From assembly GCF_019059575.1 (NCBI RefSeq), contig NW_024881540.1:744001-808000 (forward strand): 64,000 nt of DNA. The letters are read 5' to 3'. Position numbers and translations under genes: made by a program. Origin of the DNA: Amphibalanus amphitrite. Lineage: Eukaryota; Arthropoda; Thecostraca; Balanomorpha; Balanidae. Under the pieces are notes generated by a model. It ran no database searches and was not told the origin of the DNA. It was given only the letters and a program-made list of their open reading frames with translations. Shown piece after piece: positions 1-64,000 of the stretch (positions are counted from its first letter, which is position 1; each line of letters begins with the position of its first letter).

Positions 1-1465
1 GTCAAGGTAGCTGTCCAGGATAGAGGACAATCCGATAGACAGCCCTTCGTTGTATCTGTTCCGCCATCTGACAAAGTTTGTCATGTTCAATGATGCCTTA
101 TAAATTTCAATTCCAGGATATCCCTTTTAAGTGAAACCGCACTTTACTGAAACAGTTTTGCTGGCATCCAAGGCCAGATATGAGATTAGTGTGACCTGAG
201 GGGTCAGTGGTCATTGACATTGAAATTCCATGTTCAATAGATCATGTCAATAGAAAGAGATCAACTAACGGATGTTACTGGGAATAATATGACTTGAATT
301 GTTGCATGTTACTGATTTATCATCTGAATTCATTAATTTCAGCGGGTCCCTCCAAAACTTTGTAAGTACAGTTGTCAGTAGCTTTTCACACCACGTTTGA
401 CATGAGATGACTGTTCTCCTAGGCTTGGGGTGGCAATGTCAAAGTTTTAGTGATGCGCGCTCAATCATAACACAATTAATTCTCCATTCCTGCCTTTAGC
501 CTATAATTGTCTGCTAATCTGAGTCGGTAGCATGCCTCGCGAGGTAGAGTTTGGTTTCGACTGACAAAGGGACACCAGTTTCTCCCAGAATTAGACCGTA
601 GAGTTGTTCACCAAGATTTGCTAAAATTTGATCATATGCGACTGCTGTCTATTTCTCCCCTTTTTGACCACCCGCAATTTTGTCCGTCTTTTCTACTGAG
701 GTCATCGTGGGTCAATCGTTAAAAGAAGGGTTCGTCCAGCTGTCTTAACAGATAATTTGTTTCTCTCAGCAGGTCCATATTGGTGCATTGTTCGCGGTGC
801 AGCTGAGGGCCGGTGACCAGCGCTCTTTCCGATCCAGCGGCGAGGGACCGGGCCGTACTCACTACTCGTGAGATTCAACTGCCCTTGCCGTTGGCCTTAT
901 CTGGGTTAAATTAACATGACGGTCACTTTGCCTGCTAGTTAAATGAGTTATCACGCCTTACTTGAAAGGTTTCGACAAATTGAACGTATTCCAATGCAAT
1001 GATCACTAAATATTATTTAGATCATTTGAGAATGTGCCCTGTGATCAAAAGCTATCTTGTTTGATTCCTTCATTTGTTAGATGTTGAAACGAAGATGAAA
1101 CTCAGACCTTTGGTTCGTTGTTGGTCTGAATCCTTTAAAACAAAAGATATTTCATCGAATCTACATACACAAGATTGGTAAATTAAGCCAACGTGGAGGG
1201 TTTGGTGATAAGCATCCTTAAATGCTTGTAATTATGGGCTTGGCGGTGACATGACCTTGTTCCAACCTGACCGGCGACTATTCTAACTCATCGACGCTTT
1301 TGGCGCCGCCTAGTGGATGTAGTTGTAGGTTATACGGGCTAGGTGGCAGTAGAGTGCCACGCATCTAATTCGTACCAAAAGCTTTCATTTATGGGGTCGA
1401 TCTTTGTAAAGACTGAATTAAAACGTTTTGCTTCGACATCCTCCTCCCTCTTTATCTCTCTCTCT

Positions 1466-1541
<76 letters not shown>

Positions 1542-1588
1542 TTCGCTCACTCACTCTCTCGCTTACTCACTCTCTCGCTCACTCACCT

Positions 1589-1677
<89 letters not shown>

Positions 1678-4474
1678 ATGATCATTCACATTCGCTCTCT
1701 CACTCACCCACTCATTTCAGTCAGTCACACGCAATTGCGTGTCGACACGAGGGACCTCTTGCGGCAGTTTAGGGAACCAGCTTGGTCTATTTCACGCTAG
1801 GCGGCACTGCTAGTACTGTCAGCTGCATCTGAGCGCTGTCGGAGTTTGCACCGAAGGCATTAGACCTTGTAGGTGGCGCTAGTGGTGCTACCGTTGGTGC
1901 GTCAATTGACCTGTTAATTGTTTAAGGTCATGTTAAGGTCAAGGGTCATACATTTTTCATTTCGCGCGGACTACAATCGCTCAGTTTTTAGTAAAACTCA
2001 CGGGGCCCAACATACTACCAAAATTAATCACAAATTACTTCAAGGAACGGGTGGGCGTGGTCATGTTCACGATCCCGGTGTTAACTAACTCGAGTGGGTT
2101 GGAAGTGTAGGCAAATGCTGCCCGGCGGCATAATGCGTGGTGTGACCGTGCACGTTACATGGTTCCTGTCAATTAATTGGGGTCTGCAGACTGTTCAGTA
2201 ATCCGATCTGAACAAAACGGTCCTTATCATACCTGAATGGTGATTAATGGGCGGTGATAATTTCTCGCTTCCCTCCGTAACCAACTCTAGTTGTGTACAA
2301 CCAGGGTGACATTTTCACGTCATATTGAACGGTAACTCTCTTGACGTTTATGATTAAATTGTCTCAAATGATGCATCAACTTAACAACCGTGGCATTTGT
2401 ACGTTAATCTTTGATATGCCTCGAAGGGAGCGAGCATCGACATCTGTTAAATACCGATAATGCTAGGAGAGAAAGGAAATTGATGGACATATTCCGAACA
2501 GCGATCAATTTATAACGATTGAAATGGCGATTCAGCTTGGCTTCGTCTATATAAACTCGAGTCACGAAACGGCTCAAGGCTGATTTAATAACGAACCGGA
2601 AGGCGATTCAGTTTCCCCATGTTCTTGTTCTGGCGCTGGGCTGCCGAAGGAGCAGAATAATGTTTAACGTTTACGATGTTTTACTCTCCTTATCCAATTG
2701 TGACTGTAACACTAGATTGATAATGGATTGAAACGCTGGTCTACCGGGTCCAAACTAGTTAGATTATGAAACAGCTTATGCTGACCTACTAGCAAAAAAA
2801 AAACGAATTTGTGGTGGTCGCGTCGTGAGGGCGTGTCATTGCGTTTACGTTGATTCGTGATCAGATCGCCGCGGTGTAGTCCCGTTGAGCCTGTGATGTG
2901 ATGCCGGCGTACGGTCGTGTGGTCGACGTGACAACTTAAAGATAATTACGTTAGCGGTCTCTGTGAATCCGAATCAGCAACATATCCGGAGTAACCCTCC
3001 CTTCTTTCCCAGACAGATTATTGAATTTTCACGCTATATTTACAAACGGACGATACAATGCTGGTCATTTTCAACCGGTGTACCACGATCGGTTGTCAGC
3101 TCGCCAATGCCAACTTAGCCTTAAATCTAATCCTAACGCCCTAACTGCAGAGAACTTAATTACAAACCATCGCGAATTGAACCGTCATGACGTCATCTGA
3201 CGTAGTTTGACGCGTCAATAGTGACCAGCGCCCCAAAAATGACACCACCTGACCTGTTCCCCTCCCCTCATACATTGAATCCCACACCTCACTGCGGCCA
3301 GACCGCGCGCGCGATGGCCGACGGATAGCGCTCCCCCAATACCAATGTAATGGTGAGCCATTAGCCTACACTGACCATTACTGACCCGCCCTGGCTGTCC
3401 CTCTAACCCCTCTGTCTATCCCATAGACAAGGCCGGACCAGTCAGGCCCATTAGCCCCTTCCCGCCTTTACAAACAGACGCCCCACTGCCGCGCTGCTCG
3501 GTCGGGAGCGGAATGTAGCGACCATCTGCCCTCCCCTTCCCAGTCGAGTAACACTCCCACGATGTTAAATCCATTACCCTCTAATGGTGGCTCAGGTTAG
3601 ACCCCAGGGAGTGGCATTTGTAATCCAGATCAGAGACATCCGATGGGTGAATGGGAGGTTGAATTGTCCATGACGGGGAGGCAGTCTTGATGAGGCGGAC
3701 AGATGAGATGACTCACTTGACAGTGTTTGATGATTGCTGTCCACTCCAGTTGAGGTCCGGTGCAGTGATGATCCGATCAGCAGAGAGGCCGCTCCGGCCG
3801 AAGCCGGGCGGGGCGGTGTCCCGCGCCGAGTCCCGAGGCGTTCTGTCCCTGGTGGTCGGCCTCCGATGGTCGGTCTCGGGTCTGTCTGTCACTCGTGGTC
3901 TGATCCCGTAGTCTGTTCCCCTCTCTCCTTCTCCGCTGAGTTTTGTTCGCCTGTGATTTCCGGGCCGGAGGTTCCGGGCGTCGCCGGGCCTCCCCGACCG
4001 GGGCAGAAAATTGGCGACATCCCGTCTCGCATCCGGAGTCGAGACCGTCGTCCTCCTCCTCCATTCCGCCGGAACGTGACGTCTTCCTCACTAGCACGGC
4101 TCATCCGTCTCAGCTGTCTCCTGCCGGATGACGTTTTCACACTCGATTTTCGCCGGATGTCGGTCCCTGCCTGTGCCGGACGCGGCGTTTTTCGCACTAG
4201 CCAGCACCGGAGGGCAGGTGGTTCCGACTGCGCCGCGTTCGTCGGCGGTAGCTGCGCCGGCCCGGATGGGTGTGTTTGTACTCCACCCTTCGGCGAGCCT
4301 TTGATCTTCGCTTAATGGTGACCGGCCGACGGGTCGGGGGATCGTATGGTCGACTCCCTCCCCACGCCGGCTCAGCGCCGCGGCAGGCAGTGCGATCGTC
4401 CTTACGTATAGAGTGTGAGAGATGTCCTTTTTGACGTACGGAGAAAAAAAATGTCACAGCTTCCAGCTGTTACA
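1..4474 (-). repeat. 3' LTR, partial (cut by window edge)
   Basis: Direct copy of 11999-16490. The offset is 11998 at the start and 12016 at the end; the difference comes from a CT microsatellite (+14), an A-run near 2794 (+3) and an A-run near 4443 (+1). Outside these I noticed only two substitutions (2017 and 2029), which implies a recent insertion. The sense start of the LTR is TGTAACAGCTGG, reading left from 4474. A strand-symmetric TATA-like box lies at about 2547-2554. The GC-rich stretch 3480-4420 lies near the sense 5' end of the LTR. Open frames here, such as 3734-4315, have no recognisable protein content. Confidence 0.85.
1450..1676. repeat. CT/GA microsatellite inside the 3' LTR
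   Basis: Long CT dinucleotide run with short TTTATC, TTTCGC and CACT interruptions. The second LTR carries the same run, about 14 bp longer, at 13450-13687. The Ser/Leu-rich and Arg/Glu-rich reading frames here are products of the repeat. Confidence 0.95.
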
Positions 4475-4493
4475 TTTTCAGGCTTCTTCTTTT
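4475..4493 (-). other. Polypurine tract of the LTR retrotransposon
   Basis: On the minus strand the bases just before the LTR start read AAAAGAAGAAGCCTGAAAA, a purine-rich stretch in the position where plus-strand DNA synthesis is primed. It lies next to the 3' LTR, as expected if the primer-binding site at 9106-9123 is next to the 5' LTR. Confidence 0.6.
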
Positions 4494-7429
4494 AATTGTG
4501 CCCCCACAATTAAGGATGGGCTTGTTCTGCATGGTAGTCGGCTGGCCTTCTTCGTCTGCCTTGGCTAGGACGTTGACGTCCTATGCCTCCCTGCGATGCG
4601 AGGGTGCTGTTTCTGGACTCCATGGGTAACGTCTTCTCGATCCTCCGACAGCTGGTTGTGGTGCCGCCATCCCCCCCGAGGTCAGTCCCCTTGCCACCAT
4701 TTGCCCTAACCTAGCTTACACCCTAACCATCCCATTAGTGACACTTCCCCCTTTCGGTATTCCATCCCCCGAGTTAATTACAGCAGGTCATGTCCTAATC
4801 GTTTTCCCCAACATTCGTAAGGTGGTTGCCTGACAAGCCCGGTAACGAGTAAGCACAACACATCTGTTTAAGTACTACACACCATCAGATATCTACCCCT
4901 ACATAAAACCTAATGACACACCACGCGCATATTGTCACATCGGTACATACGTCGCTCCATGTTGGTACGACGGCCCGTTGTGGCTCTCTGGTAGCCACTT
5001 GGATGAGATGTCTTGGGCCTTCCCCCCGTTCGCCGCCTGGCGTGACCCCCTAGGTTGCTCGTGTCCAGGCCGGGGTCGGTCGTCGTAGTCGTGTAGTCCG
5101 CTTTGTTGGCGTCAGGGCATCGGGCGTTTTTAGAGCAACGCCTCTGCCAACGCCTTGGTCGATCTGGTTCCCTCCATGGTTGGGTGCTGTTGTCGTGAAG
5201 TCCGGTGGCGGTAACCCGCGAGGGTGCTCTGGAGCTGCACGCCTCAACGCCACAGTGGTAACGTTGCTTGCTCCGGTACCTGGAACAAAAGAAGGGGGAG
5301 GGTGCTTCTTGGGTCGAAGGGGGGAAGGGGGAAAGTTTCAGGCGGTTGGACACGACCCTTGGAGTGGGTAGGATGGGGTGTGGAATGGTTGTTGGGCAGG
5401 ATTGGTGTTACTGGGGTCTGTTGTTCGGCCTCCATGGAGCACATCAACTCTCCGTACCTCCCCTTGGTGACCACGCCTTTGTTTCTGTATTGCAGTCATC
5501 TGGGTGGCCTGTTTTCTGTTTCACCAGCTGCTCCGTGCGTTCCCGACAGCTGGATTCATTCATCTGCCCCGCATGCCTCGAACTTCTGGTTTCCATGAAT
5601 TCCTTTCGGTGTTAGTGCGACTTATACCGGTCTTCGAATTGGTTTGTTGCAGGTCAGCTCAACACGATGTTCGATGGTTCAATGACACCAAGTCCTCAAC
5701 TTCATGAAGGCGCTCTTGATGTTCATCGATGTGTATTGCAGCTGTTTCTCTTGATCCAAGTCGAGCGTCTTGGTGCCCAGAATCTTCGGATCCATATTTC
5801 CTTCATCCTCTTTCCCGCTTAGCCAGACATCTGAGTGTTTTGTTCGCTGACACCACGACTTCTTGACTTCTTAACAGTTGGTGGTCTTGATATTTGGTCT
5901 TCGACGTCTCCTCCTTGGGTGGTGGGGAGTTTAGGTGAGTCTTCTGCTGGTGGCTGATTTTTTTTTTCCACGGCTTGTCTCGACTCAAAGGCTGATGGCG
6001 CCGCTGGCCGGCTGGATTTTCTCTCGAGGCTCGGTTGGATATTCCTTCGTTACTGCTTGGTCGACTTCTCCACTTCTCGGAGTGATGTTTCCTCCTGGAA
6101 CAATCCATCTTGGTCCCTCCTTCTCCGACACCGGTTAGGTGGAGGCCGCCGCTTTCTTCTAGAGTGTCGCCTCCTTCCGTTCTCCAGGATGATTTTGTTG
6201 GCTACAGAGATTCAAAGCTTTCTACTGACCGCTCGACGATGATGCTGTTTTTCGGACGAAACTAACTCCGACGATGGCGTCACGGTGAAGTTCGGCGTAT
6301 GGAAAGGCGTCATGTCTTCTTATGTACTCCTAACTCGAATTTTACTGCTGTTTCTCTGGTGACCGGTTATCATATGACCTGAGGCGGACCGAAGAGCCAC
6401 GCCCGCGACTTGGGAAGACTGGCTGTTGATGATGTCTGACGAGCAACGCGAGAATCAGTGCCGGTTTCCTTTGGACCTCCTTTCGGCGGGAGTACTTTAT
6501 ACGTCGGTCCGTGTCTCGTGCTGATGATGTAGCGAGGTGGTGGGCTTTCGTGACCAGGTTAGCTGTTTTCTTCTCAGGCTGCCTTCGATCACCTCTGATT
6601 GAGATTCCCGTAGATCCTGGTGTTGTTTCCTGTGGAGGTTGAAGGAAAGTTGCGTCCATTCGTCACGCTGATCCCCCTGCGAACGATGATGTCAGTCTCC
6701 CTGATGCTGTTGATCTCTCGGGAGGTATTCGAAGGCTCGGTGCCGCGGGCGGTGGTAATTGTAGCACATATTCAGAGTAAGTCCCTCTCTCGCCTGGCTT
6801 GGTTGTATTTGTTGAACCCCTGCGGTCTTGAGGTCCGGTACGTCGCCATTCCTGTCCGATTGCTTGGCTTTGCTCTGATCGACTTGCTCTTGGCACGTAG
6901 ACTTCTCCCTTTCACCGTACTCAACGCCAGGTCAGTTTTTGTTGTGGAGTTTGGAACCGTAAGATTAGCGTAGCATGGCTGGTGTGTTTCCTCCCGCTCT
7001 TCTTGATCTCCCCCTCAGATTTTCCCGTTGCTCGCTGGAGGCAGGCTTTGCTCTTCGCGTTCCAGTCGTCCCGACGGCGCAGGCTTCTTCTCAGGTTCCT
7101 CCTCCCGCGTTTGGAAAAACTGCCACGATCTTTCCGACCACTTGTCGCTGCGAATTCGGGAACCTTCTTGTGTAGCAGCTCAGGACCTCCCCTTCCCGGT
7201 GGCTGGCTCCCACTGCTTCTTCTTCATCTGCCATTTCACTTCATTGTCAAATGTCTTGCATTTCCTGCACCCTTGATCTTGATCTTGTTGTGATCTGGGC
7301 TAAACCAGTAACACATGCTTGCGCATGTACGAGCTGGATCCTTGTGATCAGATTGCTGCTCCTCTCGAACCTCTAGATGTTATCTTGTCTTTGTTTCTTC
7401 GTAGTGCAGTGTCTCCTCTAATCTCCTTT
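4475..7429 (-). other. Internal region of the retrotransposon, no recognisable coding
   Basis: About 3 kb between the polypurine tract and the tandem array. Open frames on both strands are short (under about 150 codons) and biased to Arg, Thr, Pro, Gln and Ser. I saw no zinc knuckle, D[ST]G protease, YxDD reverse transcriptase or integrase motif. It may be a decayed gag-like stretch or non-coding packaging sequence. A small inverted repeat (TTAATTGTG and CACAATTAA) lies at 4494-4516. Confidence 0.55.
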
Positions 7430-9105
7430 ACCATTGATCTTGTTCCTTTCCGGGCGGCTTCTCGATAGGTGCGACTCTGCTGATTGCATGTTGTATTTTG
7501 TGACTGCAGTTCCTCTTGAACAACTGGATCCAGTTTTGTCCCTTTGACCGCAAACTTCTTGAGATGTCGTGATGGTTCTTCATCTTCTTCAGTCTTCCTT
7601 CTCCCCCTCCTGGCTCAGTGAGGTGTAGAATTGCTGATTGTAGGTTCCGTGCAACATATCTGAAGCGCATCTGAACAGCTGGATCCGATTCTCCATTCTT
7701 GATTATCAATTCCTGAAACGCAACGTCAATGCTTTTCTTAATTTTACCCGTCTTAGATTTCGCTTTCCTTGATTTGGATTTTGTGCAACATTGCTGAGTC
7801 CATGTTGCTGTTGCATGCAATAGAACTGCAACGCCACCGTACGACTGCATCCGTCTTTCCTTCTTGCCCGCAGATTTCTTGGACACAACGCCAATACTTC
7901 TTTTTTTACTTCTCCGGTCTTCGGTCTCGTTCTTCTGGATTTGGATTTGTGCAACATTGCTGATTTCTTCTTGTATGCAACCGCATTGCAATGCTTCTGA
8001 ACAGCTGGACCTGCCTCCGTCTCCTTGACTACTAATTCCGTAATTGTTAATGTTTCTCCTTAAATTTTCCAGTTTTGACCTCGTTCTTCTGGGTTTGGAT
8101 ATGCGTAACTTCACTGATTGCATGCAACAGAACTGCAACCTTTCTCGATAGCCGGATTCAATTGTGTCCTCTTAACCTCAACCTTCTTGGATGTTATGAA
8201 GTATTTTTGAATTTCTTCTGTCTTCGGTCCTATTTTCTGGCTTCGGGTATGTGCCACATTGCTTAATTGTGTTGCATGCAACGGAACTTGCAACGCCTCG
8301 AAACAGCTGAAGTATTTTCGGACATCTTGACTATCACCTCCTTGAATAGTGTTCTTGAATGTAGCATGGTATCCTCCTTGATTTCTAGCGTTTGGTTTCG
8401 TTCTTCTTGGTTCCTGTATGTGCAACATGGCTGATTTTCATGTTGTGTGCAACCGGATCGCAACTTCTCTGTACTGTTGGGTTATATCCTGTGTTCATAG
8501 CCATGACCCCAGTTGATACGTGGTTCTTCTCCGTAGCTCCTCCGGTCTTCGATCCTGTTTTTCTCGGGCTCGGATATGTGCACTCGGCTGATTGTATGTT
8601 GCATGCAACTGAGCTGCAACTCCTCTGGGCAGTTGATGACATCCAGTTTTCATAGCCAGTGGATACAACGTGTCTCTTCTCCGTAGCTCCTACAGTTCGT
8701 CGATCGTATTTTTCTTCTTGGGCTCTGGTATGCGCAACTCTGCTGATTACATGTTGCATGCAACTGGACTGCAACTCCTCTTCCTCCTCTGGACTGTTGA
8801 TGATGTCCTGTCCTGTCAGGGAGTATAACCTGTTTCTTCTCTATTGCTCGTTCAGTCTTCGGTCTTGATTTTTTCTTGGGTTCGGGTATGTGCAACTCTG
8901 CTGATTGCATGTTGCATGCAACTGGCTGCAGCTCCTCTGGACTGTAACTCCTCAGAACTGCTGGATTATATCCCGTCTTCATAGCTAGTGGATACAATGG
9001 GTTTACTCTCCATAGCTCCTCCAGTCTTCGAACTTGAATTTTTTTTTCTTTGGGTTCGGGTATGTGCAACTCTGCTGATTTCATGTTGCATGCAACAAAG
9101 CCATT
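7430..9105 (-). repeat. Tandem array, about 155-bp units, next to the primer-binding site
   Basis: About eleven diverged units, recognised by GTTGCATGCAAC-like cores near 7486, 7650, 7811, 7972, 8117, 8271, 8445, 8598, 8753, 8909 and 9084. Spacing is mostly 153-156 bp, with two units near 174. Each unit also carries a phrase like TTCGGGTATGTGCAACTCTGCTGATT. On the minus strand the units read as overlapping short frames with a recurring M-Q-S-A-E-L-H-I-P-E-P motif, broken by frame changes. The array could be an expanded packaging or leader sequence, or the remnant of a repetitive gag-like protein. I do not recognise a protein family. Confidence 0.8.
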
Positions 9106-9123
9106 GCCCCACGTTGGGCGCCA
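9106..9123 (-). other. Primer-binding site, tRNA-Lys(CUU) type
   Basis: On the minus strand the 18 bases read TGGCGCCCAACGTGGGGC. From established knowledge this is the exact complement of the 3' end of animal tRNA-Lys(CUU), including the CCA tail. A 4-base spacer (9124-9127) separates it from the LTR end (CCTCACA in the sense strand). This site fixes the orientation of the element and one LTR boundary. Confidence 0.9.
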
Positions 9124-10022
9124 CGAATGTGAGGATGCCCCCCAGGGGGTCCGGAAGCGGTGGGGAGTATGTTTTCAAAAGAATTATTGTTTAATAAAAT
9201 TTCGTTCATCGGGGGTGTTTTTCTTTCCGAGATGGTTGCCGACCCGCGCCGTGCTCTGGAACAACCTCAGGTGAGTGTTTTCGGCTGGTAGATCCACAAA
9301 TTGTTGATTAACTAGTTGACTCTCTTGCTGTTTGATTTTTTTTCTTGTTCAAAGGTAATTACACACCCATTTCCAATTGCTGATCGGTCCGTTGGTTTCA
9401 AGCTGACCGATTCCTTTCCGCCACCGTTCCTTGAGCCTGGGGCTCGTCACAAACAATATTTATAATGAGGCTGGCTTGTCGCTTGTCAACATATAGTCTT
9501 CACTGCCTAGGATGGTATCTGTCTCATAAGGAATTTAGGACACGGAAGTCTCCCCAAAGCATATAATTTTGATGTCTCCCTTGAGGACATAACCTGAAGC
9601 CACCATCTAATACCTGATAGCTACCCACCATTCTCTCTCCCTTTCTTATGCCTATCATCCCAAAGATAATCGAGTACATCCCCATTTAATGTCGCCCTCA
9701 ATGCTGAGATTAGATCTCCCGCTGGTCCTTACACTATATGACGCATACCTCAATCTCCCTCAGACTCACTCTCTTTGTCATACCTCTCTCATCCCACTAC
9801 AATAAATTTGATCCCGCGTCGACCTCTCAGTCCCTCCCAGCAATTGTTCTAACTCCCTCCAGCGGTACATATTAGGGACAATAAACGCAATTTGTTCAAT
9901 AGACTCCGTGATTAGTGTAAATTTCATCTAAGCTTACTCTTACCTCCCAACGACTTATCGCGCCCCATTCCAACATTGGAATTGTGTGTGCTCTTCCTAG
10001 CACCTCTTGGGCTCCCTGGCCC

Positions 10023-10264
10023 AATATCCTCGAACACCTACATCACTTGACCCTGATTACTTGTCTAAAGGTGCAACGCAGGTAGCGATTACATTATTAG
10101 CGTTCGTCGATGGGTGTGATTGGTTCAATCAATCTCTGCCGGCCCACTCTCTTCGAACACCTACATCATTTGACCCCGATTACTTGTCTAAAGATCGACG
10201 CGGGTAGCGTCAGTTATTAGCGTTCCTCGGTGGCTTATGATTGGTCCGTCAACCTCTGCCGCTC
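10023..10264. repeat. Two-copy tandem duplication of about 120 bp in the LTR
   Basis: Two adjacent copies share TCGAACACCTACATCA, CTTGA/TTTGACCC(T/C)GATTACTTGTCTAAAG and TTATTAGCGTTC..CG..GG. The first runs to about 10146 and the second to 10264. It lies in the LTR part whose partner copy is outside the window. Confidence 0.7.
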
Positions 10265-13200
10265 ACGGCACATCTCTGTTTCCCTACTAAAACCCCGCGG
10301 CCGGACGTTGGTTACTGACCCTTGCAGCCCTTCTGTGAGAGACCGTCTTACGCGTTTTCACCTAACGAACCGGTGGACACAAGCCTGCTACCCCGACGAC
10401 CGCAGTCTCACCGGGCTCATAGACAGGTACCTACTCCGTACTCTCATGCAGTCATGGCACCCGCAAGTGGCGCCTTTGAATCATTGACCGGTGTGACTCG
10501 AAGACTCCATGACTGAATCTATCCTACAATTTTATCCGACGCCGTGGAATCCTGTCCTGCAGATGTGTGTTCAAGCGCGTTAGCGTCATGAGTGATACAT
10601 GCTGCGATCCTTTCCGACGGTGGACTTACCTCACCTCATCCTGGCGGAATTACCCCTTCGCCTCAATCTATCACCTTCGTATTTTGTCACTCACCTTCGG
10701 CGGAGTGCTCCCTCGTCCTGTCTCTCTGACTCACCTCTCAGCTTGGGCGTCTTATGGCGTTCTTTGTTCTGATATCTGCCTAACATATTTACTTACTTAC
10801 TCCGTGACGTGAGACAGTCCAATCCTAGAAGACTTAGACGTATCAGCAGAGTCAAAAACACATGAAAGTGTTGCAACATACCTCCTCTTCGGCTAGCATC
10901 CATCCTTAGATCTTTCCTCCTTTTGTAATTCCGGTTTCAATAGCTATCGACCACTTCAGGGTCACTCCTTCTGTATCTCCTTACCTGTCTGACCCGTAGA
11001 ATCCCTTCAGTCCATGTGCGCACCGCTGCGCGGTACGAATCAATTGTTACCCGCGACCCGAACAAAAAAAAAATCATTGGATAGAGAAATCTGCGCCGCC
11101 AAATACTCAGACCATCTACTACTCCTTTCATCTACACGATATTTACGCCTATCAGCCGAAACGTCTCTACCGTAGCTTACTATATTCACTCAGTGACGTC
11201 ATATTTCTAGGAGATTGCCAGTTTCATACTTGTTGATCGATAATGACGTCATAAGATCCTGTCGCCTGTGGGTTAGTACATCCTGACCTCTCATCGTTCA
11301 ACCTTGGAGACGCTAACTTTGATCGGAATTTCAACTCGACTATTCTGAGTGTTGTCTGTGATTTAATGAAGTAATTCTCAGTAGTGCCCAATCATTTGTG
11401 ATCATGAATATTTTTATGTGGATTGTTGTCTGGCGTCCCTCGCCACGTTGTCGCAAATTTCTCTGGGGACATAAGTATTTGCATCAAGGGAATTCTAAGG
11501 TAGTGCGCCGGATTAGTCTCAATTTGGCATTTGGGTTTAAAGACAATCCAAATCATGTGATTTCATGTTATGCCACTGAACCGATTTTTAGAATCAATTT
11601 CATAATGCAGATTTTTATTGACATACTGGTCCAGATGATTTATTTAATTTGCAATGGACAATCAACTTGTGATGTTCTAATTTAAGGTAGCTCGGTTTAC
11701 CGATTGCTATGGTGTTGAAGGTATACAGATTTGGCAAATTTGGTATCCAATTATTCAAATGGGGGACATCAGCAATGGGAAATGGCTATATCAAATCAGA
11801 GACAGGAGCAGTAAATTTCAATAAGCTAATGGGGAACTGACCATTGGAGAATGATGCTAATTTTTAATCTAAATTGATGGCTCGGCAAAGACTGGTGTAA
11901 TCAATAGTACGCTCATTGCCATTTCTCCAGTGTTAATGGTAATTTGATTTATTTACCTAGTGGGTACTTTTGCTGGCAAACCTGCTATTATAATTTCAGT
12001 CAAGGTAGCTGTCCAGGATAGAGGACAATCCGATAGACAGCCCTTCGTTGTATCTGTTCCGCCATCTGACAAAGTTTGTCATGTTCAATGATGCCTTATA
12101 AATTTCAATTCCAGGATATCCCTTTTAAGTGAAACCGCACTTTACTGAAACAGTTTTGCTGGCATCCAAGGCCAGATATGAGATTAGTGTGACCTGAGGG
12201 GTCAGTGGTCATTGACATTGAAATTCCATGTTCAATAGATCATGTCAATAGAAAGAGATCAACTAACGGATGTTACTGGGAATAATATGACTTGAATTGT
12301 TGCATGTTACTGATTTATCATCTGAATTCATTAATTTCAGCGGGTCCCTCCAAAACTTTGTAAGTACAGTTGTCAGTAGCTTTTCACACCACGTTTGACA
12401 TGAGATGACTGTTCTCCTAGGCTTGGGGTGGCAATGTCAAAGTTTTAGTGATGCGCGCTCAATCATAACACAATTAATTCTCCATTCCTGCCTTTAGCCT
12501 ATAATTGTCTGCTAATCTGAGTCGGTAGCATGCCTCGCGAGGTAGAGTTTGGTTTCGACTGACAAAGGGACACCAGTTTCTCCCAGAATTAGACCGTAGA
12601 GTTGTTCACCAAGATTTGCTAAAATTTGATCATATGCGACTGCTGTCTATTTCTCCCCTTTTTGACCACCCGCAATTTTGTCCGTCTTTTCTACTGAGGT
12701 CATCGTGGGTCAATCGTTAAAAGAAGGGTTCGTCCAGCTGTCTTAACAGATAATTTGTTTCTCTCAGCAGGTCCATATTGGTGCATTGTTCGCGGTGCAG
12801 CTGAGGGCCGGTGACCAGCGCTCTTTCCGATCCAGCGGCGAGGGACCGGGCCGTACTCACTACTCGTGAGATTCAACTGCCCTTGCCGTTGGCCTTATCT
12901 GGGTTAAATTAACATGACGGTCACTTTGCCTGCTAGTTAAATGAGTTATCACGCCTTACTTGAAAGGTTTCGACAAATTGAACGTATTCCAATGCAATGA
13001 TCACTAAATATTATTTAGATCATTTGAGAATGTGCCCTGTGATCAAAAGCTATCTTGTTTGATTCCTTCATTTGTTAGATGTTGAAACGAAGATGAAACT
13101 CAGACCTTTGGTTCGTTGTTGGTCTGAATCCTTTAAAACAAAAGATATTTCATCGAATCTACATACACAAGATTGGTAAATTAAGCCAACGTGGAGGGTT

Positions 13201-13449
13201 TGGTGATAAGCATCCTTAAATGCTTGTAATTATGGGCTTGGCGGTGACATGACCTTGTTCCAACCTGACCGGCGACTATTCTAACTCATCGACGCTTTTG
13301 GCGCCGCCTAGTGGATGTAGTTGTAGGTTATACGGGCTAGGTGGCAGTAGAGTGCCACGCATCTAATTCGTACCAAAAGCTTTCATTTATGGGGTCGATC
13401 TTTGTAAAGACTGAATTAAAACGTTTTGCTTCGACATCCTCCTCCCTCT

Positions 13450-13689
<240 letters not shown>

Positions 13690-16600
13690 ATGATCATTCA
13701 CATTCGCTCTCTCACTCACCCACTCATTTCAGTCAGTCACACGCAATTGCGTGTCGACACGAGGGACCTCTTGCGGCAGTTTAGGGAACCAGCTTGGTCT
13801 ATTTCACGCTAGGCGGCACTGCTAGTACTGTCAGCTGCATCTGAGCGCTGTCGGAGTTTGCACCGAAGGCATTAGACCTTGTAGGTGGCGCTAGTGGTGC
13901 TACCGTTGGTGCGTCAATTGACCTGTTAATTGTTTAAGGTCATGTTAAGGTCAAGGGTCATACATTTTTCATTTCGCGCGGACTACAATCGCTCAGTTTT
14001 TAGTAAAACTCACGGGGCCCAACATACTCCCAAAATTAATTACAAATTACTTCAAGGAACGGGTGGGCGTGGTCATGTTCACGATCCCGGTGTTAACTAA
14101 CTCGAGTGGGTTGGAAGTGTAGGCAAATGCTGCCCGGCGGCATAATGCGTGGTGTGACCGTGCACGTTACATGGTTCCTGTCAATTAATTGGGGTCTGCA
14201 GACTGTTCAGTAATCCGATCTGAACAAAACGGTCCTTATCATACCTGAATGGTGATTAATGGGCGGTGATAATTTCTCGCTTCCCTCCGTAACCAACTCT
14301 AGTTGTGTACAACCAGGGTGACATTTTCACGTCATATTGAACGGTAACTCTCTTGACGTTTATGATTAAATTGTCTCAAATGATGCATCAACTTAACAAC
14401 CGTGGCATTTGTACGTTAATCTTTGATATGCCTCGAAGGGAGCGAGCATCGACATCTGTTAAATACCGATAATGCTAGGAGAGAAAGGAAATTGATGGAC
14501 ATATTCCGAACAGCGATCAATTTATAACGATTGAAATGGCGATTCAGCTTGGCTTCGTCTATATAAACTCGAGTCACGAAACGGCTCAAGGCTGATTTAA
14601 TAACGAACCGGAAGGCGATTCAGTTTCCCCATGTTCTTGTTCTGGCGCTGGGCTGCCGAAGGAGCAGAATAATGTTTAACGTTTACGATGTTTTACTCTC
14701 CTTATCCAATTGTGACTGTAACACTAGATTGATAATGGATTGAAACGCTGGTCTACCGGGTCCAAACTAGTTAGATTATGAAACAGCTTATGCTGACCTA
14801 CTAGCAAAAAAAAAAAAACGAATTTGTGGTGGTCGCGTCGTGAGGGCGTGTCATTGCGTTTACGTTGATTCGTGATCAGATCGCCGCGGTGTAGTCCCGT
14901 TGAGCCTGTGATGTGATGCCGGCGTACGGTCGTGTGGTCGACGTGACAACTTAAAGATAATTACGTTAGCGGTCTCTGTGAATCCGAATCAGCAACATAT
15001 CCGGAGTAACCCTCCCTTCTTTCCCAGACAGATTATTGAATTTTCACGCTATATTTACAAACGGACGATACAATGCTGGTCATTTTCAACCGGTGTACCA
15101 CGATCGGTTGTCAGCTCGCCAATGCCAACTTAGCCTTAAATCTAATCCTAACGCCCTAACTGCAGAGAACTTAATTACAAACCATCGCGAATTGAACCGT
15201 CATGACGTCATCTGACGTAGTTTGACGCGTCAATAGTGACCAGCGCCCCAAAAATGACACCACCTGACCTGTTCCCCTCCCCTCATACATTGAATCCCAC
15301 ACCTCACTGCGGCCAGACCGCGCGCGCGATGGCCGACGGATAGCGCTCCCCCAATACCAATGTAATGGTGAGCCATTAGCCTACACTGACCATTACTGAC
15401 CCGCCCTGGCTGTCCCTCTAACCCCTCTGTCTATCCCATAGACAAGGCCGGACCAGTCAGGCCCATTAGCCCCTTCCCGCCTTTACAAACAGACGCCCCA
15501 CTGCCGCGCTGCTCGGTCGGGAGCGGAATGTAGCGACCATCTGCCCTCCCCTTCCCAGTCGAGTAACACTCCCACGATGTTAAATCCATTACCCTCTAAT
15601 GGTGGCTCAGGTTAGACCCCAGGGAGTGGCATTTGTAATCCAGATCAGAGACATCCGATGGGTGAATGGGAGGTTGAATTGTCCATGACGGGGAGGCAGT
15701 CTTGATGAGGCGGACAGATGAGATGACTCACTTGACAGTGTTTGATGATTGCTGTCCACTCCAGTTGAGGTCCGGTGCAGTGATGATCCGATCAGCAGAG
15801 AGGCCGCTCCGGCCGAAGCCGGGCGGGGCGGTGTCCCGCGCCGAGTCCCGAGGCGTTCTGTCCCTGGTGGTCGGCCTCCGATGGTCGGTCTCGGGTCTGT
15901 CTGTCACTCGTGGTCTGATCCCGTAGTCTGTTCCCCTCTCTCCTTCTCCGCTGAGTTTTGTTCGCCTGTGATTTCCGGGCCGGAGGTTCCGGGCGTCGCC
16001 GGGCCTCCCCGACCGGGGCAGAAAATTGGCGACATCCCGTCTCGCATCCGGAGTCGAGACCGTCGTCCTCCTCCTCCATTCCGCCGGAACGTGACGTCTT
16101 CCTCACTAGCACGGCTCATCCGTCTCAGCTGTCTCCTGCCGGATGACGTTTTCACACTCGATTTTCGCCGGATGTCGGTCCCTGCCTGTGCCGGACGCGG
16201 CGTTTTTCGCACTAGCCAGCACCGGAGGGCAGGTGGTTCCGACTGCGCCGCGTTCGTCGGCGGTAGCTGCGCCGGCCCGGATGGGTGTGTTTGTACTCCA
16301 CCCTTCGGCGAGCCTTTGATCTTCGCTTAATGGTGACCGGCCGACGGGTCGGGGGATCGTATGGTCGACTCCCTCCCCACGCCGGCTCAGCGCCGCGGCA
16401 GGCAGTGCGATCGTCCTTACGTATAGAGTGTGAGAGATGTCCTTTTTGACGTACGGAGAAAAAAAAATGTCACAGCTTCCAGCTGTTACACCAATGAGGG
16501 GGAAATTTGGCAGCAAATATATTTGCTTTCAAATATGACGCGGCTCATACAATAACAAAAGTGTCTCTGATAAGGCATTTTGTAGTTCTTCCAACTTATT

Positions 16601-16753
16601 CGTAAAACAGGTTCTGGCGTTCAAACGGCTGATGACGTCATCAGAGCGCCGTTAATGGTGAAGAGATAGGGCCTTAGCTAAGGCCCACTTTTCAAATAAA
16701 GGGAACGAATTTCTTTAACACCACGAAGCTGAGGATATTGCGACCAGGATATA

Positions 16754-17869
16754 GGGGAAGCCGGGGGAAGCCCGGCATAGTAAGCTCTTTTTCATTTTTA
16801 TTACATACCATACGTGCTGTATAAAATGTTGATATCCTGTTAGCTAGCTAAGTTCATTGGCCGTGTCTTCCCAAAAATTCGGTTTCGTGGAATAAGTATA
16901 AGGTTGAGAAAATCGAGTTTTAAAAAAGTGTTGATTTTTCTGGGGTAAGCCCGGCATAGGGGTAACGCCGGCCACCTCCCCAGCGCTTTACAACGAGTTG
17001 ATGAAACCATTATGTGTCTTCCAAATATTAACGGAAAGTGAAATATTAAGGTACTGATTAGCTCTGGACATCTTAGAGTTTATGTCACTACTGGTATTTT
17101 AGCTAGCGTCTACCACATATACAGTACAGGTCGATGAAAATCGTGATGCAAAATTGACAAAAAATGTGTATTTCAAAACTCCTTAAAATTTATTTTTCTT
17201 TTTACCCTAATGCATCATATTGCATATCATTCGACTCGGCTGATGAAGAAGAACACAACGACACCATTTTTGAAGCTCTAGCTTCATTGTCTGTCGCGTT
17301 ATCGGCCAAAACGTAGTTTGACCCTAGTTGACCTTAAGTGACATGACTGGCTTTGTCTATGATAACATGCTTATTTTCGAAATTTATCTTTGATCTAGGT
17401 GTAAACCAATTCTGCTCAGTAACTATTATCTCATGGAAAATAGTGGTTTAGTGGCATTGCTCTCGGTTGGGGGTAAGCTTGGCCACTCGCCCGGGGTTAC
17501 CCCAATGTGCTAATTTTTATTTTAGAACAGCGATATTCGAAAAAATGTCATACTTAAGCCAGCCTGCCTCGTCACCCCTCACTACAAACACTTAAACGGT
17601 CCTTACATAACATTCGTATAAATATTAGTACTGTATGGTATAACATTAACAGTGCAACATATCTCACTTTTTAGCTAAAAACCCTTAAAATATCATTTTT
17701 GCGCTATAACTTTAACAATATGCAATTTTTGTTAGCCTTAACTTTTTTGCTGGCGTTACCTTAGCTGCCACGCTGAAAGGACAAACAGTTGAGCATTTTA
17801 TTGTGAATAATTTAGCCGGAAACGGGGTGGCCGGGCTTCCCCCGCGCCCGGGCTTCCCCCGGCTTCCCC
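16754..17869. mobile_element. TA-flanked DNA element 1, non-autonomous, 1116 bp
   Basis: Seen: TA (16752-16753) then GGGGAAGCCGGGGGAAGCCC at the left; the reverse complement of the right end (17869) gives the same 22 bases through CCCGG, followed by TA (17870-17871). The word GGGGTAAGCCCGGC recurs inside at 16942-16985 and, altered and on both strands, at 17468-17513. A TA duplication with inverted ends fits the Tc1/mariner (IS630) superfamily. No transposase frame is present. Confidence 0.8.
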
Positions 17870-17871
17870 TA

Positions 17872-18153
17872 TATTGGTTTCTGAACCTGGCCGCCAACTT
17901 GGCTATCTCAACTCAGAACTAATGCAAAGGTGGGACAGTCCCTTTAAGTATTCGTTCGTTGATAGATCCCTTGCCCAATTATTGTCACAATGGGGTCCAT
18001 TGCTTCTTCCGTGCAAGGACGCTTCTAAATCGTTTTACTGTCCACAGTACATTGTTTAATTATGCGCGTCGGGTCACTGCAGCTGGCGGGCCTGTGTTGA
18101 TGCCGTTACATTGACGAACTGTGTGACTGAGATTGTACCTACTCGTCCACCAG
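17872..18153 (+). other. Intron of the synergin-like gene, 3' part
   Basis: Nothing recognisable apart from the acceptor region. CCTACTCGTCCACCAG ends at 18153 and is a good pyrimidine-rich 3' splice site. Confidence 0.4.
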
Positions 18154-18299
18154 ACCTGAGCCGCGTGTATCGGGTGGCCAGCCGGATCGAGCGGGCCTGC
18201 GAGCGGCACAGCTGTGTGAAGGAGCTGGAACTGGTGCTCTCCGAGACCTGCAAAGCCTGGGCCAACCTGACGTCGTTCGTGGCCAATTCGCCCGCCCAG
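18154..18299 (+). CDS. SYNRG: Synergin gamma-like protein, penultimate exon
   Basis: Acceptor CCACCAG at 18147-18153 and donor CAG/GTGAGG at 18299/18300. The exon carries two bases completing a codon plus 48 codons. The encoded stretch starts D-L-S-R-V-Y-R-V-A-S-R-I and ends S-F-V-A-N-S-P-A-Q; codon use is strongly GC-ending. The Y-R-V-x-x-R-I helix followed about 30 residues later by a W-x-x-L-x-x-F-V helix resembles the conserved C-terminal domain of synergin gamma, an AP-1 clathrin-adaptor accessory protein of the trans-Golgi network and endosomes. The assignment rests on pattern recall. The phase-0 donor fits the phase-0 acceptor of the next exon. The upstream exons are not in the window, because the intron to the left holds the giant-LTR element. 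Confidence 0.55.
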
Positions 18300-19111
18300 G
18301 TGAGGGAACAGGGTGTGGTCTCAGCTCGGCGGGTAAAACTGCTCGAGGACACGCCTGGTGAGCGAGCCATTCATTACAGAATATGACGACGCCGTTTGTG
18401 ATAGACAGCTAGGTACGTATATTTTGACATTCTAAATAAAACATTTGAGCTCTACCTTCTCAATTTCATTGGTTTAAATAAAAAATATTCTTAACTTAAC
18501 GCGTTTCTTGAGTTACTGTAGCCTGACAAGGACAGTCGAAACAACCGACGAAAATGATCATGTCGTGCTATCTTACCCTTGCCACTTGGCCACTTGGTCT
18601 ACAGCCCTGGCAATACCTAGGAGGGGTGAAAACTGCTGGCACGTGCATAGTACGTGCACCGTGCACCCCACCACGACCATTTTTACATGGCCTTGTAGCG
18701 CTTGTCGAGTTCTACCAGTGTACCGAATTTGATGTCGCTAGCTCAAACTTTACCCAGGCCAGAGGATCTCTTGTCGAAAAATGTTCTCTGTCTGACTCTT
18801 CTAACCTTACCGTAGCCAGTTATAGTTGACTAGCGGGAGAGGTGTGTCGATTGTTGACGACTCCATGTCGGGGTCGGGTACTCCTGCTTCCCAGTGGCGT
18901 TTGGGAATGATGCTATAATGGGAAGTATCTTGACCTAACGAGCAAAAAGCGCCAATCTTAACTCCAGATTGCTTGAAACTCTCAAAGGAATTCGTAGCAT
19001 TCAGGTTTGATCGTGTTTTGTACTCCAGTGCCCAGTTCCTTATAGCTACGTCATTACCACGACTACCTTTCGAGTTCCAAACCATTGATATCGATACTTA
19101 ACGTTTCCCAG
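18300..19111 (+). other. Intron of the synergin-like gene
   Basis: 812 bases, GTGAGG at the 5' end and TTTCCCAG at the 3' end. Short open frames inside show no coding bias. A stretch with GCACGTGCATAGTACGTGCA near 18640 is locally palindromic. Confidence 0.5.
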
Positions 19112-19309
19112 ACTGCGTCAGAGGTGCGCGACTGTTGGTCGGAGGTGGGCGCGTCTTCGCCAGCCTACTGCGGCGTGTGTCTGCTGCCCGCCGAGGAGGC
19201 GGCCGGTGACGAGCCGACACTGGCCTGCGCCGGCCACCAGTACCACGCGTGCTGCGCCAATCTCTGGGTCAACCGGGTGGCCGACGTGCTTCCAGCGCTA
19301 CGACCCTAG
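19112..19309 (+). CDS. SYNRG: Synergin gamma-like protein, last exon
   Basis: Acceptor CGTTTCCCAG ends at 19111; the exon gives 65 residues and TAG at 19307-19309. Within the exon, C20-G-V-C23-L-L is followed by C39-A-G-H-Q-Y44-H45-A-C47-C48-A-N-L-W52 and the tail N-R-V-A-D-V-L-P-A-L-R-P. The C-x-x-C pair with a later C..H..C group suggests a small zinc-binding fold. C-G-V-C-L-L followed by Y-H-A-x-C-A-N-[LF]-W and a Pro-rich end is the pattern I associate with the synergin gamma C-terminus. Codon use is GC-ending like the previous exon. I cannot confirm the family without a search; if the name is wrong, this is still the 3' end of a real gene. Confidence 0.6.
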   Translation, partial: TASEVRDCWSEVGASSPAYCGVCLLPAEEAAGDEPTLACAGHQYHACCANLWVNRVADVLPALRP

Positions 19310-19677
19310 TCGCGTGTGGGAGTTAGCCCTAGCCGGATATCGACTATTATTTATCTGAATTTTATGAGATTGGTTAGTCAGTTTATTTTAATTTTATCTA
19401 TTTAATCAATGGCCTGAATGTTTGTGATTTCTTCAAGTCTGTGGAACCGCACATGAGTATCGGCGAGGGTCTGGAGCTGAAGCTATGTGATTAAATGGGG
19501 TAAAAGCGTCCTCTCGTTTGGGGAAAGTAAAATGATGTGTTGTGATTGAACGATATACATTCCGTGATGTTTATTCATTTGATGTGCACCTGCTTGTCGG
19601 AAATAAGTGTTGAGTATTTATTGAGCATTGTCAAAAATCGGTCATAAGTGAGTATAAATACCGGAAAGATGTCTTCT

Positions 19678-19683
19678 AATAAA
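19678..19683 (+). terminator. Poly(A) signal of the synergin-like gene
   Basis: AATAAA about 370 bases after the stop codon, followed about 35 bases later by the GT-rich TTGACTGTTGTCTTTG. It is the first good AATAAA with a GT-rich element downstream of the stop and marks a 3' UTR of roughly 0.4 kb. Confidence 0.6.
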
Positions 19684-19764
19684 CGGACTACATCGGTCCA
19701 AATTGACGATACAATTGACTGTTGTCTTTGACTGGCCTTGAAAGGCTGAATAATGATTACAGAA

Positions 19765-20640
19765 AAGGTACCGCTGTTTATTACGAGCGAGCGAGCGCAG
19801 CGAGCGAAGTGAGTCTTTTCAATATAACGGAAAAATCTCAGTATGAGCGGCCCGGCCCGGCCCGGCCTGTAACGCTTTTGAGAGGCTTATATCTCAGCAA
19901 CCGCTGGACCGATTGGCCTGCGGTCTTTTTTGTTGGGTAGCCCAATCCCTTCTACCCCGTAATTGACTACTTTTGATGCATCTCAGTGACCGTCGTGGCA
20001 CGTGCCAGCCACGTGAAAAGTCGAGGGTGTTCAAGCTGTTTTGCAAAAGTAGTGATTTTGAGAGGCTCATATCTCAGCAGCCGCTTGGGCGATTGACTTA
20101 CGGTAATTTTTGTAGGGTAGCAGCATCCCTTCTACCCAAAATAGGATACTCTCGAAGCATGTGGGTCACCCCCAGTGCACGTGCAAAATACAACAATAAG
20201 AGGTGCCAAATTTGTTCCCATTTCAGTAACTCGGTAATTACTGGGGCGATTTCGCTGAAACTTGGCATACAGGTAGGCACCCACCAGGCAATGCATTCCC
20301 ATGTGTTGCGGTTAGGGTGCTACTGCACGTGCGCACGTGTGGGGGGCGTTTCCAGATCTCGAGAACGGCTGGGCCGATTGCGCTCAAATTTGGTACACGG
20401 TTGGGGACCAGTTAGTAGGGTGCCGTGCAAAAGTCATTCTGGACCCCGTTTGCACGTGCGCACGTGCAGAATGCCGCTTCCAGATCTCAGGAACGGCTGG
20501 GCCGATTGCGTTCAAATTTGGCACACCGCTAGCGACCGGTTAGAAGGGTGCTTTGCGCAAGCCCGTTGGAAGCACCCTCTCGCCCTTTCGCACGTGCAGG
20601 GCTCACTATCTCGCTCGCTCGTTCTTCGCCCAAAAGGCGT
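19765..20640. repeat. Modular repeat with CGAGCGAGCG ends and CACGTG-bearing units
   Basis: The left end has GAGCGAGCGAGCGCAGCGAG (from 19779); the right end has TCTCGCTCGCTCGTTC (from 20608), an inverted match. Inside, a phrase like ATATCTCAGCAACCGCTGGACCGATT recurs near 19890, 20068, 20222, 20353 and 20484. CACGTG palindromes lie near 20000, 20013, 20176, 20324, 20333, 20452, 20460 and 20591. Probably a non-autonomous element; I saw no clear target-site duplication. Confidence 0.5.
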
Positions 20641-21247
20641 TTTACTGGTTATGTAATGTAGAGAGTGAGACTATATCCATAGATTTTTATCTGATGTTTC
20701 ACGTTTTATAAGGTGCTGCACGATTACGTGGGCTTCTTTCTTCGGAGAAGCACCGTCGGTTCACGGAGTCACTCACTGGGGCTTAGAAAAAATCGCCTGG
20801 TCTATCGGGTTATATGGCCATCCGGTGTGTAAATCATGGGTATGCCCTGTCAACAGCTGTTCGTTCGCCACCCTTGAATGTTTCCAAGAACAAGCTGGAT
20901 TCGCACTAGAATTCATTACCTGTACTTTTGGTTCCTCACTCCCGCTACCGAGTGACATAAGCTGTCACCGGAGTTAGCGAGATCGACCTCGACAGGTCAC
21001 GTATGTCTTCCGATTTTTTTTTCTTCGGCTTATCCGATTATTTTGCGATGCATAGCTGGATGGGGACTAACAATTTTTGCTAGCTACCGACGGAAGACGG
21101 GCGCTTTACCCAACAGGTAGGTCACACGGAAGACCTGTAGACTGGCGGAATATAAATGTTATTGCAAAAGCTCATGAAGGTCCGTGAGTAGGCGGCTGCA
21201 GCTTTCCTCTCCAATCAGCGCCCCTCTCGAGTAGCACCGGGTGGTCA
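20641..21247. other. Intergenic, nothing recognised
   Basis: No coding bias, repeat or splice signals that I could support. Confidence 0.4.
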
Positions 21248-21386
21248 ATGCGGCTCAGAGTGCCTCAGCGGTGGCCCGGCAACACGGGAGTGGCGCTCCG
21301 GCCTTATTTGGGGGCAGGCTGGGACATGGCAGGCTGCAGAGTCACACTGGAATTGTCGTTATGCAATGCCCAGCGCTTCCTGCAAG
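21248..21386 (+). CDS. Candidate first coding exon, unknown gene
   Basis: ATG at 21248 opens 46 codons with GC-ending codon use (M-R-L-R-V-P-Q-R-W-P start) up to a strong donor CAAG/GTAAGA at 21386/21387. No downstream exon was found before the transposon at 21728, so the gene, if real, continues past the nest or was interrupted. No family recognised. It could also be a chance frame in GC-rich DNA. Confidence 0.25.
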
Positions 21387-21752
21387 GTAAGACAACACGA
21401 AAGCCGTTACGAAATGCTCCACGCATGAAACCTGCCAAATGCTCGGTCACGGCATTGTGCATGACAGCAGTTGGCCCGGCAGAGCTCTTCGCTCAAAGGA
21501 TTTGACGCTGAGCTCGAACCCTTTTTATTGAGTATCTTGAGACGGTGCTCGAAAAAAAGACATGACAGCAATCCACAGTACACATCCTGTGCCAAACTGC
21601 TCAACCATAGCTATTGAAGATAAATTTTATGCTGTTTATGCTATTTTATGCTAGTAGGTAGTTATGTATATGTATGTTATGTACTATATGTACCTACATC
21701 ATACCTATATACACATGTAGGTTTTAACCCTATTCCTGGCGGGGGCCTTTAA

Positions 21753-22667
21753 CCCGCGAGTTGCTGGGGGGGGGGCGTTAAACGCCCCCACTTTTTTCGC
21801 TGGGCTATAGCATAAAAACGGCGCGCCGCAGGCGCGCCAAATTTTGGGTACCTGTAGGGAATTGATTGAAGTTTATTGTGACAAAGTTTCAAAAATATCG
21901 GTCGGAAAATTTTTGAGATATCGAGGTTTTAGTGACGTCATGATTTCTGAGTTTACGACCAAAAACGGCATATGTTCGAAAAATCATATAAAATCACTGA
22001 ATAGACATACAGACATGCCGTAAACGCCATTAGACTGCCAAAACCATGAACAATCAAATGGCTATCTTCGATTATTGATTATCGTTCCGCAGTTTCCAAA
22101 ATCTTGAACTGAATCTTGGCAATTTCTCGTGACCAATTCACGACCATGATACATGCATTTCTTAAATTGAACTTTTTGAGCCAAACACGTACACATATGA
22201 TAAAATGAATGTCACCATCGTGTTCTACGCCCCAAATTACCCATAAAACATGTGTCACAGGCTGCAAATATCAGTTTTGATTTTCGGGGATATGTGCCTA
22301 CCCGGTTGACCTGACCTTGACCCTGACCTATGCTTGACTGACCCCTACATGGAGCTGACACTCTTGTAGGCCTTATATGATGGATTGTGCACCGTTTTGA
22401 CAGAGCTTATGACGAGAGGCGCCCATTGCGAAGTCCTGAAGTCCATGCTACTGAAAGCCCGATTTCAGGTGTTTGAACTGACCTTGACCTGACCTGTGAC
22501 CTCAAAATTCAACTTTAAGGTACTCATCTGAAGCGCCTCGTCGCGTTCTTTCGTTTGCCGCCTCGTGCGTTTCGCTGCGCCTATCGGTTCTCGAGTTATC
22601 GGCTGGGGGCGTTTAACGCCCCTCCCCAGCAAACGGTGGGTGGCGAAATACCCCAGCAACTGCCGGG
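21753..22667 (+). mobile_element. TTAA element B, inserted in the hairpin of element A
   Basis: TTAA (21749-21752) then CCCGCGAGTTGCTGGGG; the right end's reverse complement is CCCGGCAGTTGCTGGGG, then TTAA (22668-22671). Subterminal hairpins have cores CGTTAAACG (left) and CGTTTAACG (right), each between G and C tracts. A second stem GGCGCGCC-GCA-GGCGCGCC lies at about 21820-21840. The copy at 43386-44312 is about 95% identical by eye. The empty site in A reads GGGGGCCTTTAAGGCCCCC, so insertion was at the exact dyad of A's hairpin. Confidence 0.85.
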
Positions 22668-23346
22668 TTAAGGCCCCCCCCCCCCTTCAGGTTTTTCTTG
22701 TGCCATTGCCGAACGCCGCAAGACTGAAAGCTCATACTCGGTGACTTTTTCTAAACATTCATTGCGCACATTTTGACAAAAAAAGTTGCCGGGTCAGGTC
22801 AGGTCAGGTCACCAGAGGCGGTTTGGTGACCCCACCTCAGAAAAGTTTGCAATCACGCCAGAGCTAGAGTTTTTGACCGATCAATTTCTTCTATTCAGGT
22901 TTTAGTTAGGGTACCAGTATGTGCAATTTGTACATGTCAGAATTTTCATATATGTGACCTGAAGTCAGGCTAGCTAGACTCGTGACCTTTACATTGCAAG
23001 CCTATGGGAAAATATTGAAACGCCTCCTGCTTCGTGTAAACGAGTCAAAACCACCCAATTCTTTCAGTATTATGGAAGATTATCTCATCAGTGATGATCC
23101 TGGTGCCGCTAATTGACAGGGGCACCGGCAAAGGTCATCTGAGGTCATGTGACGTCATAAATCGTTTTTCTGTCAATAAATCACGACATGATGGTGCTAA
23201 AGACTTGTAAGTGGTACCAAACTACTCGCCTGGTCAAGGCGCGTCGTTTGGTATGCAGCATGACCATACCCCACAACCTCATTGATGAATGACCTGACCT
23301 TGACCTCAGGTCAAATTTCAAATTGACCTGTGAAGGTCATCACATA

Positions 23347-24318
23347 GGGTAGCCTGGGGCAAGACGCCCCAGATAATTTATTTTGCTACATAACTTTTGT
23401 CCCACATCACCTGGAAGGCCAAATTTGTGCTCAATGCGTTCTTTGGACATTTTACTTTAAATTCCACCCCTCAAATTCATTCATTTATGATCGGACTCCC
23501 AGCTAGGAAGTGATTTGTGAACCAACTGCAAATGGGGCATTTTGCCCCAACCCCAGGGCAAAACGCCCCACGGCCTGGGGCAAGACGCCCCATACTCTAG
23601 ATTAAAGATTGAACATGCTAGTTGACTAAATCTTATATGAGAGGCCCGTTAGACCTTGGGAGGCACGGCACTGAAGTTAACACCTTCCATCCTGTCAGGT
23701 GTTCAGCTATGACACTATTGTATGTACAGGTTTTTCACCTGCCTCATAAGGCCAAATAATAAATTATTGCAATGCAAATGTTAACAAAATACTTCCTTTG
23801 TCATTAATTTGCTGAGAAAGGTACATAAAATTGCATAGAAACTTACTGTTCGCCAGCAACCGAACATTAGGAAGTGGGTAGTCGGAACAATACATGAGGT
23901 AAAACGCCCCATGGGGCTTTTTGCCCCGCGACCTACTGGGGCGTTTTACCCCATCACGTAGTTTGGTCAGAGAACAACGCCTTGCACTCCAGCAAGGCAT
24001 AATTTAAAACGGACCAACCCAGCATTATAAGCGTAAAACAATAGTTGTTCAAAATACATAAAAGTCGTTAACCTGATGTGAACCATAAAAGAACGCCATG
24101 ATGCATAATCTGACTACAAAACATAAAAATCACTCCAAAAACAAATTTTTGGCTATATCTCCCTAAAGAGTTATCACAATATCTTTCCAGTCTGCTCATA
24201 TAATTATCATATAGTGCACGTTTTAAAGAAGAGAGAATGTTTCCCCAGAACCTTGCCAGTTCCGAGAAACATCGGTGAGGCGTTTTACCTCGGCGGGGCG
24301 ACTTCCCCCGGTCTACCC
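23347..24318. mobile_element. TA-flanked DNA element 2, non-autonomous, 972 bp
   Basis: TA (23345-23346), GGGTAGCCTGGGGCAAGACG at the left; the right reverse complement is GGGTAGACCGGGGGAAGTCG, then TA (24319-24320). Its word GGGGCAAGACGCCCC recurs in clusters at 23534-23594 and 23897-23952. It sits inside TTAA element A. The related element at 44589-45579 shows the unoccupied site GTCATCATGTATATCATTCG (TA at 44974-44975), proving precise insertion. Confidence 0.85.
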
Positions 24319-24681
24319 TACTTATTTCGCATCGCCTCGGCGAGAGCAACAAAAAATGTATTAGTTTTATGTCTCTATGTTTCATGGGTATTTTTGGCTT
24401 ACGGGCCACCACATGGTCCTGTATTTGGGCCCCTTAGTTTAAAAGTTATGTAGGTAACTAATTCCAAAACATTTTATCGTTGATGACCTCTGGTGACCTC
24501 CATATTGACCTGACCTGAAAATGTTTTATGTAAAAGTTGTAGATCTTTAAACGACCTATCAAACGCCGTTTGCCGTTTGTCGCTGCGATGTATACCTAGT
24601 TTTTGAGATCTGAAGGGGGGCCGAATCGGCCCCCCCCCGCCAGTTTCTTGTCCCGGCGGAGCCCGCCAGGAATAGGGTTAA

Positions 24682-25451
24682 GGGAAGCTGTTGTGAATGT
24701 TGTCACCTCAGGTGACCTCGATGAACTGAGAGGTCAACTGAACGGCTCCGCCTATTGAAGCTATCCTATACCTAACCCAGCAACTACCGGGTCGATCGAG
24801 ACAAAAATGCCACTATGAAGTCGATTTGCTGGATGCGATTCCATCGGCTGGTTTGCTTATGGTGAAATCAAGTGACCTCGAGGGGTCAAATTAACGTTGT
24901 CACCTGTCATCGATAACGTCACCGCCGACCAACGGAATGGTATCAATTTACACCACAATATATCGTGTTCTAATGTTGCTATATATTTTGTGGAAATTAT
25001 CGTAGAGGCAACCCATGTGATGTGACTGAGCAGTATAGGTTACGGACTGGAGATAGCTTGAGCCGAGTGGTTTACATAGCCTTGAGCCTAGTCATTACCG
25101 ACGTCGATATACGGTATACCTATGAACTGTATTAATTGTATTAGCCCGCTGGTGAGCTCGACGATTATTAGTCAAGATTCTTGCAGATAAGGTTCAAGGG
25201 CCAAATTATAGTTTCGTCCGCCTAGTACCAGCCGTGTGTGCAGATATGTGTTAGACTCGAAGGCGTGGTGTGAATCGTGACAAACATGTAACATTCAGGT
25301 GCTTCAGATGATACGGAAGTCAACAGTAAAAAGGAGCACAACGATAGTTTCGATCAACCATTTATTTCTTTTCACAAGAGATGGTAAGAACGAGCAAGAA
25401 CATGTCGAATCATACCTCGTCTATGTAAGCACATTCAGTTGATAACAAGAT
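24682..25451. other. Intergenic, nothing recognised
   Basis: The first 230 bases contain several GGTCA/TGACC words and may be a decayed TTAA-type element. The rest shows no repeat or coding signal that I can support. Confidence 0.35.
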
Positions 25452-25453
25452 TA

Positions 25454-26396
25454 GGGGAAAGTGGGGTAAGACGGACACCTTAACTTTGGAGCCATTTTTC
25501 GGCCGGTTAGAAACATCATAGAAACGGGAAACTGAGTGAAAACCTCTTTTAGACATTTTACTTCCATTTGCCAGAAGATGAGACTTAGACCTGATTCAAC
25601 AAATAAACTGCAGCTATTTTTGCAAAACCTTGCAAAAACCCGTCTTACCCCACCCCATGGGGTAAGACGGTCACATGGGTAGGGCAAGACGGCCAGCTTC
25701 TTTCACCGACCAGTACAGCTCGCAACAAATGCCCGAAATTAGCTGCATTGATACAGTCGCTCGTTGGTCTCAAGTGCCTCGGAAATGGCAGTATACAAGA
25801 TTTGTGCAGAAGGCGTATGCTCGTATATAGGCCCTAGATCAGAAGTCATGTAGAACCGTTTTTCACATTCATCATTCGAGAATAAACTGTGCCGAAGGAA
25901 TATTGCTAACATGTCTGTGAGTATCGGAATCGAAGATATTCTTATAAGAAATGCTTCTTTTTTTCCTACAGCAACAAAAATATTTTCACCATTACAGACC
26001 CATTGGATTCATAGTTGTCCGTCTTACCCCTAACTCAATGTAAGAAGTTCAGCACAATTTTTCTCTGTGGACAATTTGATGCAGACAAAGCAAATCCGCG
26101 GTAAATGAACACTGGTGGCATATGAGTGTACCACAAGTGATTGCGAGTTTTTAGCTGTATAGTGCTGCACACAAAAACTTGCACAATACATTATGGATGT
26201 TTTCAATGAAATTAGTGTTTTAAAGAAATCAAAATAAAAGATTATCGACTGAACACAAAATCACCAAACTTCAATGGTGGTGTGTAGTGGGAAAGACAAT
26301 TCTGGTCCTAATTTTTCTCGCTCGTAGCGCTATTGGTTTGGTCTGCAGAAGGGGTGCCCGTCTTACCTACCCTGACCGTCTTACCCCACTTTCCCC
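25454..26396. mobile_element. TA-flanked DNA element 3, non-autonomous, 943 bp
   Basis: TA (25452-25453) and TA (26397-26398) bound perfect inverted ends GGGGAAAGTGGGGTAAGACG. The word GGGGTAAGACGG recurs at 25640-25699 (both strands, around CCCCATGGGG) and at 26020-26030 on the minus strand. The right end carries two copies in a row. No transposase frame. Confidence 0.85.
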
Positions 26397-26425
26397 TATC
26401 AGCATCAGGGAATAAAAGCCCGAAG

Positions 26426-26534
26426 CACGGAATGTATCGTCTAGCGATATATATTCTTTAGACTATGCATTGCGTCGTTGGACTAACGACATATTAGTCT
26501 AGCGACATTACATCGTTAGACTATATATTCCGTG
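26426..26534. mobile_element. Small MITE, 109 bp, 7-bp target duplication
   Basis: Inverted ends CACGGAATGTAT and CACGGAATATAT, flanked on both sides by CCCGAAG (26419-26425 and 26535-26541). Inside, four TAGACGAT/CGTTAGACTA-like half-sites alternate in orientation. I cannot assign a superfamily; a 7-bp duplication is unusual. Confidence 0.65.
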
Positions 26535-26541
26535 CCCGAAG

Positions 26542-26882
26542 TCTTACACCCGAAATGCATCTAGTTAGACTTTGCCTTATGCTTCATCGCATAGTCTTAG
26601 AATATCAGTATTTCGAGTAAGATGACACGACAGATATGTCGATGTATGACAGACAAAGACATCGATATCAAGAAGTTTACATATCTATAACGAACTACAC
26701 CTATTGTAAACAATTCTGTTACACAATATTTGCAGCAACACACCGGAATTTCACCCCAAAACGTCCATGTACGTAAAACGCAGTCCCATGGCCGGCGCTC
26801 GTCGGACCGAGCTCGTCCAACCAGTCACCTCGAGTCGCCAACTGTGCGCCCGCTCAGTGCTCGCCATCACGAGTCCGGGAGA
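26542..26882. other. Downstream flank of an orphan exon, nothing else recognised
   Basis: AT-rich, with no element ends seen. On the minus strand this would be the 3' UTR of the exon at 26883-27012. Confidence 0.3.
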
Positions 26883-27012
26883 CTAGCTGCTGGCCGCGCC
26901 CTTGGGCACAGGTGAGGAGGCGCCGAGCGTGCGGTTCACCAAGTGACGCACGCGCAGCTTCTGCATACGAATCGCTCGCATGCCGAAACTGGTGATCTCG
27001 CTGATGGCGCTC
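26883..27012 (-). CDS. Candidate terminal exon, unknown gene
   Basis: On the minus strand TTTTATCGTTCTAG is followed by 42 codons and TAG (26883-26885). The peptide begins S-A-I-S-E-I-T-S-F-G-M-R-A-I-R-M-Q-K and ends K-G-A-A-S-S. Most codons end in G or C, unlike the AT-rich flanks, and the frame stops exactly once at its end. It has a basic amphipathic middle and a Ser/Pro/Ala tail. The acceptor phase requires two bases from an upstream exon. No family recognised. It could be the 3' end of a minus-strand gene between the calbindin and synergin-like genes, or a stranded exon. Confidence 0.45.
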
Positions 27013-28565
27013 CTAGAACGATAAAACGACTGTTAATATTCATGTCCCTTCTTCCTCCTGCATTCCAATAGCGTGCCACGAGGAAATGCAGCCAGTGTCA
27101 GTGACCGCTTCTCTATAACGAACGTGAGGTATGACGGGTAACTAGCAACGTATGACGGATTCCATGCTTCCGCCTTCCAGTAACTATTTACTTTCACAGA
27201 CAGTTACCTCTTCTCTTGCATAGTTATTCTACGCGTAAGTCTGTAAGGCCGGCAACTTTTTCCGGTAATGGTCGAATGGCACTGAAGTCAGTCGACCGTC
27301 TGGAGGAATAAAGTCTGACCATGTTATAAATTACCAATTATACGGCAATCAAAGGCAAAACCAATGAATCGGCCACGTAATAAATGGAGCACTTTGCTGC
27401 GTTAGCTGAAACGGTTGCACTAAGTCATTTCGTGGAATATAATATCTTAATATGCACGGAATATGCACGCTATTGTCTCTTGGTCAGACTGACCTAGCTG
27501 CCAAAATCTAGATAGAAATTTATGCGGATATCCATAGAGATATTAGGTAGGTATTAGGTATAAGATAAGATCTCTTACGGATCATAAGATCTCTATAATG
27601 CAGATATCCACGGCGGAGCGGACGTCAGTCGCGTGCCGAGGTGTCCAGCCGCGCGGCGTAATGCATTTAGATCACGGGTGTTTAATTTACTAGTTACAAG
27701 TAATTGCACTTACCTACCTACTTCATCAAACTTTTAGGCCCAGTTTTTGCCAGTTTCGATTACTTTGCTAATGCTTAGGTAAGGTGCGTTACTCAATACC
27801 TGGTTGCGTTGCAGTGACTACCTACAGCTTCCAAAATTCACATATTTAATTATGTACAAGCCGAAATTAACGGTTATCTAGTGGCCCTGCAACAAGTGAT
27901 TCCAGTCGTAGATTTCACTTCACGACTGTTTATTGAAGCTCCGCTCTGTCGGTACGGTTGAAGCTCGACACGCAGGCCCATGAACTTCCAGTCCGCTCGA
28001 TTCGAATTTTCTCCATTATCCACCCGAAACCCCTGATGCCCACAAAAAAAAAATGTTAAGCCAAGAGCGGGGCAAGTTTGTGGGCCAACGGAACAACTCC
28101 CTTCGATAGCCAAGCCAAGCTGACGCTTTGGCTATATTTTATCCCAATTTTCCGAATCGCCGCTGCTAATCGGCTTCTTGGAAGCACACTTCAGTCTGAT
28201 GAATGTCGCCGCCGCTCGGTTAGCACCTAGAGGCCAGCAGGTCGCCGTGGACGTGGCTGCATCGAATTCAGTAGTGTCTCGCTCATCTCGGATCGCAGTC
28301 ACGTTTTCAGGCGGCGAAGCGAGCTTAGACTGCGCTCCGGCGTTTGCAGTCATGGCGAAGAAAGAACGAGCAGTGCAGTCAGATCAGCTTCACAGCGTCT
28401 AAAACGTGAAAGCGTGCTTTCATTTAGGCGTCTCATTGCTTCTACCGCAGTACTCAGAGTTCAGACTTCGTTCCTTGGCAATATGGTTCTTTTGCTAGTG
28501 CTGCTATCTCGATCTTAACATGACGTTCGTCTCATGTGTGTCATATACCTACCTTCCACCTTTGG
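27013..28565. other. Intergenic or intronic, weak signals only
   Basis: Contains an imperfect palindrome at 27523-27612 (GGATATCCATAGAGAT against ATCTCTATAATGCAGATATCC). Overlapping open frames on both strands at 28132-28402 have some GC-ending codons, but neither strand is convincing. Confidence 0.35.
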
Positions 28566-28737
28566 CTATGTGTTTTTCCGCCTTGAATATATTTCGGTGC
28601 TGTCTTTTTTAGTGCATCCGAAAATCTCGATGTGCTCTGCGACGCGTAGCTTCTCAACTGCCTTCACAAATGGCTTTCGTCTGCTCCACAGCTTAGCCAG
28701 CAGCTGGACGGTGTCAGTGTCATCGTGACCGAACTGG
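28566..28737 (-). CDS. Candidate exon or short ORF, unknown
   Basis: Minus-strand frame from an acceptor-like GCTGTTTACCAG to TAG at 28566-28568. It gives about 56 residues starting F-G-H-D-D-T-D-T-V-Q-L-L-A-K-L-W, then R-R-K-P-F-V and a helix-like V-E-K-L-R-V-A-E-H-I-E-I-F. The first 40 codons use coding-like third positions; the last 15 are AT-rich. No family recognised. It could belong to the same minus-strand gene as 26883-27012, but the phases do not connect them directly. Confidence 0.3.
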
Positions 28738-28739
28738 TA

Positions 28740-29790
28740 AACAGCTAACGGGATCAGCATGGCACATCAGCCTGGCCGAAGGGAGCGTGTTGTGAGGTGA
28801 GTCAGGACGTGGGTAATAAGCAATGATGTAGGTATATCGAGGCAGGTCTGCGCTTAGGTATTGTGCATTTCTTAAAAGAAGAAAGGACGATAGTTTTGTA
28901 GGTTGTCGGTAAGTTGTAGGATGTGGATTTATGCGGTATATATTGTAGGAGGGCAGCTCGGGCTGAATTGTTGAATGTTGATGAAGTTATAACATGCATT
29001 GCTACCTACCCCTTCCACTAGTTTAACCTAAAAACAGGGCTAACGGCATGTAAACACCGTTAAGACTGAGATAATGGAAAAATGGAACAACATTTTGAAA
29101 CATACTTACGTCCATAGTTAGACGGCTTCGCGAAGAAGGCCAGACTAGAAGCCAAGGTCAGACATGCTGCAAAAATCAGCAAGTGTGTGAAGCGCCGGAC
29201 ATAAATTAAGCGTTCTGCTGCAGCACAGAAACATAGAGCGAGCGAAGGGCAAAAATGGCATTTAAAAAGCGCAAAAGGAACACAGAAAGTTATCTTGACA
29301 TCAAGAAGCATCAGCCGACACTGGTGAGCATGAGGTCAGGAAGCGGAACATGCCACGGCTGCTTGCAAGTACAACTGAAACTTAATTATTTGTGTATGGT
29401 CTTCTTCCTTCCTTTACAGGCTGCACATCAATAAGAATAAAATTAACTTTACTTGCGAAAAAATGATGGAATATAAATCATGTGTAGGTAATAAGCATAA
29501 CTGTCATTCGTATAAAAAAACAGTAGTCATGTTGAAAAAGTCATGCGAAAGAACTGATCGCCAGCGTTGCATGCTCTTTAAAATGGGGAGACGGAGGAGC
29601 CACTGGCAGTTGATATTTCGGCATATGCAATTTCAAGCACACATGTCGGTATGCTCATGCAGCAGGCAATAATTTGATTTTCAGAAATGGCAACCGAGGC
29701 GGAGGACATTCGTGGCTTTAAGTAATTTGGTGCTTCAATAATTTCAAAGAACATAGGCATCAAGACGGGCCGAGTTATACGCAACTACCA
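28740..29790. other. Intergenic, one exon-like signal
   Basis: A strong minus-strand donor GGAC/GTAAGTATG ends at 29110. It is preceded by a hydrophobic frame (F-T-H-L-L-I-F-A-A-C-L-T-L-A-S-S-L) that could be a membrane segment or signal peptide, but no start or acceptor convinces me. Nothing else supported. Confidence 0.3.
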
Positions 29791-29814
29791 ACATTGACCT
29801 TTAAAGGTCAACTT

Positions 29815-29820
29815 TTTAAT
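29815..29820 (-). terminator. Candidate poly(A) signal of the calbindin gene
   Basis: ATTAAA on the minus strand, 37 bases after the stop codon, followed by the GT-rich TGTTGGTAGTTG about 25 bases later. The 3' UTR would be very short. A palindrome TTGACCTTTAAAGGTCAA lies between the signal and the expected cleavage site. Confidence 0.4.
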
Positions 29821-29856
29821 TAGGTATCAGGCTGCTTCATGGATACCACTGAACCC

Positions 29857-30006
29857 TTACTGTTGCTGAGTGTCATCGTCGTTGTGTTTGGAGAGCGCCA
29901 TCAGGATCATGGTAAGCTCCTTCTTGTTTATTTTGCCGTCACGATTGAAGTCGCAGCCTCGTAGGATGGTCTCCTGGAACTCATCCAGATCCTTGGCGTC
30001 GTAGTC
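29857..30006 (-). CDS. Cbp53E: Calbindin-like exon 11 (residues 265-313, stop)
   Basis: EF-hand 6 with loop D-F-N-R-D-G-K-I-N-K-K-E, then E-L-T-M-I-L-M-A-L and an acidic Gln-ended tail. TAA at 29857-29859. Acceptor CGGCAG. Confidence 0.93.
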   Translation of the reverse strand, partial: DYDAKDLDEFQETILRGCDFNRDGKINKKELTMILMALSKHNDDDTQQQ

Positions 30007-33000
30007 CTGCCGAAAGAAAAGGACTTCTTGCAACCTACCTATATCAAGTGGCAATGGTAGGAATAGATACCAAACGGCCGGAAACAACTTTTGCATTTAA
30101 AACGGAATCAATCCTAAGCAGGAGCTCATATATATGTCAACCGGTTATTGACCATGATTAATTCAGTTTTACCTTTTTAACCAGCTCCAGCAGGTCTTTC
30201 AGGAAGCCTGTCAACTCGTCATCTTCGATGGTGCCGCTGTTGTCCTAAAATGTAACGTCATGTGAGAAAAAGAACAGAACTGTGGATAGTTCACAAGGTG
30301 TGAGTACCTGTAATTGGGTGAAAATTGCACCAAGCATTAATGAAACATCAGCACAGGGTTTGTTCCAAATGTCCTCTTAATAGTTTCTCAACTGAGACAT
30401 TGGCTTCTTGTGACTATATTCGAGCAAAACGTGTACGCTTAACGTTGCAATCTATTTCGCTCCTGGCTGCAACAAAATAAATGGCATGTTACAGCTAGAG
30501 CATCAGATACCGTGTTCCCGAGAACGCTTCCAAGTTCCATCAAACCCATTTCATTTAAACTGAATCGTTGAGAGCGCTTCGCTCTGGACTCACCCTGTCG
30601 TAGAGCGCAAATACTCGTTCGATGTCATCTCGGGTGAGTTTGGAGGCTCCCTGACAATTGGAAAATGTCAGTCATGCGGCTTAGATAAGGGGCTCAACGG
30701 GAAATGGGGTCAGTTATATGATTTATTAAAATAAAAAAGCTGCAGACATACAGCTTAGGCTGAACGTGAACACACTGAACAGTAACTAAAGGGTATTCAT
30801 ATGACATATCTCTTTACACCATCCATTCCTTGTCCTTTATACCGGACGTAACTCAGCCGTTTATTTATATCGCCCTTGATAAAGCATATTCACACTGCAG
30901 CGGAAAGATTGCGCTTACCAACCACTGGAAACACCAGACATGATGATTTAACCCGTTGTTTGTATCTCATCCGAACTCATGGAGCATTTCATTTTCTAAA
31001 AGTGATTCTATTTTGACCATTGCTTAAATTTGGTTCGTCATTCGTGACTACCAAAAAGTACCAAAAGTGACACCTACATGCGAATACTCGGGTTCTGCAA
31101 TTTAAACGGATATTGGCACAAACAAACATTAACATGCACACGAATGACTACATACATGCATACATATATGGTACACGTACAGCTGCAGATGCATTGGTAT
31201 AAGGATACCGCACTAAGCGTAGGGGAGAGTGGGGTAATTTGGCCGCTTTTTTTAGAAAACGATGTAACTTAAAATTGACGACACATTTCTGCATTTCCTC
31301 AACGCTGGCAGGTGTCGCATTCATTTTACTTTACTGGACAGTGAACTTGAAATGATAGAGTAATTACTTATATTGAAATTGTGACGTATTACAAAGGTCT
31401 GCAAGGCGGCCAAATTGCCCCACTAGCAGGGTTATTTGGCCGGGGGTGTGGGGCAATTTGGCCGGTGTTAGTTTGCGGTCGGGATTTTCTGTTATATTGC
31501 GAGTCAGCTTCAGATTCAGCAATGACGTGTGTCCTATGACGTATTTACCACATTTTGGAGGTTGACTCATGGGGTCACAGGGGTCAAAATAGCCAAATTA
31601 GCGGCTCTAGATGCGTAGACAGTTTTTTACGAATAACTTTTGAAGTAATCAAGCTAGGCCAAAACTTCGAGTACCATCGTAATTCTCTCGTCATTCCGCA
31701 TCGAAACATATATGTGTTGACCTCGAGAAGTCAAGGTCAAAGGTTGACCTCAGGTCACGTTACCTCAGGTCGCTTGACCTCAAGGTCACGTGATTTCAAG
31801 GTCATCATGCATATCATTCGATGCGCCTTGGCGAGCTGAACAGAATGAGGCCGTTTGTGCGGCTGTACCGTTTTTATGTAAGGATTTATTAGCAAAAAAC
31901 GTTTGGTAACCTTTGATGACGTCACATGCTCTTACAGTTGACCAATCGGAAGTAAGGCATCAAAGTAGTCAAAGTTGGTCATGAATCAAGTCATTTATGG
32001 TACAATTGACCATGAAAACTCTGCCATCCCAGCATAGTGACCATGAGCGCACCGGCCAAGTTACCCCGCTAGTCCCGGCCAAATTACCCCATATTGCCAT
32101 TCTGAAAATTTTTGTGTATAAAGTCATCACGGCTATACGGAATTAGATGAAATTGCTCTTGGAACCGCTGAACACCCCCAAGAATGGCGCTATAATGTCT
32201 GAATTCGTTTTTAGCCCAAATACTACATGTTATACAACTTTGTAAACAGAAGTAAAAGTTACCATTTTCTAATGAAATTAACGTTTTATTAATTTTGAAT
32301 AAAACTACGAGGGGCAAAGTTTTGACATTTGTCCTCCAGTTATTTCTACCCATGACAAATGAATAGAGACTAGAGTTATTTCACTCACTTTTATTAGACA
32401 TCGTACAGGTGGGGGCGGCCAATTTACACCACCGGCCAAATTACCCCACTCTCCCCTACCGCTTACTCGCGCATTGTTTCAACTTCGTCCGTCTTTTTGT
32501 ACGAATAGTTTGTCCGCAGATGTTCTTTCTCTTATCATGACCTTAACACAGATAAAATGTGTATTAAATGTATCGTCTTCCGCGTTATTTGTCTTATGTT
32601 CCAGTGCCATTGGCGGATTCAGGTACTTGGACGATAGGTATACAATACGATGCATCGGCGCTACGGGTGTGCTTATAAGGGTAACTGCATTCCAAATTTT
32701 CGCTATTTACAGACGAGTCGTGGTTGAATGCACGTCTTCTGGCTCCGTCAGTGTCCATTATATCACAAACCGCAGCCACTTCTGTCTTCGCCTTTCACTA
32801 CTGTCTCCTAGTGACACAGTTACTTTACTGCGTTACACGGTAGCTCAGTGGGCCGGGAGGAAGGCTCCGGCCAAGCCCCGGCCAGCCGCCTGGGTCGCGA
32901 ACGATCCGACACCGGGGGAAGAGAGGGCAGGGGAGGGTAGACGACGGTCCCTGGGCTCAGTTAGCGCCTCACTCACCGCCGGTCCCGCATCCCGCCGCGC

Positions 33001-36000
33001 TCGGCGACACTCTTCTGAAGCCCGTAATGTGCTCTGTCAACTACAGGGTCGATGAGCCTATTAGCACGCTAAAACAAATGGTGAAGATAGCATTCGTTTT
33101 TTCAATTGCTGTGGATATTTATGGACGGACTACGTGGACTACTATCTAGACTATATACTACTTGACTATGGACCACTATGCAATAAGCGCGCGTGAGAAA
33201 ATGGACCACAAAACTGACAGCTAAGCATCAGAGTCCAGGCGTCTTACCCAATCAGCATCGCCCTGAGTGAGGGACAGGCGTTAATTTCAAGCGATATCTC
33301 CTACCCGCGGCATTTTACCGGTGTCAATGTGTTACCAATGGATAGGCTGCGCCTTTGGATTTGGAAGCGATTGCAACTTTAAAGCTGCGGTAGGTACATT
33401 AACTAATTTGTTATGAAAATATGGTTAGTTAGGTACCTTCTTGTCAATTGCAGCCTGGGGTAGGTTTTAGGTATTATCGGTTGGTAATACACTTTTAAGA
33501 ATTGCAACAAACATTCAATACGCGCACCATGATGTGATATTTTGGCAATCTACGGGAGACGACGATTGGATGGTAGTCACTGAATAACCTTCTTTTGAAT
33601 TGAAGTTAGAAGGGGGAAGGCTCTGCATCATTATTTCCAGAAGTTGATGTATAGATAAACCAAAGCGGAAACGGGAACTTGAATGAGGAATGAGCATCAC
33701 AATTAGGAATGAGCATCACTTCCACATTATTGTAGATATAATATTGGTATCAGTACCTAGTTACTGGCTAGCCTTATAAGTGGCTTTTGACCGCAATTTT
33801 GGTCTGGCAGTTGACATCTGTGTTGGTCGACATTGGCGCCGGCCTGTTCAATTTCTGTCAGCACATGCATTGTTTATAAATGCCCGACGTCCGCAGGAGA
33901 TTGTCTCATGTCCCCTCGCTGCAAACTGGTTGTCGTTGGATGCAGCCACCAAGTCATCACGACTGTTCTCATTATTATGTAAGTAGAGCACGGTGGGATA
34001 AAAAGCTGTCTCGGAATGATATTGTTCCGTGCGCATCATCATCCGCCTGATCCTTAGGGTGACCATCGCTGGGTGTCTAATGACTGGGGAAGGAGCACTT
34101 TTTCGTTGATTGAATCTCGTTAACATTTATTCCTAATCTCGTTTATTCCAGTAGAATTTGGAAGTACTCCATTCAGAACATAAATGGAAACGTAAAATCA
34201 TTCAAATAATGCATAAAATTGCAAAAGTAATTCTTATTTAGAAATGGCAATACCTTTGACAGCATGAGTAAATTTTCGCAAGCGGCACAAGATGCGCAAG
34301 CTTTGGCTCTTGATGCACATAAGCACCTTCCACCCTCCCTGAAGACTTGCCCACACGCTAGGTGATGTCGCTGCTCGCACAGAGTAATAGTAAAAACAGC
34401 AAAGGCGAATACAGCCAGCGACGCTCAGCTCGCATTTATGTAGATGCTAATGCGTAAATGTGTTATATTTCCCTCGTCAGGACAGGGGGTGGGCTGATGC
34501 TCCCATCAATAAAAAAAAAACATGGCGTCATCCTCCAGAGTAGTCGGTGGAATACGAATCCGTGGCGTTTTGTTCTACTGCTCAGCATGTTGTTGGATGC
34601 ACACCGGTTTATTAGCAGCAACCAAAGTAGGCTCAATAAAACCTGTCTGACTGCATTTATAAATGAACCTAAACGGCTTTCGCCACATAAGCTCAAATCT
34701 GTATGATTCGGATTGTTTTGTTTTGTTTTGTGCCGATTAATGCGCGGTAAAAATCTGCCTAAATAAATGGCTGCTGTCTAGATAAATGGATTGGCTCCCA
34801 GCCAACAGCAATTGAACTTTAGCTGCAAAACAAATAGCCTTAGCAGTGTTTCCGGTAAGGCAGCCACATTATGTGGACCTGAGGTCACCAGATGTACAGT
34901 AAAATGAGGAGCCTGTGGTCAGTCAGCTCTAGCCAAGAGAAACAGGCGAATGTTCCCATCGCTGACTTCTGATAGAGGCAAAAAACGAGACAGTCGAGGG
35001 GCGGGGGTCGCATCAGCCCTCTCCCTATTGCTGTCGAGAATGAAACAATGTTGTCGGAATGAAGAAGATGTAAGATCATGCTACATCGTAAATTGATAAA
35101 AATACAACCAGTTTATTACCTCTCTTACCTTGAATACCGATCGGCAAAGGAAGTTCTCCTTTACTGGCAACAACCTGAAAAAATGCATGTATGACTAATG
35201 ACTTGTCCACTCGTGGAACGTTCCTCTGCACAATCATTACATACCGTCCTATACAGCCTTGGGCACAGCAGCGTTGGATATCAGGCAGGGCTCGCTCTGC
35301 TTTCTAAGAATCATCGCCGAAATAAGGCGACCAGACTATATGCGAGCCAGAATTTGGTCACAGTGGGAAGTCGTCAGATCAAAGTGACAATCAAGCTTAG
35401 AGAGTCAATAGCCATTTTCACGACGGGCTATCCGGCAAATGAACGTAATTTGACCAAATCTGCACCTAATCTCTTTTACAGCAAATATCTTTATTTTATA
35501 AATTTATGTCAGTGTTTTTATCGATGATACTCACTGATAATATGACAAAGTAGGCAGATAAGCAATTAGCGCAACCCTACCTGTTAGCTACTAAGAGATA
35601 CACTGAACCTAATTTGACCAAAGCTGCACCTAATCTGTACCAAATTTGCACCAAATGTGTACCAGATGGCCGTCGTGAAAACGGCTAGTATCCGCTTTAT
35701 ACGACCGCTTTATATGCCAAAAACACAAGGTGTTTTGATTTGCATGCATTTCTAAATATTGATTTATCACTGTCACATGTAACTTACTTTGCCATTTCGG
35801 AGAGCTGTAGTTTTCCGTCTTTGTTGGCGTCGAACACTTGAAGCTGCAACAGGACGACAATGAGGTCAGTTATGGAATCTTGAGGCGCTCTTTTGTTGCG
35901 GCAATAACAATAAAATATTTATATTATTGCGATCACATGAAATGAGAAAACAAGCATTCTTTTTAGGTGCTCAAATATTCAATAAAAAGGCGCATAGCGG

Positions 36001-39000
36001 CACATCTATTTTATTCGAAGATGCCAAACCACGCAAATTTGTGTCGTTTGTTTAACTAATAGTTCGTGATAACCAATGAAGAATTAGCTTAGCATAAAAG
36101 CTTCAAGCTCACATAAGTGGCGCATACTTTAGGCTTCAGATTATTGGTGGCGAACTTCTTTGCTTACCATGGTGTCGGTATATTCGATGAGCTTGTCTTC
36201 AGATACCTCAGTAGACTTCTTTGCTTCTTTGAGAAGATCACGGAGAAAAGCCTGTGAGCGCGGTAGAAATGAACAATCAGCGGAAAAGTTGTTAACTTTG
36301 GTCTATGAGTGAAATACTCGTACCGTACTTAAGTACCTACCGCACTCGTACTCGTACTTAAGGGCCATATATCTTGATTAACAAGGAATTTTATGTTTAG
36401 GTTACAGTGAAATTGTATAATATAGCAATAATAAATATCAAAAGAATTGAAATTAGCCAGTGCCGGTAACTGATCATGAATAAAACATAAGATTAAACAA
36501 ATTGAATTAATTTTACTTGAATATGAATGATGCGATTGTGTCTTCATCTGCCAAATACGGTGACATCGACTGCAGCTGGGGGAGGGGAAGGGATGAGAGT
36601 GTCCTGTCGCTTCACCATCGGTCCCTGTCATGTCTGCGGGGCCCGGAACGAAACTTAAGCCGCACTTACCTACAGTTCGGCCGGATGGTAGTGGCCAACA
36701 TCGAGTGGCGCCGGCATCTCAGACTTAACACATCTGCACATCACACACTGCTCACTGCACACTGCACAGCGCACACTGCACATCACACACTGCACAGCGC
36801 ACACTGCACAGCGCACATCGCAAACTGCACAGCGCACACTGCACACTGCACAGCGCACACTGCAATCACACACTGCACAGCGCACATCGCAAACTGCACA
36901 GTGCACAGGTGATCTAGGAATCATCGACCAAACGAACATTACACATGAGATCGAGGGTAGAAGGGTTCAAGGACTGAACAGCTGCGCACAGTACCTTCAG
37001 TTCATCCGCTTCGATGTAGCCCGAGTTATCCTTGTCATACTGACGCCATATCTGGAAGAAATTGACAGTATTTCACTGGCGGACAGTTTTTTGTTGTTTT
37101 TTTATTTCAACAACTTCAGCATTAGCCATTGTCATCGATACCGTGGTCTCCTTACGTATCTTTGCTATGTTGCATATTGTTATTATTATAGTAATATAAG
37201 TTTTATATATAGGAAAGAAAGGTATTGATTATAACCTGGCAGTAAAAGTAAAACCGCCTTCGAATGAAGGGTTAACTCGCATAAGAAAATGTGTTTTGGG
37301 GGCTCCTCCGAAGACAGCACGCCCTATCAGGAACGCAAGCAAAATACCTCTGTGTTGATTTTTGTGTTGAACGTTATGTTATATCGTATTATCCACAACA
37401 TCTCTAATAGGGCTGGATCTCTAAAAGGACCCTGCGCTATTCGGTTTTATCTTTTTTTTTCATCTTTTTCCTCTCACTCCTTTTAAGTGCACCGAAGCTG
37501 TTGTTTTCGAAAAAAAAATTATTGTCGTCATGACAAAGTATTTCTTTCAACATGCAGAAATTGTCCAGTCATGTCGATTGTCGAGGCTAGCATAGGGTGT
37601 ATGTATATTACAGGGAGGCGATTACATCAGGTCTTATTAGGAACACGGCCATCAGAGCGGGTCACACGACTAGGGGTGGTGTGGTTTATCGTCATGACTA
37701 TCCGACAGGCTTGTTTGTTTGGTCAGTATATATGCAGCGCAACATTAGACGCCACGGCCCATAATGCACCGGCGACCCCCCCCCCCCTTTGATAACAGGT
37801 CACAGCATGATACCAACCGACGCTGGTGGTCCCGCGGCTGAGGACACAAGTGGACTAATCGGTGGGCTTAGCCCGCTACGATAAGTGCTTCTTTTCACTT
37901 TGATTTGTAGAAAACGTTCACTTTGGATTTTTTCCATGCAGAAAATGTGGAATGTATGACTTATTCATCCAATAAATTAAAGTAAATCAAGCTAACTTTA
38001 TTCGAAAGCCTCTCGAAAAAAAAACTAACACATTAAATCGCCCACCTTCATGAACTCAACGCTGGACTCCAGGGGGTTATCGAAACGGAAGAGCAGAAGA
38101 AAGTTCTCCTCCATGGGCAGCAGCTGAGCCAGCTGCAAACAGGTCAACGTCAACGTCAACTGGGAGCCGTGTATACTACTTATATACTGGCACATAGCTG
38201 ATAGCCGTCCCGAGGGGATCTGAGGTCACAATAGCATAGGCAGTACAGGGGACAGTAGACAACATAGCGGGGATAGCATATAACTCAGCTGAGGATCGTA
38301 ACGGCTAGACGACACAATAACTGTACAATTTACATTTGTATAACTATGACATCAATCGGGGCTATCCGGTGTATGCATGCAGTTCAGGTGCGTCTGTCCT
38401 TATGTTGCGTTAAACGTTTGAAAGTTTTAACAGCATAAGCGTCGTTAACATTCCCTCCATTTCCTGCATGGGCCGATTTATCGACCTCACCTCTCTGATC
38501 TCAATGCGTCCGTCCTGATTGTCGTCGTACGCCTCCATGAAACATTCCTTCAGTTCAGCCAGCATGGTGTCTGAGACCACCTGAAACGACCCACTGTCTG
38601 TCACAGGAGCTCCACTAAATATCACATGGTGGACTGACACGCCGGGAACCTTCCACTTTCCTTCTGAAACGAGCTAAGAGGTAGTCGTTGAAGCGTCATA
38701 GACGTGGTTTTGAGACGTGATAGACGTGACACGACGACATAAAAATGACGCATCAAAATGACTACGTTCATGCAACTTATACCTAGTCGAATATGTGAAA
38801 CAAATTTCAGGAGTGTCACCATTGCGTTTTTTCCATTGGAATAATTTACACGTCATTGTTGAAGGAGGCGCCTAGCCCCCTTCATGGGTAGCACTGCACC
38901 CCGTTTTTTTTTAAGGACATTTAGCCATGAGCACCCCTTTGAAGTATCTCCACATGTTTTACGTACCCACAGTCGCATTTGGGCGAGGTGAATGACTCAG

Positions 39001-42000
39001 CTCGTTAATTCTGTGAGCCCCCCTCCCCCACTTCACAAATGACTTCTCACCAGGCACCCGTTACAGACACGAACGCCCCTTCAGAGGGGCCATTTGTGTT
39101 TCAATGTTTACACTCATGAAAACCATGCCGACCTCCGAGCATGGTAGGCCCACTCGAATGTGAATGCTCCCTTGTTGGTACAGTGACCAAATTCAAGCCG
39201 GCGTGTTCTATGTTACATTGCACTTTGCACGTCAATGTTGATTAACCCTCGCTTGGCGGGGGAGGTTGATGCAACCTCCATAAGGGTTTTCGTACGTAGC
39301 GGAAATGGCGGCGCGTAGGGCCGCCAAATTTGGCTTATCCTATGGGGCATCCTTTAAGCACATTCTCTGAAAATTTCCAGCTTCAGTCCTGTCAGGCCAG
39401 GTCACCAGGTCCCGAAATTGGTACGTTGCCAGGTTAAAATTTAAATAATTTAGCAATATCAGAATAACACACACAACCTTTTTGCAAATTGCGTAAACAC
39501 GGTGGACGTAGCACCACTAAATTTCTGACACTTTTTAGGGCATCTATCTGACACATGTCTCGAGCATTTTTAGTCCCAGTGGGCAGTGACCTCAGGTCAG
39601 GTCACCAGGTCACGCAAACCCGTAAATCGTCAAATTAACCCTCGCCCTGGCAGGGGGAGTCGATGCGACCCCCCCTAAGGTTTTTCGAAGATAGCGTTAA
39701 AACGCCGGCGCGCAGCGCCGCCAAATTTGGCACAGCCTATGGGGCAACCTTTTTACATATGACATGAAAATTTCAGGTCCGGGTGACCTTGGGTCAGGTC
39801 ACCAGGTCAGAAAAACCGGTACAAGGTCACGGTCAAATTTCAATTTTTTTTTGCACCTGTAAAACTCACAGATTTGGACTGAGTTCCTTCAAACTTTCAG
39901 GAAGTGCTAAGTTCACCGAGTTGTATAATATATAGTTCGGGTTTTTTTGAGGTCACTGACCTGAGGTCAGTTAGAGGTCATTACGTCGTAATGTTAGGCC
40001 TATGGGAAAGTATTAAATTCGGAAAAACTGAAAATATCCGCTTCGTTCTATCACTTTTGTGCTTTGAAACCATAGTACTTCACAGGAGGCCACTTGGTGC
40101 TTCTTTGTTTGGTGTACTTATCCATGGGTCAGGTCAGATGAGGTCAACTGAGGTCAAATGACGTTTTTGCCAATAACTTGGCACATAATGACGGTAGAGC
40201 TTAAAAAATGGTGTCATTGTGTTCCTGGTGATTAGCCGAATCGAACGATATGCGATATGATGCAATTTGGATAACTTGAACTTAATCAATTAATTAAAGT
40301 TTGCTTAAAAATTAAGAAAAACTTTAAGTACACTTAAGCAAACTAAACAAGTATATCATTCAACGCGCCTTGACGTGCTGAGTTCACTGGTGCTTTTTTT
40401 GCTGTATCTTAATTAGATCAAAAGTTATAAGCGAAAAACTTTTGACCTGTTTTTAGCGAAATTTCTACATTTATACCCCCAACCCCCCCTAAATATTGAC
40501 CTAGAGCAACCAAATTTGCACAGGGGCGAGAACTCCAGGGGCCCCACCTACCTACCAAATTTGGTGTTTCTAGGTGCCATAGGAGCCAATCGCCAGGGGG
40601 GGGGGTCGCATCGACACCCCCCCCCCCCTGCCAGGCCGTGTTATGAAAAATGTCCTGCCATGGTGTGTCAAAAGTGGAAATAGCCGCCCGGCTTTAGTTC
40701 GCCAGCCTTGTCAATAGATGGCAGTATCACAATATGGGCAGCGGACCGTGCAATTGACGTCAAATTTTCGTTATCTGCTAAGGATTGAATGGCAGATCTT
40801 CTCATGCAAGAATCAAGTAAATCGGTCCACAACTTTTCTAGCAACAGAGATATGAAGTCAAACACCCTGCCAGAGCGGCGGCGCGGCGGCCGGCGGCGGC
40901 CGCCGCTACGCGCCGCCTGGGAGACTGGCGGCGCTGAACGGCTCCGACTTGGCACTGCACTAAAACCTGTTAACTGCTTGGAATAGTTATTATAGCAAAA
41001 TTTTCATTCAAGTGAGGAATAGCCAAGGGCAGGAAGTATGTATGCTTGCATGTGCGTACTGTGTAAGCCAAGAAACTGCATTTGCAGATACTCGCTAATA
41101 TTAGATCCAGCCAAGTCCAAAAGCATTCCAGGGGCTGTGTTTCTGATGAGTCAACAATATTTATCGTTCGAGGGCGGATACAGTTTTAACAATACAAAAA
41201 ATATTTTTGCACAGCTCTATTCCTTGAATAATTCTCTTCAACGCCTTATTCCTAGTTAAGCGAATTAGCCCACCCTGGTTGAATAAATAAGGCGATTTCG
41301 CCACAAGGTCGCGGAAAACCGACCGAAAACGGCCGCGCTCAACGTTAATTTGGGCATGCAGACTCTTAAAAACTCGCATTGGGCGGGTAGAGTTTCCCAG
41401 GTATTGGCTCCAAAACACCGTATTCGGCTCCCGAATACGTCCAAGTGACCCGCCTCGTTCCTAGTTAAGCTCTAATTAGATGAAGTGACTCATAAGGAGC
41501 GAAAAAGCGTCAAAAAGCATGAATTTCCCTATGGCGGCGGGCTGCCGGGTTGCCAGACGGCACACCGGCTATTTCCACTTTTGACACACCATGCCAGGAC
41601 GAGGGTTAAGACCGAAATCACACTTATTTCACGTGTTTTAGCGAATTTTTTTTAATTTATTCCTCCAAAATTCCAAATATTGACCTGAACTCACCAAACT
41701 TGTACGGACGTGAGAACTTTAGCGGGTTCCCCGTAAATTTGACGTTTCTAAGTGCAATAGGAGCCAACCGCTAGGGGGTCGTACCAAACGCGGAACGCCC
41801 TCCCATGGCCGTCAGTGTTATGAAAAAGACACTGGCCGGGCGAGGGTTATTAACCTTCCAGGCGGTGGGGGGGGGGGGCATTTTTTTGCCCCCCCCAAAG
41901 GCTATGATAGGTTTTTTTTCCAAAGGCTATGATAGGTTGGCCGCTAATGACGTCAGAGTGACGTCATTTTTGCCATTTTCGACCCAAAAAAAGGTTTCGC

Positions 42001-45000
42001 GGGAAGAGCTGTCAGGCCTACAGCTTTAGAGATATAGAAAAATGTTTCAGACATAAAAGGTGTAGAATTGAAAGGGCTATAAAACTGCTATTTCGGTTTT
42101 CGATTTTTTTGGATTTTCACCCCCAAAAATAAAAAATAGATTTTTTGAATAAAATAGCCAAAAAATCCATTTTTTTCGAATTTCGAAAAAAAACCGGAAT
42201 ATATGTGATAGCCCCTACCGCCTTCTACCTACATACCAAATTTGAGATCGATACCTCTTTTTTTGGCCAAGTTATAGCGAAAAAACTGTTCAAAATTGAT
42301 GACGTCAAATTTTCAAACTCAATTTTTAGCAATTCTAGACCTCGTAGCGCAAAACAAAGACCACCATTAGACTCCCCGTGACGAGCTGCATCGAATCGAT
42401 ACCCATTTTATGCAAAAATATCACCTTTGAAATTTGACCTTTTTTGACCTGACCTAGACCTGACCTTCACCAGAAAGTGACCTAAACCGTACCTGATGGT
42501 CTTATAACCAACACCATTGAGTTGGAAATGAAAAACTGGCCATAAAACATGCATCACATAACCTTAGTAAAGTTGGGCTCATGTGGTGACCCTTGGTGAC
42601 CTTTGGTGACCTGACCTGTGACCTGACCTGGTATGACCAGTGACCTCTAATAGCAACATATGTACTAGACAACTGACGTCTTATCGTTGATTTTCGACAA
42701 AATGCGTTTTACTCGGTGTTATAGCGCTTTCCCTAGAAGCCCCGTGAACGGTGAAACATTTTATCTTTGACCTGACTTGTGACGTCATCGGTGACCCCGA
42801 GGTCAATAAAATTTGGGTTCCTGCGACAAATTTGACAGGGCTATCGAACGCCGTTTGAATTTTCCGGATCCGTCCAGTAGTTTCGGAGATACGGGGGGGG
42901 GGGGCAAAAACGTGCCCCCCCCCCCCACCGCGCGGAAGGTGGCTGGTAGGCCCACCGCCTGCCGGGTTAAAGCAGATATAAAATTAATGAAGGGTGATGA
43001 AATTTTAGATGTAGATAAGTGGTATTTGAAAACCACATTCAAAAAATTGAAATGAGTTATCATGCTGCGCGTTTCGTTGAAATGTAGGTAGACGAATGTC
43101 ACATATTTCAAACACGTCATTGTGTGATACTATTTAATAAATTAAATAAAAGACGACAGCGGCGCAGTGTACGGTGCTATTTTCCATGGGTGTGACTGTG
43201 GACTGACCTCCGGTCCGCAGTCGGTGGCATTGACGCTGGATACAAACTCTCGCAGAAAGCCATCCAGTTCGGTGCCCTCGATGAAACCGTTTCCTGAAAC
43301 CAGATACTTTTATGTATTGCTGCCCTTGCTGCATTGATGCTCGATAAGAACGTGTTCGAGTTATGTAAAAGAGCTTGACTGTTAACCCGCGAGTTGCTGA
43401 GGGGGGGGGGGGCGTTAAACGCCCCCACTTTTTTCGCCGGGCCATAGCATAAAAAAGGCGCGCCGCAGGCGCGCCAACTTTCGTGTACCTGTAGGGAATT
43501 GATTGAAGTTTATTGTGACAAAGTTTCAAAAAAATCGGTCGGAAAATTTTTGAGATATCGAGGTTTAAGTGACGTCATGATTTCTGAGTTTTCGACCAAA
43601 AACGGCATATGTTCAAAAAATCATATAAAATCACAGAATAGACATACAGACATGCCGTAAACGCCATTAGACTGCCAATACCATGATCAATCAAATAGCT
43701 ATCTTCGATTATTGATTATCGTTCCGCATTTTCCATAATCTTGAACTGAATCTTGGCAATTTTTCGTGACTACTTCACGACCATGATACATGCATTTATT
43801 AAATTGAACTTTTTGAGCCAAACACGTACACATATGATAAAATGAATGTCACCATCGTGTTCTACGCCCCAAATTACCTATAAAACATGTGTCACAGGTT
43901 GCGAATATCAGTTTTGATTTTCGGGGATATGTGCCTACCCGGTTGACCTGACCTTGACCCTGACCTATGCTTGACTGACCCCTACATGGAGCTGACACTC
44001 TTGTAGGCCTTATATGATGGATTGTGCACCGTTTTGACAGAGTTTATGACGAGAGGCGCCCATTGCGAAGTCCTGAAGTCCATGCTACTGAAAGCCCGAT
44101 TTCAGGTGTTTGACCTGACCTTGACCCGACCTGTGACCTCGAAATTCAACTTTTAAGTACTCATCTGAAGCGTCTCGTCGCGCTCTTTCGTTTGCGGCCT
44201 CGTGCGTTTCGCTGCGCCTATTGGTTCTCGAGTTATCGGCTGGGGGCGTTTAACGCCCCCCCCCCCCCCCCCAGCAAATGGTGGGTGGCGAAATACCCCA
44301 GCAACTGCCGGGTTAACTACTTCGTCAACATTAAGACATCAATCAGAATCATTAGCTCACGCCCTGCTGGGAAAGGCATTTTTTCGCAGATATATCAAAA
44401 ATGGCGGGGTGGAACGCCGCCGTTTTTGACACACCTTATCATACATCTTTTTGTGCACATGTGAAAATTTCCGACTGAGGCCTCTCAAAATCAGGTCACC
44501 AGGTCACGTCAAGTGACCTCACCTAAAAAAGTTTCAATACCTGCCATAGCCACACCGTGGCTATACCAAGTGACGGATCACTTTAAAACCCTATTCCTGG
44601 CGGGCTCCGCCGGGACAAGAAACTGGCGGGGGGGGGGGGCCGATTCGGCCCCCCCCCCCTGAGATCTCGAGAACGAAGCAAGATAGCGACAAGCGGTAAA
44701 CGGCATCGGATAGCATGGACAAGGTCTACAATTTATACCAAGGTCATTTTCAGGTCAGGTCAAAGATGACGTCACAGGGGTCGAAAAAGTCAAAATGGCG
44801 GCGCTAGATATGGAGATAGGTTTTCTCGAATAACTTTCGAATTAGTCAAGATAGGAACAAACTAAGGGCATCATCGTGATCCTCTCGTCAATCCGCATCG
44901 AATGATATATGTTGACCTCGAAAGGTCAAGGTCAAAGGTTGACCTCAGGTCACGTGACCTCGAGGTCATCATGTATATCATTCGATGCGTCTTGACGAGC

Positions 45001-47860
45001 TGAACACAATGAGACCATCCACGCGTCTGTATCTTGTTCCTGTACGGAGTTATTGGCCAAAAACCTTTGGTGACCTTTGATGACGTCACATGACCTCACA
45101 GCTGCCCAACAGCAAAACAGACCTCAAGGTAGTGAAGGTTGATCGTATATGAAGTCATGTATGGTATATGGGGCCATTCCGACCCGTTTTAGTGGTAAAA
45201 ACAGGGAGTTGATTTTTCCCCCATTGACTTATAATGGGGAGGTCGCGAAACTGACCTGACCTTAGGTCACCGATATCAAAATTCCGAGATATACAAATTG
45301 CACATACTGGTACCCTAACTAAAGCCTGAAGAGAAGAAATTGATCGGTCAAAAACTCTAGCTCTGGCGTGATTGCAAACTTTTCTGAGGTAGGGTCACCT
45401 AACCGCCTCTGGTGACCTGACCTGAGGTCAGATCAACTCAAAATTTTCAGACATGTTGCGTAGAAGCCTTTTAGGAAAAGTCAGAAAATTTCAGCTTCCT
45501 AGCTCAACGCGTTTGGGAGAAATAACCAAAAAACCTCAGGGGGGGGGGGGCTCCTGAGGCCCCCCCGCCAGGAATAGGGTTAAAACTTTCAGCAATTGAT
45601 AAGAGCAGCAATATGTGCGAAATTTATATCTCGGAATTTTAATGTCGGTCACCTAAGATCATATCAATTTTGCGCCCTCCCATGATAGGTAAGTAAATGG
45701 GAGAAAATTGAAAGGCGTCGCTTTTCGACGAACGTCGTCCCAAGCACTCAAAGGCTGAATTACAAGTAAACATGACACACTGAAACGGAAAATGGCACCC
45801 GTGACCCTTCCTTATGTCCCTGAGGTCATCTCGGGTCACGAATGGCATTACAGTTTTTCGCACTTTTGATAGAGGCATGTAACACCATAGATGCGCTCGA
45901 CTCGACGTTATGGACCGACTGATCTGCGACCTTTTCCTGTCAGGTCATGACCTTGATCTGAGATCAACATCTAAAGTTGACCCATCAAGGTCAATTCATA
46001 GTTTATTCTATGCATCTCGACGAGAAGAACACGAAGCTGCTAAAAGTAAGCTCGTGCAAGTTTTGAATGAAAAGTTATTGCAGAAGCACTGTTTCCGTAA
46101 GAAGTCTATTTTGGCCGTTTTTGCTCCCCGCAGGCTAAACTGTTGACCTTAGGTCAAAGGGCGTTAAAAAAAACGTTATCGAATGCGCCTTTCCGCGGCG
46201 CTGTAGCTCCATCCTTTGCTAAGCTTGATTAAGTTTGACCTGGAAATTGGCGAAATTCTGCCTCCGATGATCTCCGGTGACCTGAACTTTGAACTCACCA
46301 AAAATGTGACCGAAGTAGTTTCTTTATTATTTTCTATTCCCTTTCGAACACCGTCTACAGAATGTCGCTACGTGGCCCAGGAGCCGAATTAGAAGGGGGG
46401 GGGGCGGGCGGGGGTATTCAAACACACATGCCCCTGGCAGGGCATGGAAATCCAGGAGCCACAGCGGGGCGCCGGTTAATTAAAAATGAACGGTATATAT
46501 TGGCCTTAAGATGCAAAAGTTGATATATAAATCAGCCGAATGATTAGCCGAATGAATGAAGGAATAGATCATGACCTGACCCCAGTTCCTCTTGGCGCTT
46601 GGTAAGCACGGCGAAGGTGCAGCGTGGAGGCTGCACCCTGCAGCGTGCAGTCTCAACGGCAGTGCGGCGCGTAGACGCGACGAACAGCCCCGGGCATACC
46701 GCCTGGTCCACCACACCTTTGAGGTCCTTGAGCAATGAGGCTCCTTGTGTTCCGTTAGGCATGTTAATGAAGGCAGCGCCCAAGCAGCCCCACAAGAATA
46801 CCGATGGGATCGATGAAGTCTAGAGAATTAATCCTTCGCGTTGAACCGCCTGTCGCAAGCGTTTCTGCAGAGCGCAAGCGCAGCGCACAGCCATCATCGG
46901 GTTTCTTAGGTGTTATGGCACTGTCCTGCGGGAAACATTGGCACTTGTAAACACTTTCGATTCGATCTCCAGCCAGTTGTCGATGACCCTGTGAAGTTTC
47001 ACCGTCTCCGTCCGATATCTCTGAACGCTGACAATGCGGAGTCGGCATGCCGCCGCCGCCGCGCCGTCTTCAAAGAAGTGAAGACCCAGTGACCCTCCCC
47101 GGGCTTCCACCGTGATCAAAATATGATGTTTTCTTTGCTCACTTTCCTAGCATCGCTTTGATAAATCGAGAGCCTTCCATCGTATTACCGAAATTGGTTC
47201 GCAAAAAAATCACGGTTTCGTTTGCACTTGCTCAGAAACAACGTACGGAATGGTCTTCGAAGATTGCTATGGGATTTCGTCATTATTTGGCATATCGCAG
47301 CGGAACCTTTTTACAATCATGTGCGTACTACGGCGGCGGCACCCTTCTTCCTGACGAGGCGTCACATCTGCTGAGAATTTGCTGAAAAGTACCTCCTTAG
47401 AAACGGTGTTCACCGGGGCACTTCAGATGTGCGAGCGACTTACTTTCCATAGAACTTGTTGCTTTAAAGATTTTGGAATAAGGAGAACACTGCGATTAAC
47501 TTACGGGAAAGTCGTTATTATTTTTCATGCATATAATGAAAAACTACCAGCTTCAGCATTTTTAGCTTAATAATGAGTTATGTATGCATATCTGTAAACC
47601 TATTGATTATCAGAAGTTCGATGAGAATCGCAAATGATCCCTAATGATTTCTCGGATAGTTGTAACACAGGATCATATCGTGCAGGGTAGCTGGCCAGCT
47701 TACCGTCAGCGTCATAGTGGCTCCACACCTCCATGAACTGGTTGGCGGTCAGCTTCTTCAGTTGCCGGCTCTCGGCGTCACGGAACTGGCGCATGAAGTT
47801 GTTGGCCTTGTCCAGCTTCACCCTGCTGGAGGGACTGGCGGTGGCGGCCTGGGTGCTCAT
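29857..47860 (-). CDS. Cbp53E: Calbindin-32-like hexa-EF-hand calcium-binding protein, complete, 11 coding exons
   Basis: Join on the minus strand: 47860-47704, 43293-43208, 38580-38491, 38132-38046, 37051-36995, 36251-36168, 35843-35788, 35174-35129, 30650-30594, 30244-30173, 30006-29857; 942 bases, 313 residues plus TAA. All introns are GT-AG and phases agree throughout. Six EF-hand loops begin at D50, D100, D146, D192, D239 and D283. Each has an acidic or Asn residue at loop positions 1, 3 and 5 (Ser at 5 in loops 3 and 5), Gly at 6 and Glu at 12. Length and order match the calbindin/calretinin/secretagogin family; insect calbindin-32 is about 310 residues. These are cytosolic calcium buffers or sensors, mainly in neurons and muscle. 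In vertebrate calbindin some loops are degenerate; here all six look able to bind. The ATG at 47860 follows an acceptor-like TTGCAG by one base, so a 5' UTR exon probably lies upstream. Introns 1, 2 and 8 (4.4-4.6 kb) are filled with transposons. Confidence 0.95.
30173..30244 (-). CDS. Cbp53E: Calbindin-like exon 10 (residues 241-264)
   Basis: Rest of loop 5 (D-N-S-G-T-I-E-D-D-E) and helix F-L-K-D-L-L-E-L-V-K-K. Acceptor ATTTTAG; donor AAG/GTAAAA. Confidence 0.93.
30594..30650 (-). CDS. Cbp53E: Calbindin-like exon 9 (residues 222-240)
   Basis: Entry helix of EF-hand 5, ending inside the loop at D239-R240. Acceptor ATTGTCAG; donor AGG/GTGAGT. Intron 8 upstream (30651-35128) holds TA element 4 and a GC-rich island. 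Confidence 0.93.
31222..32456. mobile_element. TA-flanked DNA element 4, non-autonomous, 1235 bp, in calbindin intron 8
   Basis: TA (31220-31221) and TA (32457-32458) bound perfect inverted ends GGGGAGAGTGGGGTAATTTG (24 bases in all). The word GGGGTAATTTGGCCG recurs in clusters at 31408-31464 and 32052-32091. The middle, about 31560-32010, is homologous to part of TTAA element C1 (44765-45175) but lacks that element's ends. No transposase frame. Confidence 0.85.
32835..33055. other. GC-rich island in calbindin intron 8, possible tRNA-like start
   Basis: A CpG-rich patch in AT-rich intron. GGTAGCTCAGTGGGCC at 32841 resembles a polymerase III A box, and GGTCGCGAACGATCC about 50 bases on is a poor B box, so a decayed tRNA-derived SINE is possible. 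On the minus strand CCGGCG/GTGAGTGAGG (near 32975) is a strong donor, which could mark an alternative first exon; its phase would not fit exon 9 as a coding start. Both readings are weak. Confidence 0.25.
33056..35128 (-). other. Calbindin intron 8, 5' part, nothing recognised
   Basis: AT-rich intron DNA between the GC-rich island and exon 8. Open frames on both strands near 34460-34706 show no coding bias. Confidence 0.4.
35129..35174 (-). CDS. Cbp53E: Calbindin-like exon 8 (residues 206-221)
   Basis: Short linker exon L-L-P-V-K-E-N-F-L-C-R-S-V-F-K, the family's conserved spacer between EF-hands 4 and 5. Acceptor TTTTTTCAG; donor AAG/GTAAGA. Confidence 0.93.
35441..35650. repeat. Duplicated 36-bp phrase in calbindin intron 7
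   Basis: AATTTGACCAAATCTGCACCTAATCT near 35446 recurs as AATTTGACCAAAGCTGCACCTAATCT near 35608, followed by shorter ACCAAATTTGCACC and ACCAAATGTGTACC variants. Confidence 0.5.
35788..35843 (-). CDS. Cbp53E: Calbindin-like exon 7 (residues 188-205 and part of 206)
   Basis: EF-hand loop 4, D-A-N-K-D-G-K-L-Q-L-S-E. Donor GCA-AA/GTAAGT splits the codon of Lys206; the next exon supplies its last base. Confidence 0.93.
36168..36251 (-). CDS. Cbp53E: Calbindin-like exon 6 (residues 160-187)
   Basis: Helix F-L-R-D-L-L-K-E-A-K-K, variable linker, then E-D-K-L-I-E-Y-T-D-T-M of the EF-hand 4 entry helix. Acceptor GCTCACAG; donor ATG/GTAAGC. Confidence 0.93.
36734..36907. repeat. Minisatellite, CACACTGCACAGCG units, calbindin intron 5
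   Basis: About a dozen 10- to 14-bp units of CACACTGCACAGCG with CATCGCAAACTGCACAG variants. The Cys/Ala/Val-repeat reading frame on the minus strand is a by-product. Confidence 0.85.
36995..37051 (-). CDS. Cbp53E: Calbindin-like exon 5 (residues 141-159)
   Basis: Nineteen codons covering EF-hand loop 3, D-K-D-N-S-G-Y-I-E-A-D-E. Acceptor CTTCCAG; donor AAG/GTACTG. Confidence 0.93.
38046..38132 (-). CDS. Cbp53E: Calbindin-like exon 4 (residues 112-140)
   Basis: Linker and first helix of EF-hand 3: L-A-Q-L-L-P-M-E-E-N-F then S-S-V-E-F-M-K. Acceptor TTTGCAG; donor AAG/GTGGGC. Confidence 0.93.
38491..38580 (-). CDS. Cbp53E: Calbindin-like exon 3 (residues 82-111)
   Basis: Thirty codons carrying the EF-hand 2 helix (L-K-E-C-F-M-E-A-Y) and the full loop D-D-N-Q-D-G-R-I-E-I-R-E. 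Acceptor CGTTTCAG; donor GAG/GTGAGG. Intron 2 upstream (38581-43207) holds elements G, H, I and F. Confidence 0.93.
38883..39241. other. Calbindin intron 2, part without recognised elements
   Basis: No element ends or coding signals seen between exon 3 and element G. Confidence 0.35.
39639..41605. mobile_element. TTAA element H, nested in G
   Basis: TTAA (39635-39638) then CCCTCGCCCTGGCAGGGGG; right end TGCCAGGACGAGGG then TTAA (41606-41609). Left hairpin core GTCGATGCGAC and right hairpin core GTCGCATCGAC (40603-40615) are reverse complements, each between G and C tracts. It carries element I in its right end; without I it is about 1.03 kb. The interior is rich in GGTCAGGTCA. Confidence 0.75.
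40661..41591. mobile_element. DNA element I, 931 bp, 5-bp target duplication, nested in H
   Basis: Perfect inverted ends of 26 bases beginning TGGTGTGTCAAAAGTGGAAA. TGCCA lies on both sides (40656-40660 and 41592-41596). Removing the element and one TGCCA restores H's right end to the same length as the matching end of G (41824-41847). The interior has a GC-rich palindromic patch (40875-40925) and no long frame. Superfamily unknown. Confidence 0.8.
41854..42966 (+). mobile_element. TTAA element F, 1113 bp, in calbindin intron 2
   Basis: TTAA (41850-41853) then CCTTCCAGGCGGTGGGG; right reverse complement CCCGGCAGGCGGTGGG, then TTAA (42967-42970). G-tract/C-tract hairpins at both ends. The interior shares long stretches with elements D and E, for example AATGACGTCAGAGTGACGTCAT. 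It was inserted at the right edge of G. Confidence 0.8.
43208..43293 (-). CDS. Cbp53E: Calbindin-like exon 2 (residues 53-81)
   Basis: Completes loop 1 (G-N-G-F-I-E-G-T-E-L) and the following helix F-L-R-E-F-V. Acceptor GGTTTCAG; donor GAG/GTCAGT. Intron 1 upstream (43294-47703) holds elements B-prime, M and C1. Confidence 0.93.
43386..44312 (+). mobile_element. TTAA element B-prime, 927 bp, in calbindin intron 1
   Basis: TTAA (43382-43385 and 44313-44316) around CCCGCGAGTTGCTGAGGG and its inverted partner. Second copy of element B (21753-22667), about 95% identical by eye. Hairpin cores CGTTAAACG and CGTTTAACG are kept. It lies only about 90 bases upstream of exon 2 in the gene's direction. 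Confidence 0.85.
44356..46447 (+). mobile_element. Decayed TTAA-type element M, carries C1
   Basis: Diverged relative of element J (54955-60628): both share TTTTTCGCAGATAT, a CGGCGG/CCGCCG stem, the GATATCGGTGACCTAAG block, and the tail GTGTCGCTACGTGGCCCAGGAG. Ends CACGCCCTGCTGGG and CCTGGCAGGGCATGG are weak and TTAA is no longer recognisable. M supplies empty sites for insertions found in J (45812-45815 and 46201-46208). Confidence 0.6.
44589..45579 (+). mobile_element. TTAA element C1, 991 bp, in calbindin intron 1
   Basis: Left CCCTATTCCTGGCGGGCTCC after TTTAAAA; right CCCGCCAGGAATAGGG then TTAA (45580-45583). Left hairpin core CCGATTCGG, right hairpin CTCAGG(G)n-CTCCTGAGG(C)n. Near-identical to C2 (61773-62768) and an inverted relative of A. 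It contains a dense run of nuclear-receptor-like half-sites at 44912-44970. Confidence 0.85.
46570..47119 (-). pseudogene. Coding-like stretch with frame changes, unknown, in calbindin intron 1
   Basis: Three consecutive minus-strand blocks show coding-like third positions: 47116-46913 (begins I-T-V-E-A-R-G-G-S-L-G-L-H-F-F), 46912-46764 (includes R-R-I-N-S-L-D-F-I-D-P-I-G-I-L-V-G) and 46795-46570 (includes P-N-G-T-Q-G-A-S-L-L-K-D-L-K-G). The frame shifts once and then shifts back, so either this is a pseudogene or small introns are present. No family recognised. It lies on the host gene's strand but does not fit its reading frame, so it is probably an inserted gene fragment. Confidence 0.3.
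47704..47860 (-). CDS. Cbp53E: Calbindin-like exon 1 (residues 1-52 and part of 53)
   Basis: Starts M-S-T-Q-A-A-T-A-S-P and includes the conserved N-F-M-R-Q-F-R-D and Q-F-M-E-V-W helix of EF-hand 1. Ends inside loop 1 after Y-D-A-D with one base of Gly53. Donor GTAAGC. An in-frame TTGCAG just before the ATG is read as the 3' splice site of a 5' UTR intron. Confidence 0.93.
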
Positions 47861-49440
47861 TCTGCAACAGCGCAGTGCAGGGCCTTATTGCACCATCTAA
47901 ATACTCCATCTGATAGGTCGCGGGTTGCGAGCCAATTAATAAAAGGAAATGCTAAAATTGAGTTAAAATTCAGGAAGGTGACCTTAGATGTTTTTTTTTT
48001 GTTTTTTTGTTTAGTGATATGACCTGAAACGACCGAGTTACTTTCACTATTATCTTTTACAACGTTTTGAACGTCGTTCACTTATTGCCGCTATCGTAGT
48101 CCAGAACTGGAGTTAGATGAGGTGTAACGCCCCAGTTATCGTCACTCAGCTTTGCAGCAACATCTCTGAAATGAACTACTGCTTTTATTATGTGCATTGC
48201 GCATATTGTAAGCAACGTTGACAATAGCCGAAAGAAAGCGTTTCGACACATTCACAGTGTGCTGCGCTCTGAAGAAGGTTCAATTTAATAAAAAGTCCAG
48301 ATTCTCCTCCCTTGTGATCAGTGTCACGCTCGTGTCGCTAGAATGACTCCTGAGCACCAAAATTTATCCCAAGAATGTAAAATATTTGCTTTGGCCGGGT
48401 CGTTCCTTAGCCAGTGACTGGCGCAAGAACCCGATAAGCTCTACAGTGACAGCATAATAGACTTATGATAAATATGTCCTCGATTGTTATGCATTTAAAC
48501 TGTTAATCATTACTAGCATTTTTTAATTTGGTAATTTTATATTGAATAAATATTATATTAATAATTTTTCAATCTAATTCACATCGTTCCCTTTATAATG
48601 TAATATGTATGTAATGTTCATGATTGACGCTATCGTTGATACTCTTATACGCCTTTTGAGCTACAAAGATACGAATGAAAAATGTGAATGTGACGCGATT
48701 GATGAAGTGGAGAACAGTTACGAAAAACACCAGCATCAAACTACTGTCACATAACAAGCACTGTGGGAGTCTGACAGCCATCACTTGGTGGAGGCTGGAT
48801 GGCCTGAATAAAATGAGTGGCCTTTATTTACCAATAAGGCATTGGGTGGGCCGGTTCCGCACGCTATCAGCGGACCATAACGCGTGATCGACGACAAAGG
48901 GGCGCGGTCGTTTGGCGGCAAAGTGTTTTTGCTCCCCAGTAGTCGGAGGGCTTCGCCCAGAGGTGGCTAAATTGAACTCGAAAATTGGGGATACATTCAT
49001 TTACATTAGGATACAGATTACACATTAATTTCTTCGCATTCACTTTTTGAGGATGCAGCTGTAAACGCAAACATGGCCGTCGCATTGGTGAGCCAGCGGC
49101 AGTGCGTTGGGATACTGTCTTCTCTGTGTCAACCCATGCTTCTGACAGTGTGTCATTGCTTTGTAAAATAGCCCCTTAAAATTCTTGAAAGATCATGGGC
49201 TCCAAAAACAATTGTCAACTTTAGTTATACCTAATGAAAATCTGACGTCTTTAGCATCCCAACTACATGCCTTAAATGCGTAGGTAAACTGTTATCCTCC
49301 AGAGATCCTCTTGCACCCGAAACGCTTTGGAAAGGACGGCACCGTCAATGTTTGCTCGTAAGATCTACGCTTGAATTTTTCATTACAGCAACATGACATT
49401 CAGATTATCGCTCGCAAAGTGCAGGCCGAAATTAGTGTCC
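47861..49440. other. Upstream of the calbindin coding start, nothing firm
   Basis: Expected to contain the intron and 5' UTR exon implied by the TTGCAG just before the ATG. AT-rich, with no TE ends seen and no supported promoter. Confidence 0.35.
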
Positions 49441-49720
49441 GCGGTCAGATTAGGGCTATTTGCCGAGTGTGTCCGCGTGCACAGGTGTCTGGTCTGGCCA
49501 GCTCAGCGGTGACGGAAGTGCTACTGACCCACCTGAGTCGGCTGGATGGCGGCTGGCTGGTGGTCGGTGCCACACTAGCGTCGCGCGGCGTCCGCACAGC
49601 CGGCGCCGCGGCCGCCCGCCCTCCGCCCGTATTGATCGGCCCACCGGCCGTATTGCAGTGCGGTGCGCTGCCGACGCCGCCCCCCCTCACCACCCATCGC
49701 CCCCCCCCCTCCCAGGCGGC
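49441..49720 (+). other. GC-rich coding-like stretch, unknown
   Basis: CAG/GTGTCTGGTCTGGCC at about 49483 is followed by some 40 codons with strong GC-ending use (V-S-G-L-A-S-S-A-V-T-E-V-L-L-T-H-L-S-R-L), then it degenerates into Pro/Ala-rich low complexity. It may be a stranded exon. No family recognised. Confidence 0.2.
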
Positions 49721-49737
49721 ACACAGGTGGTCCGATG

Positions 49738-50075
49738 ACACAGTCCGACAGCTCACGGAACCCCTCTCCGGTCCAACACATCACGGAAGGAAGGCCTCTT
49801 CAGACGGCTCACGGAGAGCTCACGGAAACCCCTCTCCGTTCCGACACATAACGGAAGGCCTCCCCAGGCAGCTTACGGAGAGCTCACGGAAACTCTGCTA
49901 CGGCCTCATGGACCACGAGAGCCCCTCTCTAGGCAGCTTAGGAAGAGCTCACGGAAACCCCTCCCCAGACGGCCCACGAAAACCCCCTGGATTACGAAGA
50001 GCTCACGAAAAACCCTCTCCAGACGGATCACGAAAAGTCCTCTCCAGTTAGACAGCTCACGGAAGCCCCTGTCCG
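49738..50075. repeat. Irregular minisatellite, AGCTCACGGAA(A)CCCCTCTCC units
   Basis: Imperfect units with AGCTCACGGA and CCCCTCTCC recur near 49748, 49817, 49881, 49947, 50000 and 50050, alternating with shorter ACGGAAGG-CCTC variants. It accounts for the long plus-strand open frame here. Confidence 0.6.
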
Positions 50076-50689
50076 TCGCCGTGCCTAAAAGAAACGCCTC
50101 TTCGGTCCGTCAGCCCATTGTGTCTGTGATATATGCTAATGTTTCTCGCGCTAACGCAATGATAAAATCACAAGCATCTCTTTAGTCCTTCCTCTTGTTT
50201 TTGTCATCTTCCCTTCTTTTTGCCGCATAAACTACAAAGATATACCCAAGGAATATTTCATATATATCATATGCAGACCATAGTGCAAGTTATTTTTCTA
50301 ATTGAAAAAAAATTACGATCGTACGAAATGTTCGTGATGTTTTGAAAACAAAGCAAAAATGTTCAGAATGATACCGATATTTCATTAGCATATCTTTTTG
50401 TCATTTGTGCTTTGTTTTTGTCCACTTGTCCAGGGACCTCAACAGAAACGTTTAGCATGCCCTCACACATTAGCTACCTACTGCGCAGCATTATTGCGAC
50501 ACTGGTAGACATTGCTCAGAATCACTCAACATACCAACTGACACAGCACACATTCAACACTAGAACTCGCACCACCATTTTCCATTCTTCCCAGTCGCTG
50601 TCTTTTTCCCTCCTTTCAGTGTCCCATAAGTCCCATGTCTTTTTCAAGATGGCCGCATGAACCGGCGCGGACGACCACTGAGTGTCAGG

Positions 50690-51300
50690 CGGTTAATTTG
50701 CCCCGACGGTCGGCGCTGAATTGTGGCCGGCGTCGGCAGGGCGGCGAGGCGCGTCCCCCGTCGTCAGGTTGTTGAACTGCGGTCTGATGTTTTTGTTGTC
50801 CGTCCGGCGCCGCCACTCCGTCTCCGCTGCGGACGTCTCGTGTTTCGGGTGGGAAGAGATATAGTGCGGGATGATCAGTTTACAGTGCAGGCGAGAGATT
50901 CTGTCGGGAGGTATTCCACTAAGGAGGGGGCCCTGGGTCAAGCTGATTGGTCGACTCGTCTCCGTATTCACTTGTTTAGTGAGTGGAGGAGAAAGCTGAA
51001 ATCATTTCCGAGCGATGGACATTACCTTTAAGCTTCATAACTATACTTCTTACACATTTAATGTCCAACATTGGGCCGGCATAACATTGCCAGGTTTCTG
51101 AAGTCGCGATAGGCGGTCCCACCCACCGCCCAACTCCAGCACTCCGCGCCCTATCCGTCGCCGGTCGGCTCTGTGCGCCTGCCTGCCTGTGCGGGCCGTC
51201 GGGCGCCAGCCCGGCGCGACGGTCCGCCGAGGTCGGCCATTCGGAATGTGGCGCCCGATGATGGATTGGAGATTTAGCGAGCGCACAAGCTAGAGAGGTT
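50690..51300. other. GC-rich region, possible calbindin promoter or 5' exon
   Basis: CpG-rich for about 600 bases in otherwise AT-rich DNA, 3-3.5 kb upstream of the calbindin start codon. On the minus strand it offers donor-like GGGCG/GTGGGT (near 51130). Position and composition suit a promoter and non-coding first exon, but no core promoter element is convincing. Confidence 0.25.
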
Positions 51301-51651
51301 ATTCCGCCGGGAGCTGCACGGGTCTGAGGGGAGGCAATACGCGGATGGACAGCAGCGATAAGTCTGTATTGAAGGCGACCGATGTCATAAGCCGTACAAA
51401 ATAATGGATGTGAGAATATGGCGCCGACATAGACTCAAAATCGCTCAGTTTATATGGTGAAATTGTTATCGCTTGCAGTGTTGCTATTTTTTGCAACTGA
51501 CCCGGAAACGTCCATGTTCCGACTTCAGTCCAGGCACGGCTATTTCCTCGTATATAGTGCTACCACATGTCTAACTAAGCGACATTACGAGTCGGACGTG
51601 CAGAGTCACTCGCAAGTGTAACAACATTATGATAAGGAAAATAGCATTATA

Positions 51652-53660
51652 CCGGGTGGCCCAGAAAAAACGTTCCCAACTTTGAATCAATATTTCTCAG
51701 AAAGTGATAAAGATGCAGCACAGACACTTCCAATCGTCAATGCGGTATATATTTTCAGTGAATGGTATGATTTTTTATGTTATTCGATCAATTACTTTTT
51801 AAACGGTTCATGTTTGTAGCATGCCATGTAAAAATTACTTTTTGCTCAGATGTTTACTAAAAAATGTGAGTGAACGGGCCACTTCCATCTCGGCACCACG
51901 GCCTGCAGCCATGACTGCTACTGGCAACTAGTCTATTTGATGGTTCAGGCCTCAGGGTGACACATTTCGTCTAGCTTTTTTCTTTATTCGGTCGATTTAC
52001 TGTTTGATCTTCTTGAAGGGAGTGCGATGAGCAGTAACCCATGCACCGTGCCACTCCTGCTCGAAACAGGACTTAGCGTTGAAACGAATGGCATCCCTTA
52101 ACCCGCGCCCTGGTGGGGGGGGGGGGCTATTTTTTGCCCCCCCCTCCAGACTTTTCGATATATCTCCAGAACCGCTGCGCCGATCGCCACCAAACTTTCA
52201 GTAGCCTCTCGGACATCAATTTTACACATCGTGACCAAAAATTTTTCCAAAGGCTATGATAGGTTGGCCGGAAATGACGTCAGAGTGACGTCATGTTCTG
52301 CCGTTTTCGACCAAAAAAAAAGGGTTTCGCGGGAAGAGCTGTCAGGCCTATAGCTTTGCAAATACAGAAAAACGATAAAGACATAAAAGATGTAAAATTG
52401 ACAGGGCTACAAAACTGCTATCTCGGATTTTTGAAATTTTTGGATTTTGACCCCCAAAAATCAAAAAATAGATTTTTTGAATATAATAACCGAAAAATCC
52501 AAAAAGTTTTTGGAGTTTCGCAAAAACCGGAATACATATGATAGTCCTTACCGCCTTCTATCCACATACCAAATTTGAGATTGATACCTCATTTTTTGGC
52601 GAAGTTATAGCGAAAAAACTGTTCAAAATTGATGATGTCAAATTTTCAAACTCAATTTTTAGCAATTCTAGACCCCGTAGCGCAAAACAAAGACCACCAT
52701 TAGACTCCCCGTGACGAGCTGCATCGAATCAATACCCATTTTATGCAAAACTATCAACTTTAAAATTTGACCTTTCTTGACCTGACCTTGACCTGACCTT
52801 CACCAGAAAGTGACCTAAGCCGTACCTGATAGTCTTATAACCAACACCATTGAGTTGGAAATGAAAAATTGGCCATAAAACATGCATCGCACAACCTTAG
52901 TACCTAATGTTAGGTTCATGTGACCTGACCTCTGGGCTCTGACCCTTGGTGACCTGACCTGTGACCTGACCTGGTATTGTCAGTGACCTCTTATAGCAAC
53001 ATATGTACTAGGCAACTGACGCCCTATCGCTGATTCTCGACAAAATGCGTTTTCTTCGGTGTTATAGCGCATTCCCTAGATGACCCGTGCACGGTGAAAC
53101 ATGTCATCTTTGACCTGACCTGTGACGTCATCGGTGACCCCGAGGTCAATGAAATTTGGTTTCCCTCGACAAATTTGACAGGCCTTTCGAACGCCGTTTG
53201 AATTTTGAGGATCCGTCAAGTAGTTTCGGAGATACGAGGGGGGGCAAAAAATAGCCCCCCCCCCCCACCAGGTCGCGTTATAAACAGACCCCACCAGGGC
53301 GCGGGTTAACACCATTTTGCCTCACTATTTTTGAGCATTTGGCACATGAGTGAGATGAAAAATATTTACAATAACAACATACGTGCTGGTTTCATTCACG
53401 TGTTCTATTTTTCTATTTATTTTTATAACATCGCACGTCTAAGCCAATCATCACTTCCGCTCAACATCGGCAAAAAGAGCAAAAACGTCTTACTTAATTC
53501 AACATAAGACTGGTGGCTTGAAAATAATGGTAGGTACAGTGTTACAATTTGGCATGCCAATGCGCAAAGAATTGATGCAAACTTGATGAAAATTTTGGCT
53601 CGTTATTTGCACTCGAATAGGCCTCCAAAGTTTGGAACGTTTTTTTTTTTTGCCACCCGG
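51652..53660. mobile_element. TA-flanked DNA element N, carries TTAA element E
   Basis: TA (51650-51651) then CCGGGTGGCCCAGAAAAAAC; right reverse complement CCGGGTGGCAAAAAAAA, then ACGTTCC(C/A)AACTTTG shared by both ends; TA at 53661-53662. About 0.8 kb without E. Tc1/mariner-type target; not related in sequence to TA elements 1-5. No transposase frame. Confidence 0.75.
52102..53305 (+). mobile_element. TTAA element E, 1204 bp, nested in N
   Basis: TTAA (52098-52101 and 53306-53309) with perfect 17-base inverted ends CCCGCGCCCTGGTGGGG. Hairpins: G-tract-CTATTTTTTG-C-tract (left) and G-tract-CAAAAAATAG-C-tract (right), reverse complements of each other. The interior matches F closely and D more distantly. 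Confidence 0.88.
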
Positions 53661-54130
53661 TAGTTACAACAGACGCTGGGTTAATAACTTCATTCCGTAT
53701 GTGAGTCCGTATTCGCTTTGCGACGCCACCTGTTTGGTGGCTCTTGAAACTATCAACATCCGAGAACTATTCCATCAACTGACAAGCCAAGTCTCCATTC
53801 TAAGGACCCTACTAGCACATGGGCGCATCGATGATCCTGATTCGCCGCCCGGCCGCACCCTTTACGTTCACCCCTTCCCAAATGAGGGAATCAGGGTACA
53901 GCGAAGCCTCCCTTCCGGCTCAGCGGTCGTGGTCCACCCAGCTGGCCCAAGTGAATTTGACACCGACAGTGCTTAATAGGGCTGCATCATCGTATTCAGT
54001 TTCAGACCGATACATTCACAGGGCTCGCACAGCCTTTTACATAGTGCATTCTTGTACGTTGAAAAAGGAATCCTGGATTTTAGATCAGTCTCTACCTAAC
54101 TGCATCTGCGAGTGCTTCATTTGCCCGCCA

Positions 54131-54282
<152 letters not shown>

Positions 54283-54423
54283 CATTTTATTCACACTGCA
54301 ACAACATAAAATTCATATATTACATATGCAATTGGCGCAAAAGTGCTACGTGAAAAGGTGTAAGGATCGTTCGAGGTCATTTTAGGTCAACTGAGGTCAA
54401 CCTTGACGCTATTGTTACAAGGA

Positions 54424-54954
54424 GTCCCCACAAATCCTCCCCACATTTGACAGTCAAGCGATCCCATGTGTACCCGCACACAAACACCTAGGATTAACCA
54501 TATCAACAGACATGCATTTCCACCAGCACGTTAACGACATCATATCCAAAATGAAAGGGCTCTAGAACCTCTATACCCACTGTCACGAATCCTTCCTAGA
54601 CACATTCTCAAAAACATTTATACGGTTTACATTCCTCCATATTCAACTACTGTGACGTAATCTACGACGGACACCTGACTACTCATGACTCTCTACTACT
54701 TGAACGACTCCATTATGCAGAGCCCCTCGACTCATCACAAGAGGAGGATCTCTCCTCAGGACCCATACCAAAACTTAACCGCACAAGACTTGGGTTCGAC
54801 TACACTCCAAGCCCGAAGGGAGATCCGCAAACTCACCACACTACATGGACTTATAAAGGACAGACACATACTACCACAAAACACGATTGCACTTCTACCC
54901 GACACACGAGCGCTCACTAGATTGAGGCTTGGAAATTGGAATGTCGCATCTTAA
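54424..54954 (+). pseudogene. LINE reverse-transcriptase C-terminal fragment, frameshifted
   Basis: Three blocks in three frames, in the order expected for a jockey/CR1-type non-LTR retrotransposon. First, 54446 onward: F-D-S-Q-A-I-P-C-V-P-A-H-K-H-L-G-L-T-I-S. Second, 54642 onward: F-N-Y-C-D-V-I-Y-D-G-H-L, then L-L-L-E-R-L-H-Y-A-E. Third, 54790 onward: L-G-S-T-T-L-Q-A-R-R-E-I-R-K-L-T-T-L-H-G. H-K-H-L-G, Y-C-D-x-x-x-D and L-G-x-x-x-L-x-x-R-R are hallmarks of the thumb region of these polymerases. Two frameshifts make it non-functional. Element J is inserted at its 3' side. Confidence 0.75.
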
Positions 54955-55423
54955 CCCGCGCTGGGCCGGGGGTTGTTTGAACACCCCCCTGAGGTTTTTC
55001 GCAGATATTTCAAAAACGGCGGCGCTCCGCGCCGCCGTTTTTGGCACACCTGTTCGTGCATCTTTTCCGCACATGTTGTAAAAATTTCAGACCCAGGTCG
55101 CCTTAGGTCAGGTCACCGGGTTACGCCAAGTGACCTCCCCTCAGATAAAATAAGAATGCTCGTCAATCGTCATAGCTACACCGACTGAGCGATTGCCTTG
55201 AAATTCAGCGATTGATTAGAGCAACATTATCTATAAAATGTATATCTCGGAATTTTGATATCGGTGACCTAAGGTCAGGCCAATTTTGCCCATTATAAGT
55301 CAATGGGAGAAAATTGAAAAGCGTCTGTTTTGCACGAACGCTATTCTAGACACTCTCAAACATCGAGATGTAGATACGATTGACCTACTGAACCGGAAAA
55401 TGGCAACTGTGACCCCCCGTTAT

Positions 55424-56634
55424 CCCGGCACCGCCTGGGCTATTTCCGTACCCACATCAGCCTGGGGGGGGGGGTCGGATCCGACCCCCCCCTGTTATCT
55501 CGAGAACCAATGGTCGTATCGAGCCCCGCGAGGCGGCGTTCGAAAGGTCTCTACGAGACCTTCCCAAAGCACTCTTAAGATTTTAAGATTGAGGTCAACT
55601 TTCGGGTCAAGGTCAGGTCAAAGGTCAAATTCAGGGGTTTTGCATGATTAGGCTTACGGAGAGCGAAATCAATAGCTGCTGCTCGAAACTCATCACAAAT
55701 GACCTCAAAGACCTAGTGAAGGTACCATGTGCGTATAGGGGTCATACTAAGTACGGGTCAAGGTCAGGTCAGGTCACGAAAGGTCACGGTTTTCACTTTC
55801 TGCTACATGGGCGTGCGACACATGTTTTATGGCTTCTTTTTCACGCCAAATCCGATGGTAATGGTTATATGTGACCCCAAGTCACTGTGCTGGTGATAAG
55901 TGTGCATTGAAAGCATAAAAAATCGTTTATACCATATATAACTAAACGAGGGCTAAGAAAAAAAAGTCAATTTTTCAACTTTTTATTTTTGACATAAAAA
56001 TGCACTTTTCTAGACGAGCTTTGTCCCAGGAATCTAGTGGTGCCATTTGTTTTCACATGCGATGTTCAGAAGTGCCTCTAATTCGCGAAAATGCTTATGA
56101 CGTCACCATGCCCTATGCATGTTGGAGCTATTTTTTACAATTTGGGGGTCAAAAATCAAGATAGAAAGTTGAAATTTGGGACATCTAATGTTCTAATAGA
56201 GCTATATAACATGTATTCCGGTTTTTTGGAAATTCTCAAAATTTTGGATTTTATTAGCTGTTTTCCAAAAAATATAGTTTTTTGAATTTTTAGGGGTAAA
56301 AAACGCATTTTATGGAAAATCCGAGATAGCCATTTTAAAGAACTCGTTGAGCTGCGTCTTTTCATGTCCTTAATTTGCAATTTGCTTAAAACCTCGATTT
56401 TTGGCGATTTTTTAAACATTTACCATTTTTTGACTGAAAACGCCATGTAGTTACATCACTAAAATTGATATATCTAAAAAAAATTGAAAATTTTTTTCTT
56501 AAAAATTGCACAGGAGACGTCAAATTGATGGAGGAGAAGGTATGCGAAGTTTCAAGTGGATAGCACAAGCGGTTCATGAGTTATTCAAGAAAAACGGAGG
56601 GGGGGTCGGATCCGACCCCCCAGGCGGTCGCGGG
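55424..56634 (+). mobile_element. TTAA-type element K, 1211 bp, TTAT duplication, nested in J
   Basis: Flanked by TTAT on both sides (55420-55423 and 56635-56638). Ends CCCGGCACCGCCTGGG and, inverted, CCCGCGACCGCCTGGGG. Both hairpins share the core GTCGGATCCGAC. The left end has a short internal repeat of the terminal CCTGGG. The empty site CTTATGTCCCTGAGG exists in M (45811-45825). Confidence 0.8.
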
Positions 56635-58626
56635 TTATGTCCCTGAGGTCATCTCAGGTCACGAACAGAGTCTAACAGTTTTTTGCTAATAACTTCTGAT
56701 AGAGGCGTGCTGGGGCACTGAAAATGCTTCAGACTTGTTCGGCTCGACATTGCGGATCGACTGATATGCAACATGGCCTTTTCCGGTCAGGTCATGACCT
56801 TGACCTGAGGTTAAATTTTCAAGTTGACCTTTCAAGGTCAAATTTTAGTTCATTCGACGCGTCTCGACGAGAAAGACACGATGCTGTCAAAAGTAATGTC
56901 ATGGCTCTTTTGAGTCAAAAGTTATTGCCGAAAAACGCTTTTCGTAAAGGAGGCTATTTTTGGAGTTTTTGCCCTCTGGAGGCTAAACCGTTGACATGAG
57001 GTCAAAGCTGAGAACAATGCTCAGAAAGGTCTGTAAAAGGGCTATCGAATGCGCTTTTCCGCGGCGCTGTAGATTAGGGTTGTTCAAAAAAACCGAATTT
57101 TGGAAAAGTTTATGGGCTCATGGCTCATGTGGTGCGGTATTCTTTTCTGAGTCCAATGATGCCCTTTTTTCTGAAAAGTATTAACTGTTAGGGGCTCCTC
57201 AAACGGCTTAAAGAGGACCATGTTACGCCCGCCGACCGGCCGGTATCAATAAGGGCGAGAATTCGACGCCGCGCACGGGCGGCAGCGCCTTATCGGCACC
57301 GCGCGGCACGACATCTGCCGGGCGGCCGGCCGGGCGGTGGGAAGTTTTAAGTGGGTGGTCTTTATCACGCGGTTGGGGTGCGCTATCCCATGTTTTCGGG
57401 GCGGAAAGTTTCAGTGCAGCATCGGTGCGTCTGCCACGGTGGTCTGTGTCGATGGTACATAAAATAACTCAAACAGAGCTCAGAAAAGACTGAATGATTC
57501 TGGGTAGTTGCCTCGAAACAATCCGTTTCAATAATACAGCTGCCTTCTTAACGTACTGTATCACTTTTTAATTCTTCAAAAAGCAAGCTCTGAAGTCTGA
57601 GCAATAACAGACTTCTTTGCATTGCTGTTGACAATTCAAGCTGCTTTTGGACGGTGGCTCGCAGCCCCAATATGCTGCCGCGTAACTCTATTCCAACGAC
57701 GAAACGGCAACTTAGCGAGAATCGAAAATTTAACGAAGTAGGTATAACAGGAGCTGGCAAGGCTCCTGCATTGGTCTATCCGTCATGAGTGACACACCGG
57801 GGTAATGTGTCACGTCAGGGCAGAGCTGTGTTCTATGCCGGGTCTGGATTCGGGTCTTGATCGGCATCGGTGGGCACGGCCGCCCTGGCCGGACTGCCGG
57901 CGTCGCTTATGCTCGAAGGATTGGATAAACGGCGCTTGATTTATATGAGTAGGTACTCCGGCTAATGTCTCTACTCATGTCTCACTTTGTCACACTGTCA
58001 GGGTGGCCACCCTGTCATTCCCAGACATGTTATGTTTTCTTTCGACCTGCTAATCTAAGTTAAACCCTGGCGTCGATTCTGTTGCCCCAGCATCTGATAT
58101 CAACGTATCTGAATAATGACATTGGTGACGCCTATGCTCGTCAAAGCCACCTCCAAACTTGGGCCGATGACTGTCGGGTCTCCTCTAAATTATGTCCTTG
58201 TGCATAGTGCATACTGCATTGCCAGCCCCTGCTGTACGTATATCGTGAATTTTCGATTCTCGCGAAGTTGCCGTTTCGCCGTTGGAATAAAGTTGGGCGG
58301 CAGCATATTGGGGGTGCGAGCTACCGTCCAAAACTAACGTAAATTGTCAACAGCAATGCAAAGAGGTGTGTTATTGCTCAGAGTTTGCTTTTTGAAGAAT
58401 TAACAAGTGATACGGTACGTTAAGAAGGCAGCTGTATTCTTAAAAAGGATTGCTTCGAGGCAACTACCCAGAATCACTCACTCTTTTCTAGCTCTGTTTG
58501 ACTTATTTTCTGTACCATCGACACAGACCACCCGGCGGCAGACGCACCGATGCTGCACTGAAACTTTCCGCCCCGAAAACATGGGATAGCGCACCCCAAC
58601 CGCGTGATAAAGACCACCCACTTTAA

Positions 58627-60116
58627 CCCGCGCCCCACTGGGGGGGGGGGGCTATTTATAGCCCCCCCTCCCGTTTTTCTGCAATAACTTCCAAACCGCT
58701 TGACGAATCGACGCCAAACTTTCAGTACCTTCGGCTGCATCAATTTGACACCTTGTGTCAAAATTTGAACTTCGTAGCTACCATAGGTCGGCCGGAAATG
58801 ACGTCAGAGTGACGTCATGTTCGTCCGATTTCGACGCAAAACATTGAACCACGGCAATCGCTCCCAAGAGCTCAATTTTTAAGCTAGATCCAATTTCTTT
58901 GCATGAAAGGACTCAGAATTGACCGCGCTATCAAACTGCTATCTCGGATTTTCAAAATTTTGAAAATTCCGAAAATTTTATATAATAATATTCAAAATTT
59001 ATATTTTTATATTTTTTTCAAAAAGTTTTTGACTTTTCGAAAAAACCGGAATATATGTGACAGAACGCATGATTATGACTAACTCTAGCAAGTTTTAGCT
59101 AAATATCTTCAAAAATGGCCAAGTTATACGCAGTATTGCAAAAAATTCACAATTATTAATTTTTCAAATCAATTTTTCAGTACATATTTGGCATCAGGGC
59201 TGCGGAGTCGATGGATTTTCGGCGACTCCGACTCCGACTCCGACTCCGGCTTTCAAAAACCAGCTCCGACTCCGACTCCGACTCCGGGCAGAATTGTCGA
59301 ATCCGACCGACTCCAACTCCCGACTCCGACTCCGCAGACCTAGCAGGGCTGCGGAGTCGACAGATTTTCGGTGACTCCGACTCCGACTCCGGCTCGGGTT
59401 TCTAAGATCGACTCCGACTCCGACTCCGACTCCGGTCATAACTGTCGACTCCGACCGACTCCGACTCCGACTCCGACTCCGACTCCGCAGCCCTGTTTGG
59501 CATCGTACACCAATATAAATGGCACCATCGTGTTCCTGAGCTCAAACTGCATCTAATAGACACCTTTTTTGTTGAAAAATTTCAACTTCAAAATTTGACC
59601 TTTTTTGACCTGAAAGTGACCTGACCTAAGCTAATTTCGACTCAAAATGACCTTGAATGACACACACGACATCAAATTCGAAATCTATGGCCTAAATGGA
59701 CCATAAAACATGTGTCACGTGACCGACGCATGATATAATATTTTCGTGACCTGTGATGACCTGACCCTGACCTGAAAATCAAAGTACAAGTTTGGTACCC
59801 TCAAGGTATCTAGAGCATCTGTTCACGAGTGTGGAAACCAAAAATGAGCCTGATCTGACTTGTAAGATGGCGGCCAGAGCCCAACATGTGAACAAGCCAA
59901 AGTGCTAATAATTTTTACTTTGACCTGACCTGTGACGTCATCGGTGACCTCGAGGTCAATGAAATTAGGTTTCGTTCGACAGTTTTTCCGGGGCTATCAG
60001 ACGCCGTTTGAATTTTGACGATCGGCCCAGTAGTTTCGGAGTTAGGAGGGGGGGCTATGAATAGCCCCCCCCCCCCCAGTAGGGCGTGTTATACACAGAC
60101 CCCAGTGGGGCGCGGG
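58627..60116 (+). mobile_element. TTAA element D, 1490 bp, nested in L
   Basis: TTAA (58623-58626 and 60117-60120) with perfect 17-base ends CCCGCGCCCCACTGGGG. Hairpin cores CTATTTATAG (left) and CTATGAATAG (right) between G and C tracts. The uninterrupted partner arm of L (TTAA at 57347-57350) shows the empty site. It carries the hAT MITE at 59195-59495. Confidence 0.88.
59195..59495. mobile_element. hAT-type MITE, 301 bp, made of GACTCC repeats, nested in D
   Basis: Perfect 8-bp duplication TTTGGCAT (59187-59194 and 59496-59503) around inverted ends CAGGGCTGCGGAGTCG. The interior is mostly GACTCC/GGAGTC 6-mers. A second CAGGGCTGCGGAGTCGA begins at 59344 directly after a degraded right end, so it looks like a head-to-tail dimer. 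Confidence 0.85.
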
Positions 60117-60628
60117 TTAAACTTCTCACCGCCCGGCCGGCCGCCCGGCAGATGTCGTGGCGCGCGGTGCCGATAAGGCGCTGCCGCCCGTGCGCGGCGT
60201 CGAATTCTCGCCCTTATGGACACCGGCCGGTCGGCGGGCGTAACATGGTCCTCTTTAAGCCGTTTGAGGAGCCCCTAACAGTTAATACTTTTCAGAAAAA
60301 AGGCATCATTGGACTCAGAAAAGAATACCGCACCACATGAGCCATGAGCCCGTATACTTTTCCAAAATTCGGTTTTTTTTGAACAACCCTACTGTAGATC
60401 TATCGGTTCCCGAGATAGCCGTCGGCAGTTTCCAAAATGTTGAAATAGTCAACACTTTAACTTTGAAGACCTCTGGTGACCTGACCTTTGACCTGACCCA
60501 AAAAATGACCGAAGTGTTTTCGTCCTTATTTTAGACGTTCTTTCGATTGCCGCTTACTGTGTGTCGCTACGTGGCCCAGGAGCCGAGTTAGAAGGGGGGT
60601 CTTCAGACATCCCCCCGGCCCGGCGCGG

Positions 60629-60957
60629 AATCTCGGAGCACCGGCCCGGCACAGGCCATTTTGCGTCCTTCGACGACACAGGGGGGGGGGGGGGGGTACG
60701 ACCCGAATATATACCGAAAAGGCCCAAATTTCAAGTTCACCTAATTGAATAAATCGTAATATGGCCAGTCAGGCAAATGTTTGGAGTGTCTGAAAAACAT
60801 GACTTTCATGATTTTGTCAAAACCGGCCTCGTGTATGATTGTCAGAAGTCGTGACATTTTCTATGTCGTAAAATGACTGTCAGATACTCGCAACTTCAAA
60901 CGCCGCTAGCGTGCGTCCAGTTCGTACAAATGACAAAACTTATACATGGCAATGATC
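60629..60957. other. Flank between J and an inverted repeat, nothing recognised
   Basis: Contains a 15-base G run near 60682. No element end or coding signal supported. Confidence 0.35.
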
Positions 60958-61768
60958 CCCAAGGTCTGCTGCTTTTAATGCAGGGTCACAAAAAGCCGTA
61001 TCTCTTTTGGTTTGGCGTTGATCTAAATATTTGTTATAATGTTGCAATCGCAGTTTTTTATTTTAAAATATTTGCTTTCGTTTCACCTAGAGCAGTTTAC
61101 ACAGTGTGTGCCCGTTAGTGCACCATACCATAGCATTCCCTAATCATTTCTGAGCCGCACTGTGAAAGAATGAAGGCGCTAGCACAGGGCTGACCGGCGC
61201 TACTAAAGTTTTCGTCCGTTGCGGTCGGGTGCCGCGGCGCGGTAGGCAGCCCGGGCGGCCGCGCCGCGGGCGGGCGGCCTCAGCGGGGGTTCGTCGGTGC
61301 ATTCCTCTGCTGTTCCTAAACGAAGTGTCCTATCGCCTCGCGACAAAAACCAATGAATTGGTCTTGACAAGATATCGCGAGTGAGCATATTACTTTTGAC
61401 TTAAGGTCAATATTTGACCTACTTATAGCAGTTCAAAGTTAAACGTCTGTCGAAATTGCGATCCGCGGTGAAAGCAATCCGCCCCGACCGCGACACCCGA
61501 TCGCGCCGGACAAAAACTTCAATAGCGCCGGTCTGCCCTGTGCTAGCGCCTTAATTCTTTCAAAGTGTGACTGTCACTCAGAAATGGTTAGGGAATGATA
61601 TGGTATAGTGCACTAACGGGCACACACTGTGTAAACTGCTGTAGGTGAAACGAAAGCAAATATTTCTTAGTAAAAAACTGCGATTGCAACATGATGACAA
61701 ATGATTAGATCACCGCCAAACCAAAAAAGATGCGGCTTTTTGTGACCCGGCATGAGAAGCAGCAGGCT
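60958..61768. repeat. Large inverted repeat (foldback), arms about 290 bp
   Basis: 60958-61245 is mirrored by 61479-61768: for example CTGCTGCTTTTAATGCAGGGTCAC against GTGACCCGGCATGAGAAGCAGCAG, and TTTACACAGTGTGTGCCCGT against ACGGGCACACACTGTGTAAA. The loop of about 230 bp is GC-rich. The arms differ at roughly one base in ten, so it is older than C2. The outer boundaries and target duplication are not clear because C2 was inserted at the right edge. Confidence 0.75.
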
Positions 61769-61772
61769 TTAG

Positions 61773-62768
61773 CCCTATTCCTGGCGGGCTCCGCCGGGAC
61801 AAGAAACTGGCGGGGGGGGGGGGCCGATTCGGCCCCCCCCCCCCTGAGATCTCGAGAACGAAGCAAGATAGCGACAAGCGGTTAACGGCATCGGATACGC
61901 ATGGACAAGGTCTACAATTTTTACTAAGGTCATTTTCAGGTCAGGTCAAAGATGACGTCACAGGGGTCGAAAAAGTCAAAATGGCGGCGCTAGATATGGA
62001 GAGAGTTTTTCTCGAATAACTTTCGAATTAGTCAAGATAGGAACAAACTAAGGGCATCATCGTGATCCTCTCGTCAATCCGCATCGAATGATATATATGT
62101 TGACCTCGAAAGGTCAAGGTCAAAGGTTGACCTCACGTCACGTGACCTCGAGGTAATCATGTATATCATTCGATGCGTCTTGACGAGCTGAACACAATGA
62201 GACCATCCACGCGTCTATATCTTGTTCCTGTACGGAGTTATTGGCCAAAAACCTTTGGTGACCTTTGATGACGTCACATGACCTCACAGCTGCCCAACAG
62301 CAAAACAGACCTCAAGGTAGTGAAGGTTGATCGTATATGAAGTTATGTATGGTATATGGGGCCATTCCGACCCGTTTTAGTGGTAAAAACAGGGAGTTGA
62401 TTTTTCCCCCATTGACTTATAATGGGGAGGTCGCGAAACTGACCTGACCTTAGGACACCGATATCAAAATTCCGAGATATACAAATTGCACATACTGGTA
62501 CCCTAACTAAAGCCTGAAGAGAAGAAATTGATCGGTCAAAAACTCTAGCTCTGGCGTGATTGCAAACTTTTCTGAGGTAGGGTCACCAAACCGCCTCTGG
62601 TGACCTGACCTGAGGTCAGATCAACTCAAAATTTTCAGACATGTTGCGTAGAAGCCTTTTAGGAAAAGTCAGAAAATTTGAGCTTCCTAGCTCAACGCGT
62701 TTGGGAGAAATAACCAAAAAACCTCAGGGGGGGGGGGGCTCCTGAGGCCCCCCCGCCAGGAATAGGGT
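61773..62768 (+). mobile_element. TTAA element C2, 996 bp
   Basis: Left TTAG (61769-61772) then CCCTATTCCTGGCGGGCTCC; right CCCGCCAGGAATAGGG then TTAA (62769-62772). Near-identical to C1 throughout, differing at a small number of bases and in G-tract length. Same hairpin cores. Confidence 0.88.
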
Positions 62769-62865
62769 TAAGAGCCTCCCGATCAATTAAGAATGTTTCG
62801 TTTGCTTCCGACAGCTGCTTTTTCAGAAATATGCAAAACGGTGCATTTACCGACAACTGCTGTAA

Positions 62866-63502
62866 ATTGCGCCAGGGGGATGGCGCAATTAGAATCCAAT
62901 TGCGCCCTATACTTAAACATGGCTAAGCGAATGAGACGGAATGCATGCACCCCGGCAGTGTAATGTCATTGCGGCTTACTTAAACATTTATAATGTTTAT
63001 CAGGCTGGATAAATAATAAATGTAAATTTAAATCGCGATGTTTTTTGCCCAGGTAAATAACTTAGCATGTGTCCGTATGTTTGTAAAAGTGCAACGAAAA
63101 CGTTTTATGTAACCGACTAGATATATGTGAAAGTATGCACCTATACGGTTAAATTTTCATTCGTTTCTCTCAAAATTATTAGTTCTTATCGTTTCGACAA
63201 CTTGTTGACATCAGTTTTTACTTTTTGATCATAGCTGTCACCCTCACGCCTGAGTCAATGTTGAAAATGCAGTATTTTGTGAATTACACCACAAGTTCGC
63301 AGCCTAAATGGCAGCTGCATTATAAGTTTGACGAGAGAAATAATTTGCGGACTGGCGACAGCGGTCTGCTCCTCTGCCTGGCATTAAGCTCTTTCTTTAT
63401 TGCAATCAGCTGATGATGCATTCATACTGTCGTGATACAATAGCTACACCATTATTCTATTTGCGCCCCCATGGCGCAATTGCCATGGGCGCAATTAGAA
63501 TT
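62866..63502. mobile_element. Possible element with AATTGCGCC clusters
   Basis: Clusters of AATTGCGCC/GGCGCAATT at 62866-62910 and 63463-63500, in both orientations and around CCCCATGGCGC. The layout is like the internal word clusters of the TA elements. I could not fix ends or a duplication. Confidence 0.35.
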
Positions 63503-63508
63503 GAGGTA

Positions 63509-64000
63509 GGGTAAGGTGCCTAATTAGCGACCCCCTTAATTTGAACAGTCATTGCTCACACTCTATGGGTGCCACTGTATTATTGGCTTGATTTTTGGAG
63601 AGATCTTTCATTTTTCTATTAAAATATAGTCATTTTCTGCCCCAAAATTCACTAACTTATTTGTAGTGAGCATTTTGGCAAACCATTGCAAAAAACGCTA
63701 ATAATAAAAACGCTTCCCGATTAGCGACCGGGGAGGGTCGCTAATAAGTCTATGGGTTTCCCCATATTAAAAATGGCAAAAAAATGCGATGCCTGAAAAG
63801 ATGAGATATGATCTCAAAAAGGTAACCTATATGCAAAGCACTCAATCACTCGAACAGGAACGTTTATCCAACACATTTACGTAAGTAAAAACTGATCACG
63901 TGATGCACCGAAGGCGAAAAGAAGGCGGAAACCCAAATTTTGCGGGCTATCTCGTACGATATTCGATGTCCGCGCTGAATTCGACACCCCTGCAGTCGGT
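63509..64000. mobile_element. TA-flanked DNA element 5, left part, cut by window edge
   Basis: TA (63507-63508) then GGGTAAGGTGCCTAATTAGC, the same layout as elements 1-4. Its word TAATTAGCGACC recurs as GATTAGCGACCGGGGAGGGTCGCTAAT at 63719-63745, about 210 bases in. The right end should lie beyond the window. Confidence 0.6.

Follow-up and report, generated by a model that had tools for sequence, protein, structure and literature searches.

Diverged TA-flanked elements carry element-specific words, predicted to bind transposase, at fixed distances in unequal arms

Repeated transposase sites within the transposon arms, known as the IR/DR plan, have been described for Sleeping Beauty and also for Bari, Minos, Paris and S (PMC4877112, PMC8834629). 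In Sleeping Beauty, each arm has an outer and an inner site. All four sites are required, and a half-site in the left arm acts as an enhancer (PMC7827188). According to the model given in that source, transposase binds the inner sites, pairs the ends, and then occupies the outer sites, where cleavage happens (PMC7827188). Note that long inverted repeats are not required for multi-site ends, since Bari1 has inverted repeats of only 26 bp, yet has three sites in its terminal 250 nt (PMC4877112, PMC8834629). Here we describe five elements, E1 to E5, that share such a plan. All are found in one window, by which we mean the whole 64-kb stretch of Amphibalanus amphitrite DNA that was analysed. A first-pass annotation of this window knew of no precedent for the elements. 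That claim does not stand, because Tc1-like elements with the IR/DR plan already carry repeated sites inside both arms. The plan is known; it is, above all, the divergence of the words at constant spacing that sets E1-E5 apart.

The coordinates of the elements and their sites are collected in Table 1. Re-reading of the sequence returned the same boundaries for E1-E4, and the same start for E5, as the first-pass annotation. The dinucleotide TA adjoins both sides of E1-E4 (4/4) and the left side of E5. Terminal inverted repeats (TIRs) are 22-24 bp long, at 96-100% identity, in E1, E3 and E4; those of E2 are imperfect. All nine ends begin GGGG or GGGT. Each is built in the same way, with TA, a 9-bp terminal block, and then a site with its first base at nt 10. 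The terminal blocks, in order of listing, are GGGGAAGCC, GGGTAGCCT or GGGTAGACC, GGGGAAAGT, GGGGAGAGT and GGGTAAGGT. The flanks of E2-E4 have only TA in common, and E1 alone would fit TATA. With its flanks joined (31215-31221 and 32457-32463), the target of E4 is near-palindromic, reading AAGCG-TA-CCGCTT. Element lengths range from 943 to 1235 bp (E1-E4) while arm distances barely shift, and each element is single-copy in the 64-kb window.

Table 1. Positions of elements E1-E5, their own-word sites and associated repeats in the window. Strand is shown as +, - or. and nt values are explained in the text.
Feature	Position	Strand	Details
E1	16754..17869	+	non-autonomous TA-flanked element; word GGGG(T/G)AAGCCCGGC; 22-bp perfect TIR; TA both sides
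E1 left outer site	16763..16776	+	nt 10
E1 left inner sites	16942..16972	+	nt 189, 206
E1 middle	17176..17347	.	E1 423-594; unrelated genomic repeat, 77% to 40128-40302
E1 right inner sites	17470..17503	.	nt 400 in + orientation; nt 367 in - orientation
E1 right second and outer sites	17830..17860	-	nt 27; nt 10
E2	23347..24318	+	word GGGG(C/T)AARACGCCC; imperfect TIR; TA both sides; paralogous uninterrupted sites
E2 left outer site	23356..23369	+	nt 10
E2 left inner cluster	23535..23590	.	reverse 202, + 209, + 231
E2 right inner sites	23914..23952	-	nt 392, 367
E2 right second and outer sites	24278..24309	-	nt 28 (4 mismatches of 14); nt 10
Uninterrupted repeat copies matching the E2 junction	31685-31933, 45948-46031, 56646-56872, 62063-62140		
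E3	25454..26396	+	word GGGGTAAGACGG; 24-bp TIR, 96%; TA both sides
E3 left outer site	25463..25476	+	nt 10
E3 left inner cluster	25638..25694	.	reverse 198, + 206, + 228
E3 right inner site	26017..26030	-	nt 367
E3 right second and outer sites	26356..26387	-	nt 28; nt 10
E4	31222..32456	+	word GGGG(T/C)AATTTGGCC; 24-bp perfect TIR; TA both sides
E4 left outer site	31231..31244	+	nt 10
E4 left inner cluster	31408..31463	.	reverse 200, + 207, + 229
E4 middle	31569..32013	.	E4 348-792; 445-bp unrelated genomic repeat, outside both arms
E4 right inner sites	32054..32090	-	nt 390, 367
E4 right second and outer sites	32417..32447	-	nt 27; nt 10
E5	63509..64000	+	left part only, runs off window; word ATTAGCGACC; TA on left
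E5 left outer site	63518..63532	+	nt 10
E5 left inner sites	63715..63750	.	+ 207, reverse 242

The hallmarks of a MITE, TIRs and a target-site duplication, are seen in 4/4 elements as TIRs with TA on both sides. No transposase family (Pfam) was detected in any of the 8 stop-to-stop ORFs of at least 80 aa that overlap E1-E4. Together with 19 others, these 8 make up the 27 ORFs scanned of the 145 listed for the window, and none of the 27 showed a recognisable transposase gene or remnant. Apart from copy number, with one copy of each in the 64-kb window, the observations support the description of E1-E5 as MITE-like, non-autonomous elements.

Evidence for insertion comes from E2, which lies within a diverged dispersed repeat. 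When its flanks are joined, with TA counted once, four copies of the repeat that are themselves uninterrupted align with them across the junction. Past the junction, identical columns number 15/26, 19/31, 17/25 and 18/31 (58-68%). In a control with 200 random right flanks, 17 had at least one alignment extending at least 20 bases past the junction, 5 had at least two, and 1 had at least three. This read-through in four copies supports a real insertion of E2 with TA duplication. The TA target-site duplication of Tc1/mariner elements is found here, as TA on both sides of E1-E4 and as the E2 read-through with TA once. Comparison of joined flanks with the 64-kb window gave no empty site for E1, E3 or E4, and nothing aligned across the E3 and E4 junctions. 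Elsewhere, a 4.5-kb direct duplication (1-4474 and 11999-16490, 99.4% identity, about 12 kb apart) stops short of E1. It could be either a true recent duplication or an assembly artefact.

We mapped the sites by searching each element with its own word. Positions refer to the first base of the match, counted from the nearer element end. Allowing up to 4 mismatches over 14-15 positions, the search gave 42 matches, and 33 of these were used as sites. The nine left out are eight matches with 4 mismatches (E1 227, 1070 and 1106; E2 188; E4 374, 383 and 545; E5 21) and E2 550, an opposite-orientation match at nt 423 from the right end, with 3 mismatches. One retained site, the second in the right arm of E2, likewise differs from its word at 4 of 14 positions.

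In the right arms of E1-E4, an inner own-word site starts at exactly nt 367 (4/4). The second site is looser, at nt 27, 28, 28 and 27 in E1, E2, E3 and E4, respectively. The left arms of E1 to E5 have an inner own-word site at nt 206, 209, 206, 207 and 207, that is, at 206-209 in 5/5. Measured from outer to inner site, the distance is 196-199 bp on the left and 357 bp on the right. Further sites accompany these. On the left, an additional inner site lies at nt 228-231 in E2-E4 and at nt 189 in E1, and a reverse-orientation site lies at nt 198-202 in E2-E4 and at 242 in E5. The left cluster of E1 thus deviates, having sites at 189 and 206 and only a weak reverse match (4 mismatches of 14). On the right, extra inner sites start at 390 (E4) and 392 (E2), with opposite-orientation matches at 400 (E1) and 423 (E2), while the own-word scan gave no second inner site for the right arm of E3. 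The internal-cluster distances in the first-pass annotation were right to within a few bases, with the exception of the E1 right value, which is 367 rather than 356. Its statement that E5 follows the same plan at about 210 bp agrees with the own-word site at nt 207.

The spacing was compared with the background in an end scan. On both strands, we took TA-GGG ends and asked where the 13-mer at nt 10 recurs, with no more than 3 mismatches, 14-699 bp further in. The scan counted 80 such ends; ends too close to the window edge were left out, except E5. Element ends gave a recurrence at offset 196-199 in 5/5 left arms, at 357 in 4/4 right arms, and at 17/18 in 3/4 right arms, because the E2 second site is below the scan threshold. 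At the 71 TA-GGG ends lying outside the elements, the own word came back 12 times in 48,706 end-offset trials (2.5e-4 per trial), never at 196-199 or 357. Two of these outside ends (22345 and 43982) recur at offset 17. Dinucleotide shuffles, 2000 per arm, matched the left window 0, 0, 2, 4 and 1 times, and matched offset 357 not once in any of the four right arms. Offset 17/18 was matched 1, 0, 0 and 1 times.

A looser scan dropped the GGG requirement and covered 7,038 TA ends at offsets 14-29 and 150-449. Offset 357 tied for the top with 8 rows, 7/8 inside elements. Offset 197 also had 8 rows, just 2/8 being from elements. Neither the 80 TA-GGG ends nor the 7,038 TA ends yielded a further element in the window with both main offsets. 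The left pattern is on the + strand in all five elements, which is unremarkable at n=5. We conclude from the end scan and shuffles that own-word clusters do stand at fixed distances on both sides of the elements, as had been proposed.

The words themselves were said to share little beyond GGGG. This is too strong, since we find a common site core as well as residual homology between arms. The core, GGGG(Y/G)AA, is present in 24/30 sites of E1-E4, and it is mainly the next ~7 nt that are element-specific. The window contains 34 occurrences of GGGGYAA where 15.7 would be expected, and 21/34 fall within the 4,266 bp of E1-E4. The outer sites of E1 were missed by the GGGGYAA scan because they read GGGGGAA. 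In E5, the G core is absent at all three sites and ATTAGCGACC is kept.

For sites chosen by their own word, identity in the variable part was 0.83 within and 0.40 between elements (0/5000 shuffles), and in the core 0.86 within and 0.84 between (349/5000 shuffles). This comparison is biased, because the sites were selected by own word. Hence, it was repeated with the 21 core-only sites of E1-E4, among which we retained a core-picked site at 32311 (E4) that is without the E4 word. Identity over the next 7 nt was 0.75 within and 0.37 between elements, a difference reached by 0/20,000 label shuffles. The claim that words match within an element, and differ between elements, at fixed distances is thus supported. 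If ends and internal sites had changed in step with a diversifying DNA-binding protein, values of this kind would be expected. The first-pass annotation had indeed proposed co-evolution with diversifying binding proteins; the pattern of the words fits that idea, under which binding of the words and several transposases would be predicted. At the right second site, the G half is partly lost in 3/4 elements (GAGG, TAGG and GGTG) and the element-specific half is mostly kept. These patterns suggest a bipartite site with separable halves, one being the common GGGG(Y/G)AA and the other a lineage-specific stretch of ~7 nt.

Outside the sites, the position-matched similarity of the arms was reached by 0/100 dimer-block shuffles and by 0/100 rotations on each side. 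The pairs that contribute most to this residual homology are E2-E3 and E3-E5 in the left arm and E1-E2 and E3-E4 in the right; the signal is from few pairs, with several others at chance level. Judged by this weak homology of the arms, E1-E5 are diverged relatives. Whole elements align only in short patches, besides a dispersed repeat common to the middles of E1 and E4. The E4 copy is 73% identical to 44766-45177 and 61952-62365. Since genomic repeats fill the middles of E1 and E4, these are filler, and the modules that have been retained are the arms, of ~230 bp on the left and 370-400 bp on the right. The dispersed repeat, which is diverged and rich in AGGTCA-type words, is found at 31569-32013, 40128-40479, 44766-45177, 56650-56978, 61952-62365 and 23131-23346. 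E1 and E4 each contain it, as does a TTAA-type element, and E2 splits it.

The TTAA-type elements form a second MITE group in the window, with ends TTAA-CCC, as in piggyBac-like elements. Members are at 21752-22668, 43385-44313, 52101-53306, 58626-60117, 61772-62768, 44589-45583 and 39638-41606; for 39638, the partner end may be 41847 rather than 41606. TTAACCC is read at 12/14 ends, the exceptions being two left ends, 61772 and 44589. Terminal words differ by family in this group, and GC-rich hairpins lie just within many ends. One member sits between the outer arms of a large imperfect inverted repeat, 57075-60391, in which 57075-57347 pairs with 60119-60391 (97%) and 57346-57763 with 58216-58626 (89%). 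The window also contains two exon-like ORFs, at 38410-38673(-) and 47600-47884(-), that match solved calbindin/secretagogin sequences. They are ~9 kb apart, and the host is most likely an animal, probably one with long introns.

How do E1-E5 compare with described groups? As in the IR/DR plan, each arm has an outer copy of the site and, a set distance away, an inner one. With Sleeping Beauty they share a TA target, outer and inner transposase-type sites in each arm, and an extra half-site in one arm (PMC7827188). The similar arms with long inverted repeats of Sleeping Beauty are not found. There, each of the two arms is an inverted repeat of ~220 bp with a single outer and a single inner site, whereas TIRs of E1-E4 span ~22-24 bp, the arms are unequal (196-199 and 357 bp), and inner sites are mostly clustered. 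Words also differ between families, and the GGGG or GGGT start of all nine ends is unlike Sleeping Beauty. Tc1/mariner TIRs typically, although not universally, start CAGT or CACT, and none of the nine ends does so. No autonomous copy encoding the DD(E/D) transposase with paired-like domain of that superfamily was recognised among the 27 of 145 ORFs scanned. Given TA and the site plan, membership of E1-E5 in Tc1/mariner is likely.

The Tc1-like Bari elements of Drosophila resemble E1-E5 in having short inverted repeats (Bari1) and in keeping the sites of the terminal ~250 nt while the intervening DNA varies (PMC4877112, PMC8834629). Bari sites are described as well conserved across subfamilies (PMC8834629), whereas the words of E1-E5 diverge at constant spacing. 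Moreover, 10/11 Bari MITEs among the rows listed are of the one-site type SIR-1DR (PMC4877112), whereas E1-E4 all keep outer and inner sites. ISL2EU (PHIS) elements, found in animals, also have a two-base duplication and TIRs usually starting GG, and they encode a THAP domain (PMC4482050). Their duplication is AT in A-AT-T rather than TA, and arms with repeated sites are not described for them in the accessible part of that source (PMC4482050). With E2-E4 flanks sharing only TA, the target duplication does not fit this group. Sailor (DD82E, IS630-Tc1-mariner) has TIRs mostly of 23-57 bp, a similar length, but mostly duplicates TATA and its TIRs usually start GT or CC (PMC8533490). Sailor does not fit either, since only TA is common to the E2-E4 flanks and all ends start GGG.

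Literature searches, largely of openly readable papers, gave among the matches listed no TA elements whose inner sites keep a fixed spacing and whose words are specific to each element. Searches on the words themselves gave, among the matches listed, no title on a transposon. An existing repeat-database entry for such elements (such as in Repbase) is quite possible. Pattern scans returned 1, 0 and 9 matches in viral contigs and 8 in bacterial and archaeal genomes, where an animal relative is hardly expected. At 17/18 of these loci (nine left-pattern, eight right-pattern), the own word was matched in 1-6 of 9 variable bases, and several of the 17 are copies of one sequence. We judged all 18 to be chance matches, that of the viral locus L001 on the first 1500 of its 5554 bases.

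Taken as a whole, we consider it probable that several related transposons with a TA target gave rise to E1-E5 as non-autonomous copies, and that their arms follow an asymmetric variant of the IR/DR plan in which one half of the site has diversified and the spacing has stayed fixed. The repeated words are most likely transposase-binding sites, each lineage presumably having its own transposase. Chance, or a selective reading of GC-rich words, has to be considered because the elements were originally picked by eye; the TA-GGG end scan and the shuffles refute it, and its probability is practically negligible. The GGGG and GGGT termini, together with the unequal arms, would also suit a TA-targeting group outside Tc1, undescribed or little described so far, with a zinc-finger/THAP-type DNA-binding domain, an asymmetric multi-site end, and a mechanism nearer to that of the P element, Mu or Tn7. 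Target duplications of the P element, Mu and Tn7 exceed 2 bp, and the partial likeness to ISL2EU, in GG starts and a THAP domain, is offset by its AT duplication. Overall, we regard a group of this kind as unlikely.

The words might instead be bound by host factors, or serve as a transcriptional operator or promoter. The left inner cluster might adjoin a promoter, and overexpression of Bari transposase is described as reducing activity of the Bari3 left-end promoter (PMC4120734). A single host factor would favour one word, which the divergence of the words speaks against; furthermore, words vary by element yet match the cleavage-proximal site at both ends of the same element. This makes such a role very improbable. 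Little credence can be given, too, to spacing merely inherited from a common ancestor, with words matched by gene conversion or recombination between sites. The arms do share residual ancestry, but sequence between sites has diverged almost past recognition while the main distances vary by just 0-3 bp. Gene conversion also fits poorly with sites on both strands, and with a right second site whose G half has decayed in 3/4 elements and whose element-specific half is largely retained. Finally, the reverse-orientation site in the left inner clusters of E2, E3, E4 and E5, and the inverted repeat that the E2 cluster forms, could indicate hairpins or foldback DNA rather than protein sites. Given the weak reverse match that is all the E1 left cluster offers, and the solitary right inner site of E3, this is scarcely credible.

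If E1-E5 do descend from related transposons with an asymmetric IR/DR plan, the arms could work as follows. The left module would consist of the 9-bp terminal block for cleavage, the outer site, and the inner cluster ~197 bp further inward. The right module would have the 9-bp block, the outer site, a mostly degenerate second site 17-18 bp inside, and the inner site 357 bp from the outer. Transposase at the inner sites may loop the arm and load a subunit onto the outer site. Looping and loading would then permit cutting only at properly paired left and right ends, as has been described for Sleeping Beauty. One part of the DNA-binding domain would shift in specificity by lineage, dragging all sites of its own element along, and the geometry of the complex would hold the arm spacing constant.

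For the host genome, we suggest tentatively, and at somewhat less than even odds, that transposon lineages radiated on a rigid asymmetric scaffold, with 197 bp in the left arm and 17 + 340 bp in the right, and that repeated switching of the word half prevented cross-mobilisation. If true, this radiation would have produced natural orthogonal transposon-transposase pairs, and its driving force would be escape from cross-mobilisation or from titration by non-autonomous copies. Changes in transposase recognition that preserve function are hard to study, because the protein cannot change unless all sites of its element do so too. In these elements, one genome would offer several recognition solutions built on a common geometry, so that the switch in specificity could be tested directly. 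Concrete predictions for the shape of the complex would come from the asymmetric plan and from the right-arm distance of exactly 357 bp, and the set of elements suggests a source of mutually orthogonal transposons for gene delivery.
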